NCBI RefSeq assembly: GCF_000350105.1 | Contig: NZ_CAIY01000027.1 | Location: forward strand, 310,001-374,000 | From: Richelia intracellularis HH01 | GTDB lineage: Bacteria; Cyanobacteriota; Cyanobacteriia; Cyanobacteriales; Nostocaceae | DNA length: 64,000 bases | Reading direction: 5' to 3' | Part shown: piece by piece, positions 1 through 64,000 of the stretch | How the letters are laid out: each line of letters opens with the position of its first letter | How positions within the stretch are numbered: the first letter of the stretch is position 1 | Position numbers and translations under genes: made by a program | The notes under the pieces: model-generated | The model's input: only the letters and a program-made list of their open reading frames with translations | Databases searched by the model: none | What the model was told of the DNA's origin: nothing

Positions 1-1686
1 GATTCTGGTTCGGAGTTGATTAGGCAAAAACTGGAACAATATCTAATCGATCAACCTTGCCCAGCATGTCATGGCAAACGTTTAAAACCAGAAGCTTTAG
101 CAGTAAGGGTAGGAAAACATAGAATTTCAGATTTGACAGGGGTACCCATTCGGGATTGTCAAAAAATGATTAATAATTTGGAACTTAGTCCCCGGCAAAT
201 GCAGATTGCCGATTTGATATTAAGAGAAATTGGTGCCCGTTTGCAATTTCTCCTAGATGTTGGTTTAGACTACCTGACTTTAGGCCGTCCAGCAATGACC
301 CTTTCTGGGGGAGAAGCCCAGCGCATTCGTTTAGCTACCCAAATTGGTTCTGGTTTAACAGGGGTATTGTATGTGTTAGATGAGCCCAGCATCGGTTTGC
401 ATCAACGAGATAATGGAAAATTATTGCAAACTCTCACTAGGTTGAAAAACTTAGGTAATACCTTAATTGTGGTAGAGCATGATGAAGAAACTATCCGTGC
501 TGCTGATTATATAGTAGATATTGGCCCACGTGCAGGAGTATATGGGGGAAATGTTGTGGCTGCAGGAAATATACAGACATTACTAAGAGCAGAAAATTCC
601 CTGACAGGTGCTTATCTTTCTGGACGTAGGATGATAACTACTCCTACTCATAGGAGAGAAGGAAATGGCATTAATTTAATTATTGAAAATGCTCATCGTA
701 ACAACCTAAAAAATATTAATGTCAGTATTCCCTTAGGTAAATTTGTTACCGTTACTGGAGTATCTGGCTCAGGTAAGTCTACATTAATTAATGAGCTACT
801 CTACCCAGCTTTACAACACCACTTACTGAAAAGAATTCCCTCACCTAAAGAAGTTGATCGCATTCAAGGATTAGGCGCAGTGGACAAAGCAATCGTAATA
901 GATCAATCTCCTATTGGTAGAACTCCACGTTCTAATCCTGCAACTTACACAGGAGTATTTGAGGCGATAAGGGAAGTTTTTGCCCAAACCATAGAAGCAA
1001 AAGCGCGAGGTTATAAGCAAGGGCAGTTTTCCTTTAATGTTAAAGGTGGACGTTGTGAAGCCTGTAGTGGTCAGGGGGTGAATATAATTGAGATGAATTT
1101 CCTGCCCAATATTTATATTCAGTGCGAGGTCTGTAAGGGTGCTAGATATAACCGGGAAACTTTACAAGTTAAATATAAGGGTAAATCTATTGCTGATGTA
1201 CTACATATGACAGTGGAAGAGGCTTTAGAATTTTGCAAAAATATCCCTAAAGCGGTGAAAAAACTACAAACTCTAGTTGATGTCGGTTTAGGTTATGTTG
1301 AGTTAGGACAACCAGCAACCCTTCTATCCGGTGGTGAGGCACAGCGGGTAAAACTAGCCACGGAATTATCCCGTCGTGCGACAGGAAAGACCCTATATTT
1401 AATTGATGAACCTACCACCGGATTATCATTTTACGATACACATAAACTATTAGATATTTTGCAGAAACTAGTTGATAAGGGTAACTCTATTTTGGTAATT
1501 GAACACAATTTAGATGTTATTCGTTGTGCTGACTGGATAATTGATTTGGGGCCTGAAGGTGGAGACAGAGGAGGTAAAGTAGTAGCTGTGGGTACACCAG
1601 AAGAGGTGGCTGCACATCCTCAATCTTATACAGGTAAGTACTTAAAACAAATATTACAGCAATATTCAGCAGGTAAAAGAGGTTAG
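1..1686 (+). CDS. uvrA: Excinuclease ABC subunit A, C-terminal part (5' end outside window)
   Basis: UvrA is the damage-recognition ATPase of nucleotide excision repair. It dimerises and loads UvrB onto lesions. The frame is open from base 1 and reads [13 protein letters not shown], so the gene starts upstream of the window; about 561 of the usual 940-970 residues are present. Visible in order: a zinc-binding CPAC near base 58, the first ABC signature [14 protein letters not shown] with Walker [11 protein letters not shown], the second Walker [10 protein letters not shown] (about 757-783), the second zinc module CEAC...CEVC (about 1057-1135), and the second signature [14 protein letters not shown] with [11 protein letters not shown]. 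It ends normally at TAG. No intein or frameshift is seen in this part. Confidence 0.97.
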
Positions 1687-2236
1687 ATATTTTTCTAATC
1701 TGCCCACACAAAATAGGGAATAGTATCTCAGTGAATGAAATAATAAAAGAACTTTATTTCCTCTTGTCAATTAGTAAGTAAATAGCCCATTACAAAATTT
1801 GTAAAAATTACGAGTAACTTACTTAGTGTAAAGCCACTACAAATAATTAGGCAAGATACCAAATATTAACTTTTAGGCTTTAGGGATTAGAGAAGAAAAA
1901 CCTGTAAAGTAATTAGACCATAAAAGCATATGAAAGCTTCCTATGTAGTCGATTACAGCAGAGAAATAGTACATTCTAGCCTCTTAAACTTATGTCTTAT
2001 CATCTGTGTATACTAGAATTATCATATTAGCTATGATTTTTTTTACTCTTAGCTCAAAGAACTTGCGTATAATTGCACTTCAACCCTGAATAGATTCCAG
2101 TTTTGTGTGATGTGATTAACATCATTTTTAAACTAATTGAAATTTGTACTAGTAAAAATTCACAAGTATTACTTTTTCCTTTTAATTAACTGGATTGATT
2201 TATATGCAGGATGACTGAGTCTAATAAGTTAAATCG

Positions 2237-2268
2237 ACATTAGCATTATTATTTACTAATGCTAATGT
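2237..2268. repeat. Perfect inverted repeat, 12-bp arms
   Basis: Arms ACATTAGCATTA (2237-2248) and TAATGCTAATGT (2257-2268) pair perfectly around an 8-base loop. It lies 550 bases after uvrA with no T-run, so its role is unclear. Confidence 0.7.
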
Positions 2269-2793
2269 TTCCAGGCTAATTCACACACCACCTATTTTTT
2301 ATAATGGCGATTATTGCTTGGAAGATAAATTTTCATAGTTTATATATTCACCCCACTAAGGCTTTAAGTATTACTCCCGGTAGTGTTTTCGTTAACAATC
2401 TACATTTTTCTTCCCACAGTCTGAGTAAGTAATAAGTAAACTGACAGTCCACAATTTCTGTTGTCACCGCAAACGTACTACATACTATGTTTTAATTTTT
2501 ATCAATTCGTAAGTCAATTCATTTTGCCTACAAGACTTATGTATTTTCGGTATTAATATATTTCAAATTTATCTATTTTGATACAGCTCATCTAGTTTTT
2601 TCGGGTACATTTATTATTGTAACAGCCACTATTTTAGTGTTTTACCTTATTCTATTTCTTATTAGTTCTTACCCTTACTATGTTTATTGTATCTCCTAAT
2701 AATTACCCTGATAATATCTTACCTATACATATATTCACTTTCATTAAGTTTATCTATTTCTTCCATGGCATTTTAAATACTTAACCTTTTAAT

Positions 2794-2901
2794 TTATAGA
2801 TAGTCTCCTTTTACCCAATAATCACCTGTGCTGGTCAATTTATCATTAACTGTTTGAATTTCCCACTGTCGAGCTTTAGATTCAACTGTTACTCCATACA
2901 T
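2794..2901 (-). pseudogene. Short remnant of an unidentified gene
   Basis: A minus-strand reading of 35 codons from ATG at 2901 to TAA at 2794 gives a protein-like text (contains SKARQWEIQTVND and GDYWVKGDYL). Its composition is balanced, unlike the K/N/I/F-rich noise of the surrounding DNA. A stop lies a few codons upstream, so if it is genuine only the C-terminal end of a gene survives. I do not recognise the family. It could also be a chance open frame. Confidence 0.3.
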
Positions 2902-3262
2902 ATTAATGTTAATCTCCAATAGAGGTCTTCACTCTTGTCAATATCCGAACATGTAAGTTTTAATATTTAATCTAAATGTCAGTTAAAAGTACATGTATTT
3001 TAATAAAAAATATGCCAAACTGGCAACATTGAATGATTCTATTTGTTATTTATGTATTACCGGGGAAATTTTCTGTATGTATATATTTCAACTAATGGAC
3101 TTCTGGTAATATCAGAAGCAGATGTATTGTTAGGATTATTTGGTAGCCCCATTTTTGCAAGATAATAATCAAATTTCAAAGAATTTTTATAAAAATCAGG
3201 GGTTAATTGGGGTATACAGGGAAGCGTAAAAGTAATTTAATTTTTTATATCACCATCAACAT

Positions 3263-5119
3263 ATGATCGGTCAGTTACTAGCAGGACACTACAAAGTCCT
3301 TAAAGTTTTGGGTGAGGGAGGTTTTGGACAAACCTACATTGTAGAAGATATTCATCTTCCTGGTAAGCCTAAGTGTGTACTAAAACATCTCAAACCTACT
3401 AGTACCGACCTGCAGGTTTTAGAAGCAGCAAGAAATTTATTCTGTAAAGAGGCAGAAACCTTACAAAAGTTGGGTAGTCATGATCAAATCCCTAGGTTGT
3501 TGGCTTATTTCGAAGAAAATCACGAATTTTATTTGGTACAAGAGTTTATTCATGGTCATTCTCTAAGTAAAGAATTACCCCCAGGGAAAAAATGGACTGA
3601 AACCCAAGTTGTCCAGATGTTAATTGAAGTATTAAAAGTTTTGCAATTTGTTCATTCCCAAGGAGTAATTCATCGAGATATCAAACCGGATAATTTAATT
3701 AGAAATACCTTAGATCATAGATTGACGTTGATTGATTTTGGCTCAATCAAACAAATACATAGTCAGACCACAATGTTAACTAGGGGGGCTAGTCAAAAAA
3801 TTATACTTCCCTCTTCCAAAAATCATAACGTAACAATAACAGTTGGAACTCCTGGTTATATGCCATCTGAACATATCTGCAGGTTTCCCCGTCCTAGTAG
3901 TGATATTTATGCTGTGGGAATGATGGCGATTCAGTCCTTAACAGGTGTTCAACCTCATAAGCTCCAGGATGATCCACACACAGGGGAAATTTTATGGCAA
4001 CATTTAGTTTTTATCAGTTCGGAGTTTGCCGATATTCTTACCAAGATGACGCGCTACCATTTTAAAGATCGCTATCAAACTACCGCGGAAGTACTAGAAG
4101 CACTAGAAAAACTAGTACAAACTTCTAAAATGGGCCTACCAATTCTTCAATCAACCTTAGAAACAAATTCCCTGCACGAGTTAACTTTAGAGTGGGAACA
4201 GGATGAGGAAATCAAAATACGAAAGATATTAGAACACCAACATAGTAAGAACCCCGGGAGAATTCGTATTGGTAGAGACCCAGAACAATGTGATATAGTG
4301 CTCTTAGATGCAACCATATCTGGATTGCATGTTGAGATTTTCTTTCATCCTCAAAAACAAAGATTTTACTTACGAAATCTCCGGCAGCAAAATCCCCCTA
4401 TAGTGGATGGGCAATTGCTCTTAGCAGGGGAAATGCCCCTGACACGCGGTAGTTATCTGAGGTTAGGGCAACAAGTATTTACTATTACTAATATTACTTG
4501 TAAGGATTACCCTGCTGGATATACACCTATGGAGTACATGAGTAGCCATGAGACTAAATTCCAGGAACCAATACTAAAGACAATGAGGTGGCAGCAACCA
4601 GCAAGACAGTCAAAGCAAATAACACCGGCATCTGCGCTTCAGAAAGAAACTATGCCTAAACTTCAGGAAGAAACTATACCTAAACTTCAGGAAGAAACTA
4701 TACCTAAATCAGTTCCATTTATACCAACTACCATTACTCCTACATTCTCACTGAATAGCAGGTTATGCTTAACTATTGGAGTTGGAATAGTTGGCTTTTT
4801 CACTACAATCACAGGCTTACTTTTATTTAAACCTGAAAATCGAGTTGCAGCTAATCTAGAACAAAATAATTATATTTCCCAAACATCCTTATACTGTCGT
4901 GAAGTAGCACCTACACGTGGCCGGGATTCTGCTGAATTACATGTTCAACCCCAAAGAAACTCTCATGCTTTTCAACACTTAAATAAGGGAGAAGTTGTTG
5001 TCTTTATAAAAATAGAAGGCGATTTTGTTAAGGTTAGATTGAATAATGGAACTCAAGGCTGGGTTGTATGGAATCAAATCAAACCTTGTAGTATTTCCAG
5101 TAGATTTGGTAGGGAATAG
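3263..5119 (+). CDS. Serine/threonine protein kinase with FHA, membrane and SH3-like domains
   Basis: A 618-residue Hanks-type kinase. The kinase domain spans about residues 8-290: glycine loop GEGGFGQTY (17-25), catalytic Lys41, HRDIKPDN (137-144), DFG (158-160) and VGTPGYMPSE. An FHA phosphothreonine-binding domain follows (about 345-420: RIRIGRDPE, ATISGLHVEI). Then come a low-complexity linker with a repeated KLQEETIP unit, one transmembrane helix (about 505-525) and a C-terminal SH3-like domain ending GTQGWVVWNQIKP. The kinase and FHA parts should be cytoplasmic and the SH3 part on the far side of the membrane. The substrate is unknown. ATG at 3263 is the natural start, with no clear Shine-Dalgarno. 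It stands alone between two large gaps. Confidence 0.92.
   Translation: MIGQLLAGHYKVLKVLGEGGFGQTYIVEDIHLPGKPKCVLKHLKPTSTDLQVLEAARNLFCKEAETLQKLGSHDQIPRLLAYFEENHEFYLVQEFIHGHSLSKELPPGKKWTETQVVQMLIEVLKVLQFVHSQGVIHRDIKPDNLIRNTLDHRLTLIDFGSIKQIHSQTTMLTRGASQKIILPSSKNHNVTITVGTPGYMPSEHICRFPRPSSDIYAVGMMAIQSLTGVQPHKLQDDPHTGEILWQHLVFISSEFADILTKMTRYHFKDRYQTTAEVLEALEKLVQTSKMGLPILQSTLETNSLHELTLEWEQDEEIKIRKILEHQHSKNPGRIRIGRDPEQCDIVLLDATISGLHVEIFFHPQKQRFYLRNLRQQNPPIVDGQLLLAGEMPLTRGSYLRLGQQVFTITNITCKDYPAGYTPMEYMSSHETKFQEPILKTMRWQQPARQSKQITPASALQKETMPKLQEETIPKLQEETIPKSVPFIPTTITPTFSLNSRLCLTIGVGIVGFFTTITGLLLFKPENRVAANLEQNNYISQTSLYCREVAPTRGRDSAELHVQPQRNSHAFQHLNKGEVVVFIKIEGDFVKVRLNNGTQGWVVWNQIKPCSISSRFGRE
4655..4702 (+). 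repeat. 24-base tandem duplication inside the kinase gene
   Basis: Two exact copies of a 24-base unit (4655-4678 and 4679-4702, each beginning CCTAAACTTCAGGAAG) encode two KLQEETIP octapeptides in the linker before the membrane helix. A diverged third copy lies just upstream (QKETMP). The unit is a multiple of three, so copy-number change would keep frame. Confidence 0.9.
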
Positions 5120-5233
5120 GAAGTTACAGAAATTCGTTTATCACAATGGGACATACTAAATTATTGAGCCAGTAATTAACCAATCGCTAAATAGTATAAG
5201 CAATATACCAATTGAATAGGAAAATCAATGATT

Positions 5234-5282
5234 TATTAGCAACAAGTAAATTTTATTTTATAAAATTTACTTGTTGCTAATA
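5234..5282. repeat. Perfect 22-bp hairpin after the kinase gene
   Basis: Arms 5234-5255 (TATTAGCAACAAGTAAATTT...) and 5261-5282 are perfect reverse complements around a 5-base TTTTA loop. It starts 115 bases past the kinase stop. A run of U does not follow it directly. It is likely a transcript 3'-end structure, but this is inference. Confidence 0.85.
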
Positions 5283-6202
5283 GATGATCTTAACTAAATA
5301 CCATTAAATGAGGAATATGATTTTGTATTTTTTTGTAACTAAATGATTTAAAACAAAATCAAATTATTTAAATAATTAAAGTAAATTTGCATCAAAGATA
5401 CTGAGATAAAATAAAGAATAAATAACACTATTTTATTAGGATATAAATCAAGACTTAAATTGAATTGCTATAAGCTCATTGACTTATAAAGCTTATTTCA
5501 AAGTTTCATTAAATAAATCAATTTACTACAGTAGTAAATATTAAGATAATTATCAATATCTCGATCTAATTGTGAAAAATTATACTGAACCAAGCAAGAG
5601 AATTTACTTTATAAAAATACTTCTCAGTCAATAAAATTTATTATATTAATAGTAAGGTTTGATTTTTACTCTTAGGTGACTCACAAATTTTAAAATTTCT
5701 GTGATCTTGGATAATTCTATTGTAATGTTTTCGAATTCCAGAAAAACTTAGATATGTTTATATCCTGTTTCACTCTATATGAAATGAGTTTATATCCTAT
5801 CTCATGAAAACTTATTATTTAGGTCTTATACACTAATTAAAAGACATATTGGGATAGAAAAACTTGCTTTTTAGTACAAACTAAAAGATAGTGAATACCA
5901 GGGTTTTAATAAAAGTATTTCAAAATATTTATTGGCTAAATTAGAGAATTGATACGCAGATATCTATTTTTTTTAAAGCAGCTCAGTCTTTTCCATTGAT
6001 ACCTAATTGTTGATTAATTTTCTATTCTCTGTAATTCCCTAAGATTTTAAATTACTTGGCTATGGCAAAAGTATGATTAATAATATTGATAGAGATAATA
6101 AAAGCAATATTTGCTAATATATTTTTTATAATTGGCTTTAATTTATAGAATTATAATAACCATGTTATGTAACATACAATAGTAATCATATATTACATAA
6201 GT

Positions 6203-6235
6203 AATTTATACTCAAATAGTTATTGAGTATAAATT
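6203..6235. repeat. Perfect inverted repeat, 13-bp arms
   Basis: AATTTATACTCAA (6203-6215) pairs with TTGAGTATAAATT (6223-6235) across a 7-base loop, in the middle of a gene-free stretch. Confidence 0.7.
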
Positions 6236-6692
6236 TATTAATGAATTTATCTAATTTACTAATTATAATTGTCTGATTTATAGACTGTTATTATAACTCT
6301 AAAACTAAAATATTAATACTCAAAGTTATGTTGTAATTTCTATTGTTAGCATCAAATGAACAAGAAACTTTATGGTAGTAGTAAAAATGTAAATTGCTAG
6401 CTATTTTTTACTATTTTTAGTAGATACATATCGTATATTTTTTTGCTAGTTGAGCTAATATGAAATTTTGAATTAATTAATTCTATTTTTTGTAGAGCAT
6501 AAAAATTGGAGATAAAACTTAAGCTATAAAATATAATCAACTGTATTTTGGACAACTTTATAAGAGTGATATCAGACATACTTTAATTATTGACAGTGGC
6601 AAAGTTTCTAGCTATACTCCGACGCAGGTTATTTGAATAATATAAGACTAATATAGTGATATGTTTAGCAAACATAGGGGATAATTTATAGT

Positions 6693-6890
6693 ATGGTGAA
6701 CCAATCTAAATTAAATCGTGGATTAACTCAGGGATTTAGGATATTCTTGGGAATTGCGATTGCAGTTTATATTTTACGAGGTATATCAATCTTGACTTTT
6801 ATTCCTGGTGGAGTGATTAGTTTATTATTTTTTATGGCAGGTTTTTTCGGTTTTCTTCGCTATATCCAAAGAAGATGGTGGCGGTTGTAA
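6693..6890 (+). CDS. Small two-helix membrane protein, conserved-type hypothetical
   Basis: A 65-residue protein with two hydrophobic segments (about residues 16-34 and 38-55) joined by a FIPGG turn, and an arginine-rich tail RYIQRRWWRL that suggests a cytoplasmic C-terminus by the positive-inside rule. AGGGG lies 12 bases before ATG. Its balanced codon use stands out against the flanking noise and I judge it real. The layout resembles small cyanobacterial membrane proteins of unknown function; no role can be assigned. It stands alone between two large gaps. Confidence 0.65.
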   Translation: MVNQSKLNRGLTQGFRIFLGIAIAVYILRGISILTFIPGGVISLLFFMAGFFGFLRYIQRRWWRL

Positions 6891-8501
6891 TATTCAAGGA
6901 ATATACAGGAATATAAAGACAAAAGTAAATAGATAATCTTTTTGAAAATATGGAATGTTCAGGATTATTAATAAATATTTTCTTGGATCTTTTCTCCGCT
7001 TTGAGTCGTTTAGTGTTAAAAAGCAAATATTCAAGATTAGAGTAAAACTATTTAATAAATTCTTTTGGAAGATGAACACTACATGCTTTTAGTAAGCCTA
7101 TATTAGTTCTTGTAGGTTATTGAATTAATTAAAAAATATTTATCTATTAGTTTATAGCAATACAGAATTTTACTTGTAAAGCAAAATTGAATATTTTAGT
7201 CAACACATTGTCATTCATGTCATCATTGGCTACTGTATTGACCTCAACTGATAGGGATATTTATAATAATTGTAGATGTAGTGATATTAATTAATTTGGA
7301 GAAATATTCTTTGCAATACAAATATTTTGGTTAATATCTTAAATTATTTTTACTCGTAATATATTGATTTAATAATGTTTAATAGTTAAGCTTTAATCAG
7401 CATTGCTTTCTTATTATCTACTTTCTCTAATCTCAGCTTAGTCCAATTAAAAATAAATAATTATAAACTATTAACAGTTTATGTTGACATTTAAAATTTC
7501 ATTCTGCTAGGATTAAAAATTAACTCGCATCATCGTTGTAAACTCTATCTTTTTAAGATAATTTGTCAATTTGTATTTAGGTTAACCATATAATATTGTC
7601 TGATAAATAACATTTGAAGCTAAAGTAATAAGTTTAACGTTCTCAAGTACTACTAAAATAATATGGGTTTCTTTAATTTCTAGCTTGTGAGCTGTGAAAA
7701 TCACTGAAAAGCTTGTAGCATATTGCAAACTTCTAGTTTGTGTTTTACTTGCATATTCAGAAAATACTATCGATGGGGTAAATACACCTGGATTTTGATA
7801 GATCTAAGTGTAACTGCAAGGTGAAATGTACCAGTCAAGTTTACCTTATTGAAGGATAGTTACAGACTTTGAACAAAAATAAAAGAGTTTATTTTCTGAT
7901 ACTGTTTCATGAGCTATATATATTTTTATATACTAGTTAATAGTATATAAATCACCCGTTGGTGATAGAAAACTTCTATAGAGAATATTTAATTTAAAAT
8001 CAAAAATTGTTTTAATATAAGCTTATCACTTATAGACATTTACCCTCAAGTAAGACAACCTTAACGTTATAAGGTTCAAATTATTCTAACTTTGATTGCA
8101 TAGTGTCTTAGTATCCTGAATTTGTTACAAGTCTTTTCAATTTCCATATTCCCCAAATAATTAGTTGGCACCGGCAAGATCTAAATATAGGAGAAATGCA
8201 GAGAAATTATAACTAAGGGGTAAGATTAGAAATACTTTTAACCACTTACTATTAATTTTCAGCTTATAATCAACCACTGTAATATATTCATGCAAATTTA
8301 GTTTTAGTAAGATGAGCTGCCAAACCAATTGAAAATAATTTACACTACTTTCATGCCTTTATATTGATTTTTCAACAATGAAGCGCACTAATGACTTGAA
8401 TGAATCTCGGTTCCTAGTAATTTCTTAAACATTACTAGGAGTAAGGATAATTCTAAACCTAACAAAGTTGGTAACACCATTCATAAAGGAAAATTACACC
8501 C
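6891..8501. other. Long gap before petM
   Basis: About 1.6 kb without a supported gene. It contains an 11-bp hairpin at 7925-7951 (TTTATATACTA / TAGTATATAAA) followed at once by ATCACC-CGTT-GGTGAT, and a 9-bp hairpin at 8413-8439. The petM promoter should lie in the last few hundred bases, but I cannot place it. Confidence 0.45.
8413..8439. repeat. Hairpin in the petM leader
   Basis: CCTAGTAAT (8413-8421) and ATTACTAGG (8431-8439) form a 9-bp stem with a 9-base loop, about 60 bases before the petM start. It could be a leader structure or the terminator of a lost upstream gene. Confidence 0.5.
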
Positions 8502-8600
8502 ATGGGCAGTGAAATTTTTAATGTGGGAATATTAGCCTTCAGTTTGATCTTTGCTGGTTGGACTGTGGGTACATTATTACTCAAAATTCAAGGCAAATAA
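8502..8600 (+). CDS. petM: Cytochrome b6-f complex subunit PetM (subunit VII)
   Basis: A 32-residue single-helix protein, MGSEIFNVGILAFSLIFAGW then TVGTLLLKIQGK. The MxxEIFN start, one membrane helix and LLLKIQG end are typical of PetM, a small subunit of the cytochrome b6f complex in the thylakoid membrane that takes part in electron transfer between the photosystems. AAAGGA lies about 12 bases before ATG. A terminator-like hairpin follows at 8624-8650, so it is probably transcribed alone ahead of ycf39. Confidence 0.9.
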   Translation: MGSEIFNVGILAFSLIFAGWTVGTLLLKIQGK

Positions 8601-8623
8601 GGCAAATAGAGAAACCAATAAAT

Positions 8624-8650
8624 AGCCCATTCCTACTGAGTGGGCTTTTA
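8624..8650 (+). terminator. Rho-independent-type terminator after petM
   Basis: AGCCCA (8624-8629) pairs with TGGGCT (8641-8646), followed by TTTTA. It sits 24 bases past the petM stop. Confidence 0.7.
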
Positions 8651-8761
8651 ATTTAGTTAAAATACAAGAACATGACTGGCTTATTTATGAACTGAGTGTT
8701 TACAGGTACTATTATAATAGTAAGATTTTTCATAAAAGTTTACTAGTTGTTACATAATCCC

Positions 8762-9748
8762 ATGACAATATTAATCGTCGGTGCTACTGGCACCTTGGGA
8801 AGACAAGTAGCTCGTCATGCTATTGATGAGGGATATAAAGTACGCTGTTTAGTTAGAAATTCAAAAAAAGCAGCTTTTCTGAAAGAATGGGGAGCTGAAC
8901 TGGTATGGGGAGATTTATGTCGAAAAGAAACACTGCCTTTTGCTTTGGAAGGTGTAACTGCCGTCGTGGATTCTTCCACAGCCCGTCCAACAGATTCTTT
9001 AAGTGTTAAACAGGTTGACTGGGAGGGTAAAGTTGCCCTGATAAATGCAGCTAAGGCTGCTCATGTAGACCATTTTATTTTTTTGTCCATATTAAATGCT
9101 GATAAATATCCAGAAGTACCTTTAATGGAGATAAAGCACTGTACAGAGCTTTTTTTAGCCGAGTCAAGCTTAAATTACACTATCCTACGTTTAGCTGGCT
9201 TCATGCAGGGTTTGATTAGCCAATATGGAATTCCAATTTTAGAAGAACAGCCAGTATGGGTAACTGGGGAATCTTCCCCCATCGCTTATATGAATACTCA
9301 AGACATTGCAAAGTTGGTTATTAGGGCTTTATCAGTGGAGGAAACCAAGAATAAAATATTCCCTATAGTGGGGACTTATGCTTGGAGTGCAGAAGAAATA
9401 ATTGGTGTTTGCAAAAAATTATCAGGAAAAGAGGTAAAAATTACCAGAATGCCTATTGGCCTACTTCGGGCTGTACGCAATAGTTTACGCTTTTTCCAAT
9501 GGAGTTGGAATGTAGCAGATAGGTTGGCATTTGCGGAGGTGATTGCTAATGGAAAGCCCCTTGATGCCTCCATGGAGGATGTGTATAAAGTATTTGGTTT
9601 AGATGCAAAAGAAACCACAACCTTGGAAGGCTATTTGCAAGATTATTTTAACCGAATTATGAAAAAGCTGAAGGAATTAGATTACAACAAAGCCAAAACA
9701 GGAATAAGAAAACCGAAAAAGTCTCCCTTTAAGAATGTCAATAATTAA
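8762..9748 (+). CDS. ycf39: Ycf39 / NmrA-like NAD(P)-binding protein
   Basis: An atypical short-chain dehydrogenase-like protein of about 328 residues. It opens with the Rossmann motif ILIVGATGTLGRQVARHA and continues with VRCLVRN, then TILRLAGFMQGLI and YMNTQDIAKLV. Ycf39 proteins assist early photosystem II assembly in complex with high-light-inducible proteins, linking chlorophyll supply to D1. I start at ATG 8762 (MTILIVGATG), because an in-frame TTG five codons earlier would add residues before the Rossmann strand. Its place directly downstream of petM supports the assignment. Chloroplast-type homologues are similar in length, so it looks complete. Confidence 0.9.
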   Translation: MTILIVGATGTLGRQVARHAIDEGYKVRCLVRNSKKAAFLKEWGAELVWGDLCRKETLPFALEGVTAVVDSSTARPTDSLSVKQVDWEGKVALINAAKAAHVDHFIFLSILNADKYPEVPLMEIKHCTELFLAESSLNYTILRLAGFMQGLISQYGIPILEEQPVWVTGESSPIAYMNTQDIAKLVIRALSVEETKNKIFPIVGTYAWSAEEIIGVCKKLSGKEVKITRMPIGLLRAVRNSLRFFQWSWNVADRLAFAEVIANGKPLDASMEDVYKVFGLDAKETTTLEGYLQDYFNRIMKKLKELDYNKAKTGIRKPKKSPFKNVNN

Positions 9749-9963
9749 TAATTCGGTATTTTAACTTTAAGTTAATCTCCTTTTTCCCCCTTGGCGCAAA
9801 TCCTATAAACAAGTATGAAAAATATTTGTTAATACTATCAACTCTCAACTATTTCCAAATGATTACTACAAAAATCACTAAATTTAAATTTGGACTAGAT
9901 TGTCTGAAATTTATCAGGATAAAATAATGTGGAGCATTGCCTAGATAATTTGGATATTTGAGT

Positions 9964-10881
9964 GTGCCAAAAGCAGGCATTATTTACAACAACGCAAAAC
10001 CAGTAGCGAGTCGCATCGCTATGGAACTTCAAGGGAAATTCCATACTGTTGGTTGGGATGTATTTCTCTCAACTGGTATAAATGGTATTCTGGGCTGTTC
10101 CAGTCCGGAAACTCCTGTATGCTATACTCCAATCCAAGGTTTAGCACCACCCGGTTTTGATACTGACATGCAATTCGCTGTTGTATTAGGGGGAGATGGA
10201 ACTGTTTTGGCTGCATCCCGTCAAGTTGCCCCTTGTGGCATCCCCATTTTGACTGTAAATACTGGTCATATGGGGTTTTTAACTGAATTGTATGTGAGTC
10301 AGTTGCCCCATGCAATTGAACATTTACTGACTGGGGATTATGAAGTTGAAGAAAGAACAATGGTAAATGTACAAGTCCTTCGAGAAAATGAAGTTCTTTG
10401 GGAGGCTCTTTGCTTAAATGAAATGGTTTTGCACCGGGAACCATTAGCTTCCATGTGTCATTTTGAAATAGCTGTGGGCAATCATGCTCCAATTGATATT
10501 GCTGCGGATGGTGTAATTATTTGTACACCTACTGGATCAACCGCTTATTCTTTAAGTGCAGGGGGACCGGTGTTATTGCCTGGTGTACCTGCATTGCAGT
10601 TAATACCTATTTGCCCCCATTCCCTGGCTTCTAGGACATTAGTATTCCCCAATGAGGAACCTGTGAATATTGTTCCTGTAAATACATCGAGGTTAGTAAT
10701 GACAGTTGATGGTAGTGGAGGTTGCTATGTAATACCTAAAGATAGGGTATATTTAGAGCGGTCGCAATATATAACCCGTTTTATCCGTCTCCAGTCACCA
10801 GAGTTTTTCCATATTTTACGAGAAAAGTTAGGTTGGGGTGTACCACACATAGCTAAACCAACATCTATGGAATCACCTTAG
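9964..10881 (+). CDS. nadK: NAD kinase (ATP or polyphosphate dependent)
   Basis: It phosphorylates NAD to NADP and so supplies the NADP pool for photosynthesis. From GTG at 9964 the protein is about 305 residues and begins [17 protein letters not shown] two codons upstream is possible but less likely. The GGDGT signature is at residues 76-80, followed by NTGHMGFL, the conserved NE, and [20 protein letters not shown]. Cyanobacteria often carry two NAD kinases; this resembles the group with an insertion before GGDGT. A terminator hairpin follows at 10940-10970. Confidence 0.94.
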
Positions 10882-10939
10882 TTTTAGGTGACTATTAGAA
10901 GTATTTTCTCTGTATTCTACTTCAATTATAAATCTAATA

Positions 10940-10970
10940 CCGGATATCATAGGTTTCATATCCGGGTTTT
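10940..10970 (+). terminator. Terminator after nadK
   Basis: CCGGATAT (10940-10947) and ATATCCGG (10958-10965) form a stem with a 10-base loop, followed by GTTTTG. It lies 58 bases after the nadK stop. Confidence 0.65.
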
Positions 10971-11043
10971 GTATGTGTGGGAACCTTGCTAGCCTAGCAT
11001 TTAGGCTCAGCCAACATTTTGTCATCAACAGTCAAAAATTGAT

Positions 11044-11730
11044 ATGACCCTTGCTCAGATTCCCTATGTTCTAGTGATTGAAAGTGATGAAAACTTGGCA
11101 CACAAATTAGCTTATGACTTGAAAAAAGTTGGTTATAATCCAGTAGAAGCTCATAGTGCCATAATTGGCCTGCAATATAGCCAAGAGTATGAACCAGCTT
11201 TAATCATTGTTGATCGTTTGCTTACAGGAGGTTCAGGAATCTCTCTATGTAAGAAGATCCGTCATCATGGTAATACATCTCCTATACTAATTTTAATGTC
11301 AAGGGATGAGGTAGAAGACAGAGTAGCTTGTTTAGAAGCTGGAGCTGATGATTATTGTCTTAAACCATATTGTTCTGAAGATTTTTTGCAATTAGTGAAA
11401 TTATATTTACAACCTAGTACTAATACTTCTGAACAATTGTGCTTTGGGAATTTGTTACTAAATACTAGTACCCGACGCGCTAGTGTCAACAAGCGGACTA
11501 TAGATTTGACGATGAAGGAGTTTGAGTTACTTAAGTATTTTATGGAACATCCCCATGAAGTTTTGACAAGAGGGCAAATCCTAGAACATGTTTGGGGTTA
11601 CGATTTTATGGGGGAATCTAATGTTATTGAAGTTTATATTCGCTATTTACGCCTAAAAATAGAAAATGGGGGAGGAAGACGTTTAATTCAAACTGTACGT
11701 CGTGTAGGATATGTTTTGAGGGATTCTTAG
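11044..11730 (+). CDS. nblR: NblR-type response regulator (OmpR family)
   Basis: A 228-residue protein with an N-terminal receiver domain (acidic E13/D15, D57 in LIIVDRLL, K in CLKPY) and a C-terminal winged-helix DNA-binding domain (LTMKEFELLKYFMEHP, HVWGYDFMGESNVIEVYIRYLR). Overall it matches the cyanobacterial NblR group, which controls phycobilisome breakdown under nutrient stress and can act without classical phosphorylation. The call rests on recalled similarity across the whole length rather than on one motif; another OmpR-type regulator is the alternative. No kinase gene is adjacent. A 6-bp hairpin (AGCCTA / TAGGCT, 10991-11007) lies in its leader. Confidence 0.75.
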   Translation: MTLAQIPYVLVIESDENLAHKLAYDLKKVGYNPVEAHSAIIGLQYSQEYEPALIIVDRLLTGGSGISLCKKIRHHGNTSPILILMSRDEVEDRVACLEAGADDYCLKPYCSEDFLQLVKLYLQPSTNTSEQLCFGNLLLNTSTRRASVNKRTIDLTMKEFELLKYFMEHPHEVLTRGQILEHVWGYDFMGESNVIEVYIRYLRLKIENGGGRRLIQTVRRVGYVLRDS

Positions 11731-12455
11731 TGTGTTTATGATTATAATCACCTAATTAATCAAAACTTATGGTAAAAAAACGGGGATATTATCTTGCCTT
11801 GTGTTGTTTTTAGTTATCACTACTCAGAATACTACAATAACAGGTTTTCTATTTAGCAGGGACAAAAAACATATTGGTAGGTAAAATACCACAAGTAGAA
11901 ATAAAAAACTACCAGTAAATTCTGAAGACTTACCAGCAGATCATGATGTAAAGTCCATATAGTATATATAGTGATTAACACAAATCTTGTATTAATCATC
12001 GAACAATATTATTTAACTATAGTGACTCCTGTAGTATGTATCTTGGATAACATGGTTATTGTCAGTGATGCTTGTTTTCCATCATAAACTTCTTGTCATG
12101 GCTCCCATTTTTTACTCTGCTCCAAATTGTGGCAGCTTGAAACTGGTTTGACTGTCGATTCTTAACAATTTTTATAGTTTTCTTAATTACTCCGAGTATA
12201 TGTGTAGGGCTTTACTTCCTCTCTTCAATTTTTCATTGTGGAAATATTTTTTATCCCCATATTTTAGAGTTTGCGTATAACTATAGTAACGCTTAAATTT
12301 CAAGTCTGAAAAAGATAACCATGTTTAAATCCTTAAACTTCCTACTTTATGGAGGATAATTGAATCAATATAGAAAACTGTGTCTGAGGGACAGGGGGAA
12401 AAGCTATCCTTCGCTTAAACTTATTTGTGAAAATCACTCTACTTGATATTTCCTT
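11731..12455. other. Gap between nblR and pgi
   Basis: 725 bases with no open frame of note and no clear hairpin. It should contain the pgi promoter; I cannot place it. Confidence 0.5.
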
Positions 12456-14045
12456 ATGGACGCTAAGGCACTTTGGCAAAGATACCAGCAATGGTTATAT
12501 TTCCACGAAGGATTAGGTTTGTATTTGGATGTAAGCCGGATGCGCTTTGATGATGCCTTTGTGGAGGCATGCAGTCTGAAGTTTAAGCATGCTTTTACCC
12601 AGATGACAGAATTAGAGAACGGGGCACTGGCTAATCCGGATGAAAATCGTATGGTGGGCCACTACTGGCTACGAAACCCTGATTTAGCACCAACTCCAGA
12701 ACTTACCCAAGAAATTGCCAATTGCATCGAGAAAATTGAAGCATTTGCCGAACAAGTCCACACCGGTGAAATACATCCACCCAAAGCACCTCTTTTTACC
12801 AATATTCTCTCTATTGGAATTGGTGGTTCAGCCCTCGGTCCACAATTTGTGTCTGAAGCCTTAGTTCCCAATAAGCCACCCTTAGCAATTCACTTTATTG
12901 ATAATACTGATCCCACAGGTATAGATCGTACCCTTAGTTCTTTAGACGAAGACCTACATAGGACTTTAGTACTAGTGATTTCTAAATCAGGGGGAACTCC
13001 CGAACCCCGCAATGGAATGATGGAAGTTAAAAGGGTATTTGCTGAAAAAGATTTGGATTTTGCAAACAATGCTGTTGCCATTACGATGGCTGGTAGTAAA
13101 TTAGACGATATTGCTACTAGAGAAAATTGGTTGGCCAAGTTCCCCATGTATGATTGGGTAGGTGGACGTACTTCAGAATTATCAACTGTTGGTTTAGTTC
13201 CTGCAGCTCTTCAGGGTATTGACATCCGTGCGATGCTCCGAGGGGCAAAGGATATGGATGAGGCAAACCGTATTCCGGAATTACATAATAATCCAGCAGC
13301 TTTACTGGCTTTATCTTGGTACTATGCAAGTAATGGCAAAGGCGAAAAGGACATGGTTATTCTGCCCTATAAGGATAGCTTGCTTCTATTCAGTCGGTAT
13401 TTGCAACAGCTTGTTATGGAATCCTTAGGCAAAGAAAAAGATCTAGATGGAAATACCGTTTGTCAAGGTATTGCTGTTTATGGTAACAAGGGTTCCACGG
13501 ACCAACATGCCTATGTTCAGCAATTACGGGAAGGTGTACCTAACTTCTTTGCTACTATAGTTGAAGTGTTAGAAGACCGTTGTGGAAAGTCTATGGAAGT
13601 TGAACCAGGAATTACTTCTGGAGATTATCTATCTGGCTTTCTTCAAGGAACTAGACAGGCTTTGTACGAAAACAATCGTGACTCGATTACACTGACGATT
13701 GCACAGGTAAGTCCTCGTACAGTAGGGGCCTTAATTGCCCTATACGAACGTGCAGTGGGCTTATATGCAAACTTAGTAAATATTAATGCTTATCATCAGC
13801 CAGGCGTAGAAGCAGGGAAAAAAGCAGCCGCGGCTATCCTAGAGTTGCAATCAAGTATAATGAAAGTACTGGAGAAGGAGAAGGTACCTATCTCGCTAGA
13901 ACTATTAGCCCAAAAAGTTGGCATGCCAGAAAAAATTGAGTCCATGTATATGATTGTTCGCCATCTTCATGCTAATCAACGTGGAGTTGTACTAGAAGGA
14001 AATCTTGGTAAACCCTCTAGTTTGAAGGTTGCTATAAATTTTTAA
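12456..14045 (+). CDS. pgi: Glucose-6-phosphate isomerase
   Basis: It interconverts glucose-6-phosphate and fructose-6-phosphate in glycolysis, gluconeogenesis and the sugar-phosphate cycles. The protein has 529 residues, the length normal for cyanobacterial Pgi. Visible motifs are [36 protein letters not shown] (sugar-phosphate binding SIS fold), [13 protein letters not shown] and the catalytic-region DQHAYVQQL. No damage is seen. The start is ATG at 12456 without a strong Shine-Dalgarno. It stands alone in its orientation. Confidence 0.97.
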
Positions 14046-14160
14046 TCAGGCGCAGATTAGCAAACATTACACCTACACCTACTACCAAGAGAATATAATA
14101 GTCCCCAATTGGATTTAATACAGTCAGCTTATTACCCCAGTTAAAACATTCCCTCTCCTT
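14032..14160 (-). pseudogene. Possible membrane-protein remnant overlapping the pgi stop
   Basis: On the minus strand the bases past pgi read NPIGDYYILLVVGVGVMF then ANLRLIKNL and a stop at 14032, a plausible last membrane helix. No start or upstream domain is found and it runs into the pgi end. It may be a gene tail left by decay, or chance. I do not recognise it. Confidence 0.22.
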
Positions 14161-14223
14161 AATGAGGAGAAGGGAAATGGGGAATAAAGCAATACTAGTA
14201 ATAACCTCTCTGACAGTTCCTAA

Positions 14224-14668
14224 ATGTATTTTTTGTTTTACCTTTTAAGATTTTTGAGAAATATTATTAATAGGATAGTACCGAAAACTGCAGGCATATT
14301 ACTGCAAGTATTATTAAGATTAATTAGAAAAATCATAAAATTTTTTAGGTCTTTGATATTCTACCTGTTGTTAATTTCTTCCTATATCTCTAATTATTTT
14401 TCAAAACTCCACCAAGATATTTATATATACTTTATTTGGAAAGCCTGAAGTAGAAAAACTGCCCTATAAACAAGTGGTAGACTGTCATATCAATGAAAAG
14501 AATGAAAAGGTCGATTTATATCCTCAGTGCAATGTTTACTTACAAACTAATTCTCAGCCTTTAATTAAATCCCCTTTTGAAAAGGCACTAACTTCCCTTT
14601 CCGTCTATCCAATAGGTTTATGCCTAATCACTACGTTTTATCCCACCTATAACAGGTCTTACTTCTGA
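14224..14668 (+). pseudogene. Possible frameshifted small membrane-anchored protein
   Basis: A first frame from ATG 14224 gives a hydrophobic, arginine-dotted N-terminus and stops at 14448. The next frame is open from 14375 and reads TLFGKPEVEKLPYKQVVDCH and then NEKNEKVDLYPQCNVYLQ. The two would join smoothly near an AT repeat (about 14417-14431) if two bases were gained or lost. The second part has protein-like composition. Its last residues overlap the 3' end of the DUF3769 gene on the other strand. The family is not recognised, and the join is inference. Confidence 0.3.
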
Positions 14669-17083
14669 AGGAGCAAAAGGATTAGTTCCTCCATTCCAAT
14701 TGAAGTCACTAACCCGAAAATTAACTGCACCTAGTCCTAGGACAGGATTATAACGAATAGTAACCCCATAAGTCCGCCGACTATATTCCAGGATGTAGTC
14801 AGTAGTGCTGCTTTCTCCAGTATTCAAGTTAATAGCAGTTTCAAAGCCAATACGTAAAGGGCCATATATCTGTTGAGTAACACCTAAACCTAATACTTTT
14901 TTATCAATATCGCGATCGAATAAAAATGGTGATACTCCACTATTTATACCTTGAGAAAAACTGATATTAAAACCTGTATAGTCAGAGAATAGTTTAGAGG
15001 AATAGCCAAACTGGCCTTGCAAGCCAATAGTTCCATTTATAGTGCTTTGCTTGTGACCATTACTGTATAAATTAGCAGTGGCAGTCACCCCTGTATATAA
15101 TCTTATAAAGGGAACTACTGGATTCCGTGTATATTGTAATCCCTCTTTTGCCGTTGGTGGTAGTCCTTTCCCTTGCCATAATAATAGTCCTCCACTAAGA
15201 GCTGCACTACCTTGAAAATTTATCAGGGAAACTAGATTATTATTCCTGATTGTATTTAACAACTCTTGGCGATCAGTATCAGCTGTAACATATTGGGCTC
15301 CAGTTTGATAGCTTAAATTAAGACCTTTGCCTAAATGTATTACTGGGGACATTACTGTACTACCAATGCTACTTTGGATTGTTTGAAATCCCAAATTACT
15401 GTTAAAAATCCGTTCACGATAGTTGAATCCCATAGACAACTTATGGGGCTTTTGAAGGTTCCCAAACTTTCGCTGAAGACGGATATTAGCTCTTAATTTC
15501 TCCTGAATTTCTCCTGAATCAAAACTTGTAAGGGAACCATAACCTTCCAATATTGATCTTTGATCAAACTGAATATTTAGTTTACTTTTTAGCCCAAAGA
15601 CAGAAGCAATACTGCTTGTTTTTTTTATAGCTTCTTGGGTGAAAAATTGTGGGGTTATATTCCACTGAGATGTTTCTTTATTCAGGATCTCAAATCGACG
15701 TTCTAAAAATAAGCCTCCCCTTTCATCTTCATCAAAACCGAAAGAAACTAAAATTGGTGTTACATTTCTTTCCCGATAGTCAATAGTTTGGGAGCTCTTA
15801 GGGATAGGCAAGCTCAAACCTTGATCGAAGACTAATTTTTGTCCCTGGGTCTTAATCTTGTTTTTCAAAGGAGACTTACGTGTGAGGGTAATTTTTTTTG
15901 CCCGCAATTCCAACTCTGGAGGTGAGAAAGGATCATTGGTTAGTTTTACATCTCTGGCATTCCAACCATGGGGATAGAAATCAATCCATGCAGCCTCAAA
16001 TCGTATTTTATTAACTGTTCCCCCTTGTTTATATTTGGGCAAGTTACTAACATTATTTACACCGCCAATATTGAAATTAATAGCTCCAGGACTACTGGCT
16101 TTTAGGGGTTGTCTAACACGAATGCGATCACTAATTGGTTCGACAATTCTCCCTGTTGTTACATCAGTAGCCAAAAAGGAAAAATCCTTACCAACTGTGG
16201 GTATAAATATTTCCCCCCTACCATTTTGCAGTTTTCCTCGGTCTTGAATAAATTTATAGGTAAACTTATCTGCCCTAAGTAACTGATTACCCCTTGCCAA
16301 AGACACATTCCCTTCTCCCGTGGCGATGAAATCACCCAAGTTTACTTGTAGGTGATCAGCAGCCAGTATTGATCCATTAAATCGGACAATTACCTTACCT
16401 TTGGCAGTGATTATACGTCTTGGCTCATCATACTCCTGACGATCAGAAGTCACTTCTATAAACAGTCTGGTGGGCAGAGACAAATTCCCTGATTTTCCTT
16501 TTTGTGGATTATTTAGTGAATTATATGTAGTTTTCCGGGTATGTGAAGTTTTTGATTGATTTGCTCGAGATATTGGCTGTCGGGATTTAAAATTTATAGT
16601 GCCTAGTCGTCCTTCAGCCATAGAGTTAAAGTTAATTCTTATAGGATTTTTGGTTGTAAGTGAATTTTTGAGATTGACAGTTATTGGTGGTGATTCCATA
16701 ATTCTCGTATCTTCTAATGGCAGCATTTTCTTACTTTTGCTGAAACAGCCACAAGTAGTTACGAGGCTATAATCTACACATAAATGATTCCTTAAATTTT
16801 CTGCTTTTCCTAGCCTTATTGAAGAAGGAATCCCAGGTGTAAATATTTTCCGGGTGCTACTAGAAGTCGATAAACTTTTGTAGTTAGTAACCCCATTTAT
16901 AGGAATATTGTCAGAAACCTGAAGAGACAAGGGACAATTATTTTTATTTCTATTTTTTGTATCAGTTGAAGAGTATTGGTTGTGATGGCCAATAATTTTA
17001 TACCGATTAAGAGCTAGGTTTTGGCTGCCATTTGAAGTCCCCAGAACAAGGGGTACTAAGTATGGCAGAAACGCGTTGAGCAT
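14624..17083 (-). CDS. LptD/OstA-like outer-membrane assembly protein (DUF3769)
   Basis: An 819-residue protein. The first 210 residues are low in recognisable structure, after a weak hydrophobic start. An OstA/LptA-type beta-jellyroll follows (about 205-290: ITAKGKVIVRFNGSILAADH, VNLGDFIATGEGNVSLARG, LRADKFTY). A long beta-strand-rich C-terminal region then resembles the LptD barrel (repeated alternating patterns such as GLNLSYQTGAQYV, FGYSSKLFSDYTGFNIS). LptD-type proteins insert lipopolysaccharide into the outer membrane. In cyanobacteria this family carries the DUF3769 label and its cargo is less certain. ATG is at 17083. It lies 214 bases downstream of psbI on the same strand, but co-transcription is unlikely given the hairpin at 17125-17166. 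Confidence 0.85.
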   Translation of the reverse strand: MLNAFLPYLVPLVLGTSNGSQNLALNRYKIIGHHNQYSSTDTKNRNKNNCPLSLQVSDNIPINGVTNYKSLSTSSSTRKIFTPGIPSSIRLGKAENLRNHLCVDYSLVTTCGCFSKSKKMLPLEDTRIMESPPITVNLKNSLTTKNPIRINFNSMAEGRLGTINFKSRQPISRANQSKTSHTRKTTYNSLNNPQKGKSGNLSLPTRLFIEVTSDRQEYDEPRRIITAKGKVIVRFNGSILAADHLQVNLGDFIATGEGNVSLARGNQLLRADKFTYKFIQDRGKLQNGRGEIFIPTVGKDFSFLATDVTTGRIVEPISDRIRVRQPLKASSPGAINFNIGGVNNVSNLPKYKQGGTVNKIRFEAAWIDFYPHGWNARDVKLTNDPFSPPELELRAKKITLTRKSPLKNKIKTQGQKLVFDQGLSLPIPKSSQTIDYRERNVTPILVSFGFDEDERGGLFLERRFEILNKETSQWNITPQFFTQEAIKKTSSIASVFGLKSKLNIQFDQRSILEGYGSLTSFDSGEIQEKLRANIRLQRKFGNLQKPHKLSMGFNYRERIFNSNLGFQTIQSSIGSTVMSPVIHLGKGLNLSYQTGAQYVTADTDRQELLNTIRNNNLVSLINFQGSAALSGGLLLWQGKGLPPTAKEGLQYTRNPVVPFIRLYTGVTATANLYSNGHKQSTINGTIGLQGQFGYSSKLFSDYTGFNISFSQGINSGVSPFLFDRDIDKKVLGLGVTQQIYGPLRIGFETAINLNTGESSTTDYILEYSRRTYGVTIRYNPVLGLGAVNFRVSDFNWNGGTNPFAPSEVRPVIGGIKRSD

Positions 17084-17124
17084 ATTTCAGTACAATTAGT
17101 CAAGAGCATATAGCCAGACGAGCA

Positions 17125-17166
17125 GTCGGAAGGTAGAATAAATGAGATTTTGTTTTGCCTTCCGAC
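17125..17166 (-). terminator. Hairpin between psbI and the DUF3769 gene
   Basis: GTCGGAAGG (17125-17133) pairs with CCTTCCGAC (17158-17166), a GC-rich 9-bp stem with a 24-base loop. It lies 130 bases downstream of psbI and just upstream of the next start. It could be a psbI terminator or a leader structure. No clear U-run is seen. Confidence 0.4.
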
Positions 17167-17297
17167 AAGTTATTTCCCTAAGACGGTGATAGCTAATCCG
17201 TAGTTTTTCACTGTGTATCTATTTCTTCATTCCCAAGGCACTTATACCAGTAAATACTAGCCTGGTGGTAGCTGAGGGCTGAAAATATTATTGCCAA

Positions 17298-17414
17298 TTA
17301 CTCCAGGTCCTGGCGCCCAGGGTTGCGTGATGGATCACTAGACAAAAAACCAAAAATGAAAATACTGATAAAGAAGGCAACGACGATATAAACTACTACC
17401 TTTAAAGTCAACAT
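17298..17414 (-). CDS. psbI: Photosystem II reaction centre protein I
   Basis: A 38-residue single-helix protein: [20 protein letters not shown] then [18 protein letters not shown]. The MLTLK start, one membrane helix and the tail NPGR(R/Q)DLE are diagnostic of PsbI, a thylakoid subunit that stabilises photosystem II. GGAG lies 6 bases before ATG, a good Shine-Dalgarno. Complete and well conserved. Confidence 0.95.
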
Positions 17415-17802
17415 GGGAATACTCCAGTTGTATGTATAATAATGACTTCCATCTTTACAATACAAGAAAAAGAGAACTTGTCTGACTTTACTTAATATTG
17501 TTAATTTTTTGATACCCTATGTTAGCAGTTTAGTATTGACCTTTAGCATTAGCTATCATTAATGACTTAGAAATATTCCTGGTTAGAAATAATTTAGCTA
17601 TTTACCCCTTAAAAATTATAAATGAGTAAATGCTTGATAAGCATAAGGCTAGAAAAGTTAAATATTCCTATCCCAAATATTTTCAAGGATGGCAGTTTCA
17701 ATGAAAAATAATTATCACTAAAATAATTTTCTAAAAGTCAAGGTTTTCTTTTCCCTGCCCAATATCAGGCAACTATAAGCCAGAAAACTACCTCATATCT
17801 AA
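17415..17802. other. psbI upstream region
   Basis: 388 bases between psbI and the acyltransferase gene, both read leftward. It should hold the psbI promoter. No ORF or strong hairpin is seen. Confidence 0.45.
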
Positions 17803-18495
17803 CTAATTACAGGATAATACTTCCTGATTTTTCCTACTCTTAATAACTTTTGCAGGAACTCCCACAGCAATGGAAAAAGCAGGGACACTTTTTGTTACTA
17901 CTGCTCCCGCACCAATAATACTTCCTCTACCAATTGTTACACCATCTAATACAGTAACTCCATGACCTAACCAGCAATCATCTTCAATTACAATTCCCTT
18001 ACGAGTAACACCTTGGTCTTTGATAGCTATAGACAAATTATCAAATTTGTGATTGTTAGCAATGATGCCTGTATGGGCAGCGATTAAACAACGTTCACCA
18101 ATTTTTATGTCTCCAGGACCACCAATACAAACATTAGGACCGATGAAGGTTTCCTGGCCAATATGTATATTGGTATTATCCAGAAAACCAATTTCTACAT
18201 TACGTTCAATCGCGACCTTATTTCCCAAACACAGGCGATTATTTCTGTGCCCACGTGCATCTAAACGTGCCCCCTTGAAAATATATACACCATTACCGAT
18301 TTCTATGGAGTGAGTACCAAATAAATCAACATTATGCTCAATAAATACTTTATGGGGAAATCGAGGAAAAAGTAAGCGGTATGTTAATTTTCTAACCTTT
18401 GGTCCACAAAGAATGGATGGCATCCATCCAAATAAATTAGTTAACAAAAATTCTGGTAATCGCTCTAGCTTTTTCAAAAATAGTTGCTGATTCAT
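17803..18495 (-). CDS. Left-handed beta-helix (hexapeptide) acyltransferase
   Basis: A 230-residue protein with many hexapeptide turns from about residue 55 onward (IGNGVYI, LGNKVAIERNVEIG, IGQETFIGPNVCIGGPGDIKIG, IEDDCWLGHGVTVLDGVTIG). A likely catalytic His lies in AAHTGIIANNHKFD. The end GAVVTKSVPAFSIAVGVPAK is typical of the maltose/galactoside and colanic-acid O-acetyltransferase branch. It probably acetylates a sugar in cell-surface polysaccharide. The exact substrate cannot be read from sequence and no sugar cluster is adjacent. Confidence 0.85.
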   Translation of the reverse strand: MNQQLFLKKLERLPEFLLTNLFGWMPSILCGPKVRKLTYRLLFPRFPHKVFIEHNVDLFGTHSIEIGNGVYIFKGARLDARGHRNNRLCLGNKVAIERNVEIGFLDNTNIHIGQETFIGPNVCIGGPGDIKIGERCLIAAHTGIIANNHKFDNLSIAIKDQGVTRKGIVIEDDCWLGHGVTVLDGVTIGRGSIIGAGAVVTKSVPAFSIAVGVPAKVIKSRKNQEVLSCN

Positions 18496-18952
18496 GCAGA
18501 AATGCTTCTCACTTAAAAATGAGCCTGATCTGATTCCTTTTGTTATGTGATATGTTATTATGCCCTGCTGATAACTTTGAGTTTATATGTAAACTATTTC
18601 ATAACAAAAATATGAAATAGTTCTGCTAATTTGGAAGTAGATCTTTTACAATCAAAAGCATAAATTTATAGCCTACTAGTTAATAGGCTCTATTCAATTC
18701 AATTAATTTGTTCTATCAAATAAGAAATCTATAGTAACATCAAACAATTATCCAACTCCTAAAATGATACTAGCCTAAGATAGTTTAACAATAAATAAAA
18801 GTGCATTATGAGTAAGATAACCTTCCAGAAAATTATGGTATTAGACGTTTCTTATCTAATATTTCAATTGTTCAAACTTGTATGCTCAAGAGTATGTGCA
18901 TTTGTAAAAACAAACTGTCACTATATTTACTAGATAAACAACTAAGTTAGAA
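18496..18952. other. Gap with one hairpin
   Basis: 457 bases between two leftward genes. AACTATTTCATA (18592-18603) and TATGAAATAGTT (18611-18622) form a perfect 12-bp stem with a 7-base loop. Nothing else is supported. Confidence 0.55.
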
Positions 18953-20122
18953 TTAATTTATTCTGGGCCCAGAATAATTGTCGATGCAACGGAATAAAAA
19001 AATCCATAATGGAAGAAAAGCATTGATTATAATCAAACGCACCAGGTGACCTGCTGTTATAATATCCACGTTATGATTTAATCCTAAGGCAACTAAGATT
19101 ATCTCTGCTGATCCCCCTGGTGCGGTTACTAGCAGACAGGTTAGCCAATCCCAGGATGTCAGGTACATTGCCAATAAACTAGAGACAATCCCTGCGCTTA
19201 GAGTCAAAATAACGCAGATGAAGGCATAAGTGATGTTCTTTCTACCAAATTGAAAATTATGTCCCCAGTATTCGCCAATATTAATTCCTAGTAGCAATTG
19301 GCTAATCAACTGGATGAAGCTAGGTGGAGTGAATTCAATATAATCTACAAACGGTAATGAATTAAGAGTAGTATTAAATAAGATTGCAACTAGTAAAGGT
19401 CCAAAGAAATCACTTGCTGGTATTTTAAATAAACGTGCTACATATGCACAAATTACCGCTACTATCAGCAGTAATCCTAACAGCCCTAAGTTATCAGCCT
19501 GTATACTATAATAGTTAATATTTTGTGGAATTGGCAAGTCAAGAAAACTGCTACTATAGACTCGGGCAAGCAAGGGAATTAAGATTATTACAGATGTAAC
19601 TCGAACTGTTTGTGTAAAGGTAACCAGACCTACATTCCTATTATAATCTGCAGCTATTGCAGCCATTAATCCCACTCCACCAGGTACAGTGGCAAGTATT
19701 GCTGTCAGGATATTGATTTTGCTCAGACGAGAATAGATGTAACCAATTGCAGTACTGCATAGTAGCAAGAATACAGTTAAAAATACAAAAATAGGTATGC
19801 TGGTGTATATATTTTTTGACAGGTCACCATGAATACTCGCAAAACCAGTTGTAATACCCACTAAAACCAAGCCAATTTTCCTAGAAAGGTGATTTGGCTG
19901 TGGATTATGAAACAATAGGTGGCTAAACTGTAATACCACATTACCAGACACAGCACCACCGATAAACCAAGCCATACGTCCTATATAGAAGTGATATAGA
20001 ATAACACCTAAGGGAATTGCTATTATGAGCTCTAAAGAAAGAAGGAAAACAAGTTTGCTAAAAGCAGAGTATTGACAAAGCCTATTCCTTATTAGTAAAT
20101 AACCAATGATGCTGGAAAGCAT
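18953..20122 (-). CDS. AbrB-family integral membrane protein (putative transporter)
   Basis: A 389-residue protein with about ten hydrophobic helices in two similar halves. Each half carries the family glycine motif: ATVPGGVGLMAAIAADYN (about 140-160) and VTAPGGSAEIILVALGLNHN (about 335-355). This is the AbrB or ammonia-monooxygenase-like membrane family (PF05145), unrelated to the AbrB DNA-binding regulators. It is presumed to be a transporter, with substrate unknown. ATG is at 20122. It is complete and stands alone. Confidence 0.85.
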   Translation of the reverse strand: MLSSIIGYLLIRNRLCQYSAFSKLVFLLSLELIIAIPLGVILYHFYIGRMAWFIGGAVSGNVVLQFSHLLFHNPQPNHLSRKIGLVLVGITTGFASIHGDLSKNIYTSIPIFVFLTVFLLLCSTAIGYIYSRLSKINILTAILATVPGGVGLMAAIAADYNRNVGLVTFTQTVRVTSVIILIPLLARVYSSSFLDLPIPQNINYYSIQADNLGLLGLLLIVAVICAYVARLFKIPASDFFGPLLVAILFNTTLNSLPFVDYIEFTPPSFIQLISQLLLGINIGEYWGHNFQFGRKNITYAFICVILTLSAGIVSSLLAMYLTSWDWLTCLLVTAPGGSAEIILVALGLNHNVDIITAGHLVRLIIINAFLPLWIFLFRCIDNYSGPRIN

Positions 20123-20925
20123 TTATGCAAACTTATGAATTTTATTTAACAATGCGTATAATCTATTACATAACTATCCTAAACAGATTGTGAATAGCCT
20201 GAGCATACTTCATTCAGCGAAAAAATGCTTAGGCAAAATTCACTGGTTTAAAGTACAATAATTATATTGTGAAATTTTAAACTAGTAGTTAGGACTTTTT
20301 ATGATTTTCTGCATCCTCATTTAATTTCTGAGTCCAAATCACAAATCTTCAATTTAATTAAAGCCGGGATATTTTTCAGGAATGTTTGACTCTAAACATA
20401 ACCTCTTTGAAGATTTTAAGCGATTAATTAGGAATATCAAAGAATAATATCATCAATCATATTACTGAAATACTGCTCCATTTAAGTCTCAAATCAACAT
20501 CTATCATAATACCCTTCAAAATAATTAGGGTAGTCAAATCCTGAATTTTTCAGCGTATTTTTCAGAATTGGCACTATAAAATAATTGTCCTATTTATTCC
20601 AAGGTCATTTACCATGATGACAGTCTCCGTATCAATTTATGATTTTTTGTATTTTCCCATTCCTTGATTCCCTGCATAGAATATTACACCACACATACAT
20701 ATATAAACTCTCTATATCTTACTTCTTCGTTAATTACCCATAATGGAAAAAGTAATTTTATTACATTGCAAAAAACAAGTTTTTGATTTTGGAGTCTTTC
20801 TCTAAAATCGCTAGGAACCCAACAATAAAAAAATGTTTTTATTGGACAAAATATACATTTAGTGTTTAGATAGGTAAAGGGTGTTTATAAACTAAAAAAA
20901 TAATACATTCCTATTTATTTTACCT
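20123..20925. other. Gap upstream of tRNA-Leu
   Basis: About 800 bases. A 21-codon frame with a start at 20382 (MFDSKHNLFEDFKRLIRNIK) reads like protein but is too short to call; it may be a gene fragment. The tRNA promoter lies somewhere near the right end. Confidence 0.4.
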
Positions 20926-21307
20926 GGGGGTGTGGCGGAATGGTAGACGCTACGGACTTAATTTATTTGAGCCTTAGAGGAGAAATCCTGTAAGTGTAAG
21001 CTCTCAAACTCAGGGAAACCTAAATCTGGCGTCAGACAGGGCAATCCTGAGCCAAGTCTTGTTGACTACTTGTAGAACTTTGCCTTCTAATTGCGATAAT
21101 TCAGATGGTAAATAACAGAAGAGTTAACAAGAAAGGTGCAGAGACTCGACGGGAGCCGCCCTAACGTAAAGCCGAGGGTGAAGAGAGAGTCCAATTCTCA
21201 AAACCTAATGTCTATAAAAGACATAATTAGGTAGCAGTGAAAGCTGTAAGGGAATGAAAATCCGTTGACCTTAAACGGTCGTGAGGGTTCAAGTCCCTCT
21301 ACCCCCA
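20926..21307 (+). tRNA. trnL-UAA: tRNA-Leu(UAA), split by a group I intron
   Basis: Exon 1 is 20926-20959 and exon 2 is 21257-21307, giving an 85-base tRNA with the long variable arm of leucine tRNAs. The acceptor GGGGGTG pairs with TACCCCC, the anticodon is TAA, and the T arm is GAGGGTTCAAGTCCCTC. CCA is not encoded. The intron breaks the anticodon after its first base, the classical position in cyanobacteria and plastids. The D loop has one T fewer than the usual AATTGGTAG text. Confidence 0.95.
20960..21256 (+). ncRNA. Group I intron of tRNA-Leu(UAA)
   Basis: A self-splicing intron of 297 bases with no ORF. The core elements are visible: a Q-like AATCCTGAGCC (21043-21053), an R-like GTGCAGAGACTCGAC (21136-21150), an S-like AAGAGAGAGTCC (21181-21192) and the terminal G at 21256. 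The 5' exon ends in U, as needed for the U-G splice pair. It is longer than the 249-base Anabaena copy as I remember it; extra bases appear in peripheral loops such as 21060-21130. Confidence 0.93.
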
Positions 21308-21418
21308 TTCGTTACTGTACTTGTTTAATGTATGGTCAGTATGTAATCCCAATTTAAGTTTGTTTATGTTTAGAAGCTCATTATGTTTAACCTCAGTGAC
21401 AGCTTCTTAGCTCCACTG

Positions 21419-22120
21419 CTACACTAATATTTTAGTTAGTGCAAAAGCTATAGTCGCAGTACCCAAGGGTACAGTTAGGTTATCGATGCCTAAGAACGAG
21501 AGGCTTTCTAGTGCAGTAGCTATTAATGCTACTACCACAGATATCATCCAAATCTGCCATAAATTACCCTGTACTGTAATTAATATCAGTGAAGCAACTA
21601 TCCAACTAGTAAGACACATAGCGAGAGAACCCTCCCAACTTTTTTCTCTCCCTAGTGTTTTGTACTTATGTTTACCGAAACGTTGGCCAACTAAGGCTGC
21701 CAACCCATCCCCCCATGTCATCACCATGACTCCTAAAACTGCGTATTGGGGCTCATGTAAATGCCAAAAATAAGTAATTAGGATGCCAATACTAGCAGCA
21801 TAAAAAAAAGTACCTAAACTTTTTCTTCCTACACTGTTAATCCCTGGAATAATGGGTAACTTATAAGATAACAAAGTCACAATGCAGGCACAAATTGATG
21901 CTGTTATACCCACACCAGAAGGGATATTTAACCACCAGGCAATTAGAATAACATGACCTGTACCAATATGAACTATTTTGCGAATAACTTCTGAGTTAGC
22001 AGAAGTGAAATAGCTTACACACCATGCGACTAAGATGACAAGTAACATCCATAACCCAATGCTACAAGTTTGCAACCACAATGACAGGAGAGATCCCAAT
22101 TGAGGAAATAGACTCAGCAA
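21419..22120 (-). CDS. Phytol kinase (VTE5-like, phosphatidate cytidylyltransferase fold)
   Basis: A 233-residue membrane protein with about six helices. The family motif is [20 protein letters not shown] followed by [12 protein letters not shown], and [13 protein letters not shown] lies near the N-terminus. Phytol kinases recycle phytol from chlorophyll for tocopherol and lipid synthesis; polyprenol or dolichol kinase is the alternative within the fold. A TAA directly precedes TTG 22120 in frame and no ATG follows before residue 25 (WMLL), so TTG is the likely start. It is divergent with yidD (55-base gap). Confidence 0.82.
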
Positions 22121-22175
22121 TTACCATTCCATATTACTAAACTTTCCTACACTTTATCCGATTTGGTTGATAGCA

Positions 22176-22409
22176 ATGAAATTATTATTAATTTGGTTAA
22201 TTCAATTTTACCGAACCTTTATTTCTCCTTTATTCCCACCAAGTTGTCGCTTTGAACCAACTTGCTCCATGTATGCAATCCAAGCTATTGAAAAATTAGG
22301 TATATGCCATGGTGGATGGCTAGCCATATGTCGTATTTCTCGATGTCATCCTTTTCATCCTGGTGGCTATGACCCGGTTCCACTAGCCCCAAGGAAAACT
22401 GATAAATGA
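22176..22409 (+). CDS. yidD: Membrane protein insertion efficiency factor YidD
   Basis: A 77-residue protein from ATG 22176 ([20 protein letters not shown]). It has the family core [18 protein letters not shown] and the end [13 protein letters not shown]. YidD is a small membrane-associated protein thought to help YidC insert inner-membrane proteins. An in-frame TTG three codons earlier is not needed. The stop codon lies inside the left arm of a long hairpin (22394-22436). Confidence 0.93.
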
Positions 22410-22436
22410 ATGGCCTACATTCATTTATCAGTTTTC
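22394..22436. repeat. Perfect 19-bp hairpin overlapping the yidD stop
   Basis: GAAAACTGATAAATGAATG (22394-22412) pairs with 22418-22436 across GCCTA. It includes the last codons of yidD and precedes the bidirectional terminator at 22445-22473. Confidence 0.85.
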
Positions 22437-22444
22437 TTGATATT

Positions 22445-22473
22445 AAAAAGCCCACCTTATTAGTGGGCCTTTT
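22445..22473. terminator. Bidirectional terminator between yidD and the porin gene
   Basis: A5 then GCCCAC (22450-22455), a 7-base loop, GTGGGC (22463-22468) and CTTTT. The A-run and T-run on either side fit a terminator for both converging genes. Confidence 0.85.
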
Positions 22474-22494
22474 AGATTCTAACAAGTTCTCAAA

Positions 22495-24126
22495 CTAAAA
22501 CTTGAGTGTTGTACGAACAGTACCTACATATATGGTATTGTTCTCATTGCTATGTTCGGGATTGAAGATTACAACCATACCAGGAGTCACAACAACGCTA
22601 TTGGAAATCTTCATTTTATACAAACCTTCTAAGTGGAAGGAAGTATCATTATCTTCACGAGTGGCAATGGAGTTATCATTAACTTTGGGTGACTGACCAA
22701 CAATCACACCTAAAACATTACCTGTTCCTCCAATATCTTTAATACCCACGTTGGCAGACCAGTAAAAAATATCAGCATCTGCACCCTTCTTGTCTACCCC
22801 ACCAGATTCTGCCTCAGCATCAGTTAGACCAGCCCAACCACTCACAATAACTTTATCAGTAGCCCTGAAGGATGCCTGAAGACCATAGTTGTTAGAAGTG
22901 GTAGCAACATCATCAAATGGCTTAGAAGCAAATCCACTACCAACACCACCTGTCAAGTCTACTTGATCTCCACTCTGATAGGCACGCGAGTATACAAGAC
23001 CTATACCTAGTTTTCGATCAGGCTTGAATGAAAGCTGGGCTAAGGAAGTATTAGAACCATCGAACATACCTTTACCATCAGCAGGGTTGGAGCTATTATT
23101 TCCAGGTACCATATAGGCAGCATCAAAGCTAATATTACCCTTAGGGTTAAAGTTAACGGTAACACCAGCACCCCCACTATTAGGAAGATAAACGGGACTG
23201 AAACGCCCGAAGCGAGAAATAGCGCCAGAACTTCCGCTACTCCAAAGAGGATTAAAGACGTTGACATTATCGGCAACTGATGCACCTGTAGCTTCAAGCT
23301 TGATACGAATACTGTCACTCATGTTAAAAGCGTAATTAAACTTATCAAGCTCAACATTATTATTATCATTGCTGTCAAAGCCTAAACGTGTCATGCTTGT
23401 GCCAGTTGCACTAGGCCCAAACTTAGTTATGTTACCCGTATTCAAACGGGTTTCCAAGCGATCTGTACCATTGAAACTGGTTAATAACTTTAGGCGCAAC
23501 CGATTAGAAAAAGCAACATTATCTTCTAATTTAGGATTATTAGTAGGATCATTATCAGTATCAGCCCCACCATCGCCAAATGCACTAGATAAAGCGAAAA
23601 TTGCTTCCCCTTTTAGCTTTGTAGTAGTGGAAAAACGGTTTGCTTCTAACTCAGCAGTACGCGCCTCTAAAGAGGCCACTCGGCCGCGTATAGTTGCTAG
23701 CTCAGCGGAAAACTCCTCTTGTAATCTTTGTAGGGTGGCTAAGTCCTCCTTAGTAACAAGGTCAGCAGTAGTAGTGGCAATTAGCTCATTAACCCTATCC
23801 AGACAGGCATTTAAACCAGCAGCAAACTCGTAACGGTTTAAGGTATCTTCTCCACGGTACCTGCTGTTGGGATAACCAGAAATGCACCCATAACGTTCAA
23901 CTAAAGACTGAAGTGCCTGGAATGCCCAATCTGTAGGCTCCACATCTGAAAACTGTGATACTGAGGTAACTTGACCTATCCCTGTAGAAAATTCCTGGGA
24001 TAGTTGGGATGTTGAGTCAATTTCCCCAGCGACAGCAGGATTAGTTGTCCCGAAGACAGCTGCTAGAACAATAGGGCTGACTCTCAATGCGTTCAATACT
24101 AATTTAGTTATTAATAGTTGAGCCAT
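22495..24126 (-). CDS. Iron-uptake porin of the cyanobacterial SLH/OprB type
   Basis: A 543-residue outer-membrane protein. A signal peptide is visible up to AVA-GEID (about residue 33). An SLH domain follows (about 60-110: DVEPTDWAFQALQSLVERYG, GYPNSRYRG, LNRYEFAAGLNACLD) that would bind the peptidoglycan-linked polymer. A coiled coil comes next (about 120-165: EEFSAELATIRGRVASLEAR). The C-terminal OprB-type beta-barrel ends in YVGTVRTTLKF with the terminal Phe typical of barrels. Proteins of this group are major cyanobacterial porins implicated in iron uptake. Codon use is more GC-rich than in neighbours, as expected of a highly expressed gene. It ends at the bidirectional terminator. Confidence 0.93.
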   Translation of the reverse strand: MAQLLITKLVLNALRVSPIVLAAVFGTTNPAVAGEIDSTSQLSQEFSTGIGQVTSVSQFSDVEPTDWAFQALQSLVERYGCISGYPNSRYRGEDTLNRYEFAAGLNACLDRVNELIATTTADLVTKEDLATLQRLQEEFSAELATIRGRVASLEARTAELEANRFSTTTKLKGEAIFALSSAFGDGGADTDNDPTNNPKLEDNVAFSNRLRLKLLTSFNGTDRLETRLNTGNITKFGPSATGTSMTRLGFDSNDNNNVELDKFNYAFNMSDSIRIKLEATGASVADNVNVFNPLWSSGSSGAISRFGRFSPVYLPNSGGAGVTVNFNPKGNISFDAAYMVPGNNSSNPADGKGMFDGSNTSLAQLSFKPDRKLGIGLVYSRAYQSGDQVDLTGGVGSGFASKPFDDVATTSNNYGLQASFRATDKVIVSGWAGLTDAEAESGGVDKKGADADIFYWSANVGIKDIGGTGNVLGVIVGQSPKVNDNSIATREDNDTSFHLEGLYKMKISNSVVVTPGMVVIFNPEHSNENNTIYVGTVRTTLKF

Positions 24127-25350
24127 TTTCTAATCTCACTCACACCAGTTTGTGTATATTTCAAATTCTACCACTTATTGCCTAATTTCTTAGTCAGAGT
24201 AACTACTGATTAGATTTGGGGAGAAACCTGCTAAAAAACCAAGCTACCAGTACATAATTTCATGCTAATTTTGCAGACTATGATTCAGATATTTAGGTGT
24301 TTATAACTTAATTAACTGACATACACGACAAGGCATAATAAGGAAATCATCTTGGTATACAACTAATGCAATAAAATATTGTATCTGGACTCTAAATTTG
24401 GGAGTTGCTTAAGTCAAAAGCCAAATGTGTTATTACCACCCTAAATTAGAGCCTGTATCACCTATTATTTTTATTCATTTCATATTCCATAGACTAATAT
24501 CAGTGGATGGAAAACTGATAAATTCTTTCCTTGTTTATAAGGTAAGATGTGGCAATAGAGATATTTTCAGACCACCCATAAATATGAGAGATGACAATAA
24601 TGTGACTGAACCAAATTTATATTACACTGCCATGAAAGAGAAAGAAAAGTTGTGTTTGAACTTCATCCAATTCATTTTACTCAATGATTATTTTCCTCTT
24701 ATCAAGGGTTTTTACAGCCGAAGAATTCAAAGTTTATATACTTTATATCCCTTCATCACCATCAACTTCATTGCCATCAATCAATAGTAAAAAAATCACT
24801 GCATTTTACGCTTATGAGTTTTATCTCCTAACATAAACTCAATCCACCAGAAAGGCTAAAATATAACATATCTCCAGGGCATATTCGCTCCATACAAATA
24901 TGAGTTTTAGTCTCAGAAGTTTAAGAAAACTATAGTTAAGTATATTAATTAATTGAAGGGTCTCTATTTATGTATACTTAAAATTAAGTCAAACTTGATA
25001 ATTTTTTTAACAGACAAAAAATATATGGTATTCGTAGCCACATTGTTACCAGGATACCAGTCCAAAATACATAGGGGTTTATGTTGCATTAATTTGTATA
25101 AAAATGCCTATCAAAAAAACACTTATTTTGTAAAACCACAGAAAAACATTCACTAATACGGGCAAGGTGTAATTTGTCTGTTTTTAATTTATCCTACGAT
25201 AGATGTCCTAGCAACTTTTAAAATAATTGATGCTTAAAGTTAACTAAACCGAGGCAATATAATTTCTTCCCTAGCTATTACACTTTTACCTTATTCCGAA
25301 GAAGTTTGGATACCAGGTTTACCATATTAATGCAATTTACCACAAATATC
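24127..25350. other. Gap between porin and phoU remnant
   Basis: About 1.2 kb. A 120-codon plus-strand frame at 24425-24787 and a 67-codon frame at 24953-25156 have noise-like composition and no recognisable motif, so neither is called. The porin promoter should lie in 24127-24400. Confidence 0.4.
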
Positions 25351-25660
25351 CTAACACGTAACTATAGATACTACTCTTTCAACTATATTGGCTGCATGGT
25401 CTGCCATTTTTTCTAAACAGCGAATTGCTAACCCTAACAACAAAATCAGTTCCCCCACTCCTTGCACATTTTTCCGGGAAGCAATGTCATAATTGAAGCA
25501 TAATCAAACTCTATTTATAAAAGCCATCTATTTAGTTGTTCAGCTGCTTGCAGATAACGGTCACAAAAAGCCCTATGAGGTGAAATGAGCATTTTACTAA
25601 TGCTCCCATCCGTAAAATTTCTTGCTCTATAGCTTGAATTTTTCTGGTTAACTGTGGCAT
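25351..25660 (-). pseudogene. phoU: phoU pseudogene (phosphate signalling regulator), deleted and frameshifted
   Basis: Three PhoU pieces survive in order. From ATG 25660: MPQLTRKIQAIEQEILRMGA then LVKCSF. In another frame: RAFCDRYLQAAEQLNRW, a stop, then IEFDYASIMTL. At the end (25473 to stop 25351): a piece containing GLAIRCLEKMADHAANIVER, the classic PhoU C-terminal helix. Only about 310 of roughly 660 bases remain; the middle is gone and the parts lie in different frames, so it cannot make PhoU. PhoU normally represses the Pho system with the Pst transporter. It lies 74 bases after sphS in the usual sphR-sphS-phoU order, which confirms identity. Confidence 0.88.
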
Positions 25661-25734
25661 GCTACTTTTATAAAGTTTTTATAAAGTAATGATTTTAAAT
25701 CATCTGTTTCAAACATAAATCATTAAATATATTT

Positions 25735-27036
25735 CTAGGTCTCAGGATTTGCTATCCTTGCAGGAAGGATAAGTTGTAACCTGGCACCTCCGGTATGAGT
25801 GTCATTTAGAGCTTTAATAGAACCTCCATGAGCCATGATAATCTGTTGTACAATTGCTAGCCCCAGACCACTACCCTCTATTAATTCAACCCTAGTCTCA
25901 TCTTCTGAGCAGTAACGAATTCGTGATTGATCCCCCCTAAAAAATCTGTCGAAAACATTAGGTAAATCTGTTTCTGCAAATCCTCTTCCAGCATCAATAA
26001 TATTGATGCTTAGCCATCGCCCTTCATCTGTGATTATAGTCTCTGTTTTCAATTTAATAGTTCCTCCATCAGGGCTATATTTAATAGCATTATCCAGTAA
26101 ATTGAGAAATACTTGATACATTCGAGACTTATCTGCATGGATTAGCATATTATCCCCACCAGTCTCGGATATTTGTATGTGTCGTCCCTGTGCTATTGCT
26201 TCTAGAGTTTCCCAAACTTCTAAGACTAGAGAACGCAATTCTATAGGTTGACAATTCAAGTCCATACTAGGTTTGGTTTCCAACTGGGACAAATCTAAGC
26301 ATCGTTGTACTAAGTGAATCAGGCGATCTACTTCTCGTAATAATCGATTTACTAAACCACTAAGTGGTGATTCCAGACGATTTTGCAACGTTTCCACAAC
26401 CAAACGGATAGAAGTCAGAGGAGTTCTCAACTCATGGGCTAAATCTGAAAAAACGCGATCACGCTCTTTGCTTATATCTAAAAGTGATTGTCGATTTTCA
26501 ATAAAAACAACCACTTCTCCATTCGCCAAGGGAAAACTCGACGCTCTTACCAGCAAAGATTTTACTTTGGAGATAGTTAGGGCACAATCAAGGGATGGAT
26601 AATATACCCATTCACTAACTTGTGGTTGTTGATAGCTACGGGTTTGCTCAATGAGCTGATCTAGTTCATAGGAATTTACCAACTTCTTAAGTAATAACTT
26701 TACTTGTCCTGGTTGCCATCTTTGTAAACTGAGGAGTTGCCTGGCTTGTTGATTGCACCACTTCAGTTGATTGTCCCTATTTACATGCAAAAATGCCGTG
26801 GGTGCTAAATCTAATAGCTCTTGTTGATCGCGCAATTTTGCATGTAACTCTAATTTTTCCTGTTCTAGTAACTCAATATGACCTTGTAATTGTGGAATTA
26901 TAGGCAGATCGGACTTAGAATAACCATGTGATATGTCCTGCGGCATTTTTCCAAAAAAATACTCTGTACAAAACTTTTGCCACATCCATAATCCCAGACC
27001 TATGGCCAACCCAGTTAAAAATAAAATTAGCTGCAT
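25735..27036 (-). CDS. sphS: Phosphate-sensing histidine kinase SphS (PhoR family)
   Basis: A 433-residue kinase. One N-terminal membrane helix (3-20), a PAS-like sensor region (about 75-180, LLDLAPTAFLHVNRDN), a dimerisation domain with phospho-acceptor His201 in SDLAHELRTPLTS, then the ATPase boxes: N box FLNLLDNAIKYS, G1 DAGRGF and G2 EGSGLGLAIV. In cyanobacteria SphS phosphorylates SphR at low phosphate. The 41-base gap to sphR and shared strand make an operon. Its usual partner phoU, immediately downstream, is destroyed, so its signalling may have lost its off-switch (inference). Confidence 0.9.
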   Translation of the reverse strand: MQLILFLTGLAIGLGLWMWQKFCTEYFFGKMPQDISHGYSKSDLPIIPQLQGHIELLEQEKLELHAKLRDQQELLDLAPTAFLHVNRDNQLKWCNQQARQLLSLQRWQPGQVKLLLKKLVNSYELDQLIEQTRSYQQPQVSEWVYYPSLDCALTISKVKSLLVRASSFPLANGEVVVFIENRQSLLDISKERDRVFSDLAHELRTPLTSIRLVVETLQNRLESPLSGLVNRLLREVDRLIHLVQRCLDLSQLETKPSMDLNCQPIELRSLVLEVWETLEAIAQGRHIQISETGGDNMLIHADKSRMYQVFLNLLDNAIKYSPDGGTIKLKTETIITDEGRWLSINIIDAGRGFAETDLPNVFDRFFRGDQSRIRYCSEDETRVELIEGSGLGLAIVQQIIMAHGGSIKALNDTHTGGARLQLILPARIANPET

Positions 27037-27077
27037 TACAGTAGCTAGTTACTATCCAACAAGTAACATACTGACAA

Positions 27078-27845
27078 CTATCCAAATCTATAACCAAACC
27101 CACGTATAGTCACTATATATTCTGGATGACTGGGGTCTAATTCTAACTTCTCTCGCAGCCAGCGAATATGAACATCAACAGTTTTACTATCTCCTACAAA
27201 ATCAGGTCCCCATACTTGATCTAATAATTGTTCTCGTGACCACACTCTGCGGGTATAACTCATGAACAATTCCAATAAACGAAACTCTTTAGGCGATAAA
27301 TTTACTTCTTTACTCCGCACTAATACTCGGCATTCACGAGGATACATGATAATGTCTTTATATTCCAGGGCTGGCTCCGGTGAAGTAGCAAAACGTTGGC
27401 GACGGATTAAAGCACGGCATCTTGCGACTAATTCTCTCATACTAAAAGGTTTAGTTAGATAGTCATCAGCCCCTACCTCTAATCCCAATACCCTATCAGT
27501 TTCACTACCCTTAGCACTTAAAATCAAAATTGGGATGGAATTACCTTGATACCGCAACAGACGACAAATATCTAAACCATTAATTTGCGGCAACATCAAA
27601 TCAAGAACTAGCAGGTCAAATGTAGTTTCTCCCGAATTTGATCCCGAACTGGTTAGATATTCTAAAACTGTGCAACCATCAGTAACTGCGGTTGCTTCAT
27701 AGCCTTCCTCTTCCAAAGCCAGGACAATCATATCCTTGATGAGTTCCTCATCTTCTACTACCATAATTCGATTAGTAACTTTGATATTACCTTTAGCACT
27801 ATAATGAAATGCCTCACTGGTATGCATTTGGTGTGGGGATGACAT
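27078..27845 (-). CDS. sphR: Phosphate response regulator SphR (PhoB/OmpR family)
   Basis: A 255-residue regulator. The receiver domain has acidic EDEE (31-34), phospho-acceptor D82 in LLVLDLMLPQ, and K in LTKPFSMREL. The winged-helix effector domain has VNLSPKEFRLLELFMSYTRR, WSREQLLDQVWG and VDVHIRWLREKLE. It should activate phosphate-acquisition genes when phosphorylated by SphS. ATG 27845 gives an N-terminal extension of about 25 residues before the receiver; no closer ATG precedes the first receiver strand except Met28. It is first in the sphR-sphS-(phoU) unit. Confidence 0.88.
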   Translation of the reverse strand: MSSPHQMHTSEAFHYSAKGNIKVTNRIMVVEDEELIKDMIVLALEEEGYEATAVTDGCTVLEYLTSSGSNSGETTFDLLVLDLMLPQINGLDICRLLRYQGNSIPILILSAKGSETDRVLGLEVGADDYLTKPFSMRELVARCRALIRRQRFATSPEPALEYKDIIMYPRECRVLVRSKEVNLSPKEFRLLELFMSYTRRVWSREQLLDQVWGPDFVGDSKTVDVHIRWLREKLELDPSHPEYIVTIRGFGYRFG

Positions 27846-28213
27846 TGTGATTTCTTGTATAAAAACAATTCTCTAACTGTCTCATACCATATCTAAGACG
27901 TTTCCCAAGGAAAATTTCGCTAGTATTTTAAGATAAAGAACTCAGGGTAAAAAATGTTTGAGATTAAGGCTCGTAACAAGTTAACACAATTATCGTTTTC
28001 CTAGGTTGACCAAGCTTTGCTCGTAATCACGATCTTTTACTAAAAATTGAGACTATTGGTAGTTTCTAAAAACCAGAACCTTGGGAAAACATGAATGCTG
28101 ACCAAGAAGTATGTTGATATAACATACTTCTTGTAATATTTAGGAGCTAGATACCCCCAAGATAATTATTTAAGCACCTAAAACTCAGAAAAAAGACTGC
28201 TAATTATAATTTG
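27846..28213. other. sphR upstream region
   Basis: 368 bases containing the sphR promoter region and a long hairpin at 28103-28133. I could not identify Pho-box repeats by eye. Confidence 0.4.
28103..28133. repeat. Perfect 13-bp hairpin
   Basis: CAAGAAGTATGTT (28103-28115) and AACATACTTCTTG (28121-28133) with a GATAT loop. It lies 80 bases downstream of the leftward 28214-28432 gene and may end its transcript. Confidence 0.75.
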
Positions 28214-28432
28214 TCAGTCAATAGAAATAGATTGTGGGTTGCCAGCCTTGCCACTATATTTAGTATTACTAGAAGAATTACTACTGTTTGTACAAGTCTG
28301 TTGGGTAAGCCAACTGTGAATAGGATCATCAGTTAACTTGAGTTTTAATGCACCGGAAACAAAACCACCCATAAAAGAAACGGGGTTATTGGCCAATTCC
28401 CTAAATATTGGTGTTAGTTCATTGATAAACAT
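28214..28432 (-). CDS. Small conserved cyanobacterial protein, function unknown
   Basis: A 72-residue protein starting MFINELTPIFRELANNPVSF and continuing MGGFVSGALKLKLTDDPIHS, then a Ser/Asn-rich tail. The first 45 residues have the look of a conserved small cyanobacterial family that I recall as hypothetical. The tail is variable low-complexity. No catalytic motif and no strong membrane helix are seen beyond a short hydrophobic patch. ATG is at 28432. Upstream of sphR on the same strand, but the gap of 368 bases with a hairpin argues against co-transcription. Confidence 0.7.
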   Translation of the reverse strand: MFINELTPIFRELANNPVSFMGGFVSGALKLKLTDDPIHSWLTQQTCTNSSNSSSNTKYSGKAGNPQSISID

Positions 28433-28680
28433 CAGCTATTTCCTGCCACTTCAAAAATGATAAATTATTATTTGATCGTAACCCTTTTAGCAATATATGA
28501 ATCCTAAATTTCACCAGTATTAAGTATTAAGTCTCAAAATTTTCAACCTCTTAGCTGATTGCATAATTACCTATGCAATTTATATAGCTTTACCTTCTCT
28601 TTAAATTGATTGTTTAACATCGTTAACATATATTAACACTCAAAATTTAATACCTTATTTGATTGTCAAAGGGAGTTTTT

Positions 28681-29010
28681 ATGTTATTGGATAAGAGTCC
28701 AGATCGTAATACTGTATCCTTCCCATTAGTTTTAACCGGTACTCTTGGTTAGAACTGGCTGGAAATTGACTTCCCCGTAACAATAGTAATGGTGATATTT
28801 CTATCACTGAGGTTTGCGAATAAAGCCCGAGATCTTATGCTGCAATCCATTGGCATAGACCCATCAGAAGTTATATATAATGGGAATCAAATCACCAATG
28901 CATCAGATAAAACGCTAGGATACATTGAAGCTAATGGATTAGACCCATTTCGTCGTATAATATCAAATATCATTCGTGTTTGTTGGAGAGCCCCAAATAG
29001 AGGATGGTGA
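28681..29010 (+). pseudogene. Probable broken gene with an in-frame stop, unidentified
   Basis: A good Shine-Dalgarno (GGGAG, 5 bases before) precedes ATG 28681. The frame reads MLLDKSPDRNTVSFPLVLTG then TLG, hits TAG at 28750-28752, and continues in the same frame to 29010 (QSIGIDPSEVIYNGNQITN, GYIEANGLDPFRR). Parts of other frames also look protein-like (NNSNGDISITEVCE), hinting at frameshifts as well. The text is more complex than the surrounding noise. I do not recognise the family. It may be a decayed secreted protein; no function is assigned. Confidence 0.35.
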
Positions 29011-29883
29011 TGCTAATTTTTTCCCAAAGGCAGAACATATTAAAACAAGTGTTAACTATAGCATCTTGTCTGCTAGATTCTATCTCTCCTTACGCTTAGT
29101 TGTATATATCTAGTACCTGTATTGACGCAAAACTAAAAAATAAGGGTTTATGGTCTACTGATATCAGTACATCTGGAATTATAATTCCAGATCCGAGCAA
29201 TGTAAGTTCAATTACAGATAAATATTATATTTATGCAAAATTATTTCGTCTATTGATCACTCGCTTCAGTTAAAATAGACAAATGAGAAACTTCAAAGGC
29301 TTTATCTACGAAAAGTCGGCATTTTCGTAGATAATTAATAATTGTAAAATCACAAATTTCAGCCGTTTTATACAAGTCAAAAAAGAAGGGTCTAAAGTAT
29401 GTCTACAAATATTAACAGAGAGGTTACTTTTTGTACCTAATTAACTAGAAAATATTAATAACTACTATAGTTTAGACATACTATAAAACTAACATTTTGT
29501 ACCGGCTCCAATGGATTGCAATTATCCTAATACAGAATATAGAGACATTAAGAATCTCTTAATAGAATATAAAATAACCCTACAATTGGTTAGCAGGAAG
29601 AAATAACAGGAATAGTCCAGAGTAGTGTTGAAGCAAAATATGATTTACATGTTAATTATGGCCAGCAATTTAATAAAACAGATCATTGCTAATACCTATT
29701 TCCTATAGTCCAATACCAATTGGATGTTCTTCATTATCTCCACTAACTAAGTCACTAATAGATGATTACCTACTAATAAATTTAATATGGTTATTTATCT
29801 ATCTAGAAGTATCTAAAGTAAAATATAGTAATCATACAAAAGTTAAGTTAAGTAGTAATATGGGTTGCCTATTTTTTATCCCC
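29011..29883. other. Gap with two palindromes
   Basis: About 870 bases before aroA without a supported gene. It contains a perfect 22-base palindrome at 29171-29192 (ATCTGGAATTA and its complement, no loop) and a 13-bp hairpin at 29302-29334. A plus-strand frame at 29686-30033 overlaps aroA and is its shadow. Confidence 0.5.
29302..29334. repeat. Perfect 13-bp hairpin
   Basis: TTATCTACGAAAA (29302-29314) and TTTTCGTAGATAA (29322-29334) with loop GTCGGCA. Confidence 0.75.
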
Positions 29884-31236
29884 TTATTGAATAACAACTT
29901 GCTGCAAGGTACTGACAAAATCTGGATAAGAAATATTAGTAGCTTCTGCCCGATGTATAGTAGTCCTCCCCTTGGCATTAAGGGCAGCAACTGCCAGACT
30001 CATAGTAATGCGATGGTCTGTGTAACTGTCTAAATCTGCTCCCCTTAAGGGGATACCACCAGTAATTTCCATTCCATCGTCTAATTCAGTAATTTTTGCT
30101 CCCATTTGCTTTAGTTCCTTGACCATTACCATAATACGGTCACTTTCTTTTACACGTAATTCATAAGCATCCTTAATTACAGTCTTCCCCTTTGCAAATA
30201 CTGCTGCAACAGCTAGCACTGGAATCTCATCAATTAGCCTAGGTATCATATCTCCAGCAATTACACAGCCTTTTAGGTGGCTATGGAATACTCTTAAGTC
30301 AGCAACTGGCTCCTCTCCGACCTCTCGCTCATTTTCTCTAGTAATCTTTGCTTCCATCATTTCTAGAGCTTCTAAAACTCCAGTGCGAGTAGGGTTAACA
30401 CCAACATTCTTAATTAGGATATCTGAACCAGGTACAATTGAACCTGCTACTAACCAGAATGCAGCAGAACTAATATCCCCAGGCACAATCACTTTTTGCC
30501 CATATAGTCTAGTTCTACCGTTTAGAGTAACACTCCTAGCTTCAGGATCAACAGTGAGTTCGGCCCCAAATGCCTTTAACATCCTTTCACTATGATCCCG
30601 AGATAGTGCCGGTTCAGTCACAATTGTTTTACCTTCTGTCATCAGACTTGCTAGAAGAATACAAGATTTAACCTGTGCTGATGCAATTGGGGAATGGTAG
30701 CAGATGGATGTCAGGGATTTGCCACGAACTGCTAAAGGTGCCAGAGAATTTTCCCCACGCCCCCAAATTTCTGCCCCCATCTGTTGCAAGGGTTGGATAA
30801 CTCGGGACATGGGGCGAGCTCTGAGGGAAGTGTCCCCTGTAACTGTAAAAAACTTATCTGAATGGGATGCTAATAATCCCAATATTAATCGTAGGGTAGT
30901 ACCAGAATTTCCAGCATTTAATACGTCTACTGGTTCTCGCAAATTACCCAATCCAATACCTTTTATCCTAACTGATATTGTATTCAATTCGGAAATTTTA
31001 GCTCCCATAGCTTGGAAGCAACTAGCAGTGCTATAGGGGTCTTCTCCCAATAACAGCCCTTGTATCTCTGTTTCCCCATAAGCAATTGATCCTAGTATTA
31101 AAGCACGATGGGATATAGATTTATCTCCCGGTATTTGAATTACTCCTTGCAAGGAAATACCTGAAGGAGGTTTTTGAATAATTAGGTCTTGAGAAAAGTT
31201 TTCTTTCGTTTCTAAAGTAATAAAGGAAAGAGACAT
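29884..31236 (-). CDS. aroA: 3-phosphoshikimate 1-carboxyvinyltransferase (EPSP synthase)
   Basis: It joins shikimate-3-phosphate and phosphoenolpyruvate in the sixth step of aromatic amino-acid synthesis. About 450 residues from ATG 31236 ([11 protein letters not shown]); an in-frame TTG three codons upstream is unlikely. Motifs: [62 protein letters not shown] and [15 protein letters not shown]. Complete. It stands alone on the minus strand. Confidence 0.96.
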
Positions 31237-31780
31237 TATAAACAACTCACTGGTAAATATAGCGATAATCCCAGAGTTTTAATAGCTATACAAGTCAATG
31301 AGCAGAAAAATATAACTTCGGCTACTTCAAAACTTGCTGACAATAGTTTTTATTTCTTGTATTACTTCTAATGTCACATATAAATATAAACTTAAATGTA
31401 CTGTGTCTATAGTTTCTTCTGATAGACTGATGTGATTGATTATAGAAATAGCTAAAGTAAGAGAGTAATTATTTCAAGCTTAGCAGACTAGCAAAAAGTT
31501 TTACAACTCTAAAATATAGGATTAAGTATGTCTGAAAGTATTCCAATGACAATATATGCGGGATTATCTAGAGTCCAAGAGATCAAAGTCTTTATCCCCT
31601 AATAAAATGGCAGAGGTGTTAGATTTACTTAAAAGCAAAAGAATAAAAAAAGGAAAAAGAATAAAGCTTAAGAGTTTAGTTAGTCATAATATGGTTTTTG
31701 AGAGTACTATTTCCTGAGTAAAACCATATGTTTCAGTGATTACAGTTTATAGGAATGCAAATTTATAAATTATTTGAAAA
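31237..31780. other. Gap between aroA and the SDR gene
   Basis: About 540 bases between divergent genes. A 24-codon frame at 31528-31602 (MSESIPMTIYAGLSRVQEIK) looks protein-like but is too short to call. ATATGGTTTT (31689-31698) and AAAACCATAT (31720-31729) form a weak inverted repeat before the SDR start. Confidence 0.4.
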
Positions 31781-32551
31781 ATGTCTTTTTTTGATGAAAT
31801 CCATTTAGGCAGTGCTTTAATTGTTGGTGCAGGTCAAGGTATTGGTCTAGGCTTCGTACAGAGACTACTACTAGAACCAAAAATTCTAAGAGTCTATGCT
31901 ACATATCATCAAAAGGAACATGCAACTAGTTTGATTTCTCTTGCTCAACTTCATCCCAATCAACTGATTTGTTTTTATATGGATGTAACTGATGAAGCCC
32001 AGATAGAAAAATGTGCAAAAAAAATCAGTCAATATACGAAAGAACTCCACTTAGTTATCAATTGTGTGGGAGTTCTCCATGATACACAGTTGAAGCCAGA
32101 GAAGAGTTTAAGGCAGGCTAAACAAGAAAACTTACTGAAGTACTTCCAAATTAATAGTATTACTTCTATACTACTAGCTAAACACTTTTTACCCTTATTT
32201 ATACACCAAGATTCCAGTATATTTGCCTGTATCTCTGCCAAGATAGGAAGTATAGGAGATAACAAACTGGGAGGATGGTATGGATATCGTGCTTCTAAGG
32301 CTGCACTGAATATGTTTATCAGGACTATAGCCATTGAGTATAGAAGGAAAAGCCCTAAAACTATTGTGGTATCATTACACCCAGGTACAACTAACACCCA
32401 GTTGTCCCTACCATTTCAAAAAAATGTGCTACCAGGCAAACTATTCTCCGTAGAATTCACAGTCACCCAATTAATTAATGTAATTGCACACTTAAAAGAT
32501 GTTGACAGTGGGTGTTTTTTCTCTTGGGATGGAAGTAGATTGCCATGGTAG
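31781..32551 (+). CDS. Short-chain dehydrogenase/reductase, C-factor-like
   Basis: A 256-residue SDR enzyme. The cofactor loop VGAGQGIGLG is at about 15-24, NCVGVLH replaces the usual NNAG, and the catalytic set is S152, Y169 and K173 (YGYRASKAALN). The compact shape and the end GCFFSWDGSRLPW resemble the CsgA/C-factor-like SDR group. The substrate is unknown. It is convergent with infC (47-base gap). Confidence 0.85.
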   Translation: MSFFDEIHLGSALIVGAGQGIGLGFVQRLLLEPKILRVYATYHQKEHATSLISLAQLHPNQLICFYMDVTDEAQIEKCAKKISQYTKELHLVINCVGVLHDTQLKPEKSLRQAKQENLLKYFQINSITSILLAKHFLPLFIHQDSSIFACISAKIGSIGDNKLGGWYGYRASKAALNMFIRTIAIEYRRKSPKTIVVSLHPGTTNTQLSLPFQKNVLPGKLFSVEFTVTQLINVIAHLKDVDSGCFFSWDGSRLPW

Positions 32552-32598
32552 GACGAGAATTGATGAGAAATACCAATCCCCATTCCCATTAATTATAT

Positions 32599-33096
32599 TT
32601 ATGCAGGAACAAGCTGAAGAATTAGAGTTCTCTTGTCAAAAGACTGAACCTTACCAACTTCGCTGAGGTCTTTAATTACTCTTTCCAACAACTCGGTAGC
32701 GCGATCTCGATGTTGATGTTCTCTACCACGCAAGCGTACTTGAAACTTCACTGAATCACCCTTACCTAGCCATTCTAAAGCTCTATTGATACGCACACTA
32801 TAATCAGAATCACCAACATTTGGGCGAAGTTTAACTTCCTTCATTGTCGGCTTTGAGGTTTGACGCTGACGTTTTTTCTGCTGATACAAATGTTTACCAT
32901 AGTCTAAGATTTTGACTACTGGTATCTCCTTATTATCTGACACCACCACTAGGTCTAGACCAACTTCTTCAGCCAGTTTTAGAGCCTCACGGGTATCTGT
33001 CATACCACGATTATTATTTTCATGGTCGATGAGTAGCACCTTGGCAGACTTGATGCGATGGTTGATTAGTTGTTTAGTGGCTTGTTTAGTAACGAT
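32599..33096 (-). CDS. infC: Translation initiation factor IF-3, probable ATC start
   Basis: IF-3 binds the 30S subunit and checks start codons. Conserved parts: KQLINHRIKSAKVLLIDHEN, TREALKLAEEVGLDLVVVS, ILDYGKHLYQQKKRQRQ, and the C-terminal domain KEVKLRPNVGDSDYSVRINR, RGREHQHRDRATELLERV. The N-terminal IF-3 strand runs upstream of the only GTG (33039), yet no ATG, GTG or TTG occurs between that point and the in-frame TAA. AGAGGA (33104-33109) lies 7 bases before ATC 33094-33096, which gives MVTKQATKQLIN, so I take ATC. Non-AUG starts are known for infC (AUU in E. coli) and serve autoregulation. This looks like the shorter, divergent IF-3 type of filamentous cyanobacteria; a second copy may exist elsewhere. 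Confidence 0.85.
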   Translation of the reverse strand: MVTKQATKQLINHRIKSAKVLLIDHENNNRGMTDTREALKLAEEVGLDLVVVSDNKEIPVVKILDYGKHLYQQKKRQRQTSKPTMKEVKLRPNVGDSDYSVRINRALEWLGKGDSVKFQVRLRGREHQHRDRATELLERVIKDLSEVGKVQSFDKRTLILQLVPA

Positions 33097-33103
33097 AACC
33101 GTT

Positions 33104-33109
33104 TCCTCT
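33104..33109 (-). promoter_or_regulatory. Shine-Dalgarno deciding the infC start
   Basis: AGAGGA on the minus strand, 7 bases from the ATC at 33096-33094. This is ideal spacing and the main argument for the non-standard start. Confidence 0.65.
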
Positions 33110-34072
33110 TTAAATTAAACTCAAGTAATACTAGGATAGCGTAAACGCTCAATAACCAGCTCTATCCGTATGGTTAAATTTGTATATACACATTATCTAT
33201 ACCCTATAAAATAGGGATAGATAATGGAACAGAAGTTCTAATTACCTTTACTAGATGCATATATTACAGCATATAAAGTTTGCTAGATGTACTATTGATT
33301 GTTCTGTTCATCATCATTGTAATATAGGTAAAGTTAAAAGATGAGTCTTACATTATAATTTCATAGCAATTCCATAAAAATATTTTGCCTGGACTATGTA
33401 TATAATAACCTCATAGATACGTACACATTATTTATGAATTCACTAGCGATTATATTTTCAATTCAATATCATATATGAATTACATATGTTTTAATATTCT
33501 TAAGCTTTAGATTTATATGCATCAAATTGAAAAGCATGTGAAAAAATATTGAGTAGTTTTTGTTTTATCATCGATTAATTTTTATAAAAAAACATGGTAT
33601 CAGCCTGAAATTTATCTTTTCTATATATTACGACATCTAGCAGATATTGAATAGAAATAATACATATATCTGCTTTTCGAGTGGCCTGAATTATCATGAT
33701 TCTTTTATTTAGCAGACTCTCTTACTAATAGTCTACCCCTAAACCAAATACTTTAGATTAGTTATGAGGATTGCTTCTATATTACCATTACTTAATTTTT
33801 AGGTTTGAAAAAATTTACTGTATTTTCATGGCATTTGAAATCGAATTAGGATAAAGTTGGTGCTCACAAATATCAGCAATCATCATTTATCAATATCATA
33901 AATCAGTATTTCTATCACCCTACTATTTGATTTTATGATTAGTGGCACTAGTAGTAATGATTATGATGACTTTAGTCTTAGAATATTAAAAATTAGGAAA
34001 AAGTATTAATTACCCGATCTAAAATCCAAAATAATATAAGCTGTTTATCTATAGTGTTTGTAACAGCTTAAT
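33110..34072. other. Gap between infC and dapL
   Basis: About 960 bases between divergent genes. An imperfect hairpin at 33192-33225 (ATTATCTAT, bulged A, CCCTAT / ATAGGGATAGATAAT) lies some 100 bases upstream of infC. Nothing else is supported. Confidence 0.45.
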
Positions 34073-35308
34073 ATGGCAACTATTAATGATAACTACCTAA
34101 AACTCAAAGCAGGCTACTTGTTTCCGGAAATTGCTCGTAGAGTTAATACTTTTACTCAATTGAACCCCAATGCCCCCATCATTAAACTTGGTATTGGTGA
34201 TGTGACTGAACCGTTGCCAGAAGCTTGTCGTATAGCAATGATTCAGGCAGTGGAAGAGATGGGCAATCACTCCTCTTTCAGAGGTTATGGTCCAGAGCAA
34301 GGCTATACTTGGCTAAGAGAGAAGGTCGCTGCTCAGGATTTTCAACTACGGGGATGTGATATTGATGCATCAGAAATTTTTGTATCTGATGGTTCTAAAT
34401 GCGATACAGGTAATATTCTTGATATTTTTGGTAAAAATAATACGGTTGCAGTAACGAACCCAGTTTATCCTGTGTATGTAGATACAAACGTTATGGCAGG
34501 CAATACTGGAGTTGGTAATGACGATGGTAGCTATGAGGGTCTAGTATATATACCAATAAGCACAGAAAATAACTTTACGCCAGCCATTCCTGCACAAAAA
34601 GTTGATTTAATTTATCTATGTTTCCCTAATAATCCGACAGGGGCAGTTGCAACTAAAGAAAACTTACAAGTCTGGGTAGATTATGCCAGGGCAAACGAAT
34701 CAATTATATTTTTTGATGCTGCCTATGAGGCCTTTATTACTAATCCCACTATACCTCATTCTATATATGAAATTCCTGGAGCAAAGAATTGTGCTATTGA
34801 ATTCCGTTCTTTTTCCAAGAATGCAGGGTTCACAGGAACTCGTTGTGCACTAACAATTGTACCTAAAGCCCTAAAAGTTAAGGCTGCTGATGATTCTTAT
34901 GTGGAGTTATGGAAGCTGTGGAATCGCCGTCAATCAACTAAATTTAACGGTGTTTCCTACATTGTTCAAAGAGGTGCAGAAGCAGTTTATTCGGAAGCTG
35001 GAAAGGAACAAATTAAATTATTGGTTAACTTTTATCTAGAAAATGCTAGAATTATCCGGGAGAAACTTACTACTGCAGGGTTACAAGTATATGGGGGCAT
35101 AAATGCACCTTATGTATGGGTTAAAACTCCTCATGGTTTATCTAGCTGGGATTTCTTTGATGAGCTGCTGCAAAATGTTAATGTGGTGGGCACACCCGGT
35201 TCTGGTTTTGGTTCCGCAGGTGAAGGTTATTTTCGTATTTCTGCATTCAATAGTAGAAGAAATGTAGAAGAGGCTATGAAACGGATTACTAATAAGTTTA
35301 AAGTTTAA
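34073..35308 (+). CDS. dapL: LL-diaminopimelate aminotransferase
   Basis: This PLP enzyme makes LL-diaminopimelate from tetrahydrodipicolinate in one step, the lysine and peptidoglycan route of cyanobacteria, plants and chlamydiae. 411 residues. Visible: [41 protein letters not shown], the PLP lysine K249 in [13 protein letters not shown], and [20 protein letters not shown]. Complete. A GGGTGG-CCACCC hairpin follows the stop at once and a 66-base palindrome follows about 105 bases later. Confidence 0.97.
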
Positions 35309-35315
35309 GAGTTTG

Positions 35316-35332
35316 GGGTGGTTTTCCCACCC
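35316..35332 (+). terminator. Hairpin just after dapL
   Basis: GGGTGG (35316-35321), loop TTTTC, CCACCC (35327-35332), 7 bases past the stop. No U-run follows, so the terminator role is likely but not certain. Confidence 0.5.
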
Positions 35333-35929
35333 TTAAGACTAAGGTTAGGAAAACTCTTCTATGTCTTCATATCATTGTTGGTTAATAAAAGTTAAATTGG
35401 AATGTTGGTTTAAATATTTGTTATTAGTCAGGTTGGTTTTATAAAACTTTATAAAACCAACCTGACTAATAACAAATATGGCTTTATGCTTTCTATCATG
35501 AAAGTTTATAAAGTATTTACTATTCTTGTAATTATATCAATTATAAAAACCTTCTCATGTAAATGCCTTCTAACGAAAGTATTTACTGCAACGAAGATAG
35601 TGTTAAATTTACTGGGAATTCATGGAAACCAGAAGTTTGGTAAACATAAAATGGAAATGATATTAAATACGAGATATTCATTAAACTGAAAGAAATTCAT
35701 GTAGGCAATAATCATAGTTGAGTATGAATACTTTTGATATTTCATTCCTAACAGTATCAACTAATGCATGAATCATGATTAAGTTTTGTTAAAAATTGTA
35801 AAAGCCATAAATACTTTAATATTTTAAAATTTTAGAAAAATCAAACCTAATATCTTGATTTAAACCTTGCAAAAAAAATTTTTAGGTTCAATAATTAGAT
35901 TTCTAACTTTAATATCCATAGTAAAAAAT
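35333..35929. other. Gap after dapL
   Basis: About 600 bases holding the 66-base palindrome and a 67-codon frame (35486-35689) with noise-like composition that I do not call. Confidence 0.4.
35414..35479. repeat. 66-base near-perfect palindrome, 32-bp arms
   Basis: Arms 35414-35445 (ATATTTGTTATTAGTCAGGT...) and 35448-35479 are perfect reverse complements with only AC between them. It is the longest inverted repeat in the window. It lies between dapL and the recJ region. It could form a strong RNA hairpin or a DNA cruciform. Confidence 0.92.
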
Positions 35930-38253
35930 CTATGAGGCACTGATAACTTTTGGAAATATCATGGCTTGAATAGTTGATACACTTACCTGAGAAAAATACT
36001 GTTGTTGAAATTGCTCTTCATGGATTGCAGCTAAGAATTGACAAATTTCGTTCTCTGAAGTGCTCGATAAATTATGGTGACTTTGCATAATTTTCAGGTG
36101 ATTTTCTTGGCTTTTAACATCAAAACCGCAGGAATTTAGTGCTTGAATACCAAAATGCAAGCATTGATCACTAATTTGTAATTTTTTTAAGATCTGGATA
36201 CGAGGAGCTAATTTTTGGTTATGACTGAGGTATTTAGCAAGACCCACCAAAGTTATCCAAATTTGAACAGGTGATTTTTGTTTTGGTTCATTCCAAGCTA
36301 TTGCTAATATCTGTTGATTATATAGATTTCTCTCTATCCAAACCTGCAAATCATTCCAACTGGAAGGACATTCGCTTAGCAATAGAGTGTTTGAAGGTAA
36401 TTCCTGACTATTTTCCAAAAAAGATGTAGAACAATTACGCCAATCAACAATTTTTGCTGATGTTTGAGTTAGAAAAGACTTCTTACTGGCACGCACGTTG
36501 ATTATCCGGACTTCATAGCGATTTTTATAGGTGTTATAGTCTAATTCAAATATGCAATCACATTTTCCTAAGGGTAATTCATCCTTGTAATGTCCCCACC
36601 ATACACCAGGAAATTTTATATTGGTAGAGTTATCCCGAACACAAAAATCAGTTTTAATATACTGAACCTTATTCCCTTTCAAATCTTGCTGGTTTCGATG
36701 CCAAATATTCTCAAACCAACAATCTTGAATTAATAACTTGGGGACGGGGTTACCTATACCATATGGCTCTAATAACTTTAATTGTGTGAATAATTCCCTT
36801 CCTAAATCTGCAACTGTTACCTTTAAGTCTGCTGTCACTGTCAACTTTGAGGTTAAAATGTCCAAATTTTGCCGTAACTTTTGATTTATCGCCTGAGTAA
36901 AGAGGGGAATATTTTCCACTTTTAAGCTTAAGCCTGCAGCAAAGGGATGTCCCCCAAAACTATGTAATAAATGTGCTTGTTCGCTAACTAACTGATATAG
37001 ATCGACTGAATTAATGGAGCGAGCTGATCCTTTAGCTAGGATATCATTTTTCCCTCCCAAACTTAATAAAATTGTTGGGCGGCCTGTCTCTTGTGCCACC
37101 TGCCCAGCAACTAATCCCAATACCCCCGTTGCCCATTGAGAATCAGCTAAGACGATGACACTAGTTGTAGATAAATCTATGTGGCTAAGTTTGTGTTGAA
37201 CTTGTTGCACCACATTTTTCTGTAATGACTTGCGACGGGTATTTGCTAACTCAGTGATTTCTGCCAATTCATAAACCTGTTGATGGTTACGACTTGTCAG
37301 TAATTCAACACATAGGCTAGAGTCACCTTGAATCCGGCTTACAGCATTAATTCTAGGACCTAAACCAAAGGAAATATCTGTGGGTCGATCACCACTCCCA
37401 TGACATAATTCTAATAGTCTTCCCACTCCAGGTCTTCGTCTTGCTTCCGGTTTTTTTTAAAGTCTTCCAAGAGTTTCTGGATTCCAAACTGTGCTAAGTA
37501 GCGACAGTCTCCACTCAATTGCACCAAGTCTGCAATTAGCCCTATAGCAACTAGATCTAACAAGTCTTCTATAGGTTGCTTAGGTATACTAGGTAATGTT
37601 TCGTACATTGCCTCAATAAGTTTATATACTACCCCCACGCCAGAAAGATGGTATAAAGGATGGTCTTGTGATAGATATCGGGGATTTACAATAGCTGTAA
37701 CCGGTGGCCTAGATTCTGGGAGAGTATGATGATCCGTAACAATTACATCTATACCCCGGGCTTTTGCATAAATAATTTCATTGATGTTCGTGCTACCAGT
37801 ATCACAGGTAACAATTAACTGACAGTTTTCTTGAGCTAATTTATCAATACCCAGATAATTAAGTCCATGGGATTCTGTCAAACGGTTGGGAATATAGTAA
37901 GTTAAATTATTTTTCTGTGTAAAGAACTGTCCTAAACCATCCCAAAGTACGGCAGTAGAAGTAATACCATCAGCATCAAAATCTCCCCAAATTGTTACTT
38001 TGTCCTGATTTTTATATGCTGACTGTAACCTTCTTACTGCCAACCGAATTTCTTGCCCGAATTCCCAAGGACTAGCAGGCTGATAACTATGGAAATTGAT
38101 AAATGAATCAAGTTGAGATATAGTTCTAATTCCCCTTTGCCACAGAAGTTGTGCCCCATAATACTTTTTAAAAGTGGGATTATACTGTTTTACTACTTCT
38201 ATAAACCAATCTGGAGGTTCTTTTGTTTGGTTAATCAACCATTGCTCTTCCAT
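35930..38253 (-). pseudogene. recJ: Single-stranded-DNA exonuclease RecJ, split by a -1 frameshift at A8
   Basis: RecJ degrades single-stranded DNA 5' to 3' in repair and recombination. The first frame (38253 to 37411, 280 residues) carries the DHH domain (GDFDADGITSTAVLWDG, VTDHHTLPES). The second (to 35930) carries SGDRPTDISFGLGPRINAVS, DHHA1 HSFGGHPFAAGL and the C-terminal OB and extra domains. Frame 1 ends in a non-family tail after an A8 run (T8 at 37451-37458 on the plus strand). Shifting -1 there gives EARRRPGVGRLLELC, the expected RecJ text, with every other part intact. Together they make about 774 residues, a normal length. It may be a recent loss, an assembly error, or a gene rescued by slippage; the otherwise clean reading makes me doubt a true dead gene. 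Confidence 0.88.
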
Positions 38254-38649
38254 AAAAAAATTCTAATAGTTCTATCAAGAAGCTAATCCATGTAAAAGCT
38301 GTGCCTATTAATTTCCTCAGTTATTGTGATTATAAACAAACAAATATTAATAGGTTTATATTTTCGATGGTATCATAAAGTATGATTTGGCTATTAACAT
38401 ACTTAATCTGATGTAAGTCTAACTAGTTCAATTATTGTTAAGTCAAAAAATTTTGTAATAGTTTTATATTCACGATGACCAATTTAAAATGTACAAAAAT
38501 AATGATAAACCAAGTACCTCTTAAACATTCTAATTATTCTCTAAGACTTAACCTCAAGTGATTATGAATTAGGATTATTAAGTCTTTTTATTCAGCTTAT
38601 TGTAGATCTTCTTTCTCTTACATCCTTAACCATTAACTTTTCTGCTAAA
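38254..38649. other. Gap upstream of recJ
   Basis: About 400 AT-rich bases between two leftward genes; no ORF or strong hairpin seen. Confidence 0.45.
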
Positions 38650-39492
38650 TTACAAAGTGACTTCCTCAATGGAAATTATACTCGGCAAGTTTGTATAATC
38701 CTCTGAAATCATTGTTTCAGCATTGGATCCCGGGAATATAGTACGCTCTTGTGGAAAAGCCACACGTCTGCATCTGGTGGAGTATTGACAATGTTTACAA
38801 ACTTTTACTCCTTCTGGAACCTGGGCAAACATATCACCTTGAGAGTATTTTATCAAACATTCACTTAGCTTATCTAACAGCTGTTTAAGTTTTTCCTCAG
38901 TTTTTTTATGCTGGGTTTGACTATAACTAAAATTGATACTTTTGGGTTTTCCTAAATATTGGACAAAATAATAAGTCATACAAATATCCTCTGGTAGATA
39001 GTGGCTAGTTTCTACTAAAACATATAGATAAAGAAGAGTTTGCCAATTTTGTCCTAAGTAGATTTTATTAGGTGGTTTTGGATAAGTTTTCCAATCAATT
39101 ATTTGTGCTTTATTTTTCTGTACAATTAATAAATCATAGATAACCGTGAGCAAATAATCATCAACTTGCAACATTCGAGAGTGCTCACTATATCGAGAAG
39201 TTTCACCACAAACATTAGGATGAACAATTTCCGGTGCAATTTCTATTACATTAGACATCCATCTTTGTAATTGGTCATCTGCTTGAAGAAAACTACTAAC
39301 CGGTAAACCTATCTCCTGCTGGTGCATCAACAAGTGAAAGGAACTACCCAAATTTTGCAATTCTTCATGCTCTTGGTTATTGGGTGAATATAACTGTTCT
39401 AAATAAGTATACTGAAACTGGCGAGGACATTTTTCGAAGAGCTTAAGTTGTCCTTGAGATAGATGTAAAAATGTTTTTGATGTGGGTGGCAT
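38650..39492 (-). CDS. PD-(D/E)XK nuclease of the RecB/Cas4-like type with Fe-S cysteines
   Basis: About 280 residues from ATG 39492 (MPPTSKTFLHLSQGQLKLFE). Features: SQGQLKLFEKCPRQFQYTYL with the first cysteine, the nuclease core (acidic VIYDLLIVQ then IIDWKTYP with catalytic D and K), a helix with QTLLYLYVLVE, and the C-terminal CKHCQYSTRC. One cysteine at the front and three at the back fit the iron-sulfur cluster of AddB/Cas4-like nucleases. No cas genes or repeats are nearby, so it is most likely a housekeeping repair nuclease. An upstream TTG (39528) would add 12 residues. Confidence 0.82.
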   Translation of the reverse strand: MPPTSKTFLHLSQGQLKLFEKCPRQFQYTYLEQLYSPNNQEHEELQNLGSSFHLLMHQQEIGLPVSSFLQADDQLQRWMSNVIEIAPEIVHPNVCGETSRYSEHSRMLQVDDYLLTVIYDLLIVQKNKAQIIDWKTYPKPPNKIYLGQNWQTLLYLYVLVETSHYLPEDICMTYYFVQYLGKPKSINFSYSQTQHKKTEEKLKQLLDKLSECLIKYSQGDMFAQVPEGVKVCKHCQYSTRCRRVAFPQERTIFPGSNAETMISEDYTNLPSIISIEEVTL

Positions 39493-41122
39493 TTTATTGA
39501 TTAATATAGATTGGGAATTGAGAAGCAAAAGAATTACTTTAATTCCGTCCCATCATATTACAGGAATAATATTTTATAAAAACTGTTATTTAAGAACAGG
39601 TATCTAGCCTTTCTCTGATGTAAAGAAAGCTATAGGAAGTTTACCCGGTGATAAACTCACCAGTGCCTCATTACAAGTATTAAATGGTGAAAAATGGTGA
39701 AGATGCCTTAATTATGAAAAGTCAATAGACGCTCAGTAGTTATATCAAATATAAAATTTAATTATGTTTTATTGTTACTCTGAGTAAGAATACTAATATA
39801 ATAACTGAGAAAATCACTAAGATATCCAGAGAAAAATAGAACGGATATAGTTGAGTTTAGTAGATAAAGTGGAGTCAATATACTAATATTCCCAAAAATT
39901 CATTACAAAATAACTTTAAGCTATAAAAGTAAAAAGATAAAACTTATAGAATCATTGTCTATACTTAAGTTTATTCGTTAAAATTTAGATCTTAGGCCTA
40001 AAGCAGAATTGTGAATAGATAACTTTTAGATAATTATTAATTTAGAGGTTTAACAATTCTACCAAAAAACGTAGGTAGGATTCAGGGAAAAATAGCTGAA
40101 AGTTTATATAGGATAATATGTAAGATAGTAAAATATTAATTATTTTAAGGAAATGGATATTAGTTTATATTTAAAACTAAACACCTGAAAGGCTGGCATC
40201 TCTGCATAAGGTAGAAATAGATAATTGGAAGGAGTTTACTTATCTTATATATATATGATCTCACCAGAATAATAGTTGAATTGCCCCAATAACTGCTAAG
40301 AATTCTTGTAATAAGAATATGTTTGTTGTACTATCTGAGCAGTATTTAATATTGAAATTTGAATCCATCTTTTTGTTAATATAAACAGACCGGTTAAGGT
40401 GTCAAATTTTACAAAAAATACATAAAATTGTGGAAGAGAATTAGTCTGAAATATATTATTTTTTAATTCATATATAAACTATCCCAAAAAGAATTAAATT
40501 AGTAACATCAAAACATTTATATATATAAGACCATCTACCCCTACTGTGATTTACATATTATTACTATATGGCTGTAATTCTCAATCTTGGTAGTTATAAT
40601 CTAAAATGCCAAGTATTTTTTGTAAATCCCTCGAAATTTTTGTCTTGAGAATAAGAATGATTATTTCCATGTGCCGTTTTGAGCTTCTAGGAATCCAGTT
40701 TAGTAATTTTTTTCTACACCGTTTTGTATCAGGTAAAAAAACGAGAGCACTCTAAAAAAAACAGATAGATAATAATATGGATATTTTCACCAATATCCTT
40801 AGAATTAGGATACAAATAATAAACACCACGAATAATAAAGTCTATCAATACGTCAACATCAATAAATAGAATATAAATTAGTAATAATTTCCGGAAATTA
40901 ATATTCTCTATAACTTTTCTAAAAATGCGATTTTGAACATGTTTAATTTCCTGATGAATTAACTCTAGAAAACGAGCATTATTTCAACTTAAAATCTAAC
41001 TTTTTTCCCAATAATTTTCTTAGAATATAAATAAACCACAAACAAATAGACTACTGATACTATCTTATAGTAGTCTATTCGTTGGGAAATAAAAAAATAG
41101 TATTTAGGAATTTATTAACCCC
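39493..41122. other. Long gap before the IS remnant
   Basis: About 1.6 kb without a supported gene. A short frame at 39608-39703 (DVKKAIGSLPGDKLTSASLQ then VLNGEKW, stop) has protein-like text and may be the tail of a lost gene. The hairpin at 41045-41079 lies at the right end. Confidence 0.4.
41045..41079. repeat. Inverted repeat upstream of the transposase remnant
   Basis: AATAGACTACT (41045-41055) and AGTAGTCTATT (41069-41079), 11-bp arms with a 13-base loop, about 45 bases before the transposase start. It might mark the left end of the insertion sequence; no matching right end was found. Confidence 0.5.
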
Positions 41123-41581
41123 ATGAGAAAAATGCTAAACATTGAGCGGGTCTTAAAGCAAGAGAGACTAATGCTAGCAATGACAGGATTTAACAGAAAT
41201 ACCTTTGAGAATTTATTAGTTACTTTTAGTAATATCTATGAACAGCAGATACTTTCTGTTCCACGTCAGCGTGCTTTAGGAGGTGGACGTAAAGCCAGGT
41301 TATGTAATCCCCAGGAAAAATTATTTTATATTTTGTTCTACTTTAAATGTTACCCAACATTTTACGTAGCAGGAATTTTATTTGATATAGACCGTGCCCA
41401 GGCCCATTACTGGATGCATAGATTACAAGGTATTTTAGAATATACTTTGGGTAAGAAAATGATATTGCCAGAATGTAAGTTAAACAATATAGAACAATTC
41501 ATTGAGCGTTTTGATGGGGTTGAGAGAGTTATGATTGATGTAATTGAACATCATGTGAAACCTCATAAGGAACAGAATTAG
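41123..41581 (+). pseudogene. IS5-family transposase, N-terminal fragment
   Basis: 152 residues remain of a protein usually near 260. The N-terminal helix-turn-helix region is present (RQRALGGGRKARL, LFYILFYFKCYPTFYVAGIL, DRAQAHYWMHRLQGIL), typical of the IS5-type transposases common in cyanobacteria. At VERVMIDVIEHHVKP, where the DDE domain should begin (VMIDG-ER-I-RP), the text degrades and stops. The catalytic domain is not found downstream, so it is inactive. It is the only mobile-element trace I can identify in the window. Confidence 0.82.
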
Positions 41582-42547
41582 AGGAACTAAATTATTAAAT
41601 TAAAACATAAATATATAATTGTAAGTGCTTGACAACATAACAGAGTAAGAAGGTTTAAATACAATTAAGATAAACTCAGGGTTATTGCATATCAAAAACT
41701 TCTGCAGCTATTTGAACTCTATGTGGGTTTTATTGAAGGCTAAAAGATATGATAATGTTATTATCACTCCTATAATAAAATCTGCATATAAAAAATAATT
41801 CTAAGAGAAAAAGAATGGAAATTGAGATATCAATCTATAGTTATTGATAATAATTTATTTGAGTAAAATATGTAGCAATTTAATTTTATTTTGTAGACTT
41901 CAATAATAGTTAATAAAATTATTATATCTTGGCGATTGTAAAACCTGCTTTGATATTTTTAGGCAAATAAATTTCATATTAACTAAATATACTTATACGG
42001 TTCAGTCTTATGCACTAATTATATACTTATAGATATTCTAGAATAGTTTAGTCTCATGCTTAATTAATTGTATAAAAAGTAAAAAGATTCCTCTATTTTA
42101 TTTCTGATTTTTGAGATCTAACTATTTCTGAATAAATCGCCTTCAAATATAAAATGTATTTTGGATTATAGTGAAATGCTTAAATCTACAATAAAGAGGG
42201 TCTTTCATATCCTCAATGAAGAAAATATTTTTTATACTCTAGTATTATTTACAAGGTATTTATTACAACAAATCACTTAGAGACTATCAGGAATATACTG
42301 TTAAAATGTAATTATAGAACTAGTTTTTTTGAAAATATAATAAATTTAGAGAATGTTGCTCAAAAACAGTAAAAATCTTTGAAATTTTGTAATTTTATAT
42401 ATTGTAAATTGACTTTTGCTAGCTTACATATCCTAAGACAGATAAATAGATATTAGCCTTCAACTTTATTTACTAATGAGGGCTTTATACATATTAGTTG
42501 TATGTAAAGGCAAATTCTTACAGATTCGATACTTTGCTTGGATATTT
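41582..42547. other. Gap after the IS remnant
   Basis: About 900 AT-rich bases with no sign of the missing transposase C-terminus and no strong hairpin. Confidence 0.45.
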
Positions 42548-44056
42548 ATGTTTAAGTCCTGCATAAAACTTTTGACAACAAAAATATTATTCTGGCAACA
42601 CTTGTTTGTAATATTATTTGCTGCTGTATTGTTATTTTCCAAGAATGGTAATCAGCAAGTCAAGACAATATTAAATAAATATTGTCATGTAGTCCCAGAA
42701 GAGGTAAGAACCAAACGGAATTTGCGAATTGCTACATTCAAAGGTGATTTGCATGCTCAAAAACGCTATCTTCGATTAGTACAACAACATTCCCAAGCAG
42801 TAAAAGAATGTCGTGATCATACTTGGCCTCAAGTGCAAGCAATTTGGCTACGTTTATATCCTTGTGATACCCAACTAGGTATGATCGATAAAATTATGGA
42901 TCGAATTATAAATAAAGGATATAATCAAGTCTACATAGAATCATTTTATAATGGTCGTGTTCTTTTACCTTCTACCAAAAATACTACTGCCTGGCCTTCG
43001 ATAGTTTTGGGGAAAGATATAGAAAAAGTTGATTTGCTCTCTGTAGCCATTCAAAAAGGTAAAAAGAGAGGACTCAAGGTATATGCCTGGATGTTTAGCA
43101 CCAATTTTGGTTATAGTTATACCCAAAAGAAAGATAGACAAGGGGTAATTGCTCGCAATGGCAAGGGTCAAACCAGCCTCTATATGTTTGACAATGGTTC
43201 CCAGGTGTTTGTAGATCCGTATAACCAGCAAGCAAGAACAGATTACTATAATTTAGTACAACAAATCCTCCAATATAATCCTGACGGGATTTTGTTTGAC
43301 TACATACGCTATCCTCGTCAGACTGGATCTGATTCTGTTTCAACTAAAGTTACTGATTTATGGTTATATACTAAAGCTACACAAAGAGTATTATTTCAAA
43401 GGGCAAAGAATAATAAAGGGTTAGAACTAATCTACCGTTTTTTAAGAAAAGGATATGTCACCTTGGCAGATATAGCTTATGTTAATAAGCTTTATTTCAG
43501 AGAAGGAGAACCAATGTGGCAAGGTAGAGTTGTTGCTCAAGGAAAAAGAGTTATCCAGTTGCCACAGAATCAACAGCCACAATTACAATGGGAGTTATGG
43601 CAATTATCAGTTGCTCACGCTATGCAGGGTATTATAGATTTTCTTTCTTCTGCTGCTTATCCTGCACAACAAAAAGGGATTATGACTGGAGTAGTTTTCT
43701 TCCCTGACGGCAATAAGAGAATAGGTAGAGGATATGATTCCCGTTTGCAACCCTGGGATAGGTTTCCCAGTAATATGGAATGGCATCCCATGGCCTATGC
43801 TAATTGTGGAAGCAACAATTGTATAATTTCAGAGGTACAAAGGGTTTTAAGTATAGCAAAATCAGATACGAAGATAGTTCCTGCCTTAGTTGGTAATTGG
43901 GGCACTTCTATAAAGAATCGCCCACCTCTAGAATTACAGATGCAAGCTTTACGAAAATTCTCCACCCAACTCTCTGGAGTAAGTCACTTTGCCTATTCCT
44001 GGCAATATCCAGATCATGATAGTGAGCGTAAGTTTTGTAGGAAAAGAAACACTTAA
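42548..44056 (+). CDS. GHL10/DUF187-type glycoside hydrolase-like protein
   Basis: About 502 residues from ATG 42548 (MFKSCIKLLTTK); an earlier ATG at 42476 would add 24 residues of noise-like text. One N-terminal helix (LFVILFAAVLLFS) serves as anchor or signal. The TIM-barrel text includes MDRIINKGYNQVYIESFYNG, LLSVAIQKGKKRGLKVYAWM, FVDPYNQQARTDY and the likely catalytic-region FDYIRYPRQ. A long insertion follows and the end is SHFAYSWQYPDHDSERKFC. These family-10-like hydrolases act outside the cytoplasm, probably on cell wall or polysaccharide. The substrate is unknown. A CCTGTCGAG/CTCGACAGG inverted repeat follows at 44168-44205. Confidence 0.85.
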   Translation: MFKSCIKLLTTKILFWQHLFVILFAAVLLFSKNGNQQVKTILNKYCHVVPEEVRTKRNLRIATFKGDLHAQKRYLRLVQQHSQAVKECRDHTWPQVQAIWLRLYPCDTQLGMIDKIMDRIINKGYNQVYIESFYNGRVLLPSTKNTTAWPSIVLGKDIEKVDLLSVAIQKGKKRGLKVYAWMFSTNFGYSYTQKKDRQGVIARNGKGQTSLYMFDNGSQVFVDPYNQQARTDYYNLVQQILQYNPDGILFDYIRYPRQTGSDSVSTKVTDLWLYTKATQRVLFQRAKNNKGLELIYRFLRKGYVTLADIAYVNKLYFREGEPMWQGRVVAQGKRVIQLPQNQQPQLQWELWQLSVAHAMQGIIDFLSSAAYPAQQKGIMTGVVFFPDGNKRIGRGYDSRLQPWDRFPSNMEWHPMAYANCGSNNCIISEVQRVLSIAKSDTKIVPALVGNWGTSIKNRPPLELQMQALRKFSTQLSGVSHFAYSWQYPDHDSERKFCRKRNT

Positions 44057-44458
44057 AGTTTTTTATACATGTATTTATGTTACTAATGACACATCTACAC
44101 ATATCTATTATTTAAGTAAGAGCTACTACCATTTTATCTTTTAATATCTATCAAGTTAAGCAACTATCCTGTCGAGTTTTTATCAGGTGATTGTCGCTCG
44201 ACAGGTAAAAATATTATCTTCCTTGTAAATTAGATCATAGGAGAATACCTGAAAAGTTATTAGGGGTTAGTAATTGTACTTGTTGCCTGGCCATAATATA
44301 AATCAAAGTGAAATTTGAGGAAATTTCTGGGCTTTTGAATAATGATTGATAATCTCTGATTAATTGCCAACATCACAAAAAACCAAATAAAAACACAAGA
44401 TACCCTCAAAAAATGGGTGATGTTTTCAGTGTTTTCTATATAACTTAATATTCTTAAT
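44057..44458. other. Gap between converging genes
   Basis: About 400 bases. The only structure is the 9-bp inverted repeat CCTGTCGAG (44168-44176) / CTCGACAGG (44197-44205) followed by TAAAAATATT, which may end the hydrolase transcript. Confidence 0.5.
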
Positions 44459-45238
44459 TTATTTACCCAAATAAGCCTCTAAAACTTGTGAGTTGGTTTG
44501 AATCTCCTCAGGAGACCCAATTGCCAGATTATGTCCTTCTGCAAATACCCACACCTGATCACATAAAGACATAATCACCTCCATATTATGTTCAATAATT
44601 AGAAAAGTCATACCATTTTTATTCCAAGCCACTATACAATCGCAAATTTCCCGAATTAAATTAGGGTTAACTCCTGCTGTTGGTTCATCCAATAAAATCA
44701 GCTGTGGATTTGCCATCAAGGCTCTGCCAATCTCTAGAAGTTTCCGTTGTCCCCCCGATAAACCCCCAGCATAATCATTTGCTTTGTGTGCTAAACCCAC
44801 AGATTCCAGAAGAAAAATAGCCTTTTCTTGTAATTTCTTTTCCTCCCTCAAAACTAAATGTGATTGGAATTGCACAGTCCAAAAATCTTCACCAGTTTGT
44901 TTCTGGGCTGCCAACAACATATTATCTAGTACTGATAATCTTGATAGAGCACGTGCCACCTGAAATGTCCTTACTAGTCCTCGTTGGGCGATTGTATAGC
45001 TTTTTAGCTGCTGGATAGGTTTCCCATCAAAGATAACTTGTCCTTTATCGGGGCGAATAAAATTGGATAGTAAATTGAACATGGTTGTTTTACCAGCACC
45101 ATTGGGACCTATTAAACCAGTAATACTGCCAGATTGTACTTTAATTTCTGCATTATTAACTGCTTTTATACAACCAAAACTTTTGCAAAGTCCACTAGCA
45201 GCTAGTAGGGGTATGGAAGACTGATTATTATTTATCAA
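44459..45238 (-). CDS. Amino-acid ABC transporter ATP-binding protein (LivG/NatA type)
   Basis: A 259-residue ATPase of the branched-chain or neutral amino-acid uptake family. Walker A is GPNGAGKTT, the Q-loop region is VRTFQVARALSRL, the signature is LSGGQRKLLEIGRA, Walker B is LILLDEPTAG, and the H-loop is IIEHNM. The LivG-type reading VNPNL follows Walker B. The start is a TTG that overlaps the permease stop by 11 bases, so translation is probably coupled. No ATG occurs near the N-terminus. In Anabaena the comparable Nat system has its genes scattered, which would explain the missing partners. Confidence 0.88.
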   Translation of the reverse strand: MINNNQSSIPLLAASGLCKSFGCIKAVNNAEIKVQSGSITGLIGPNGAGKTTMFNLLSNFIRPDKGQVIFDGKPIQQLKSYTIAQRGLVRTFQVARALSRLSVLDNMLLAAQKQTGEDFWTVQFQSHLVLREEKKLQEKAIFLLESVGLAHKANDYAGGLSGGQRKLLEIGRALMANPQLILLDEPTAGVNPNLIREICDCIVAWNKNGMTFLIIEHNMEVIMSLCDQVWVFAEGHNLAIGSPEEIQTNSQVLEAYLGK

Positions 45239-46367
45239 GTGTAAGTTCCTCCTTCTTCCCTAATATGCCTTGGGGTCGCCAAACCATCATTGTAATCAGT
45301 ACTAGACCAATAAACATGATACGGAATGCACCTAGTTGTTCTACACTCAATTGAGTAAAAATTCTGGGTAAAAATTCTCGTGTCAAAGTGTTGTAAGTAA
45401 AGAAAATTACTGTCCCTAATAAACTACCAATATTATTTCCTGAGCCACCTAGAATTACCATAATCCAACAGTCAAAGGTTAATTGTGGCTGGAAATTATC
45501 AGGATAAATTGCACTTAATTGCCATGCAAAAAAAGCACCTGCAACCCCAGCAATTGCTCCCCCCAACATCAGTGATTGTATCTTATACCAAAAAACATTT
45601 TTCCCTAAAGCTATGGCTACCTCTTCATCTTCTCGGATGGCTTTTAGAACTCTTCCCCAAGGTGATCGCAGAGCAATCTCTAATCGCCAAAACACAAAGG
45701 CTAGTACTAGCAAACAGAGTAATAACAGGCCAGCTTTTGGGGTGTAATTATACAGTGATATTACCCCAGATATATAAACGGCCAGGAGTAGTAAACCCAA
45801 AAAAATACTAATAATTAAACGTGACAAAAATTCCTGCTGATAAATGGAATGTTTACCTATAAATGTCTTAAGCTGCTTTTTAGCAGAGGAAACCCATGTA
45901 TAGAGGGCAAATATGGTAACTATTCCTAACAGAGTTAACAGCCCAATCATAAATATTCTTAAGAATATATTGGGCTGGATTATGACTAGGGGAATAGGGT
46001 AATTCTGAACTCCAAATACTCCAGATATCCAGTTATCTCCCACAGGTAACTCTTGGTTGTTAATAACTAGGCGAATGACTTCCCCTAAACCAATAGTAAC
46101 AATGGCTAAATAGTCTGTCCGCAAGCGTAAAGTTGACAAACCGATAATTAAACCTAGTAAAGCTGCGATACTTGCTCCTACAAGAATTGCTATTAACATG
46201 TGCACACCTTTAAGGCTTAGTAATACGGTTACGTAAGCACCTAAGGTCATAAATCCTACATGGCCGAAGTTAATTAATCCTGTAAAACCCCACTGTAAAT
46301 TCAGTCCCAAAGCAAGTAAGGAAAAAGTTGATGTTAAAATTGCCAGAAAAATTAGATAATCAACCAT
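45228..46367 (-). CDS. Amino-acid ABC transporter permease (LivM/NatC-D type)
   Basis: A 379-residue inner-membrane permease with about ten helices. Family text: NLQWGFTGLINFGHVGFMTL, LRLRTDYLAIVTIGLGEVIR, the coupling-helix region SPWGRVLKAIREDEEVAIAL, and VILGGSGNNIGSLLGTVIF. It is longer than the usual LivM, owing to an insert around 160-225 with an extra helix pair. It forms an operon with the ATPase (11-base overlap). The substrate-binding protein, second permease and second ATPase are not in the window. Confidence 0.88.
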   Translation of the reverse strand: MVDYLIFLAILTSTFSLLALGLNLQWGFTGLINFGHVGFMTLGAYVTVLLSLKGVHMLIAILVGASIAALLGLIIGLSTLRLRTDYLAIVTIGLGEVIRLVINNQELPVGDNWISGVFGVQNYPIPLVIIQPNIFLRIFMIGLLTLLGIVTIFALYTWVSSAKKQLKTFIGKHSIYQQEFLSRLIISIFLGLLLLAVYISGVISLYNYTPKAGLLLLCLLVLAFVFWRLEIALRSPWGRVLKAIREDEEVAIALGKNVFWYKIQSLMLGGAIAGVAGAFFAWQLSAIYPDNFQPQLTFDCWIMVILGGSGNNIGSLLGTVIFFTYNTLTREFLPRIFTQLSVEQLGAFRIMFIGLVLITMMVWRPQGILGKKEELTLDK

Positions 46368-46681
46368 ATCTTACGGAGTAATGAATGATAAGCCGTTATT
46401 ATATTAGTAAGTTAAAGTTTCCAGTTAGTTAAGTTAAAAGTTCTAATTGTCGTGGAAAAAAGAATTTTAAGGGGATACGTCATAATTATTTATTTCCGCT
46501 TGTAAATAACATAGCAATTACTATATTAAGACCTCAAAGCCCTCATTTTTTCCCTGTTCTATTTTTTCGCCTTTTTATAGAATTCTTCTATGGGAGAATA
46601 ACGCAATTGAATCTAAAATCCCAATTTTGCCTTAACTCAAAACGATCTGCTCAGCCACCAGTTCAGAATATAAACACAGTT
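46368..46681. other. Promoter region between divergent genes
   Basis: About 310 bases between the permease and the DUF192 gene. An in-frame TTG (46607) would extend DUF192, but the signal peptide argues against it. No structure is seen. Confidence 0.4.
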
Positions 46682-47194
46682 ATGATTCGCAAGTTTCCTT
46701 TTTTCTGGATCATCCTACTAGCTTTACTGGTGGTTAGCTGTTCTAATCAAACACAGGGTAAATTACCTATAACTTACATTGATTCTGGAAAATCAATTCC
46801 TAAAAAGATGGGTCAGAAATTGCCAGTTTCTGCAATTGCAAGCTTTCCCAGAGGTCAAAAAGTTCAACTGGAAGTTGCCATAACACCCAAGCAAAAATCT
46901 ATGGGATTGATGTACCGGCAAGCTTTACCTCATGATAGGGGAATGCTATTTCCATTCTCCCCCCCCCAACCAGTTAGTTTCTGGATGAAAAACGTTCCTG
47001 TTCCCTTAGATATAGTATTTATATATAAAGGTAGAATCAAAGCGATTGCTGCTTCTGTACCTCCATGTAAAAAGGAACGATGCCCTAGCAGTAGTTCCAA
47101 TACACCAATCAGTGATGTTATTGAAATCCGTGCTGGCAGAGCAGCTGAGCTAAGATTAGAGCCAGGAAATAAAGTAACAATTGATTACCTTTAG
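46682..47194 (+). CDS. DUF192-family lipoprotein
   Basis: About 170 residues from ATG 46682 (MIRKFPFFWIILLALLVVSC). The lipobox VVSC at residues 17-20 marks it as a lipoprotein. The DUF192 domain follows (about 60-165): VQLEVAITPKQKSMGLMYRQ, DRGMLFPFSPPQPVSFWMKN, PLDIVFI, and the end ELRLEPGNKVTIDYL. The domain is widespread and its function is unknown. An upstream in-frame TTG would add 25 residues and bury the signal peptide, so I reject it. Complete. Confidence 0.85.
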   Translation: MIRKFPFFWIILLALLVVSCSNQTQGKLPITYIDSGKSIPKKMGQKLPVSAIASFPRGQKVQLEVAITPKQKSMGLMYRQALPHDRGMLFPFSPPQPVSFWMKNVPVPLDIVFIYKGRIKAIAASVPPCKKERCPSSSSNTPISDVIEIRAGRAAELRLEPGNKVTIDYL

Positions 47195-47735
47195 TACGAT
47201 TTATTACTTAGATAGACTAGTTTGCATTCACAGCTGGAAACTCTTTCCCTTAAAAACTTCAGAGTTTTTTCTTCAGAGAAATTCAAATAAACCTTGGTAA
47301 AAAAATTGATTTTAGGTATAAGATAAGATACTGAGTTAGTTACTTGTAATTTGTTGTTACCTAAAACTGGTGAAAATCATCATATTTGGTAATGCAAGAA
47401 TCGATGCTTTTAGTGCACAGGTAAATATTAGCTGGTATAAAAAGCTTATACGGGTTATAGAGCCTTGGTTGCTTTCAGTATTACTAATTCACCATCCAAC
47501 AAGATATAGCTAGTATTAATAATAAGTAAAAAATATTATGGAAGTCAGGGAAAATCCGTTTAGTTTCCGTATGTTTTCTCTGAGGCATTATTTTCTGTCA
47601 TTTTCAGAGTGTAATTATTTTACACTTACTCAAGTAATTTAAGTTACAGTGACAGATTAAATACTGGCCATTTATAAACACATTTTTTGGATGTTATGCA
47701 TCATAATACACACTGCATAGGGAGGTGAGATACAA
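47195..47735. other. Gap between DUF192 and DUF2949 genes
   Basis: About 540 bases with no supported gene. The DUF2949 Shine-Dalgarno GGGAGGTGAG lies at its right end (about 47719-47728). Confidence 0.45.
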
Positions 47736-47927
47736 ATGCTACCATCAACATATTCTGGGTTAATTAATTTCCTTCAGGAAGATTTAGCTATTTCTACAGC
47801 TTATATTTCAGTAGCTCTCAGGCATTGCGAGCAAGATCCTGGCCCTTTGCCCATGATTTTGTGGCAGTATGGTTTAATTACCCTGGAACAGTTAGATAGG
47901 ATTTATGATTGGCAGGAAAGCACTTAG
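47736..47927 (+). CDS. DUF2949-family small protein
   Basis: A 63-residue protein: INFLQEDLAISTAYISVALR, then HCEQDPGPLPMILWQYGLIT and LEQLDRIYDWQEST. This matches the cyanobacterial DUF2949 family as I recall it: small, soluble, helical, function unknown. A strong Shine-Dalgarno (GGGAGGTGAG) is placed before ATG 47736. It stands alone in a gap-rich area. Confidence 0.85.
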   Translation: MLPSTYSGLINFLQEDLAISTAYISVALRHCEQDPGPLPMILWQYGLITLEQLDRIYDWQEST

Positions 47928-48480
47928 TTTCAGGTACTTTGTCAGGTTAGTAACTTGTGTTCTATTGTTGCTTTCCGGGGAAATATTAATTAATAAACTT
48001 GTTGAGGCAAAATTTATTATAAATTTTTCTTGTTAATTGCAATGCTAATACAGGGGATTGAGTAATAGTATCGGCTAGTTCCTCTGTGTTGTTTGGACAG
48101 TGAAATTTTAAAATTAAACACAATACATAACTGTTCAAGTCCTAATGGTTATTGGGCCAAATTTTACAATTAATATATCAGTACATAAATTATTAATATT
48201 ATAGCCCAAATTCAAGTCAGAATGTTCCTTGAGCTGAATATTGAAGTCCAGTTCTAAATAACGTAGGTGTAGCATCAAAGATAGATAGTAGCTTTAAGCA
48301 TGATTTATTTCAGGGGAAATATAATATTAACCATATGGACTAGTAAGGGAGGATAACCCCCCTACTATGAGGATAACCCCACAACTATTAGGATGTATAG
48401 CAAGCATTTTTGATGTAGTTTTGTGAGGAAAGAATAATTTCCTTCAAAAGAAGCACTAAATAATTTAGTTTAGGAGCTTA
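47928..48480. other. Gap with a short degenerate repeat
   Basis: About 550 bases. GAGGATAACCCC occurs at 48349-48360 and 48369-48380 (20-base period), with a weaker third copy around 48387-48400 (ACTATTAGGAT). No gene is supported. Confidence 0.5.
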
Positions 48481-49821
48481 TTAGCTTTCCATCCTTGATT
48501 GATGGGTAATGACCTTGGCTAATGCCAAAGACTCCTTGCCAGTAATTAACCTTGAACCACGTTTACGTGTGAGATAGCTCCAAGTCCACTGGAGCATGAT
48601 CAATATTTTGCTATCAAACTCAATTAAGAAGTAGATGTGAATAAACAACCAAAACAACCATGCAGGAAAGCCTGTCAGCTTAACTGGACCTAAATCGACA
48701 ACAGCTGCATTCTGTCCAATCATAGCTAAGTTACCATAATCATTATATTTGAATTTCCCTATTGTGTTGTGTCCTTGCAAACGTTTTTTAACTAACTTGG
48801 CAACATATTCGCCTTCCTGTGTGGCGACTGGTGCTACACCAGGGAGAGGCTTGCCATTATGGTGAGAGAAATTACTTAGATCTCCAACAACGAAAATGTT
48901 TTTATGTCCCTTAATACTCAAATCTGGTTCAACAATTACTCGTCCCACACGATCACATTCTGCATCTGTGCGCTTAGCAAGAATTTTGCCCATGGGTGAT
49001 GCTTGAATCCCTGCTGCCCATAATATGGTTTTCGAGGAAACCTGTTGAACTTTATCATCTTGTTTAAAAGTAACAATCTCGTTGTCAATATTTGTCACCC
49101 TAGTTTTCGTATGTACTTCTACACCTAGTGCTTGGAGAGCATCTGCTGCTGCTTGAGATAACTCTGGTGAAACAAATGGGAGAACACGCTCACCCCCTTG
49201 TAATAATAAAATTTGCGTTTCTGAAGTGTCTATGTTGCGGAAGTCTTCTTCTAGGGTTTTATATGCTAACTCTGCAATTGCCCCGGATAGCTCCACACCT
49301 GTAGGGCCACCACCAATAACCAGGAAAGTTAATAAAGCTTTACGTTTCTCTGGATCAGTTTCCCTTTCTGCTGTTTCAAAAGCACTAAATATACGCCGAC
49401 GAATTTCGATCGCATCTTCCACAGTTTTCAGGCCAGGGGCCTCTTTCTGCCAATGATCATTACCAAAGTAAGAATGCCTTGCACCTGTAGCCACAACTAA
49501 TGTGTCATAAGAAACAAGTTTGTCCCCCATTATTACATTTTGTGCTTCTGGATCGATATCATTGACTTCTCCTAGCAATACTTTTGTATTCTTGCTTTTG
49601 CTGAGTACTGCTCGTAAGGGTGAGGAAATATCCCCAGGTGATAAGCTGCCAGTAGCAACTTGATATAAAAGTGGCTGAAATAAATGAAAATTACGTTTAT
49701 CAATTAGGGTAACATTTACATTCTTGACATTTTTTAGTGCCTTTGCTGTATACAGTCCACCAAAGCCACCACCAACAATTACAACCTCATGTGGTTGATG
49801 ATTCTCAAGTGAAGCTCCCAT
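48481..49821 (-). CDS. Type II NADH dehydrogenase (NDH-2)
   Basis: A 446-residue flavoprotein that oxidises NAD(P)H and reduces quinone without pumping protons. It has two dinucleotide-binding motifs: VVIVGGGFGGLYTAKALK (about 14-31, FAD) and LVIGGGPTGVELSGAIAELA (about 167-186, NADH). LYQVATGSLSPGDISSPLRA, LVVATGARHSYFG and IFVVGDLSNF are typical of the family. A hydrophobic C-terminal stretch (LTGFPAWLFWLFIHIYFLI) gives membrane contact. It corresponds to one of the cyanobacterial ndb genes; which paralogue cannot be settled here. Confidence 0.93.
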   Translation of the reverse strand: MGASLENHQPHEVVIVGGGFGGLYTAKALKNVKNVNVTLIDKRNFHLFQPLLYQVATGSLSPGDISSPLRAVLSKSKNTKVLLGEVNDIDPEAQNVIMGDKLVSYDTLVVATGARHSYFGNDHWQKEAPGLKTVEDAIEIRRRIFSAFETAERETDPEKRKALLTFLVIGGGPTGVELSGAIAELAYKTLEEDFRNIDTSETQILLLQGGERVLPFVSPELSQAAADALQALGVEVHTKTRVTNIDNEIVTFKQDDKVQQVSSKTILWAAGIQASPMGKILAKRTDAECDRVGRVIVEPDLSIKGHKNIFVVGDLSNFSHHNGKPLPGVAPVATQEGEYVAKLVKKRLQGHNTIGKFKYNDYGNLAMIGQNAAVVDLGPVKLTGFPAWLFWLFIHIYFLIEFDSKILIMLQWTWSYLTRKRGSRLITGKESLALAKVITHQSRMES

Positions 49822-50079
49822 AAGCAGTACTTTCCTTTACCAAGGATTATGTAACTCTTCTCCATCCTTATGTAACAGAATATTTAGATTTGTTGCAGTT
49901 ATTTCTGGACAATTATATAAAAATCGGAAGTCCTTAGGATAACTATTTTGATTGAGATAAAGAGCAATTTCTAACCTATGTACAAATACTGACCTAAAAT
50001 CTTATATAGTAGGATTTTTTTCGTATGCAAGTGTTTACTCTGTTTTAACTTGGAGCTTAGTAAGGATGTTTCACTGTTA

Positions 50080-50538
50080 CTACTTATAGTCTGACTGTAT
50101 TGCCTCGGCAATAATTTTAATTCGTTGCAACTGTACTTGCATATCTGTTCGAGTTAAACCCCGAGCAAAAGCATTGAAGCCCCAAAAGACGAAGGGATTA
50201 GGGATTTGAAATTCAAACCGATTTAACAAAAGAGTGCCATTTATAATGGTTTGGTATTCCCAGTGATCACGCCCAGTAAAAAAACCACTAAACTCCCAAA
50301 CTAATAGACCTGCTTCTCTTACTACAACAGTACTTAGTAAAGTAGGCATAATAATTGGTATTTTAATTATAAAGTTAGCTTGATTACCTAAATCCATACT
50401 CCATTTGTCTAGGGGTTCACAACACAGAACTGGATTCAGCCATTGGTGGATCAAAGTTATGTCAGTAATACAATTTTCTACCACTTCTAGGTCAGCTTGG
50501 ATTTCAATTGATTGGGTAAATACTTCTGAGTTAGGCAT
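50080..50538 (-). CDS. SRPBCC / polyketide-cyclase-like protein
   Basis: A 152-residue protein with the START-like fold pattern: FTQSIEIQADLEVVENCITD, ITLIHQWLNPVL, VREAGLLVWEFSGFFTGRDH, and an amphipathic C-terminal helix from about 125. Such proteins bind hydrophobic ligands; nothing in the sequence names the ligand. Similar small SRPBCC proteins occur widely in cyanobacteria. It stands alone. Confidence 0.78.
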   Translation of the reverse strand: MPNSEVFTQSIEIQADLEVVENCITDITLIHQWLNPVLCCEPLDKWSMDLGNQANFIIKIPIIMPTLLSTVVVREAGLLVWEFSGFFTGRDHWEYQTIINGTLLLNRFEFQIPNPFVFWGFNAFARGLTRTDMQVQLQRIKIIAEAIQSDYK

Positions 50539-51137
50539 ATAATTGTGGTAATAACAATTTTTTTATAGTTATTAGAATATTCTCATACACAATAATGAAA
50601 TATTACAGATGAATAGCTACCCTGAGCTTTAAATCCCCAATTTAAACAACCACTACACTATATAAAAAAGCTGACCTAAAATGCTAAGCAAATACAATTT
50701 TATTGGCAATATCCATCTGAATTAATACATAAATTATAAATGAACCCAGCAGTCTATAAATTTAGAGTTTTGTATATTCTTGAAGTGCTTGTGCTGTAAT
50801 CAGAATTACAAAGTTTTCCGGTCGCATTTGCTCATATAGTAGGAGGGTCTAGCAATATCTGCCACTAGCTTATTTATTGATAGATATGCTCCTAAATATA
50901 ATAATGGGTTAAGTCTTAATGTTAGGACAGGCAGCAATAAGTAATATTATTGTCATAGTTTTTCTATAGTATTATGGCAAATTAATATTGGGACAATATT
51001 AATTTGCCTTTAGTTATTCGTTATCTCCTAATTTCTATGGCAATTTCTTTCGCATTTAGTCTTAATGATTAATATATTGCAGGTAGACAAATTAAAAAAC
51101 CTTTAGATACACTAAAAAATAAAGGATGAAACAAGAA
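50539..51137. other. Gap with a long hairpin
   Basis: About 600 bases between two leftward genes. A perfect 15-bp hairpin lies at 50976-51008. No ORF is supported. Confidence 0.5.
50976..51008. repeat. Perfect 15-bp hairpin after the GTPase gene
   Basis: GGCAAATTAATATTG (50976-50990) and CAATATTAATTTGCC (50994-51008) with a 3-base GGA loop, 130 bases past the GTPase stop on the minus strand. Confidence 0.8.
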
Positions 51138-52589
51138 TTAATTGATTTTTATCTTATGTCTTAATTCGCCCTTAATGCGGTTAATAATTGACTTTTCATC
51201 AATATTAGCCAAAATCTTATCAATTACTGCCTTGGGTCCATCTGGTCCCCAATTTGCTCCATTCTCCAAATAAACTTTACTCACTTGCCCAATCCCATAA
51301 GAAGAAATGCCAGCCACTGCAGCTTGAGTTAAGGCCACTGATAGATAAGGGGCTAAAGATACACCTCCAGTAGCTGTTGCAGATATACCCAGTAAAGTTT
51401 TTAAAGAACTCAATCCCAAGTTTGATAGTAGTTCACTAGCGCTAATTCCACCCATACCCAGGGCAATTTTCTGTAGTAACTTTATAGCTCCTGTTTCAGT
51501 CATCTCTATTCCATAAAGTTTTGATAGCCCAATAATCATAACTACATCAATAACCAATCCACTGATAATATCAACAACTGTGATTGGATTAAGAGCAATT
51601 GCTACTGATTTAGTTATCGTTGTCTTCCAAATTAATTTATTGGCTGCTATATCCCGATTTACCAGTTTGCGCTTTACTATTTGCTCGTTGAGGTTATCAG
51701 CATAAAGCATAGTATTAAGAGCTACTAAATCTTTTCCTTCCCGTTCTAGAATTTGTAGTATTTTTAATTTTAACTCTTCTATTTGAGCCTTCCCAGAAGA
51801 CAAACGTATTGTCCTAGTACCATCAGGATGGTGTACTAAGGTTTTCACCATGGGGGAAGCAGCAGCCATAACAATTTCATCAGGGGAGAGCAATTCCTGT
51901 ACCCGACTATCACGGATTGAATTATAAATCGCTACACGATCAGCTGCTGGATACTGATCTACTTTGTTAAATACTAATAATATTGGTTTACCTACCATTT
52001 GCAATTGAGAAAGAGCCTTATACTCGAATTTATTAATATCCCCAGCAATGATAAACAGAATTAAATCTGCCCGATGTGCTACCTCATAAGCCAAAGTATC
52101 CATTGTGTTGCCATTTACTTCGTCTAAGCCAGGAGTATCAATCAGCTCCAACCGGGCTTTACCTTGGCCAGATAGTGCAACTTGTAATGTTCCTATATCT
52201 GACTCACTAATATGCCAATCTACCCTTTGCTTAATACGGGTGATACCATGTAAAGCTCCTGTTTCAAATACTTCTTTTCCTACCAAAGCATTCAGTAAAG
52301 AAGACTTCCCCCTACCTACCATACCAAAGGCTGCTATTTGTAAAACCATGTTGTCCAATTTACCCAACATAGTGTCTAGATCAGCAATTTCTGATTCTAG
52401 TCCCTCTTTCTCCTTCAGTGTTAAATCCAACTTATTAGCTAAGTTTTGGAGTGCGGTCTGTGCACTTTGGTAGTTGAGTTGTGTTTGTATTTCATCAAAA
52501 CTAGAGATTGCATTCTCTAACTCTTCTTGCCATTCTAGTTGATGATTATCTTTAATATAAGAACTGTAGTAGTTGGTATTATTGGACAT
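51138..52589 (-). CDS. Era/dynamin-like GTPase with DUF697 membrane domain
   Basis: A 483-residue protein. An N-terminal coiled-coil region (about 15-85) precedes a GTPase domain: G1 GMVGRGKSS, a G2 threonine in GITRIKQ, G3 DTPG, G4 NKVD and G5-like AAAS. The C-terminal part has hydrophobic helices (AIALNPITVVDIISGLVIDV, VMIIGLSKLYGIEMTE, GMGGISASELLSN), the DUF697 pattern. It is probably membrane-associated. Its cellular role is unknown; this type is common in filamentous cyanobacteria. ATG is at 52589. Confidence 0.86.
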   Translation of the reverse strand: MSNNTNYYSSYIKDNHQLEWQEELENAISSFDEIQTQLNYQSAQTALQNLANKLDLTLKEKEGLESEIADLDTMLGKLDNMVLQIAAFGMVGRGKSSLLNALVGKEVFETGALHGITRIKQRVDWHISESDIGTLQVALSGQGKARLELIDTPGLDEVNGNTMDTLAYEVAHRADLILFIIAGDINKFEYKALSQLQMVGKPILLVFNKVDQYPAADRVAIYNSIRDSRVQELLSPDEIVMAAASPMVKTLVHHPDGTRTIRLSSGKAQIEELKLKILQILEREGKDLVALNTMLYADNLNEQIVKRKLVNRDIAANKLIWKTTITKSVAIALNPITVVDIISGLVIDVVMIIGLSKLYGIEMTETGAIKLLQKIALGMGGISASELLSNLGLSSLKTLLGISATATGGVSLAPYLSVALTQAAVAGISSYGIGQVSKVYLENGANWGPDGPKAVIDKILANIDEKSIINRIKGELRHKIKIN

Positions 52590-52857
52590 TAGATTTTAGA
52601 CCATGTAGTTACCGCAGCGTGTAGATCAACAATGTAATATTCCATGTTCCTGAACTTCCATAATAGAAAAATTACCCGTAAAATGTCATCCTTGTCACCC
52701 AATCTGGTATTTTGAAAAAAAGAAACTCACAGACATCTTCTGGTTAGCTGTTGGAAAAATCTCACATGTACTTTAAGTAACAGTGAAAGTTATCCAATAT
52801 TAATAACCAGTCAAAAATAGACAAATACATTTATTTAGGATATTGACTAAATTACCC

Positions 52858-53583
52858 GTGCGGAAAATTGTTATTGCTGGTAACTGGAAAATGTTCAAAA
52901 ACCAGGAAGAATCCAAGGAATTTATCCAAGGGTTTTTGCCTAACCTGGGGAAAACACCCACTAATAGGGAAGTTGTGCTATGCATTCCATTTACAGACTT
53001 AAATATCTTATCTGACATTTTATATGATAGCCGTGTCCAATTAGGAGCGCAAAACGTTCACTGGGAATCAAGTGGGGCATATACAGGTGAGATTTCCGGG
53101 GCGATGTTGCAGGAAATAGGAGTACGCTATGTTATCGTGGGTCATAGTGAAAGACGACAGTACTTTGGGGAAACAGATGAAACGGTCAATCTTCGCCTCA
53201 TATCTGCCCAGAAAAATGGTTTAACACCTATTTTGTGTGTAGGTGAGACTAAGCAACAAAGAAATGCAGGAGATACAGAATCCCTAATTATTAATCAAAT
53301 TAAAACAGGTTTAACTGGTATAGACCAAAATAATTTAGTTATTGCTTACGAGCCAATTTGGGCTATTGGCACTGGTGAAGTTTGTGAGCCAGAAGAAGCT
53401 AATCAAATCATTGGTTTAATTCGTTCTTTATTAAAAAATACTAATGTGACAATTCAGTATGGTGGATCTGTAAAACCAAATAACATAGATGCAATTATGG
53501 CCCAACCGGAGATAGATGGTGTTTTAGTGGGTGGGGCTAGTTTAGAACCTTTGAGTTTTGCACGCATTGTTAATTACAAATAA
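52858..53583 (+). CDS. tpiA: Triosephosphate isomerase
   Basis: It interconverts dihydroxyacetone phosphate and glyceraldehyde-3-phosphate in glycolysis and the Calvin cycle. From GTG 52858 the protein has about 241 residues ([14 protein letters not shown]); an upstream TTG (52843) is not needed. Catalytic residues N9, K11, H96 (VIVGHSERR) and E165 ([11 protein letters not shown]) are present, with the phosphate-binding end IQYGGSVKP and GVLVGGASL. Complete. It sits ahead of folP on the same strand (252-base gap), an order I recall from related genomes. Confidence 0.96.
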
Positions 53584-53640
53584 GGAATAAACAAGGCTTC
53601 TATACCTAAATTTTGAGAGCAATACTCTCATCATAACTGG

Positions 53641-53667
53641 AGACAATTGAGAAATCCTCAATTGTCT
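53641..53667 (+). terminator. Hairpin after tpiA
   Basis: AGACAATTGAG (53641-53651), loop AAATC, CTCAATTGTCT (53657-53667); perfect 11-bp stem about 57 bases past the tpiA stop. It lacks an immediate U-run. Confidence 0.5.
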
Positions 53668-53835
53668 GAAATATTCCTCTTCTTCTAGACCTTAAATATT
53701 GGTCAAAAGAATACAATTTGCTTAATGTATAAAAGCCTAATTTATAGATATTTTTGATGGTAAGGAAAGTTTTGGTGGACTGACTGAACACTCTCCTCTT
53801 TCCTGCTACTACATAAACTTTGAAATATAAATAGC

Positions 53836-54683
53836 ATGAGCAATAACTTAATTGTTCGCGGTCAATGTTTCTCCTGGGGACAGAGGACTTATTTAATGGG
53901 TGTTTTAAATATAACTCCTGACAGTTTTAGTGATGGTGGCGATTTTAGCTCAGTGGTCAGGGCTTTAGATCATGCCCGCAAAATGGAATTGGCAGGAGTA
54001 GATATTATAGATGTTGGTGGTCAGTCTACCAGACCGGGAGCAGAACAGATTCCTTTGGATACAGAACTAGATAGAGTAATACCTGTTGTGGAAGCTATTC
54101 GTGCAGAAAGTTCTATTCCTATTTCTATTGACACTACTAGTGCAGAAGTGGCAAAAGCTGCCATTTTAGCTGGGGCAGATATAATTAACGATATTTCTGG
54201 GGGTAGCTTTGATTCAGAAATGTTGCCAGTTATTGCCAAATGCCAAATACCCATTGTAATCATGCATATACGCGGAAACCCGCAAACAATGCAACAGTAT
54301 GGAAACTATAAAAATTTAATGGCAGAAATTAGATGTTTTTTAGATAAACGAATAAATGCAGCAACTTCTTTAGGTATTCCTAGAAGGAAAGTAATTATTG
54401 ATCCTGGGATTGGCTTTGCTAAGAACTACAAGCAAAATCTAGAAATTTTACGGCGTTTGCCAGAATTGCGAAGACTAAACTGTCCAATCTTAGTGGGAGT
54501 ATCTCGTAAGAGCTTCATCGGCCATATTTTACATCAACCAGACGCAAAAAAAGGGTTTGGGGAACAGCAGCAGCATGTTGTGCAGCCATTTTCAATGGTG
54601 CTGATATCCTTAGGGTTCATGATGTGCAAGCTATACGTGATGTCAACCTAGTTGCTGACGCAATATTCAGGAACCCAATGTGA
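53836..54683 (+). pseudogene. folP: Dihydropteroate synthase with a -1 frameshift at A7
   Basis: FolP joins pterin pyrophosphate and p-aminobenzoate in folate synthesis, an essential step. Motifs: MGVLNITPDSFSDGG, DIIDVGGQSTRPGA, IDTTSAEVA, INDISGG, VIMHIRG, IIDPGIGFAK, ILVGVSRKSFIGHIL. After an A7 run (54546-54552) the frame leaves the family and stops at 54651. Shifting -1 at the run gives DAKKRVWGTAAACCAAIFNG and then DILRVHDVQAIRDVNLVADA, ending at TGA 54681-54683: the normal FolP C-terminus, which carries the RVHDV substrate-site residues. So the gene is intact apart from one missing A. As folate is essential, rescue by slippage or an assembly error is more likely than loss. Confidence 0.9.
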
Positions 54684-54699
54684 TTGAAGTGGGTATAAT

Positions 54700-55539
54700 T
54701 CAATTTTCAGAGCTAATACTCTTGCCAGTATCTTTACGCACCACTTCATCAGCAACGACCTGATCATAAATATCTTTCGACTTTCCAGGATCCATGAAAA
54801 TAATTTTTGCATTTTCGCTGGCACTAAGTTTTTGGCTTGCCTCAACATAATCTTGAGCCACCAGATAACGGAGTATTTCCCTACTTTCAGGGTTTGAACG
54901 TATAGCTTCGGAAATAATCTGCATCGAAGTCATAGTTCCTTCCGCTTTTTTAACCGAAGCCTGTCTTTGGCCTTCAGCTATCTCGATAGCAGCATGACTT
55001 TCAATTTCTGCCGCTCTTTGCATCTCCATTGATTTTTGAACACTTTCAGGGGGATTAATACTTTGAATATCTACTCGCAAAATTTGCACACCCCAATCTT
55101 TAGATGTATCGTTCAATTTTTCTAATATGGTTTGATCCATTTCAGCTCTAGCAACATTGGTTTGCTCTAAAGTGTTCTGAGCAATAATCTGTCTAAGATT
55201 TGTTGTTGCTAGGTTATTTAATCCTTGTTGTAGATTATCAATTTCATAAAAACTCTTCTGCATATCATTAATTCGCCAGTAAACCACAGCATCGACCTCC
55301 AGATAAATATTATCCTTAGTAATTACATTTTGGGGCTTAATATCCAGTAATTGTTCTCTGGTAGTGTCCTCCATAACCACTTGATCGATAAAAGGAACAA
55401 TGAAATTCAGCCCTGGGGACAATTTACGATGTCTTCTTCCTAAGCGTTCAACTAAAGCTTCATTTCCCTCATTAATGATTTTTGCTGCTCCCACAGCATA
55501 TCCCACAAGCACTAATGCAACTGCAATAATCGGCTCCAT
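54700..55539 (-). CDS. SPFH/Band 7 stomatin-like membrane protein
   Basis: A 279-residue protein. An N-terminal membrane helix (MEPIIAVALVLVGYAVGAAK) is followed by the SPFH domain (EALVERLGRRHRKLSPGLNF, PFIDQVVMEDTTREQLLDIK, VDAVVYWRI), a helical region (NLRQIIAQNTLEQTNVAR, VQILRVDIQSINPPESVQKS) and an Ala/Glu-rich coiled coil (AAEIESHAAIEIAEGQRQAS). Such proteins form large membrane-bound oligomers linked to membrane order or protease control. No NfeD partner is adjacent. It is convergent with folP, 16 bases from its restored stop. Confidence 0.9.
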   Translation of the reverse strand: MEPIIAVALVLVGYAVGAAKIINEGNEALVERLGRRHRKLSPGLNFIVPFIDQVVMEDTTREQLLDIKPQNVITKDNIYLEVDAVVYWRINDMQKSFYEIDNLQQGLNNLATTNLRQIIAQNTLEQTNVARAEMDQTILEKLNDTSKDWGVQILRVDIQSINPPESVQKSMEMQRAAEIESHAAIEIAEGQRQASVKKAEGTMTSMQIISEAIRSNPESREILRYLVAQDYVEASQKLSASENAKIIFMDPGKSKDIYDQVVADEVVRKDTGKSISSEN

Positions 55540-55904
55540 AATAGTATGCTCCCAAGTTGAATTTATTTAGAAGAATTTACTTTTATACTTTCAGTCTAAT
55601 GCCTTTAATGTGTAACTTTAATATCATAGGTAAACTGAACTGACAAGAACAATACTTTTCTTAAGTGTTGGTTTTACGACAAAAATGAAAACTTTTAATC
55701 ATTATAAAACCTAACTTTGATAGATAACATCATGTCTTAACCTCCTTATAGTACTAATGAGTAATTTATATTACAAGCAAGTATCTCAGTAGTCATTTCT
55801 GATTCATATCTAGCAAATATCTTAATATCCACTTCCCAGCTTTGTTGAGAAAATTTTTCATTTGTTTTATAATAGAAATTATTTAAAAGTAAAAGCTAAA
55901 AAAA
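55540..55904. other. Gap between divergent genes
   Basis: 365 AT-rich bases; no ORF or strong structure seen. Confidence 0.4.
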
Positions 55905-56168
55905 ATGTCCTTATTGCAAATAAATATTGTTCTAGAAGAGGCTGTAATACAGCAGGTAATTGAAGTCAATGGGTTGGAACGTTGGTCAGTCTATCGGCGT
56001 TTACAGGAGATAGAAATTCCATGTTCCTGTTCAATCAATCAACCACTCACAGCAATTATTAATTCTCCTATAGCCTTAGTACAACTATGGAGTGTGCTCA
56101 GATGCTGTACTTCTTCTCGTCAGGAAATGATTCTATTTCTGCAGAAATGCTGGTACTATAATTTTTAA
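55905..56168 (+). CDS. Small conserved cyanobacterial protein, function unknown
   Basis: An 87-residue protein: MSLLQINIVLEEAVIQQVIE then VNGLERWSVYRRLQEIEIPC, with a Cys-Ser-Cys, NQPLTAIINSPIALVQLWSV and a final KCWYYNF. The even mix of residues and the WSVYRRLQE core suggest a conserved helical protein; I recall similar short ORFs in Nostoc-type genomes without an assigned function. ATG is at 55905 after an A-rich leader with no clear Shine-Dalgarno. Confidence 0.72.
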   Translation: MSLLQINIVLEEAVIQQVIEVNGLERWSVYRRLQEIEIPCSCSINQPLTAIINSPIALVQLWSVLRCCTSSRQEMILFLQKCWYYNF

Positions 56169-56289
56169 GAATTAATATTAATAAGAACATATGACTAGAT
56201 TAATTAATAGCTGTGAAGATACACAAACATAATTTATTCCCTATGCAATAAGGGCATTTAGTAGGTTTTATTACTAAGGATAGATATAA

Positions 56290-56541
56290 ATTAAATGGTT
56301 TGCAGATATCTACTTTAGAGGAAAAGTTGATATTAGTTTGTACAAGAACTTGCAGGTGAAGTTTAACTGGTTTTTAACACAAGGAACTCTATTGCAAGTT
56401 TATGGAGTAAAAAAGATTGATTTAAAAACAGGAGAGTATAAGTTTAAAGCCCAGAGAGTGATGACTGTAAAGAATACCAATAATTTGTGGGCAAACTCCT
56501 TAGTAACTTCTAATTTATTGTCTTCCTTCTCCTACAAATAG
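56290..56541 (+). pseudogene. Fragment of an unidentified protein
   Basis: Frame open from a TAA before 56290 to the stop at 56541. It reads KWFADIYFRGKVDISLYKNL, then FNWFLTQGTLLQVYGVKKID and LKTGEYKFKAQRVMTVKN, followed by a noise-like tail. The middle has strong protein character but no normal start; TTG 56338 is the only option. It is probably an internal piece of a decayed gene, or a small gene with a lost start. I do not recognise the family. Confidence 0.38.
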
Positions 56542-56929
56542 GAATGAAATAAACTTAAACAAGCTAAATCAACTACACTAGTCTGTAAAAAGTCTTGTTT
56601 TATTAAGAAAAGAGATAAAAAACTTTGTCAAGCTTTATAAATAGCAATAAGCGATTGTGATTTAGTAAATTATATAAAAATAAAAAAGACTAGCTATCTG
56701 AAGACTTATAATTCTGGTTCCAATTTTGTGAAGCCAGATAAAACCCATTATGAATTCATTCAAGCAGACTAATTAGCATAATGGCTTGATCAATACTTTA
56801 CTCATTATAAAGAGCAATAACTTATAAGAACTTGAAACTATTCTCACTATTACTATGTCTAGGGCTCTCTGGGGTGAAACCCCAGAGAGCCCTAGACATA
56901 GTAATTTCGACTCATCAATTCACTGGAAA
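56542..56929. other. Gap with a long hairpin downstream of ridA
   Basis: About 390 bases; the only structure is the 26-bp hairpin at 56849-56905. Confidence 0.5.
56849..56905. repeat. Perfect 26-bp GC-rich hairpin after ridA
   Basis: Arms 56849-56874 (ATTACTATGTCTAGGGCTCT...) and 56880-56905 pair perfectly around TGAAA. Its core GGGCTCTCTGGGG is markedly GC-richer than the surroundings. It lies 24 bases past the ridA stop on the minus strand, without a U-run. Confidence 0.92.
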
Positions 56930-57319
56930 CTAAATTTCGGCGATACAATCAATCTCTATTAATGCATCTTTAGGTAAACGAGATGCTTGTATGCAAACTC
57001 TTGCTGGAGATGCAGCTCCGTCAAAGTATGTTTTGTAAACACTATTTACATTAGCAAAATCATTTATATCTGCTAAGAAAATAGTGGTTTTAACCACTTG
57101 GGTAAAGCTAGACCCTGCAGTTATTAATATTGCCTCCAAATTTGCCATTACTTGCTGAGTTTGTTTGATCACATCTCCTTCACCTATTATCGTTCCTGTA
57201 AGAGGATCAAGGGCGATTTGCCCAGAAACAAAAATTATTGGACCAGCAGTTATAATTGCCTGACTATAAGGTCCTACCGGTTCAGGTGCATTATTTGTAT
57301 GAATAACTTTTTTCCCCAT
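56930..57319 (-). CDS. ridA: RidA-family reactive enamine/imine deaminase
   Basis: A 129-residue protein that clears reactive 2-aminoacrylate-type intermediates by hydrolysis. Family text: NNAPEPVGPYSQAI, IFVSGQIALDP, QTQQVMANLEAIL, VVKTTIFLADINDFANVN, and PARVCIQASRLPKDALIEID with the catalytic Arg. It normally forms a trimer in the cytosol. Complete, ATG at 57319. A strong hairpin lies just downstream. Confidence 0.95.
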   Translation of the reverse strand: MGKKVIHTNNAPEPVGPYSQAIITAGPIIFVSGQIALDPLTGTIIGEGDVIKQTQQVMANLEAILITAGSSFTQVVKTTIFLADINDFANVNSVYKTYFDGAASPARVCIQASRLPKDALIEIDCIAEI

Positions 57320-57967
57320 CTTTCCCTTCTTATAAAATAAATACCATAATGGTTATTAATAGTTACTTTGCCAGTAATGATATAAGATCAAATTATGAGT
57401 TTATATCTTTTTTTTACTAGATACTTCCTAATAGCCCTTTAAAAGGATCATATATGTTAGTCTGCACTGGAAAAAAAATATCTTAATTAAAGATACCCGA
57501 AGAAACCTTGATTTAAATTTATTTCACAAACAGACTAATTTTTCTTAGTTTACGACCATGCAGCTATTCTTAAATATGATTTGTGATTGGTAAGGTTGCT
57601 GGAAAGACTGAACCTAAGAGTAATAGTAACTTATTCAATTAATTGTACTGATATTAATCATCAATTAGTTTGATGACTATGACATATGGTGTAATAGTGA
57701 TTTATATGATTAATTAAGATTTTTTATAATCCATACTTACAAATGTTTTAGATTAATTTATTGGTACAAAACATTTTTAGAAGGAAATACTTTTACTTCT
57801 ACAATAAGAATCTTGAATTAAATCACCAAACATATAGATTTAGATTCAGTGGGGTAATCTGAAATCCCGGATATTATCATTTAATTTAGAGTACTAGAAG
57901 AATTAATATTCCATTACTATTACATGCTAAATTCGATGGGGAATTATTCGAGGTTGTCAAGTTAACT
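57320..57967. other. Gap between ridA and malQ
   Basis: About 650 AT-rich bases between divergent genes. TCATCAA/TTGATGA near 57660 is the only (weak) inverted repeat. Confidence 0.4.
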
Positions 57968-59470
57968 ATGTCTTCCGTTAGGGCCAGTGGAATTTTATTA
58001 CATCCTACTAGTTTTCCCAGTCCCTTTGGAATTGGGGATTTAGGAATAAATGCTTATCAGTTCATAGATTTTCTTAAGGAAAGCTGCCAACAGTATTGGC
58101 AAATACTGCCATTAGGGCCAACTGGTTTTGGGAATTCTCCTTATATGTGCTATTCAGCAATTGCAGGTAATCCCTTATTAATTAGTCCAGAAAAGCTGAA
58201 ACATAAAGGCTTTTTGGTAGATACAGACTTCATCGACTTACCAGAATTTAGTGAAGATAGGGTCGATTATGAATTAGTTATCAAGACTAAAATACCCTTA
58301 TTACAGAAAGCTTGCACAAATTTTAAAAATAATGCTAACCCTGAACAACAACAAGCATTTACTGAGTTCTGTCAGAGTAAGGCTTATTGGTTAGATGACT
58401 ATGCCTTATTTATGGCACTAAAGGAACGTGAAAAAAGTGCTAGTTGGCACTATTGGAAACCAGAGTTATCAAAACGAAAACAACAAGTAATCGAAGCAGC
58501 TAAGTTACACTTAGTCAGTGAACTTTTTTACCACAAGTTTCTTCAATATGAGTTCTTCCATCAATGGTCAGAATTAAAACAATATGCTAATGAAGCAGGA
58601 ATTCATATTATTGGTGATATGCCTATTTATGTAGCTCATGATAGTGCTGATGTATGGGCAAATCCCGATATATTTTGCCTAGATGAGGAAACTGGAGAGG
58701 CTAAACTTATGGCGGGGGTACCACCTGATTATTTTAGTATAACTGGCCAGTTTTGGGGAAATCCAGTTTATAATTGGGAAGAACTGGAAAAACAAGATTT
58801 TCAATGGTGGATACAACGTTTTGAGTCAACACTAGACTATGTGGATATCATTCGAATCGATCACTTCCGAGGCTTTCAAGCTTATTGGGCTATACCGAAA
58901 GGAGAAGAAACAGCCATCAATGGTAAGTGGATTCAAGCACCAGGGGAGAGACTATTTTCAACTATCAGAAATAAGATAGGTAAGCTACCTGTCTTGGCAG
59001 AAGACTTAGGTTTTATTACACCAGAGGTCGTAGAATTACGTAACCACTTCGATTTTCCGGGCATGAAGGTTTTACACTTTGCTTTTGGGTCTAACCCTGA
59101 TAATCCATTTTTACCATTTAATTTGCCTCGAAACTGTATCATGTATACTGGAACACATGACAATGATACTACTATTGGCTGGTTTGAGCAAATTTCTGAT
59201 TACGAGCTATATAATCTGTTAACGTATATAGGCTGCATTAGCCCTGATGGAGTTCATTGGGATTTAATTCGTTTGGCGTTAACCTCCGTTGCCGATCAAA
59301 CTATTATTCCTTTACAGGATATTTTTGGCCTTGGTTCCCAAGCACGAATGAATTTTCCTGGTAAAACTGAAGGTAATTGGGAATGGCGTTACCAACAACA
59401 GATACTAATTCCAGAAATCAGTGAGAAATTAAGGAATTTAACCAAATTATGTGGACGTGCCCAACAATGA
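57968..59470 (+). CDS. malQ: 4-alpha-glucanotransferase (amylomaltase)
   Basis: It transfers alpha-1,4-glucan segments in glycogen and maltodextrin metabolism (GH77). 500 residues, the normal length. Motifs: SGILLHPTSFPSPFGIGDLG, QYWQILPLGPTGFGNSPY, IGDMPIYVAHDSADVWAN, the nucleophile region IIRIDHFRGFQAYW, the acid/base region LPVLAEDLGFITPEV, and TGTHDNDTTIGWF. Complete. It works with pgi and tpiA in sugar use from stored glycogen. Confidence 0.97.
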   Translation: MSSVRASGILLHPTSFPSPFGIGDLGINAYQFIDFLKESCQQYWQILPLGPTGFGNSPYMCYSAIAGNPLLISPEKLKHKGFLVDTDFIDLPEFSEDRVDYELVIKTKIPLLQKACTNFKNNANPEQQQAFTEFCQSKAYWLDDYALFMALKEREKSASWHYWKPELSKRKQQVIEAAKLHLVSELFYHKFLQYEFFHQWSELKQYANEAGIHIIGDMPIYVAHDSADVWANPDIFCLDEETGEAKLMAGVPPDYFSITGQFWGNPVYNWEELEKQDFQWWIQRFESTLDYVDIIRIDHFRGFQAYWAIPKGEETAINGKWIQAPGERLFSTIRNKIGKLPVLAEDLGFITPEVVELRNHFDFPGMKVLHFAFGSNPDNPFLPFNLPRNCIMYTGTHDNDTTIGWFEQISDYELYNLLTYIGCISPDGVHWDLIRLALTSVADQTIIPLQDIFGLGSQARMNFPGKTEGNWEWRYQQQILIPEISEKLRNLTKLCGRAQQ

Positions 59471-60719
59471 ATTTGGTTAATCTTTTGGTAAGTATAAATA
59501 GTAAGTGTAATTTTTCAATTAGGTGATAACTATCATATTATAGTTATTGATTTTTGGGAACTGTTTTGCTGCTTTGTAAGAAGACACCTTATACTAGTCT
59601 ATTCTTTTTGCAAATAAACGAAATATCTTCCCGGGGTTCTGTAATTCAACAGTAATATTATCAAAGAAAGCAAACTCTTCCCAGATAATTACTATAGGGG
59701 AATTAAGCTAATTGATCACTTGACCTTATAAAATCAGTCCTTGTTGTTAATTATTAACAAGCATTGATTGGAGTTTTAGCAATTAACTCATATATTTAGG
59801 ATGCTTGTGATAAATTTATCACCTCCTCACTATCACAAGTACCTAATCAAATACCCAAATCTGAAAACTGTTAATAATTATTTTACTTGTACTTACTCCT
59901 GTAGAGTTACTATCAGATTTAGCAAAAATATAATTAATTTATATGAAATTGTCAGTAGACCAAAGCTTTAATTATTAAAAGATGACAAGTGACTAGTAGG
60001 AAAACGAAGAAAGCCGAGAAGTATATTAAGATATCTGGGAAAAAAGAAATTACTTGTTTGAATTAAAGAAACAAAGCTCTTATAGTAAATAACATATTAG
60101 GTCTCTTAACTTTAGAATATTGTACTTAGCTTATGTTAGTTGATACTGGGAATTTCTACACTGACTAAATATAATTAAAACGTCAAAGACCTTAATTTAT
60201 TAGGCTTAAGGGTATAAAACTTATTAGAAAATTATTGTTATCTTAGTTAGTATACCTGAATATCAAAGTAGATTAATTTGCGATAAAAGCCAATAGTTAA
60301 TTAGAATTATATAAATAAGATACTAGTAACAAAAATGAATAAAAAAATATTCAAATAAGTCTTATATATAATATAAATTAGTAATTGTATACATACCTAT
60401 CTTTTTATCTTATTAAAGGAGCTTAAAACATTTTTATTTTTTTTAAAGGTAATAGGGTTAATTTCAGGTTTATAAAAAGTAGCTATTTTAAGCTTTGATT
60501 GTCTCTATGAATTTATGATTGAATATACAATTTGATTTAATGTTTGTAATGGACATTATATTTAGGTAGAAAATAACTCTTATTTAAAATTAAGTTACAC
60601 ATTTATAAAAAATAAGCAACCTTTAATAAAGTATGAGAAAAATACAGCTAACTTTTAGTCTTATTTCATATAGAGTGTATTGTTCCAATAAAAATAAGAT
60701 TTATAAGTTATAGAAAAAG

Positions 60720-60752
60720 GAATAAAGTCTGACTTGTAGTCAGACTTTATTC
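60720..60752. repeat. Perfect 14-bp hairpin
   Basis: GAATAAAGTCTGAC (60720-60733) and GTCAGACTTTATTC (60739-60752) around TTGTA, in a gene-free stretch; no gene ends within 1 kb. Confidence 0.8.
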
Positions 60753-61549
60753 TCTTAAAAAACAATTATTTGATGTTATTCGTATTAGTACTAAACAAGT
60801 AGAAACAGGTAACTTATTTTACTGGCAGATAAATATGTACTCTTTTCAATACCCAAGCATCACTTCCTCAAGAATAATCTACAAGGATTATAAAAAATAT
60901 AATCTAGTAACAATCAGTTACTGTTGGCTATAATTAAAATACTCTAGTTTTAAAATTAGTAACAGAATATATTTAGGTGTTATCTTTAAAGTTAATTCGT
61001 GAAATAACAACTAGTTAACAAGTACCAATAGAAACAATGAATCCAAATAAATTAAAAAGCTATTCCCACACTTATAACTATTTTTAGGATATATATACTC
61101 TATTCTTCATGTTTACAATTAGAATTCCACAAATGAAAGTGAATCTGATGTTATTACTTTACTATTAGTTAACATTGATAGAAATATAACTAATAAACGT
61201 TTAATAAAAGTCTATTATATTAGACTTAAACTTATTTATTAATCTAGTCTAGTTTAATGAATAAGGAATAATGTAAGCATGAATCTCAAAATAAGAGAAT
61301 CTAAAAATATACCTGTTGCATATTATAATGTTGTTTTTTTTGATTAGGATGACTAAATTTTTTCTTTTATAAGTTAGAGTCTCCCTACTCATCGTACTTC
61401 TGAAAAAGCTTCAATTATGGAAAGTAGACCAAATTTTTTCCTGAAAAATATATTTGATACATATTCAAAGATTTATTTATCAATAATTATCTTTTAATTA
61501 TCAGATTTATGCATAATACTATGTATATGGGATTAAATTTATATGCTAA

Positions 61550-61596
61550 AAATACAGTTTAACCTGAGAAAATTTTTCTCAGGTTAAACTGTATTT
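61550..61596. repeat. 47-base palindrome, 23-bp arms
   Basis: Arms 61550-61572 (AAATACAGTTTAACCTGAGA...) and 61574-61596 pair perfectly with one base between. It lies 165 bases upstream of the small ORF at 61762. Confidence 0.9.
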
Positions 61597-61761
61597 AAGC
61601 TCAAATAACCTTGAACATTAGCTTTTTTCCCATTTTATAAACAGCATGCGGGGTTATACCACTCATGGGTTTTACACTATGGCGCTTTCCCCATTCATTA
61701 CATAAAATCTCATAGAGAAAAAAAGCCTTAATAGGCACTTATAATATATGGGGTTATCATC

Positions 61762-61950
61762 ATGGGTGTAGATGGAGAAAAAATACTTTTGCAATATCTT
61801 AAAGATCGTGGCGGATATGCTAGTCTGAGTGAGTTTAGGCAAAAAAGTGCATTACAATTATTGGTGGAAAAAGGATTAGTTAGAGTAGTACGTCAATATC
61901 GTAATCGTGATCAACCTAATGCTTGGTTTGTAGAGCTGGTTTATCCTTAA
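61762..61950 (+). CDS. Small winged-helix-like conserved protein, function unknown
   Basis: A 62-residue protein: MGVDGEKILLQYLKDRGGYA then SLSEFRQKSALQLLVEKGLV, ending RVVRQYRNRDQPNAWFVELV. The pattern helix, helix, LVEKGLVRVV strand, then a strand pair resembles a small winged-helix fold. Balanced composition in a noise-filled area argues that it is real. No function can be assigned. It is the last supported gene in the window. Confidence 0.68.
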   Translation: MGVDGEKILLQYLKDRGGYASLSEFRQKSALQLLVEKGLVRVVRQYRNRDQPNAWFVELVYP

Positions 61951-64000
61951 AAGATTTGTCCAAGCAAAATATAATCTTGACCTTGTTATAACTTTGATAA
62001 TCAAAAGCACATAATGGTGATCGCATAACATGACTTGGAAAGTCTATAATTCCAGTATGGGTTTAATGGAGAAAAGCAAACAGATGAAGGTATTATCTGA
62101 ACTAACTTACCGCTGCTGTAAAATTATATGAAGTCAATTAGTAGCAAGTTATTATAATGGGTTACATGTTAGAGTCCCAATTAGTCCATAATATTTTGCA
62201 GTATAGTTCAAAAAAGCTCTCTTTTTGTGTTATTAACAGCAAAGGAAATATTTTTATTGGGGCTCATATCTGCTTCAATTATCCTCTAACTCTACAAGTC
62301 TTTTCAAGCACTTAATTTGTATTGTAGTCAACTTGATTTTCCCGAATTACTTTTGCATCTAAGTTCAATATCTAAGATACTCAGGAGACAATTTAGTTTC
62401 ATTGGAAGCCATTACCTCATAACAGAAATAGTAAATCTTGCAATTATCACTTATATTTACAAGTAATAACATAAATCTGCGGATGTGCGGACCTATGATG
62501 ATTGTTATTCTACCAATTGTATTACCACCATAAACAGTTACTATTCCTAGACATAATTCTATTGACCTATGGCCTCACTTTTTTTTAAATAGTACTGTAA
62601 TTAGTTGCAATGAAAGAGAACAACAGAGGTTATTATTATATCAAATCAACTGGATACAATCAATACCTGTATTCGCCATAAACATAAAAGACGAATACTA
62701 GGGAATACCATTGTATAATTCTATACAATAGAATAGCTATTTGTTTGTATGGCCTTAATTTTTTCATTTTCTCTAATCTTATAACTGCTGGTATTACAAA
62801 CTCATTTTCTGCTAAATATATAACTATATGGGGATCAATCATGACTCAATGTAAAAATTAGTGATTCTATTTATTTATGGAGTACACTTTATAACTGGAT
62901 CAAATAAAATTTCAATAATTCAGCAGCAATCACTATAGATTAATCATTAAAATTCCATACCTTACTTGTCTGGCAAAAAGCTGTGTCTGCTGCAGAGTAG
63001 ATTTATAGATGATTGAATCAACTCTCGTTTAACTTATTATATTTACTCTTATGCTGTTAGCATAACTGACTACTCATTATATTTTTATGGGGAGATAATA
63101 ATATTGAAATGCTATTTTCTAACTATGATGAATATTTAATCTATTCTAATGAATATATCCTATAAAGATTACATCATAGACTTCCACTAATCTTTTCATA
63201 CTTAGAAACAAGATTCCCTCACTTTAGCCGAAAAGCAACAGTTACTTGCAGATATTTTTTTTCAAAAATTACCAAGATAGTCGGATTTTGACTATTCCCA
63301 ATATCAACAGCGTTTGATATAAACTTGAATTCTCTCAATGGGTATTTAGGATATCAAAATGCCCATCAGTTTTTATATAATTTCCAGATTATAATACAAA
63401 GTGTATTCCAAATTACTTTATGATTCATATATTATATATCCAGTAACAAGTTTTTTTTAAAGCATACATCAGGATAATATTGCTACATTTAATTCAGAGC
63501 TGAAAATCATGATGATGAATTTTAGGAATTATTTATCCTGAACTTGCAGCTTCGCTTAAAAAAACATTGGGCTGGATTATAACTTATTTATTACCTCTAT
63601 ATATAGTAAAAATATGATATTAAATAAGCAGTTAAAATCCATTATTTTTCTGAACTTATCAGGATGGCTTGTTATTTTTAATACAACCACTCTATTGTAA
63701 TCATTTATTAGTTATCTCGTTATTTTAACTTCATTATGGCCACACATCTTAGTGATTAATTATAAAAATTTGGAATTGTGATAATAAAGAAGCCAACATG
63801 CTTATACTGACAAGAATCTGCGAAAGATAAAAGCAACTATGAATGTATCCAAGTTATTCAGGCTTAGCATGAGCTTGTAAGTTTTCTATTGGCATTGAAA
63901 ATTCAGACAGACATATACGCTAATCATATTGTTTTTCTATTAAAAGTTTATAAATACTATTCTGTAATTCTTCATTGCTATTAATGATATCAGTAATTTG
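61951..64000. other. Gene-poor right end
   Basis: About 2 kb without a supported gene. A minus-strand frame at 62660-62842 is noise-like. A short reading KQDSLTLAEKQQLLADIFFQ then KLPR and a stop (about 63207-63281) looks like a gene scrap containing a T8 run. No structure stands out. Confidence 0.45.

Follow-up and report, generated by a model that had tools for sequence, protein, structure and literature searches.

The recJ gene of Richelia intracellularis HH01 is encoded on the minus strand at positions 35930-38253 of the window (the whole stretch of 64,000 nucleotides under study, C64:310001-374000) and is split into two reading frames; these join at a stretch of eight A (A8), which falls one base short of keeping the frame. 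Because similar one-base slips occur in other genes of the same assembly, including essential ones, the recJ break is most likely a sequencing error. Our favored reading is that the draft consensus miscounts the A8 homopolymer and that recJ is probably intact. The HH01 assembly comprises 3,240,816 bases in 90 contigs with a GC content of 0.341; we take this genome to have been sequenced by 454, and no statement on its sequencing platform was found in the literature searched. The available text of one source describes HH01 as an endosymbiont of the diatom Hemiaulus hauckii with a genome of about 3.24 Mbp (PMC8969518). The components of the recJ locus are as follows.

37411-38253, minus strand: open reading frame of the 5' part, 280 aa, ATG at 38253
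37459..38253, minus strand: recJ 5' part in frame, DHH domain (TIGR00644 6-232, PF01368)
37451..37458, minus strand: A8 (T8 on the plus strand), one base short of frame, within an in-frame A_AAA_AAC
37411..37450, minus strand: extension of the 5' frame to its TAG, a non-family tail
35930..37450, minus strand: 3' part of recJ, read in the shifted frame, with the DHHA1 and RecJ OB domains (TIGR00644 234-543, PF02272, PF17768)
35930-37426, minus strand: open reading frame of the 3' part, 498 aa if begun at the first start listed

At the break, the minus-strand text reads GAC TTT AAA AAA AAC CGG and continues for 11 further codons before TAG, which is the non-family tail noticed in the initial annotation. 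The 3' frame is open up to the run (506 codons and a stop, counted from 37450), and a TAA stands in this frame immediately 5' of the A8, thus the switch between frames must fall within the A8. Downstream of it the frame reads PEARRRPGVGRLLELC, which is the text of the relatives, as expected from the earlier claim that a shift within the A8 restores the family sequence. The initial annotation had described recJ as otherwise intact, with a one-base shortfall at the A8 and two overlapping frames that together give a full-length RecJ, and both the frames and the coverage of TIGR00644 agree: the two halves are free of stops and contiguous on the family model (6-232 and 234-543), no second lesion is present, and the combined halves carry DHH, DHHA1, and OB in the RecJ order, each half alone scoring below the NCBIfam cut-off for TIGR00644. 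The placement of the lesion at the A8 thus stands; its strand, however, has to be corrected to minus. Nor is the lesion a single case: it belongs to a class of breaks, of which folP supplies a second in the same window. Measured against the sister genome G001, the 5' part has a dN of 0.149 and a dS of 0.914, and the 3' part a dN of 0.154 and a dS of 1.043. Both halves are therefore under the same strong constraint (dN/dS of about 0.15-0.16) with no sign of decay, and recJ shows neither the multiple lesions nor the relaxed constraint that mark a decayed pseudogene.

We fetched the recJ loci of 29 relatives, of which 26 were readable at the site by motif (the three without the RPG motif were left out). 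An A-run of at least seven occurs at the site in none of the 26 relatives, the longest run being six, found in four of them; for instance, the sister G001 has GAT TAT AAA CAG CCA. The spacing between D[FY] and R[RH]RPG is six residues in 20 of the 26, and one extra A gives the same six residues in HH01, whereas two fewer would give five (judged by eye). The A_AAA_AAC heptamer that had been pointed out is indeed present and in frame, and it is only at the run that the downstream frame becomes open, as would suit programmed -1 ribosomal frameshifting that yields both a truncated and a full-length RecJ. The slippery A-run in the correct register is likewise a feature of dnaX-type frameshifting, for which the A site holds AAG; recJ, however, has AAC in the A site, no stimulator was found, and the run is unconserved. 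The sequence downstream folds no better than its shuffles (z of 0.93 and -0.32, in a fold test that covers structures other than pseudoknots). Given also the 0/26 relatives with a run of seven or more, we consider programmed frameshifting in recJ highly improbable.

Frame-aware hidden Markov model scanning of 654 kb of HH01, namely the window together with C64:1-312000 and C47:1-280000, revealed 12 apparent frameshifts of one base; all but one of them, that in purM, are located at A/T runs of 6-9. Sister proteins were in addition compared with positions 1-20000 and 25001-64000 of the window (20001-25000 being left out), and this comparison yielded one clean break besides recJ, that in folP. 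The breaks other than recJ are the following.

53836..54671 of the window, plus strand: folP (dihydropteroate synthase), one clean frameshift at A7 54546-54552 (TIGR01496 2-216 and 219-257)
C64:181470: PKS-like gene, A7 (sister comparison)
C64:185095: PKS-like gene, A9, may be two bases short (sister comparison)
C64:229403: Methyltransf_28 gene, T7 (sister comparison)
C47:217190: heme oxygenase, A7
C47:235602: alpha/beta hydrolase, A7
C47:240315: manC, A8
C47:185443: flavodiiron-type gene, A6 twice
C47:175162-178007, minus strand: valS, A7 at 175322
C47:123689-124758, minus strand: purM, T3 after G5 at 124596, near the gene start
C47:37767: ftsY, A7

A base is missing in nine of these breaks and one is extra in three. 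The two halves adjoin on a single family model in recJ, folP, the Methyltransf_28 gene, manC, valS, purM, and heme oxygenase; ftsY and the alpha/beta hydrolase have a family match for one half only, and the halves of the flavodiiron-type gene match two domains, which we presume to be expected in one protein. Both PKS genes have PfaA-like matches below the curated cut-off and may resemble heterocyst-glycolipid synthases. Lipids of the heterocyst-glycolipid type are made by HM01, a strain of the same species, according to the accessible part of the report (PMC11804610), which argues against loss of the PKS genes, but does not distinguish an error from a rescue.

The C64 scan gave 20 events, of which five were counted and 15 were not, at least five of the latter being located at gene boundaries or in genes that are intact in comparison with the sister. 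The pair C64:57654/57813 near an A7 is unclassified, although its second member is still among the nine events of the control scan described below. All seven inspected events of the 13 in the C47 scan were counted, and the six without a run nearby were set aside. In the sister comparison, 7 of the 87 ortholog rows were multi-framed, including five counted breaks and two rows that also contain stops. Sorted by restored run length, 0/33 sevens and 3/11 eights were broken in C64, as tallied by hand; these per-run rates are inflated, since the checked stretches outside the window were those flagged by the scan (the C47 stretch was not chosen in this way). The 12 breaks correspond to an estimated rate of about 3% of genes, taking about 367 kb of coding sequence at 0.95 kb per gene.

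The excess of such breaks in HH01 is apparent from a control scan, in which each genome was trained on itself, at least 150 nt of coding sequence were required on both sides, and the run had to lie within 25 nt. Events near A/T runs of at least seven amount to 9/27 in the 654 kb of HH01 vs. 0/46 in 1,054 kb of four relatives (G001, G015, G036, and G014), which were taken whatever their lifestyle, reduced symbiont or not, and their sequencing method, the G015 stretch containing 5,000 N. For runs of at least six, the numbers are 11 in HH01 and two in the four relatives. Eight of the nine HH01 events belong to the 12 breaks and the ninth is the unclassified C64:57813; folP and valS were removed by the 150-nt requirement and purM is without an A/T run of at least six, thus none of these three is among the nine. 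In the reverse check, 2 of 99 HH01 ORFs are two-framed in the sister. In the same comparison, the single HH01 open frame at C64:198835-199851 corresponds to two frames in the sister.

The spectrum of run lengths was examined as well. The counts of A/T 9-mers to 8-mers are 4 to 63 and 2 to 28 in HH01, 2 to 32 in G015, 15 to 49 in G001, 11 to 47 in G036, and 0 to 14 in G014. The spectrum stops at nine in HH01, with no run of 10, and also in the complete genome G015, and at eight in the complete genome G014; hence, a truncation of run lengths peculiar to the HH01 assembly was not found among these genomes, as complete G015 and G014 are similarly cut, and the spectrum was set aside as evidence of undercalling. 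A mutator was considered as well: the open frame of MutS is full-length (906 aa), thus no mutator is evident as far as MutS goes. Searches for independent sequences gave a single MAG with 61% identity among genome contigs, and thus no second genome of the same species, and no match to one exact pattern among viral contigs (very near records were possibly left out of both).

valS, purM, ftsY, and folP are essential genes, and it is scarcely credible that all four have been lost; the runs are either miscounted in the consensus or corrected by the cell. The short-run break of purM, the mixed signs of the indels, and the rate of about 3% of genes fit errors of the 454 type. In the text available from one study, 454 consensus errors favor A/T and long runs, touch 2.13-2.78% of the genes evaluated in a lake metagenome, and may reach 20% or more of genes at low GC (PMC3277595). 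In the assembled sequence, the HH01 breaks resemble the errors presented there in their location at A/T runs, in being mostly one base short, in touching a few percent of genes, and in including essential ones (PMC3277595). The marks of 454-type error seen in HH01 are the concentration at A/T runs (11/12), essential genes not being spared, and the excess over relatives. From the observed frame break, its place, the intact and constrained halves, and the class of similar breaks, we infer that the cause is most likely technical. A pyrosequencing-type undercall would have dropped one A from the recJ run in the consensus, and the living organism would keep an unbroken recJ and make an ordinary RecJ single-strand exonuclease.

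The initial annotation had raised the possibility of a rescue of the gene, pointing to insect endosymbionts; HH01 is apparently no insect symbiont but a cyanobacterium living with diatoms. Under this reading, the organism does have the A8, and slippage of RNA polymerase on it would add a base to a fraction of the recJ transcripts, from which full-length RecJ is translated, as known from Buchnera and Blochmannia. An otherwise intact and constrained recJ, the AT-rich genome (GC 0.341) of an apparent intracellular symbiont, and the concentration of the breaks at A/T runs are all compatible with slippage, for which there is a precedent of 12-50% corrected transcripts in the portions available of two reports (PMC5009743, PMC3017870). 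Real homopolymer frameshifts, also in essential genes, are described for Blochmannia in the latter (PMC3017870), and the cases in both sources, as far as their available text goes, share with recJ a single indel in an A/T run of a gene that is otherwise intact and constrained; however, their tracts are of nine or more, up to 12, vs. eight in recJ. The HH01 genome is also larger, and its run is not shared between lineages. The reviewed cases of slippage concern long poly(A) runs, and the recJ run has only eight A; it is missing in the sister and in 25 other relatives, thus conservation is unable to support slippage. Moreover, the flavodiiron-type gene is broken at runs of six and purM at a T3, a run too short for a likely rescue by slippage. 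The rescue claim is disfavored by the unconserved run, by downstream sequence in which no stimulatory structure stands out, and by the recurrence of like breaks in essential genes of this assembly, whereas the four relatives' assemblies have none at A/T runs of at least seven. We regard slippage in recJ as unlikely, and assembly error, the alternative that the initial annotation had itself named, is the better explanation.

If the breaks are real, HH01 would be a 3.2-Mb diatom endosymbiont with dozens of one-base A/T-run frameshifts in working genes, some of them essential, living by transcriptional slippage; we consider this unlikely. To our knowledge, slippage on such a scale is known only from insect symbionts, and HH01 would extend it to a photosynthetic symbiont in which many genes depend on slippage for their expression. 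If the breaks are technical, as we prefer, claims of gene loss that are based on frameshifts in the HH01 draft need run-by-run checking, and genes split only at an A/T run count as probably present, whereas those like SulP look truly decayed.

The remaining explanation is a real and recent loss of recJ in which decay has not yet begun. Ortholog matches of recJ lie in frames open for at least 719 codons in 37 of the 39 other genomes, the exceptions being G014 and G033. In G014, a complete 3.8 Mb genome of the same family, a recJ ortholog was not seen and only the second RecJ-like protein is present. This second RecJ-like DHH protein is common to all 40 genomes compared, with an open frame of 721 aa in HH01, and together with the absence from G014 it suggests that loss of recJ may be tolerable. 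Some genes of HH01 do appear to be truly decayed. The glycosyltransferase-like gene at C64:200090-201051 (named by eye) contains a stop in frame as well as a frameshift that is not at a run, and the SulP gene, which the available text of a published analysis presents as four-part (PMC12596568), has breaks at C66:3146-4243 that are away from homopolymers and include a TAA. SulP was thus rejected as a member of the one-base class and looks like a true pseudogene. True decay in HH01 differs in its look from the run-linked breaks. Loss of recJ in this manner would, however, require many simultaneous recent losses, among them valS, purM, and folP, with almost every break in an A/T run and no other damage seen, which makes it quite unlikely.

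Several further features were observed. The recJ ortholog of the draft genome G033 (G033:C328:14266-15047) is also two-framed, at a different place (query residue 196). Close copies of the window's transposase-like remnant (named by eye) are missing from HH01, the best other match being 71% over 133 bases. The window also contains a tRNA-Leu(UAA) gene with a group I intron (20925-21308, plus strand; RF00028 at 20950-21211), which ARAGORN finds with the intron option and misses in a plain run; a group I intron in this tRNA is ordinary for cyanobacteria. Damage to its D-loop was considered and rejected, as the sister has the identical sequence. Finally, a perfect inverted repeat (arms of 32 nt, loop of 2 nt) is located at 35414-35479, between an aminotransferase-like gene and recJ, and occurs once in the 654 kb searched.
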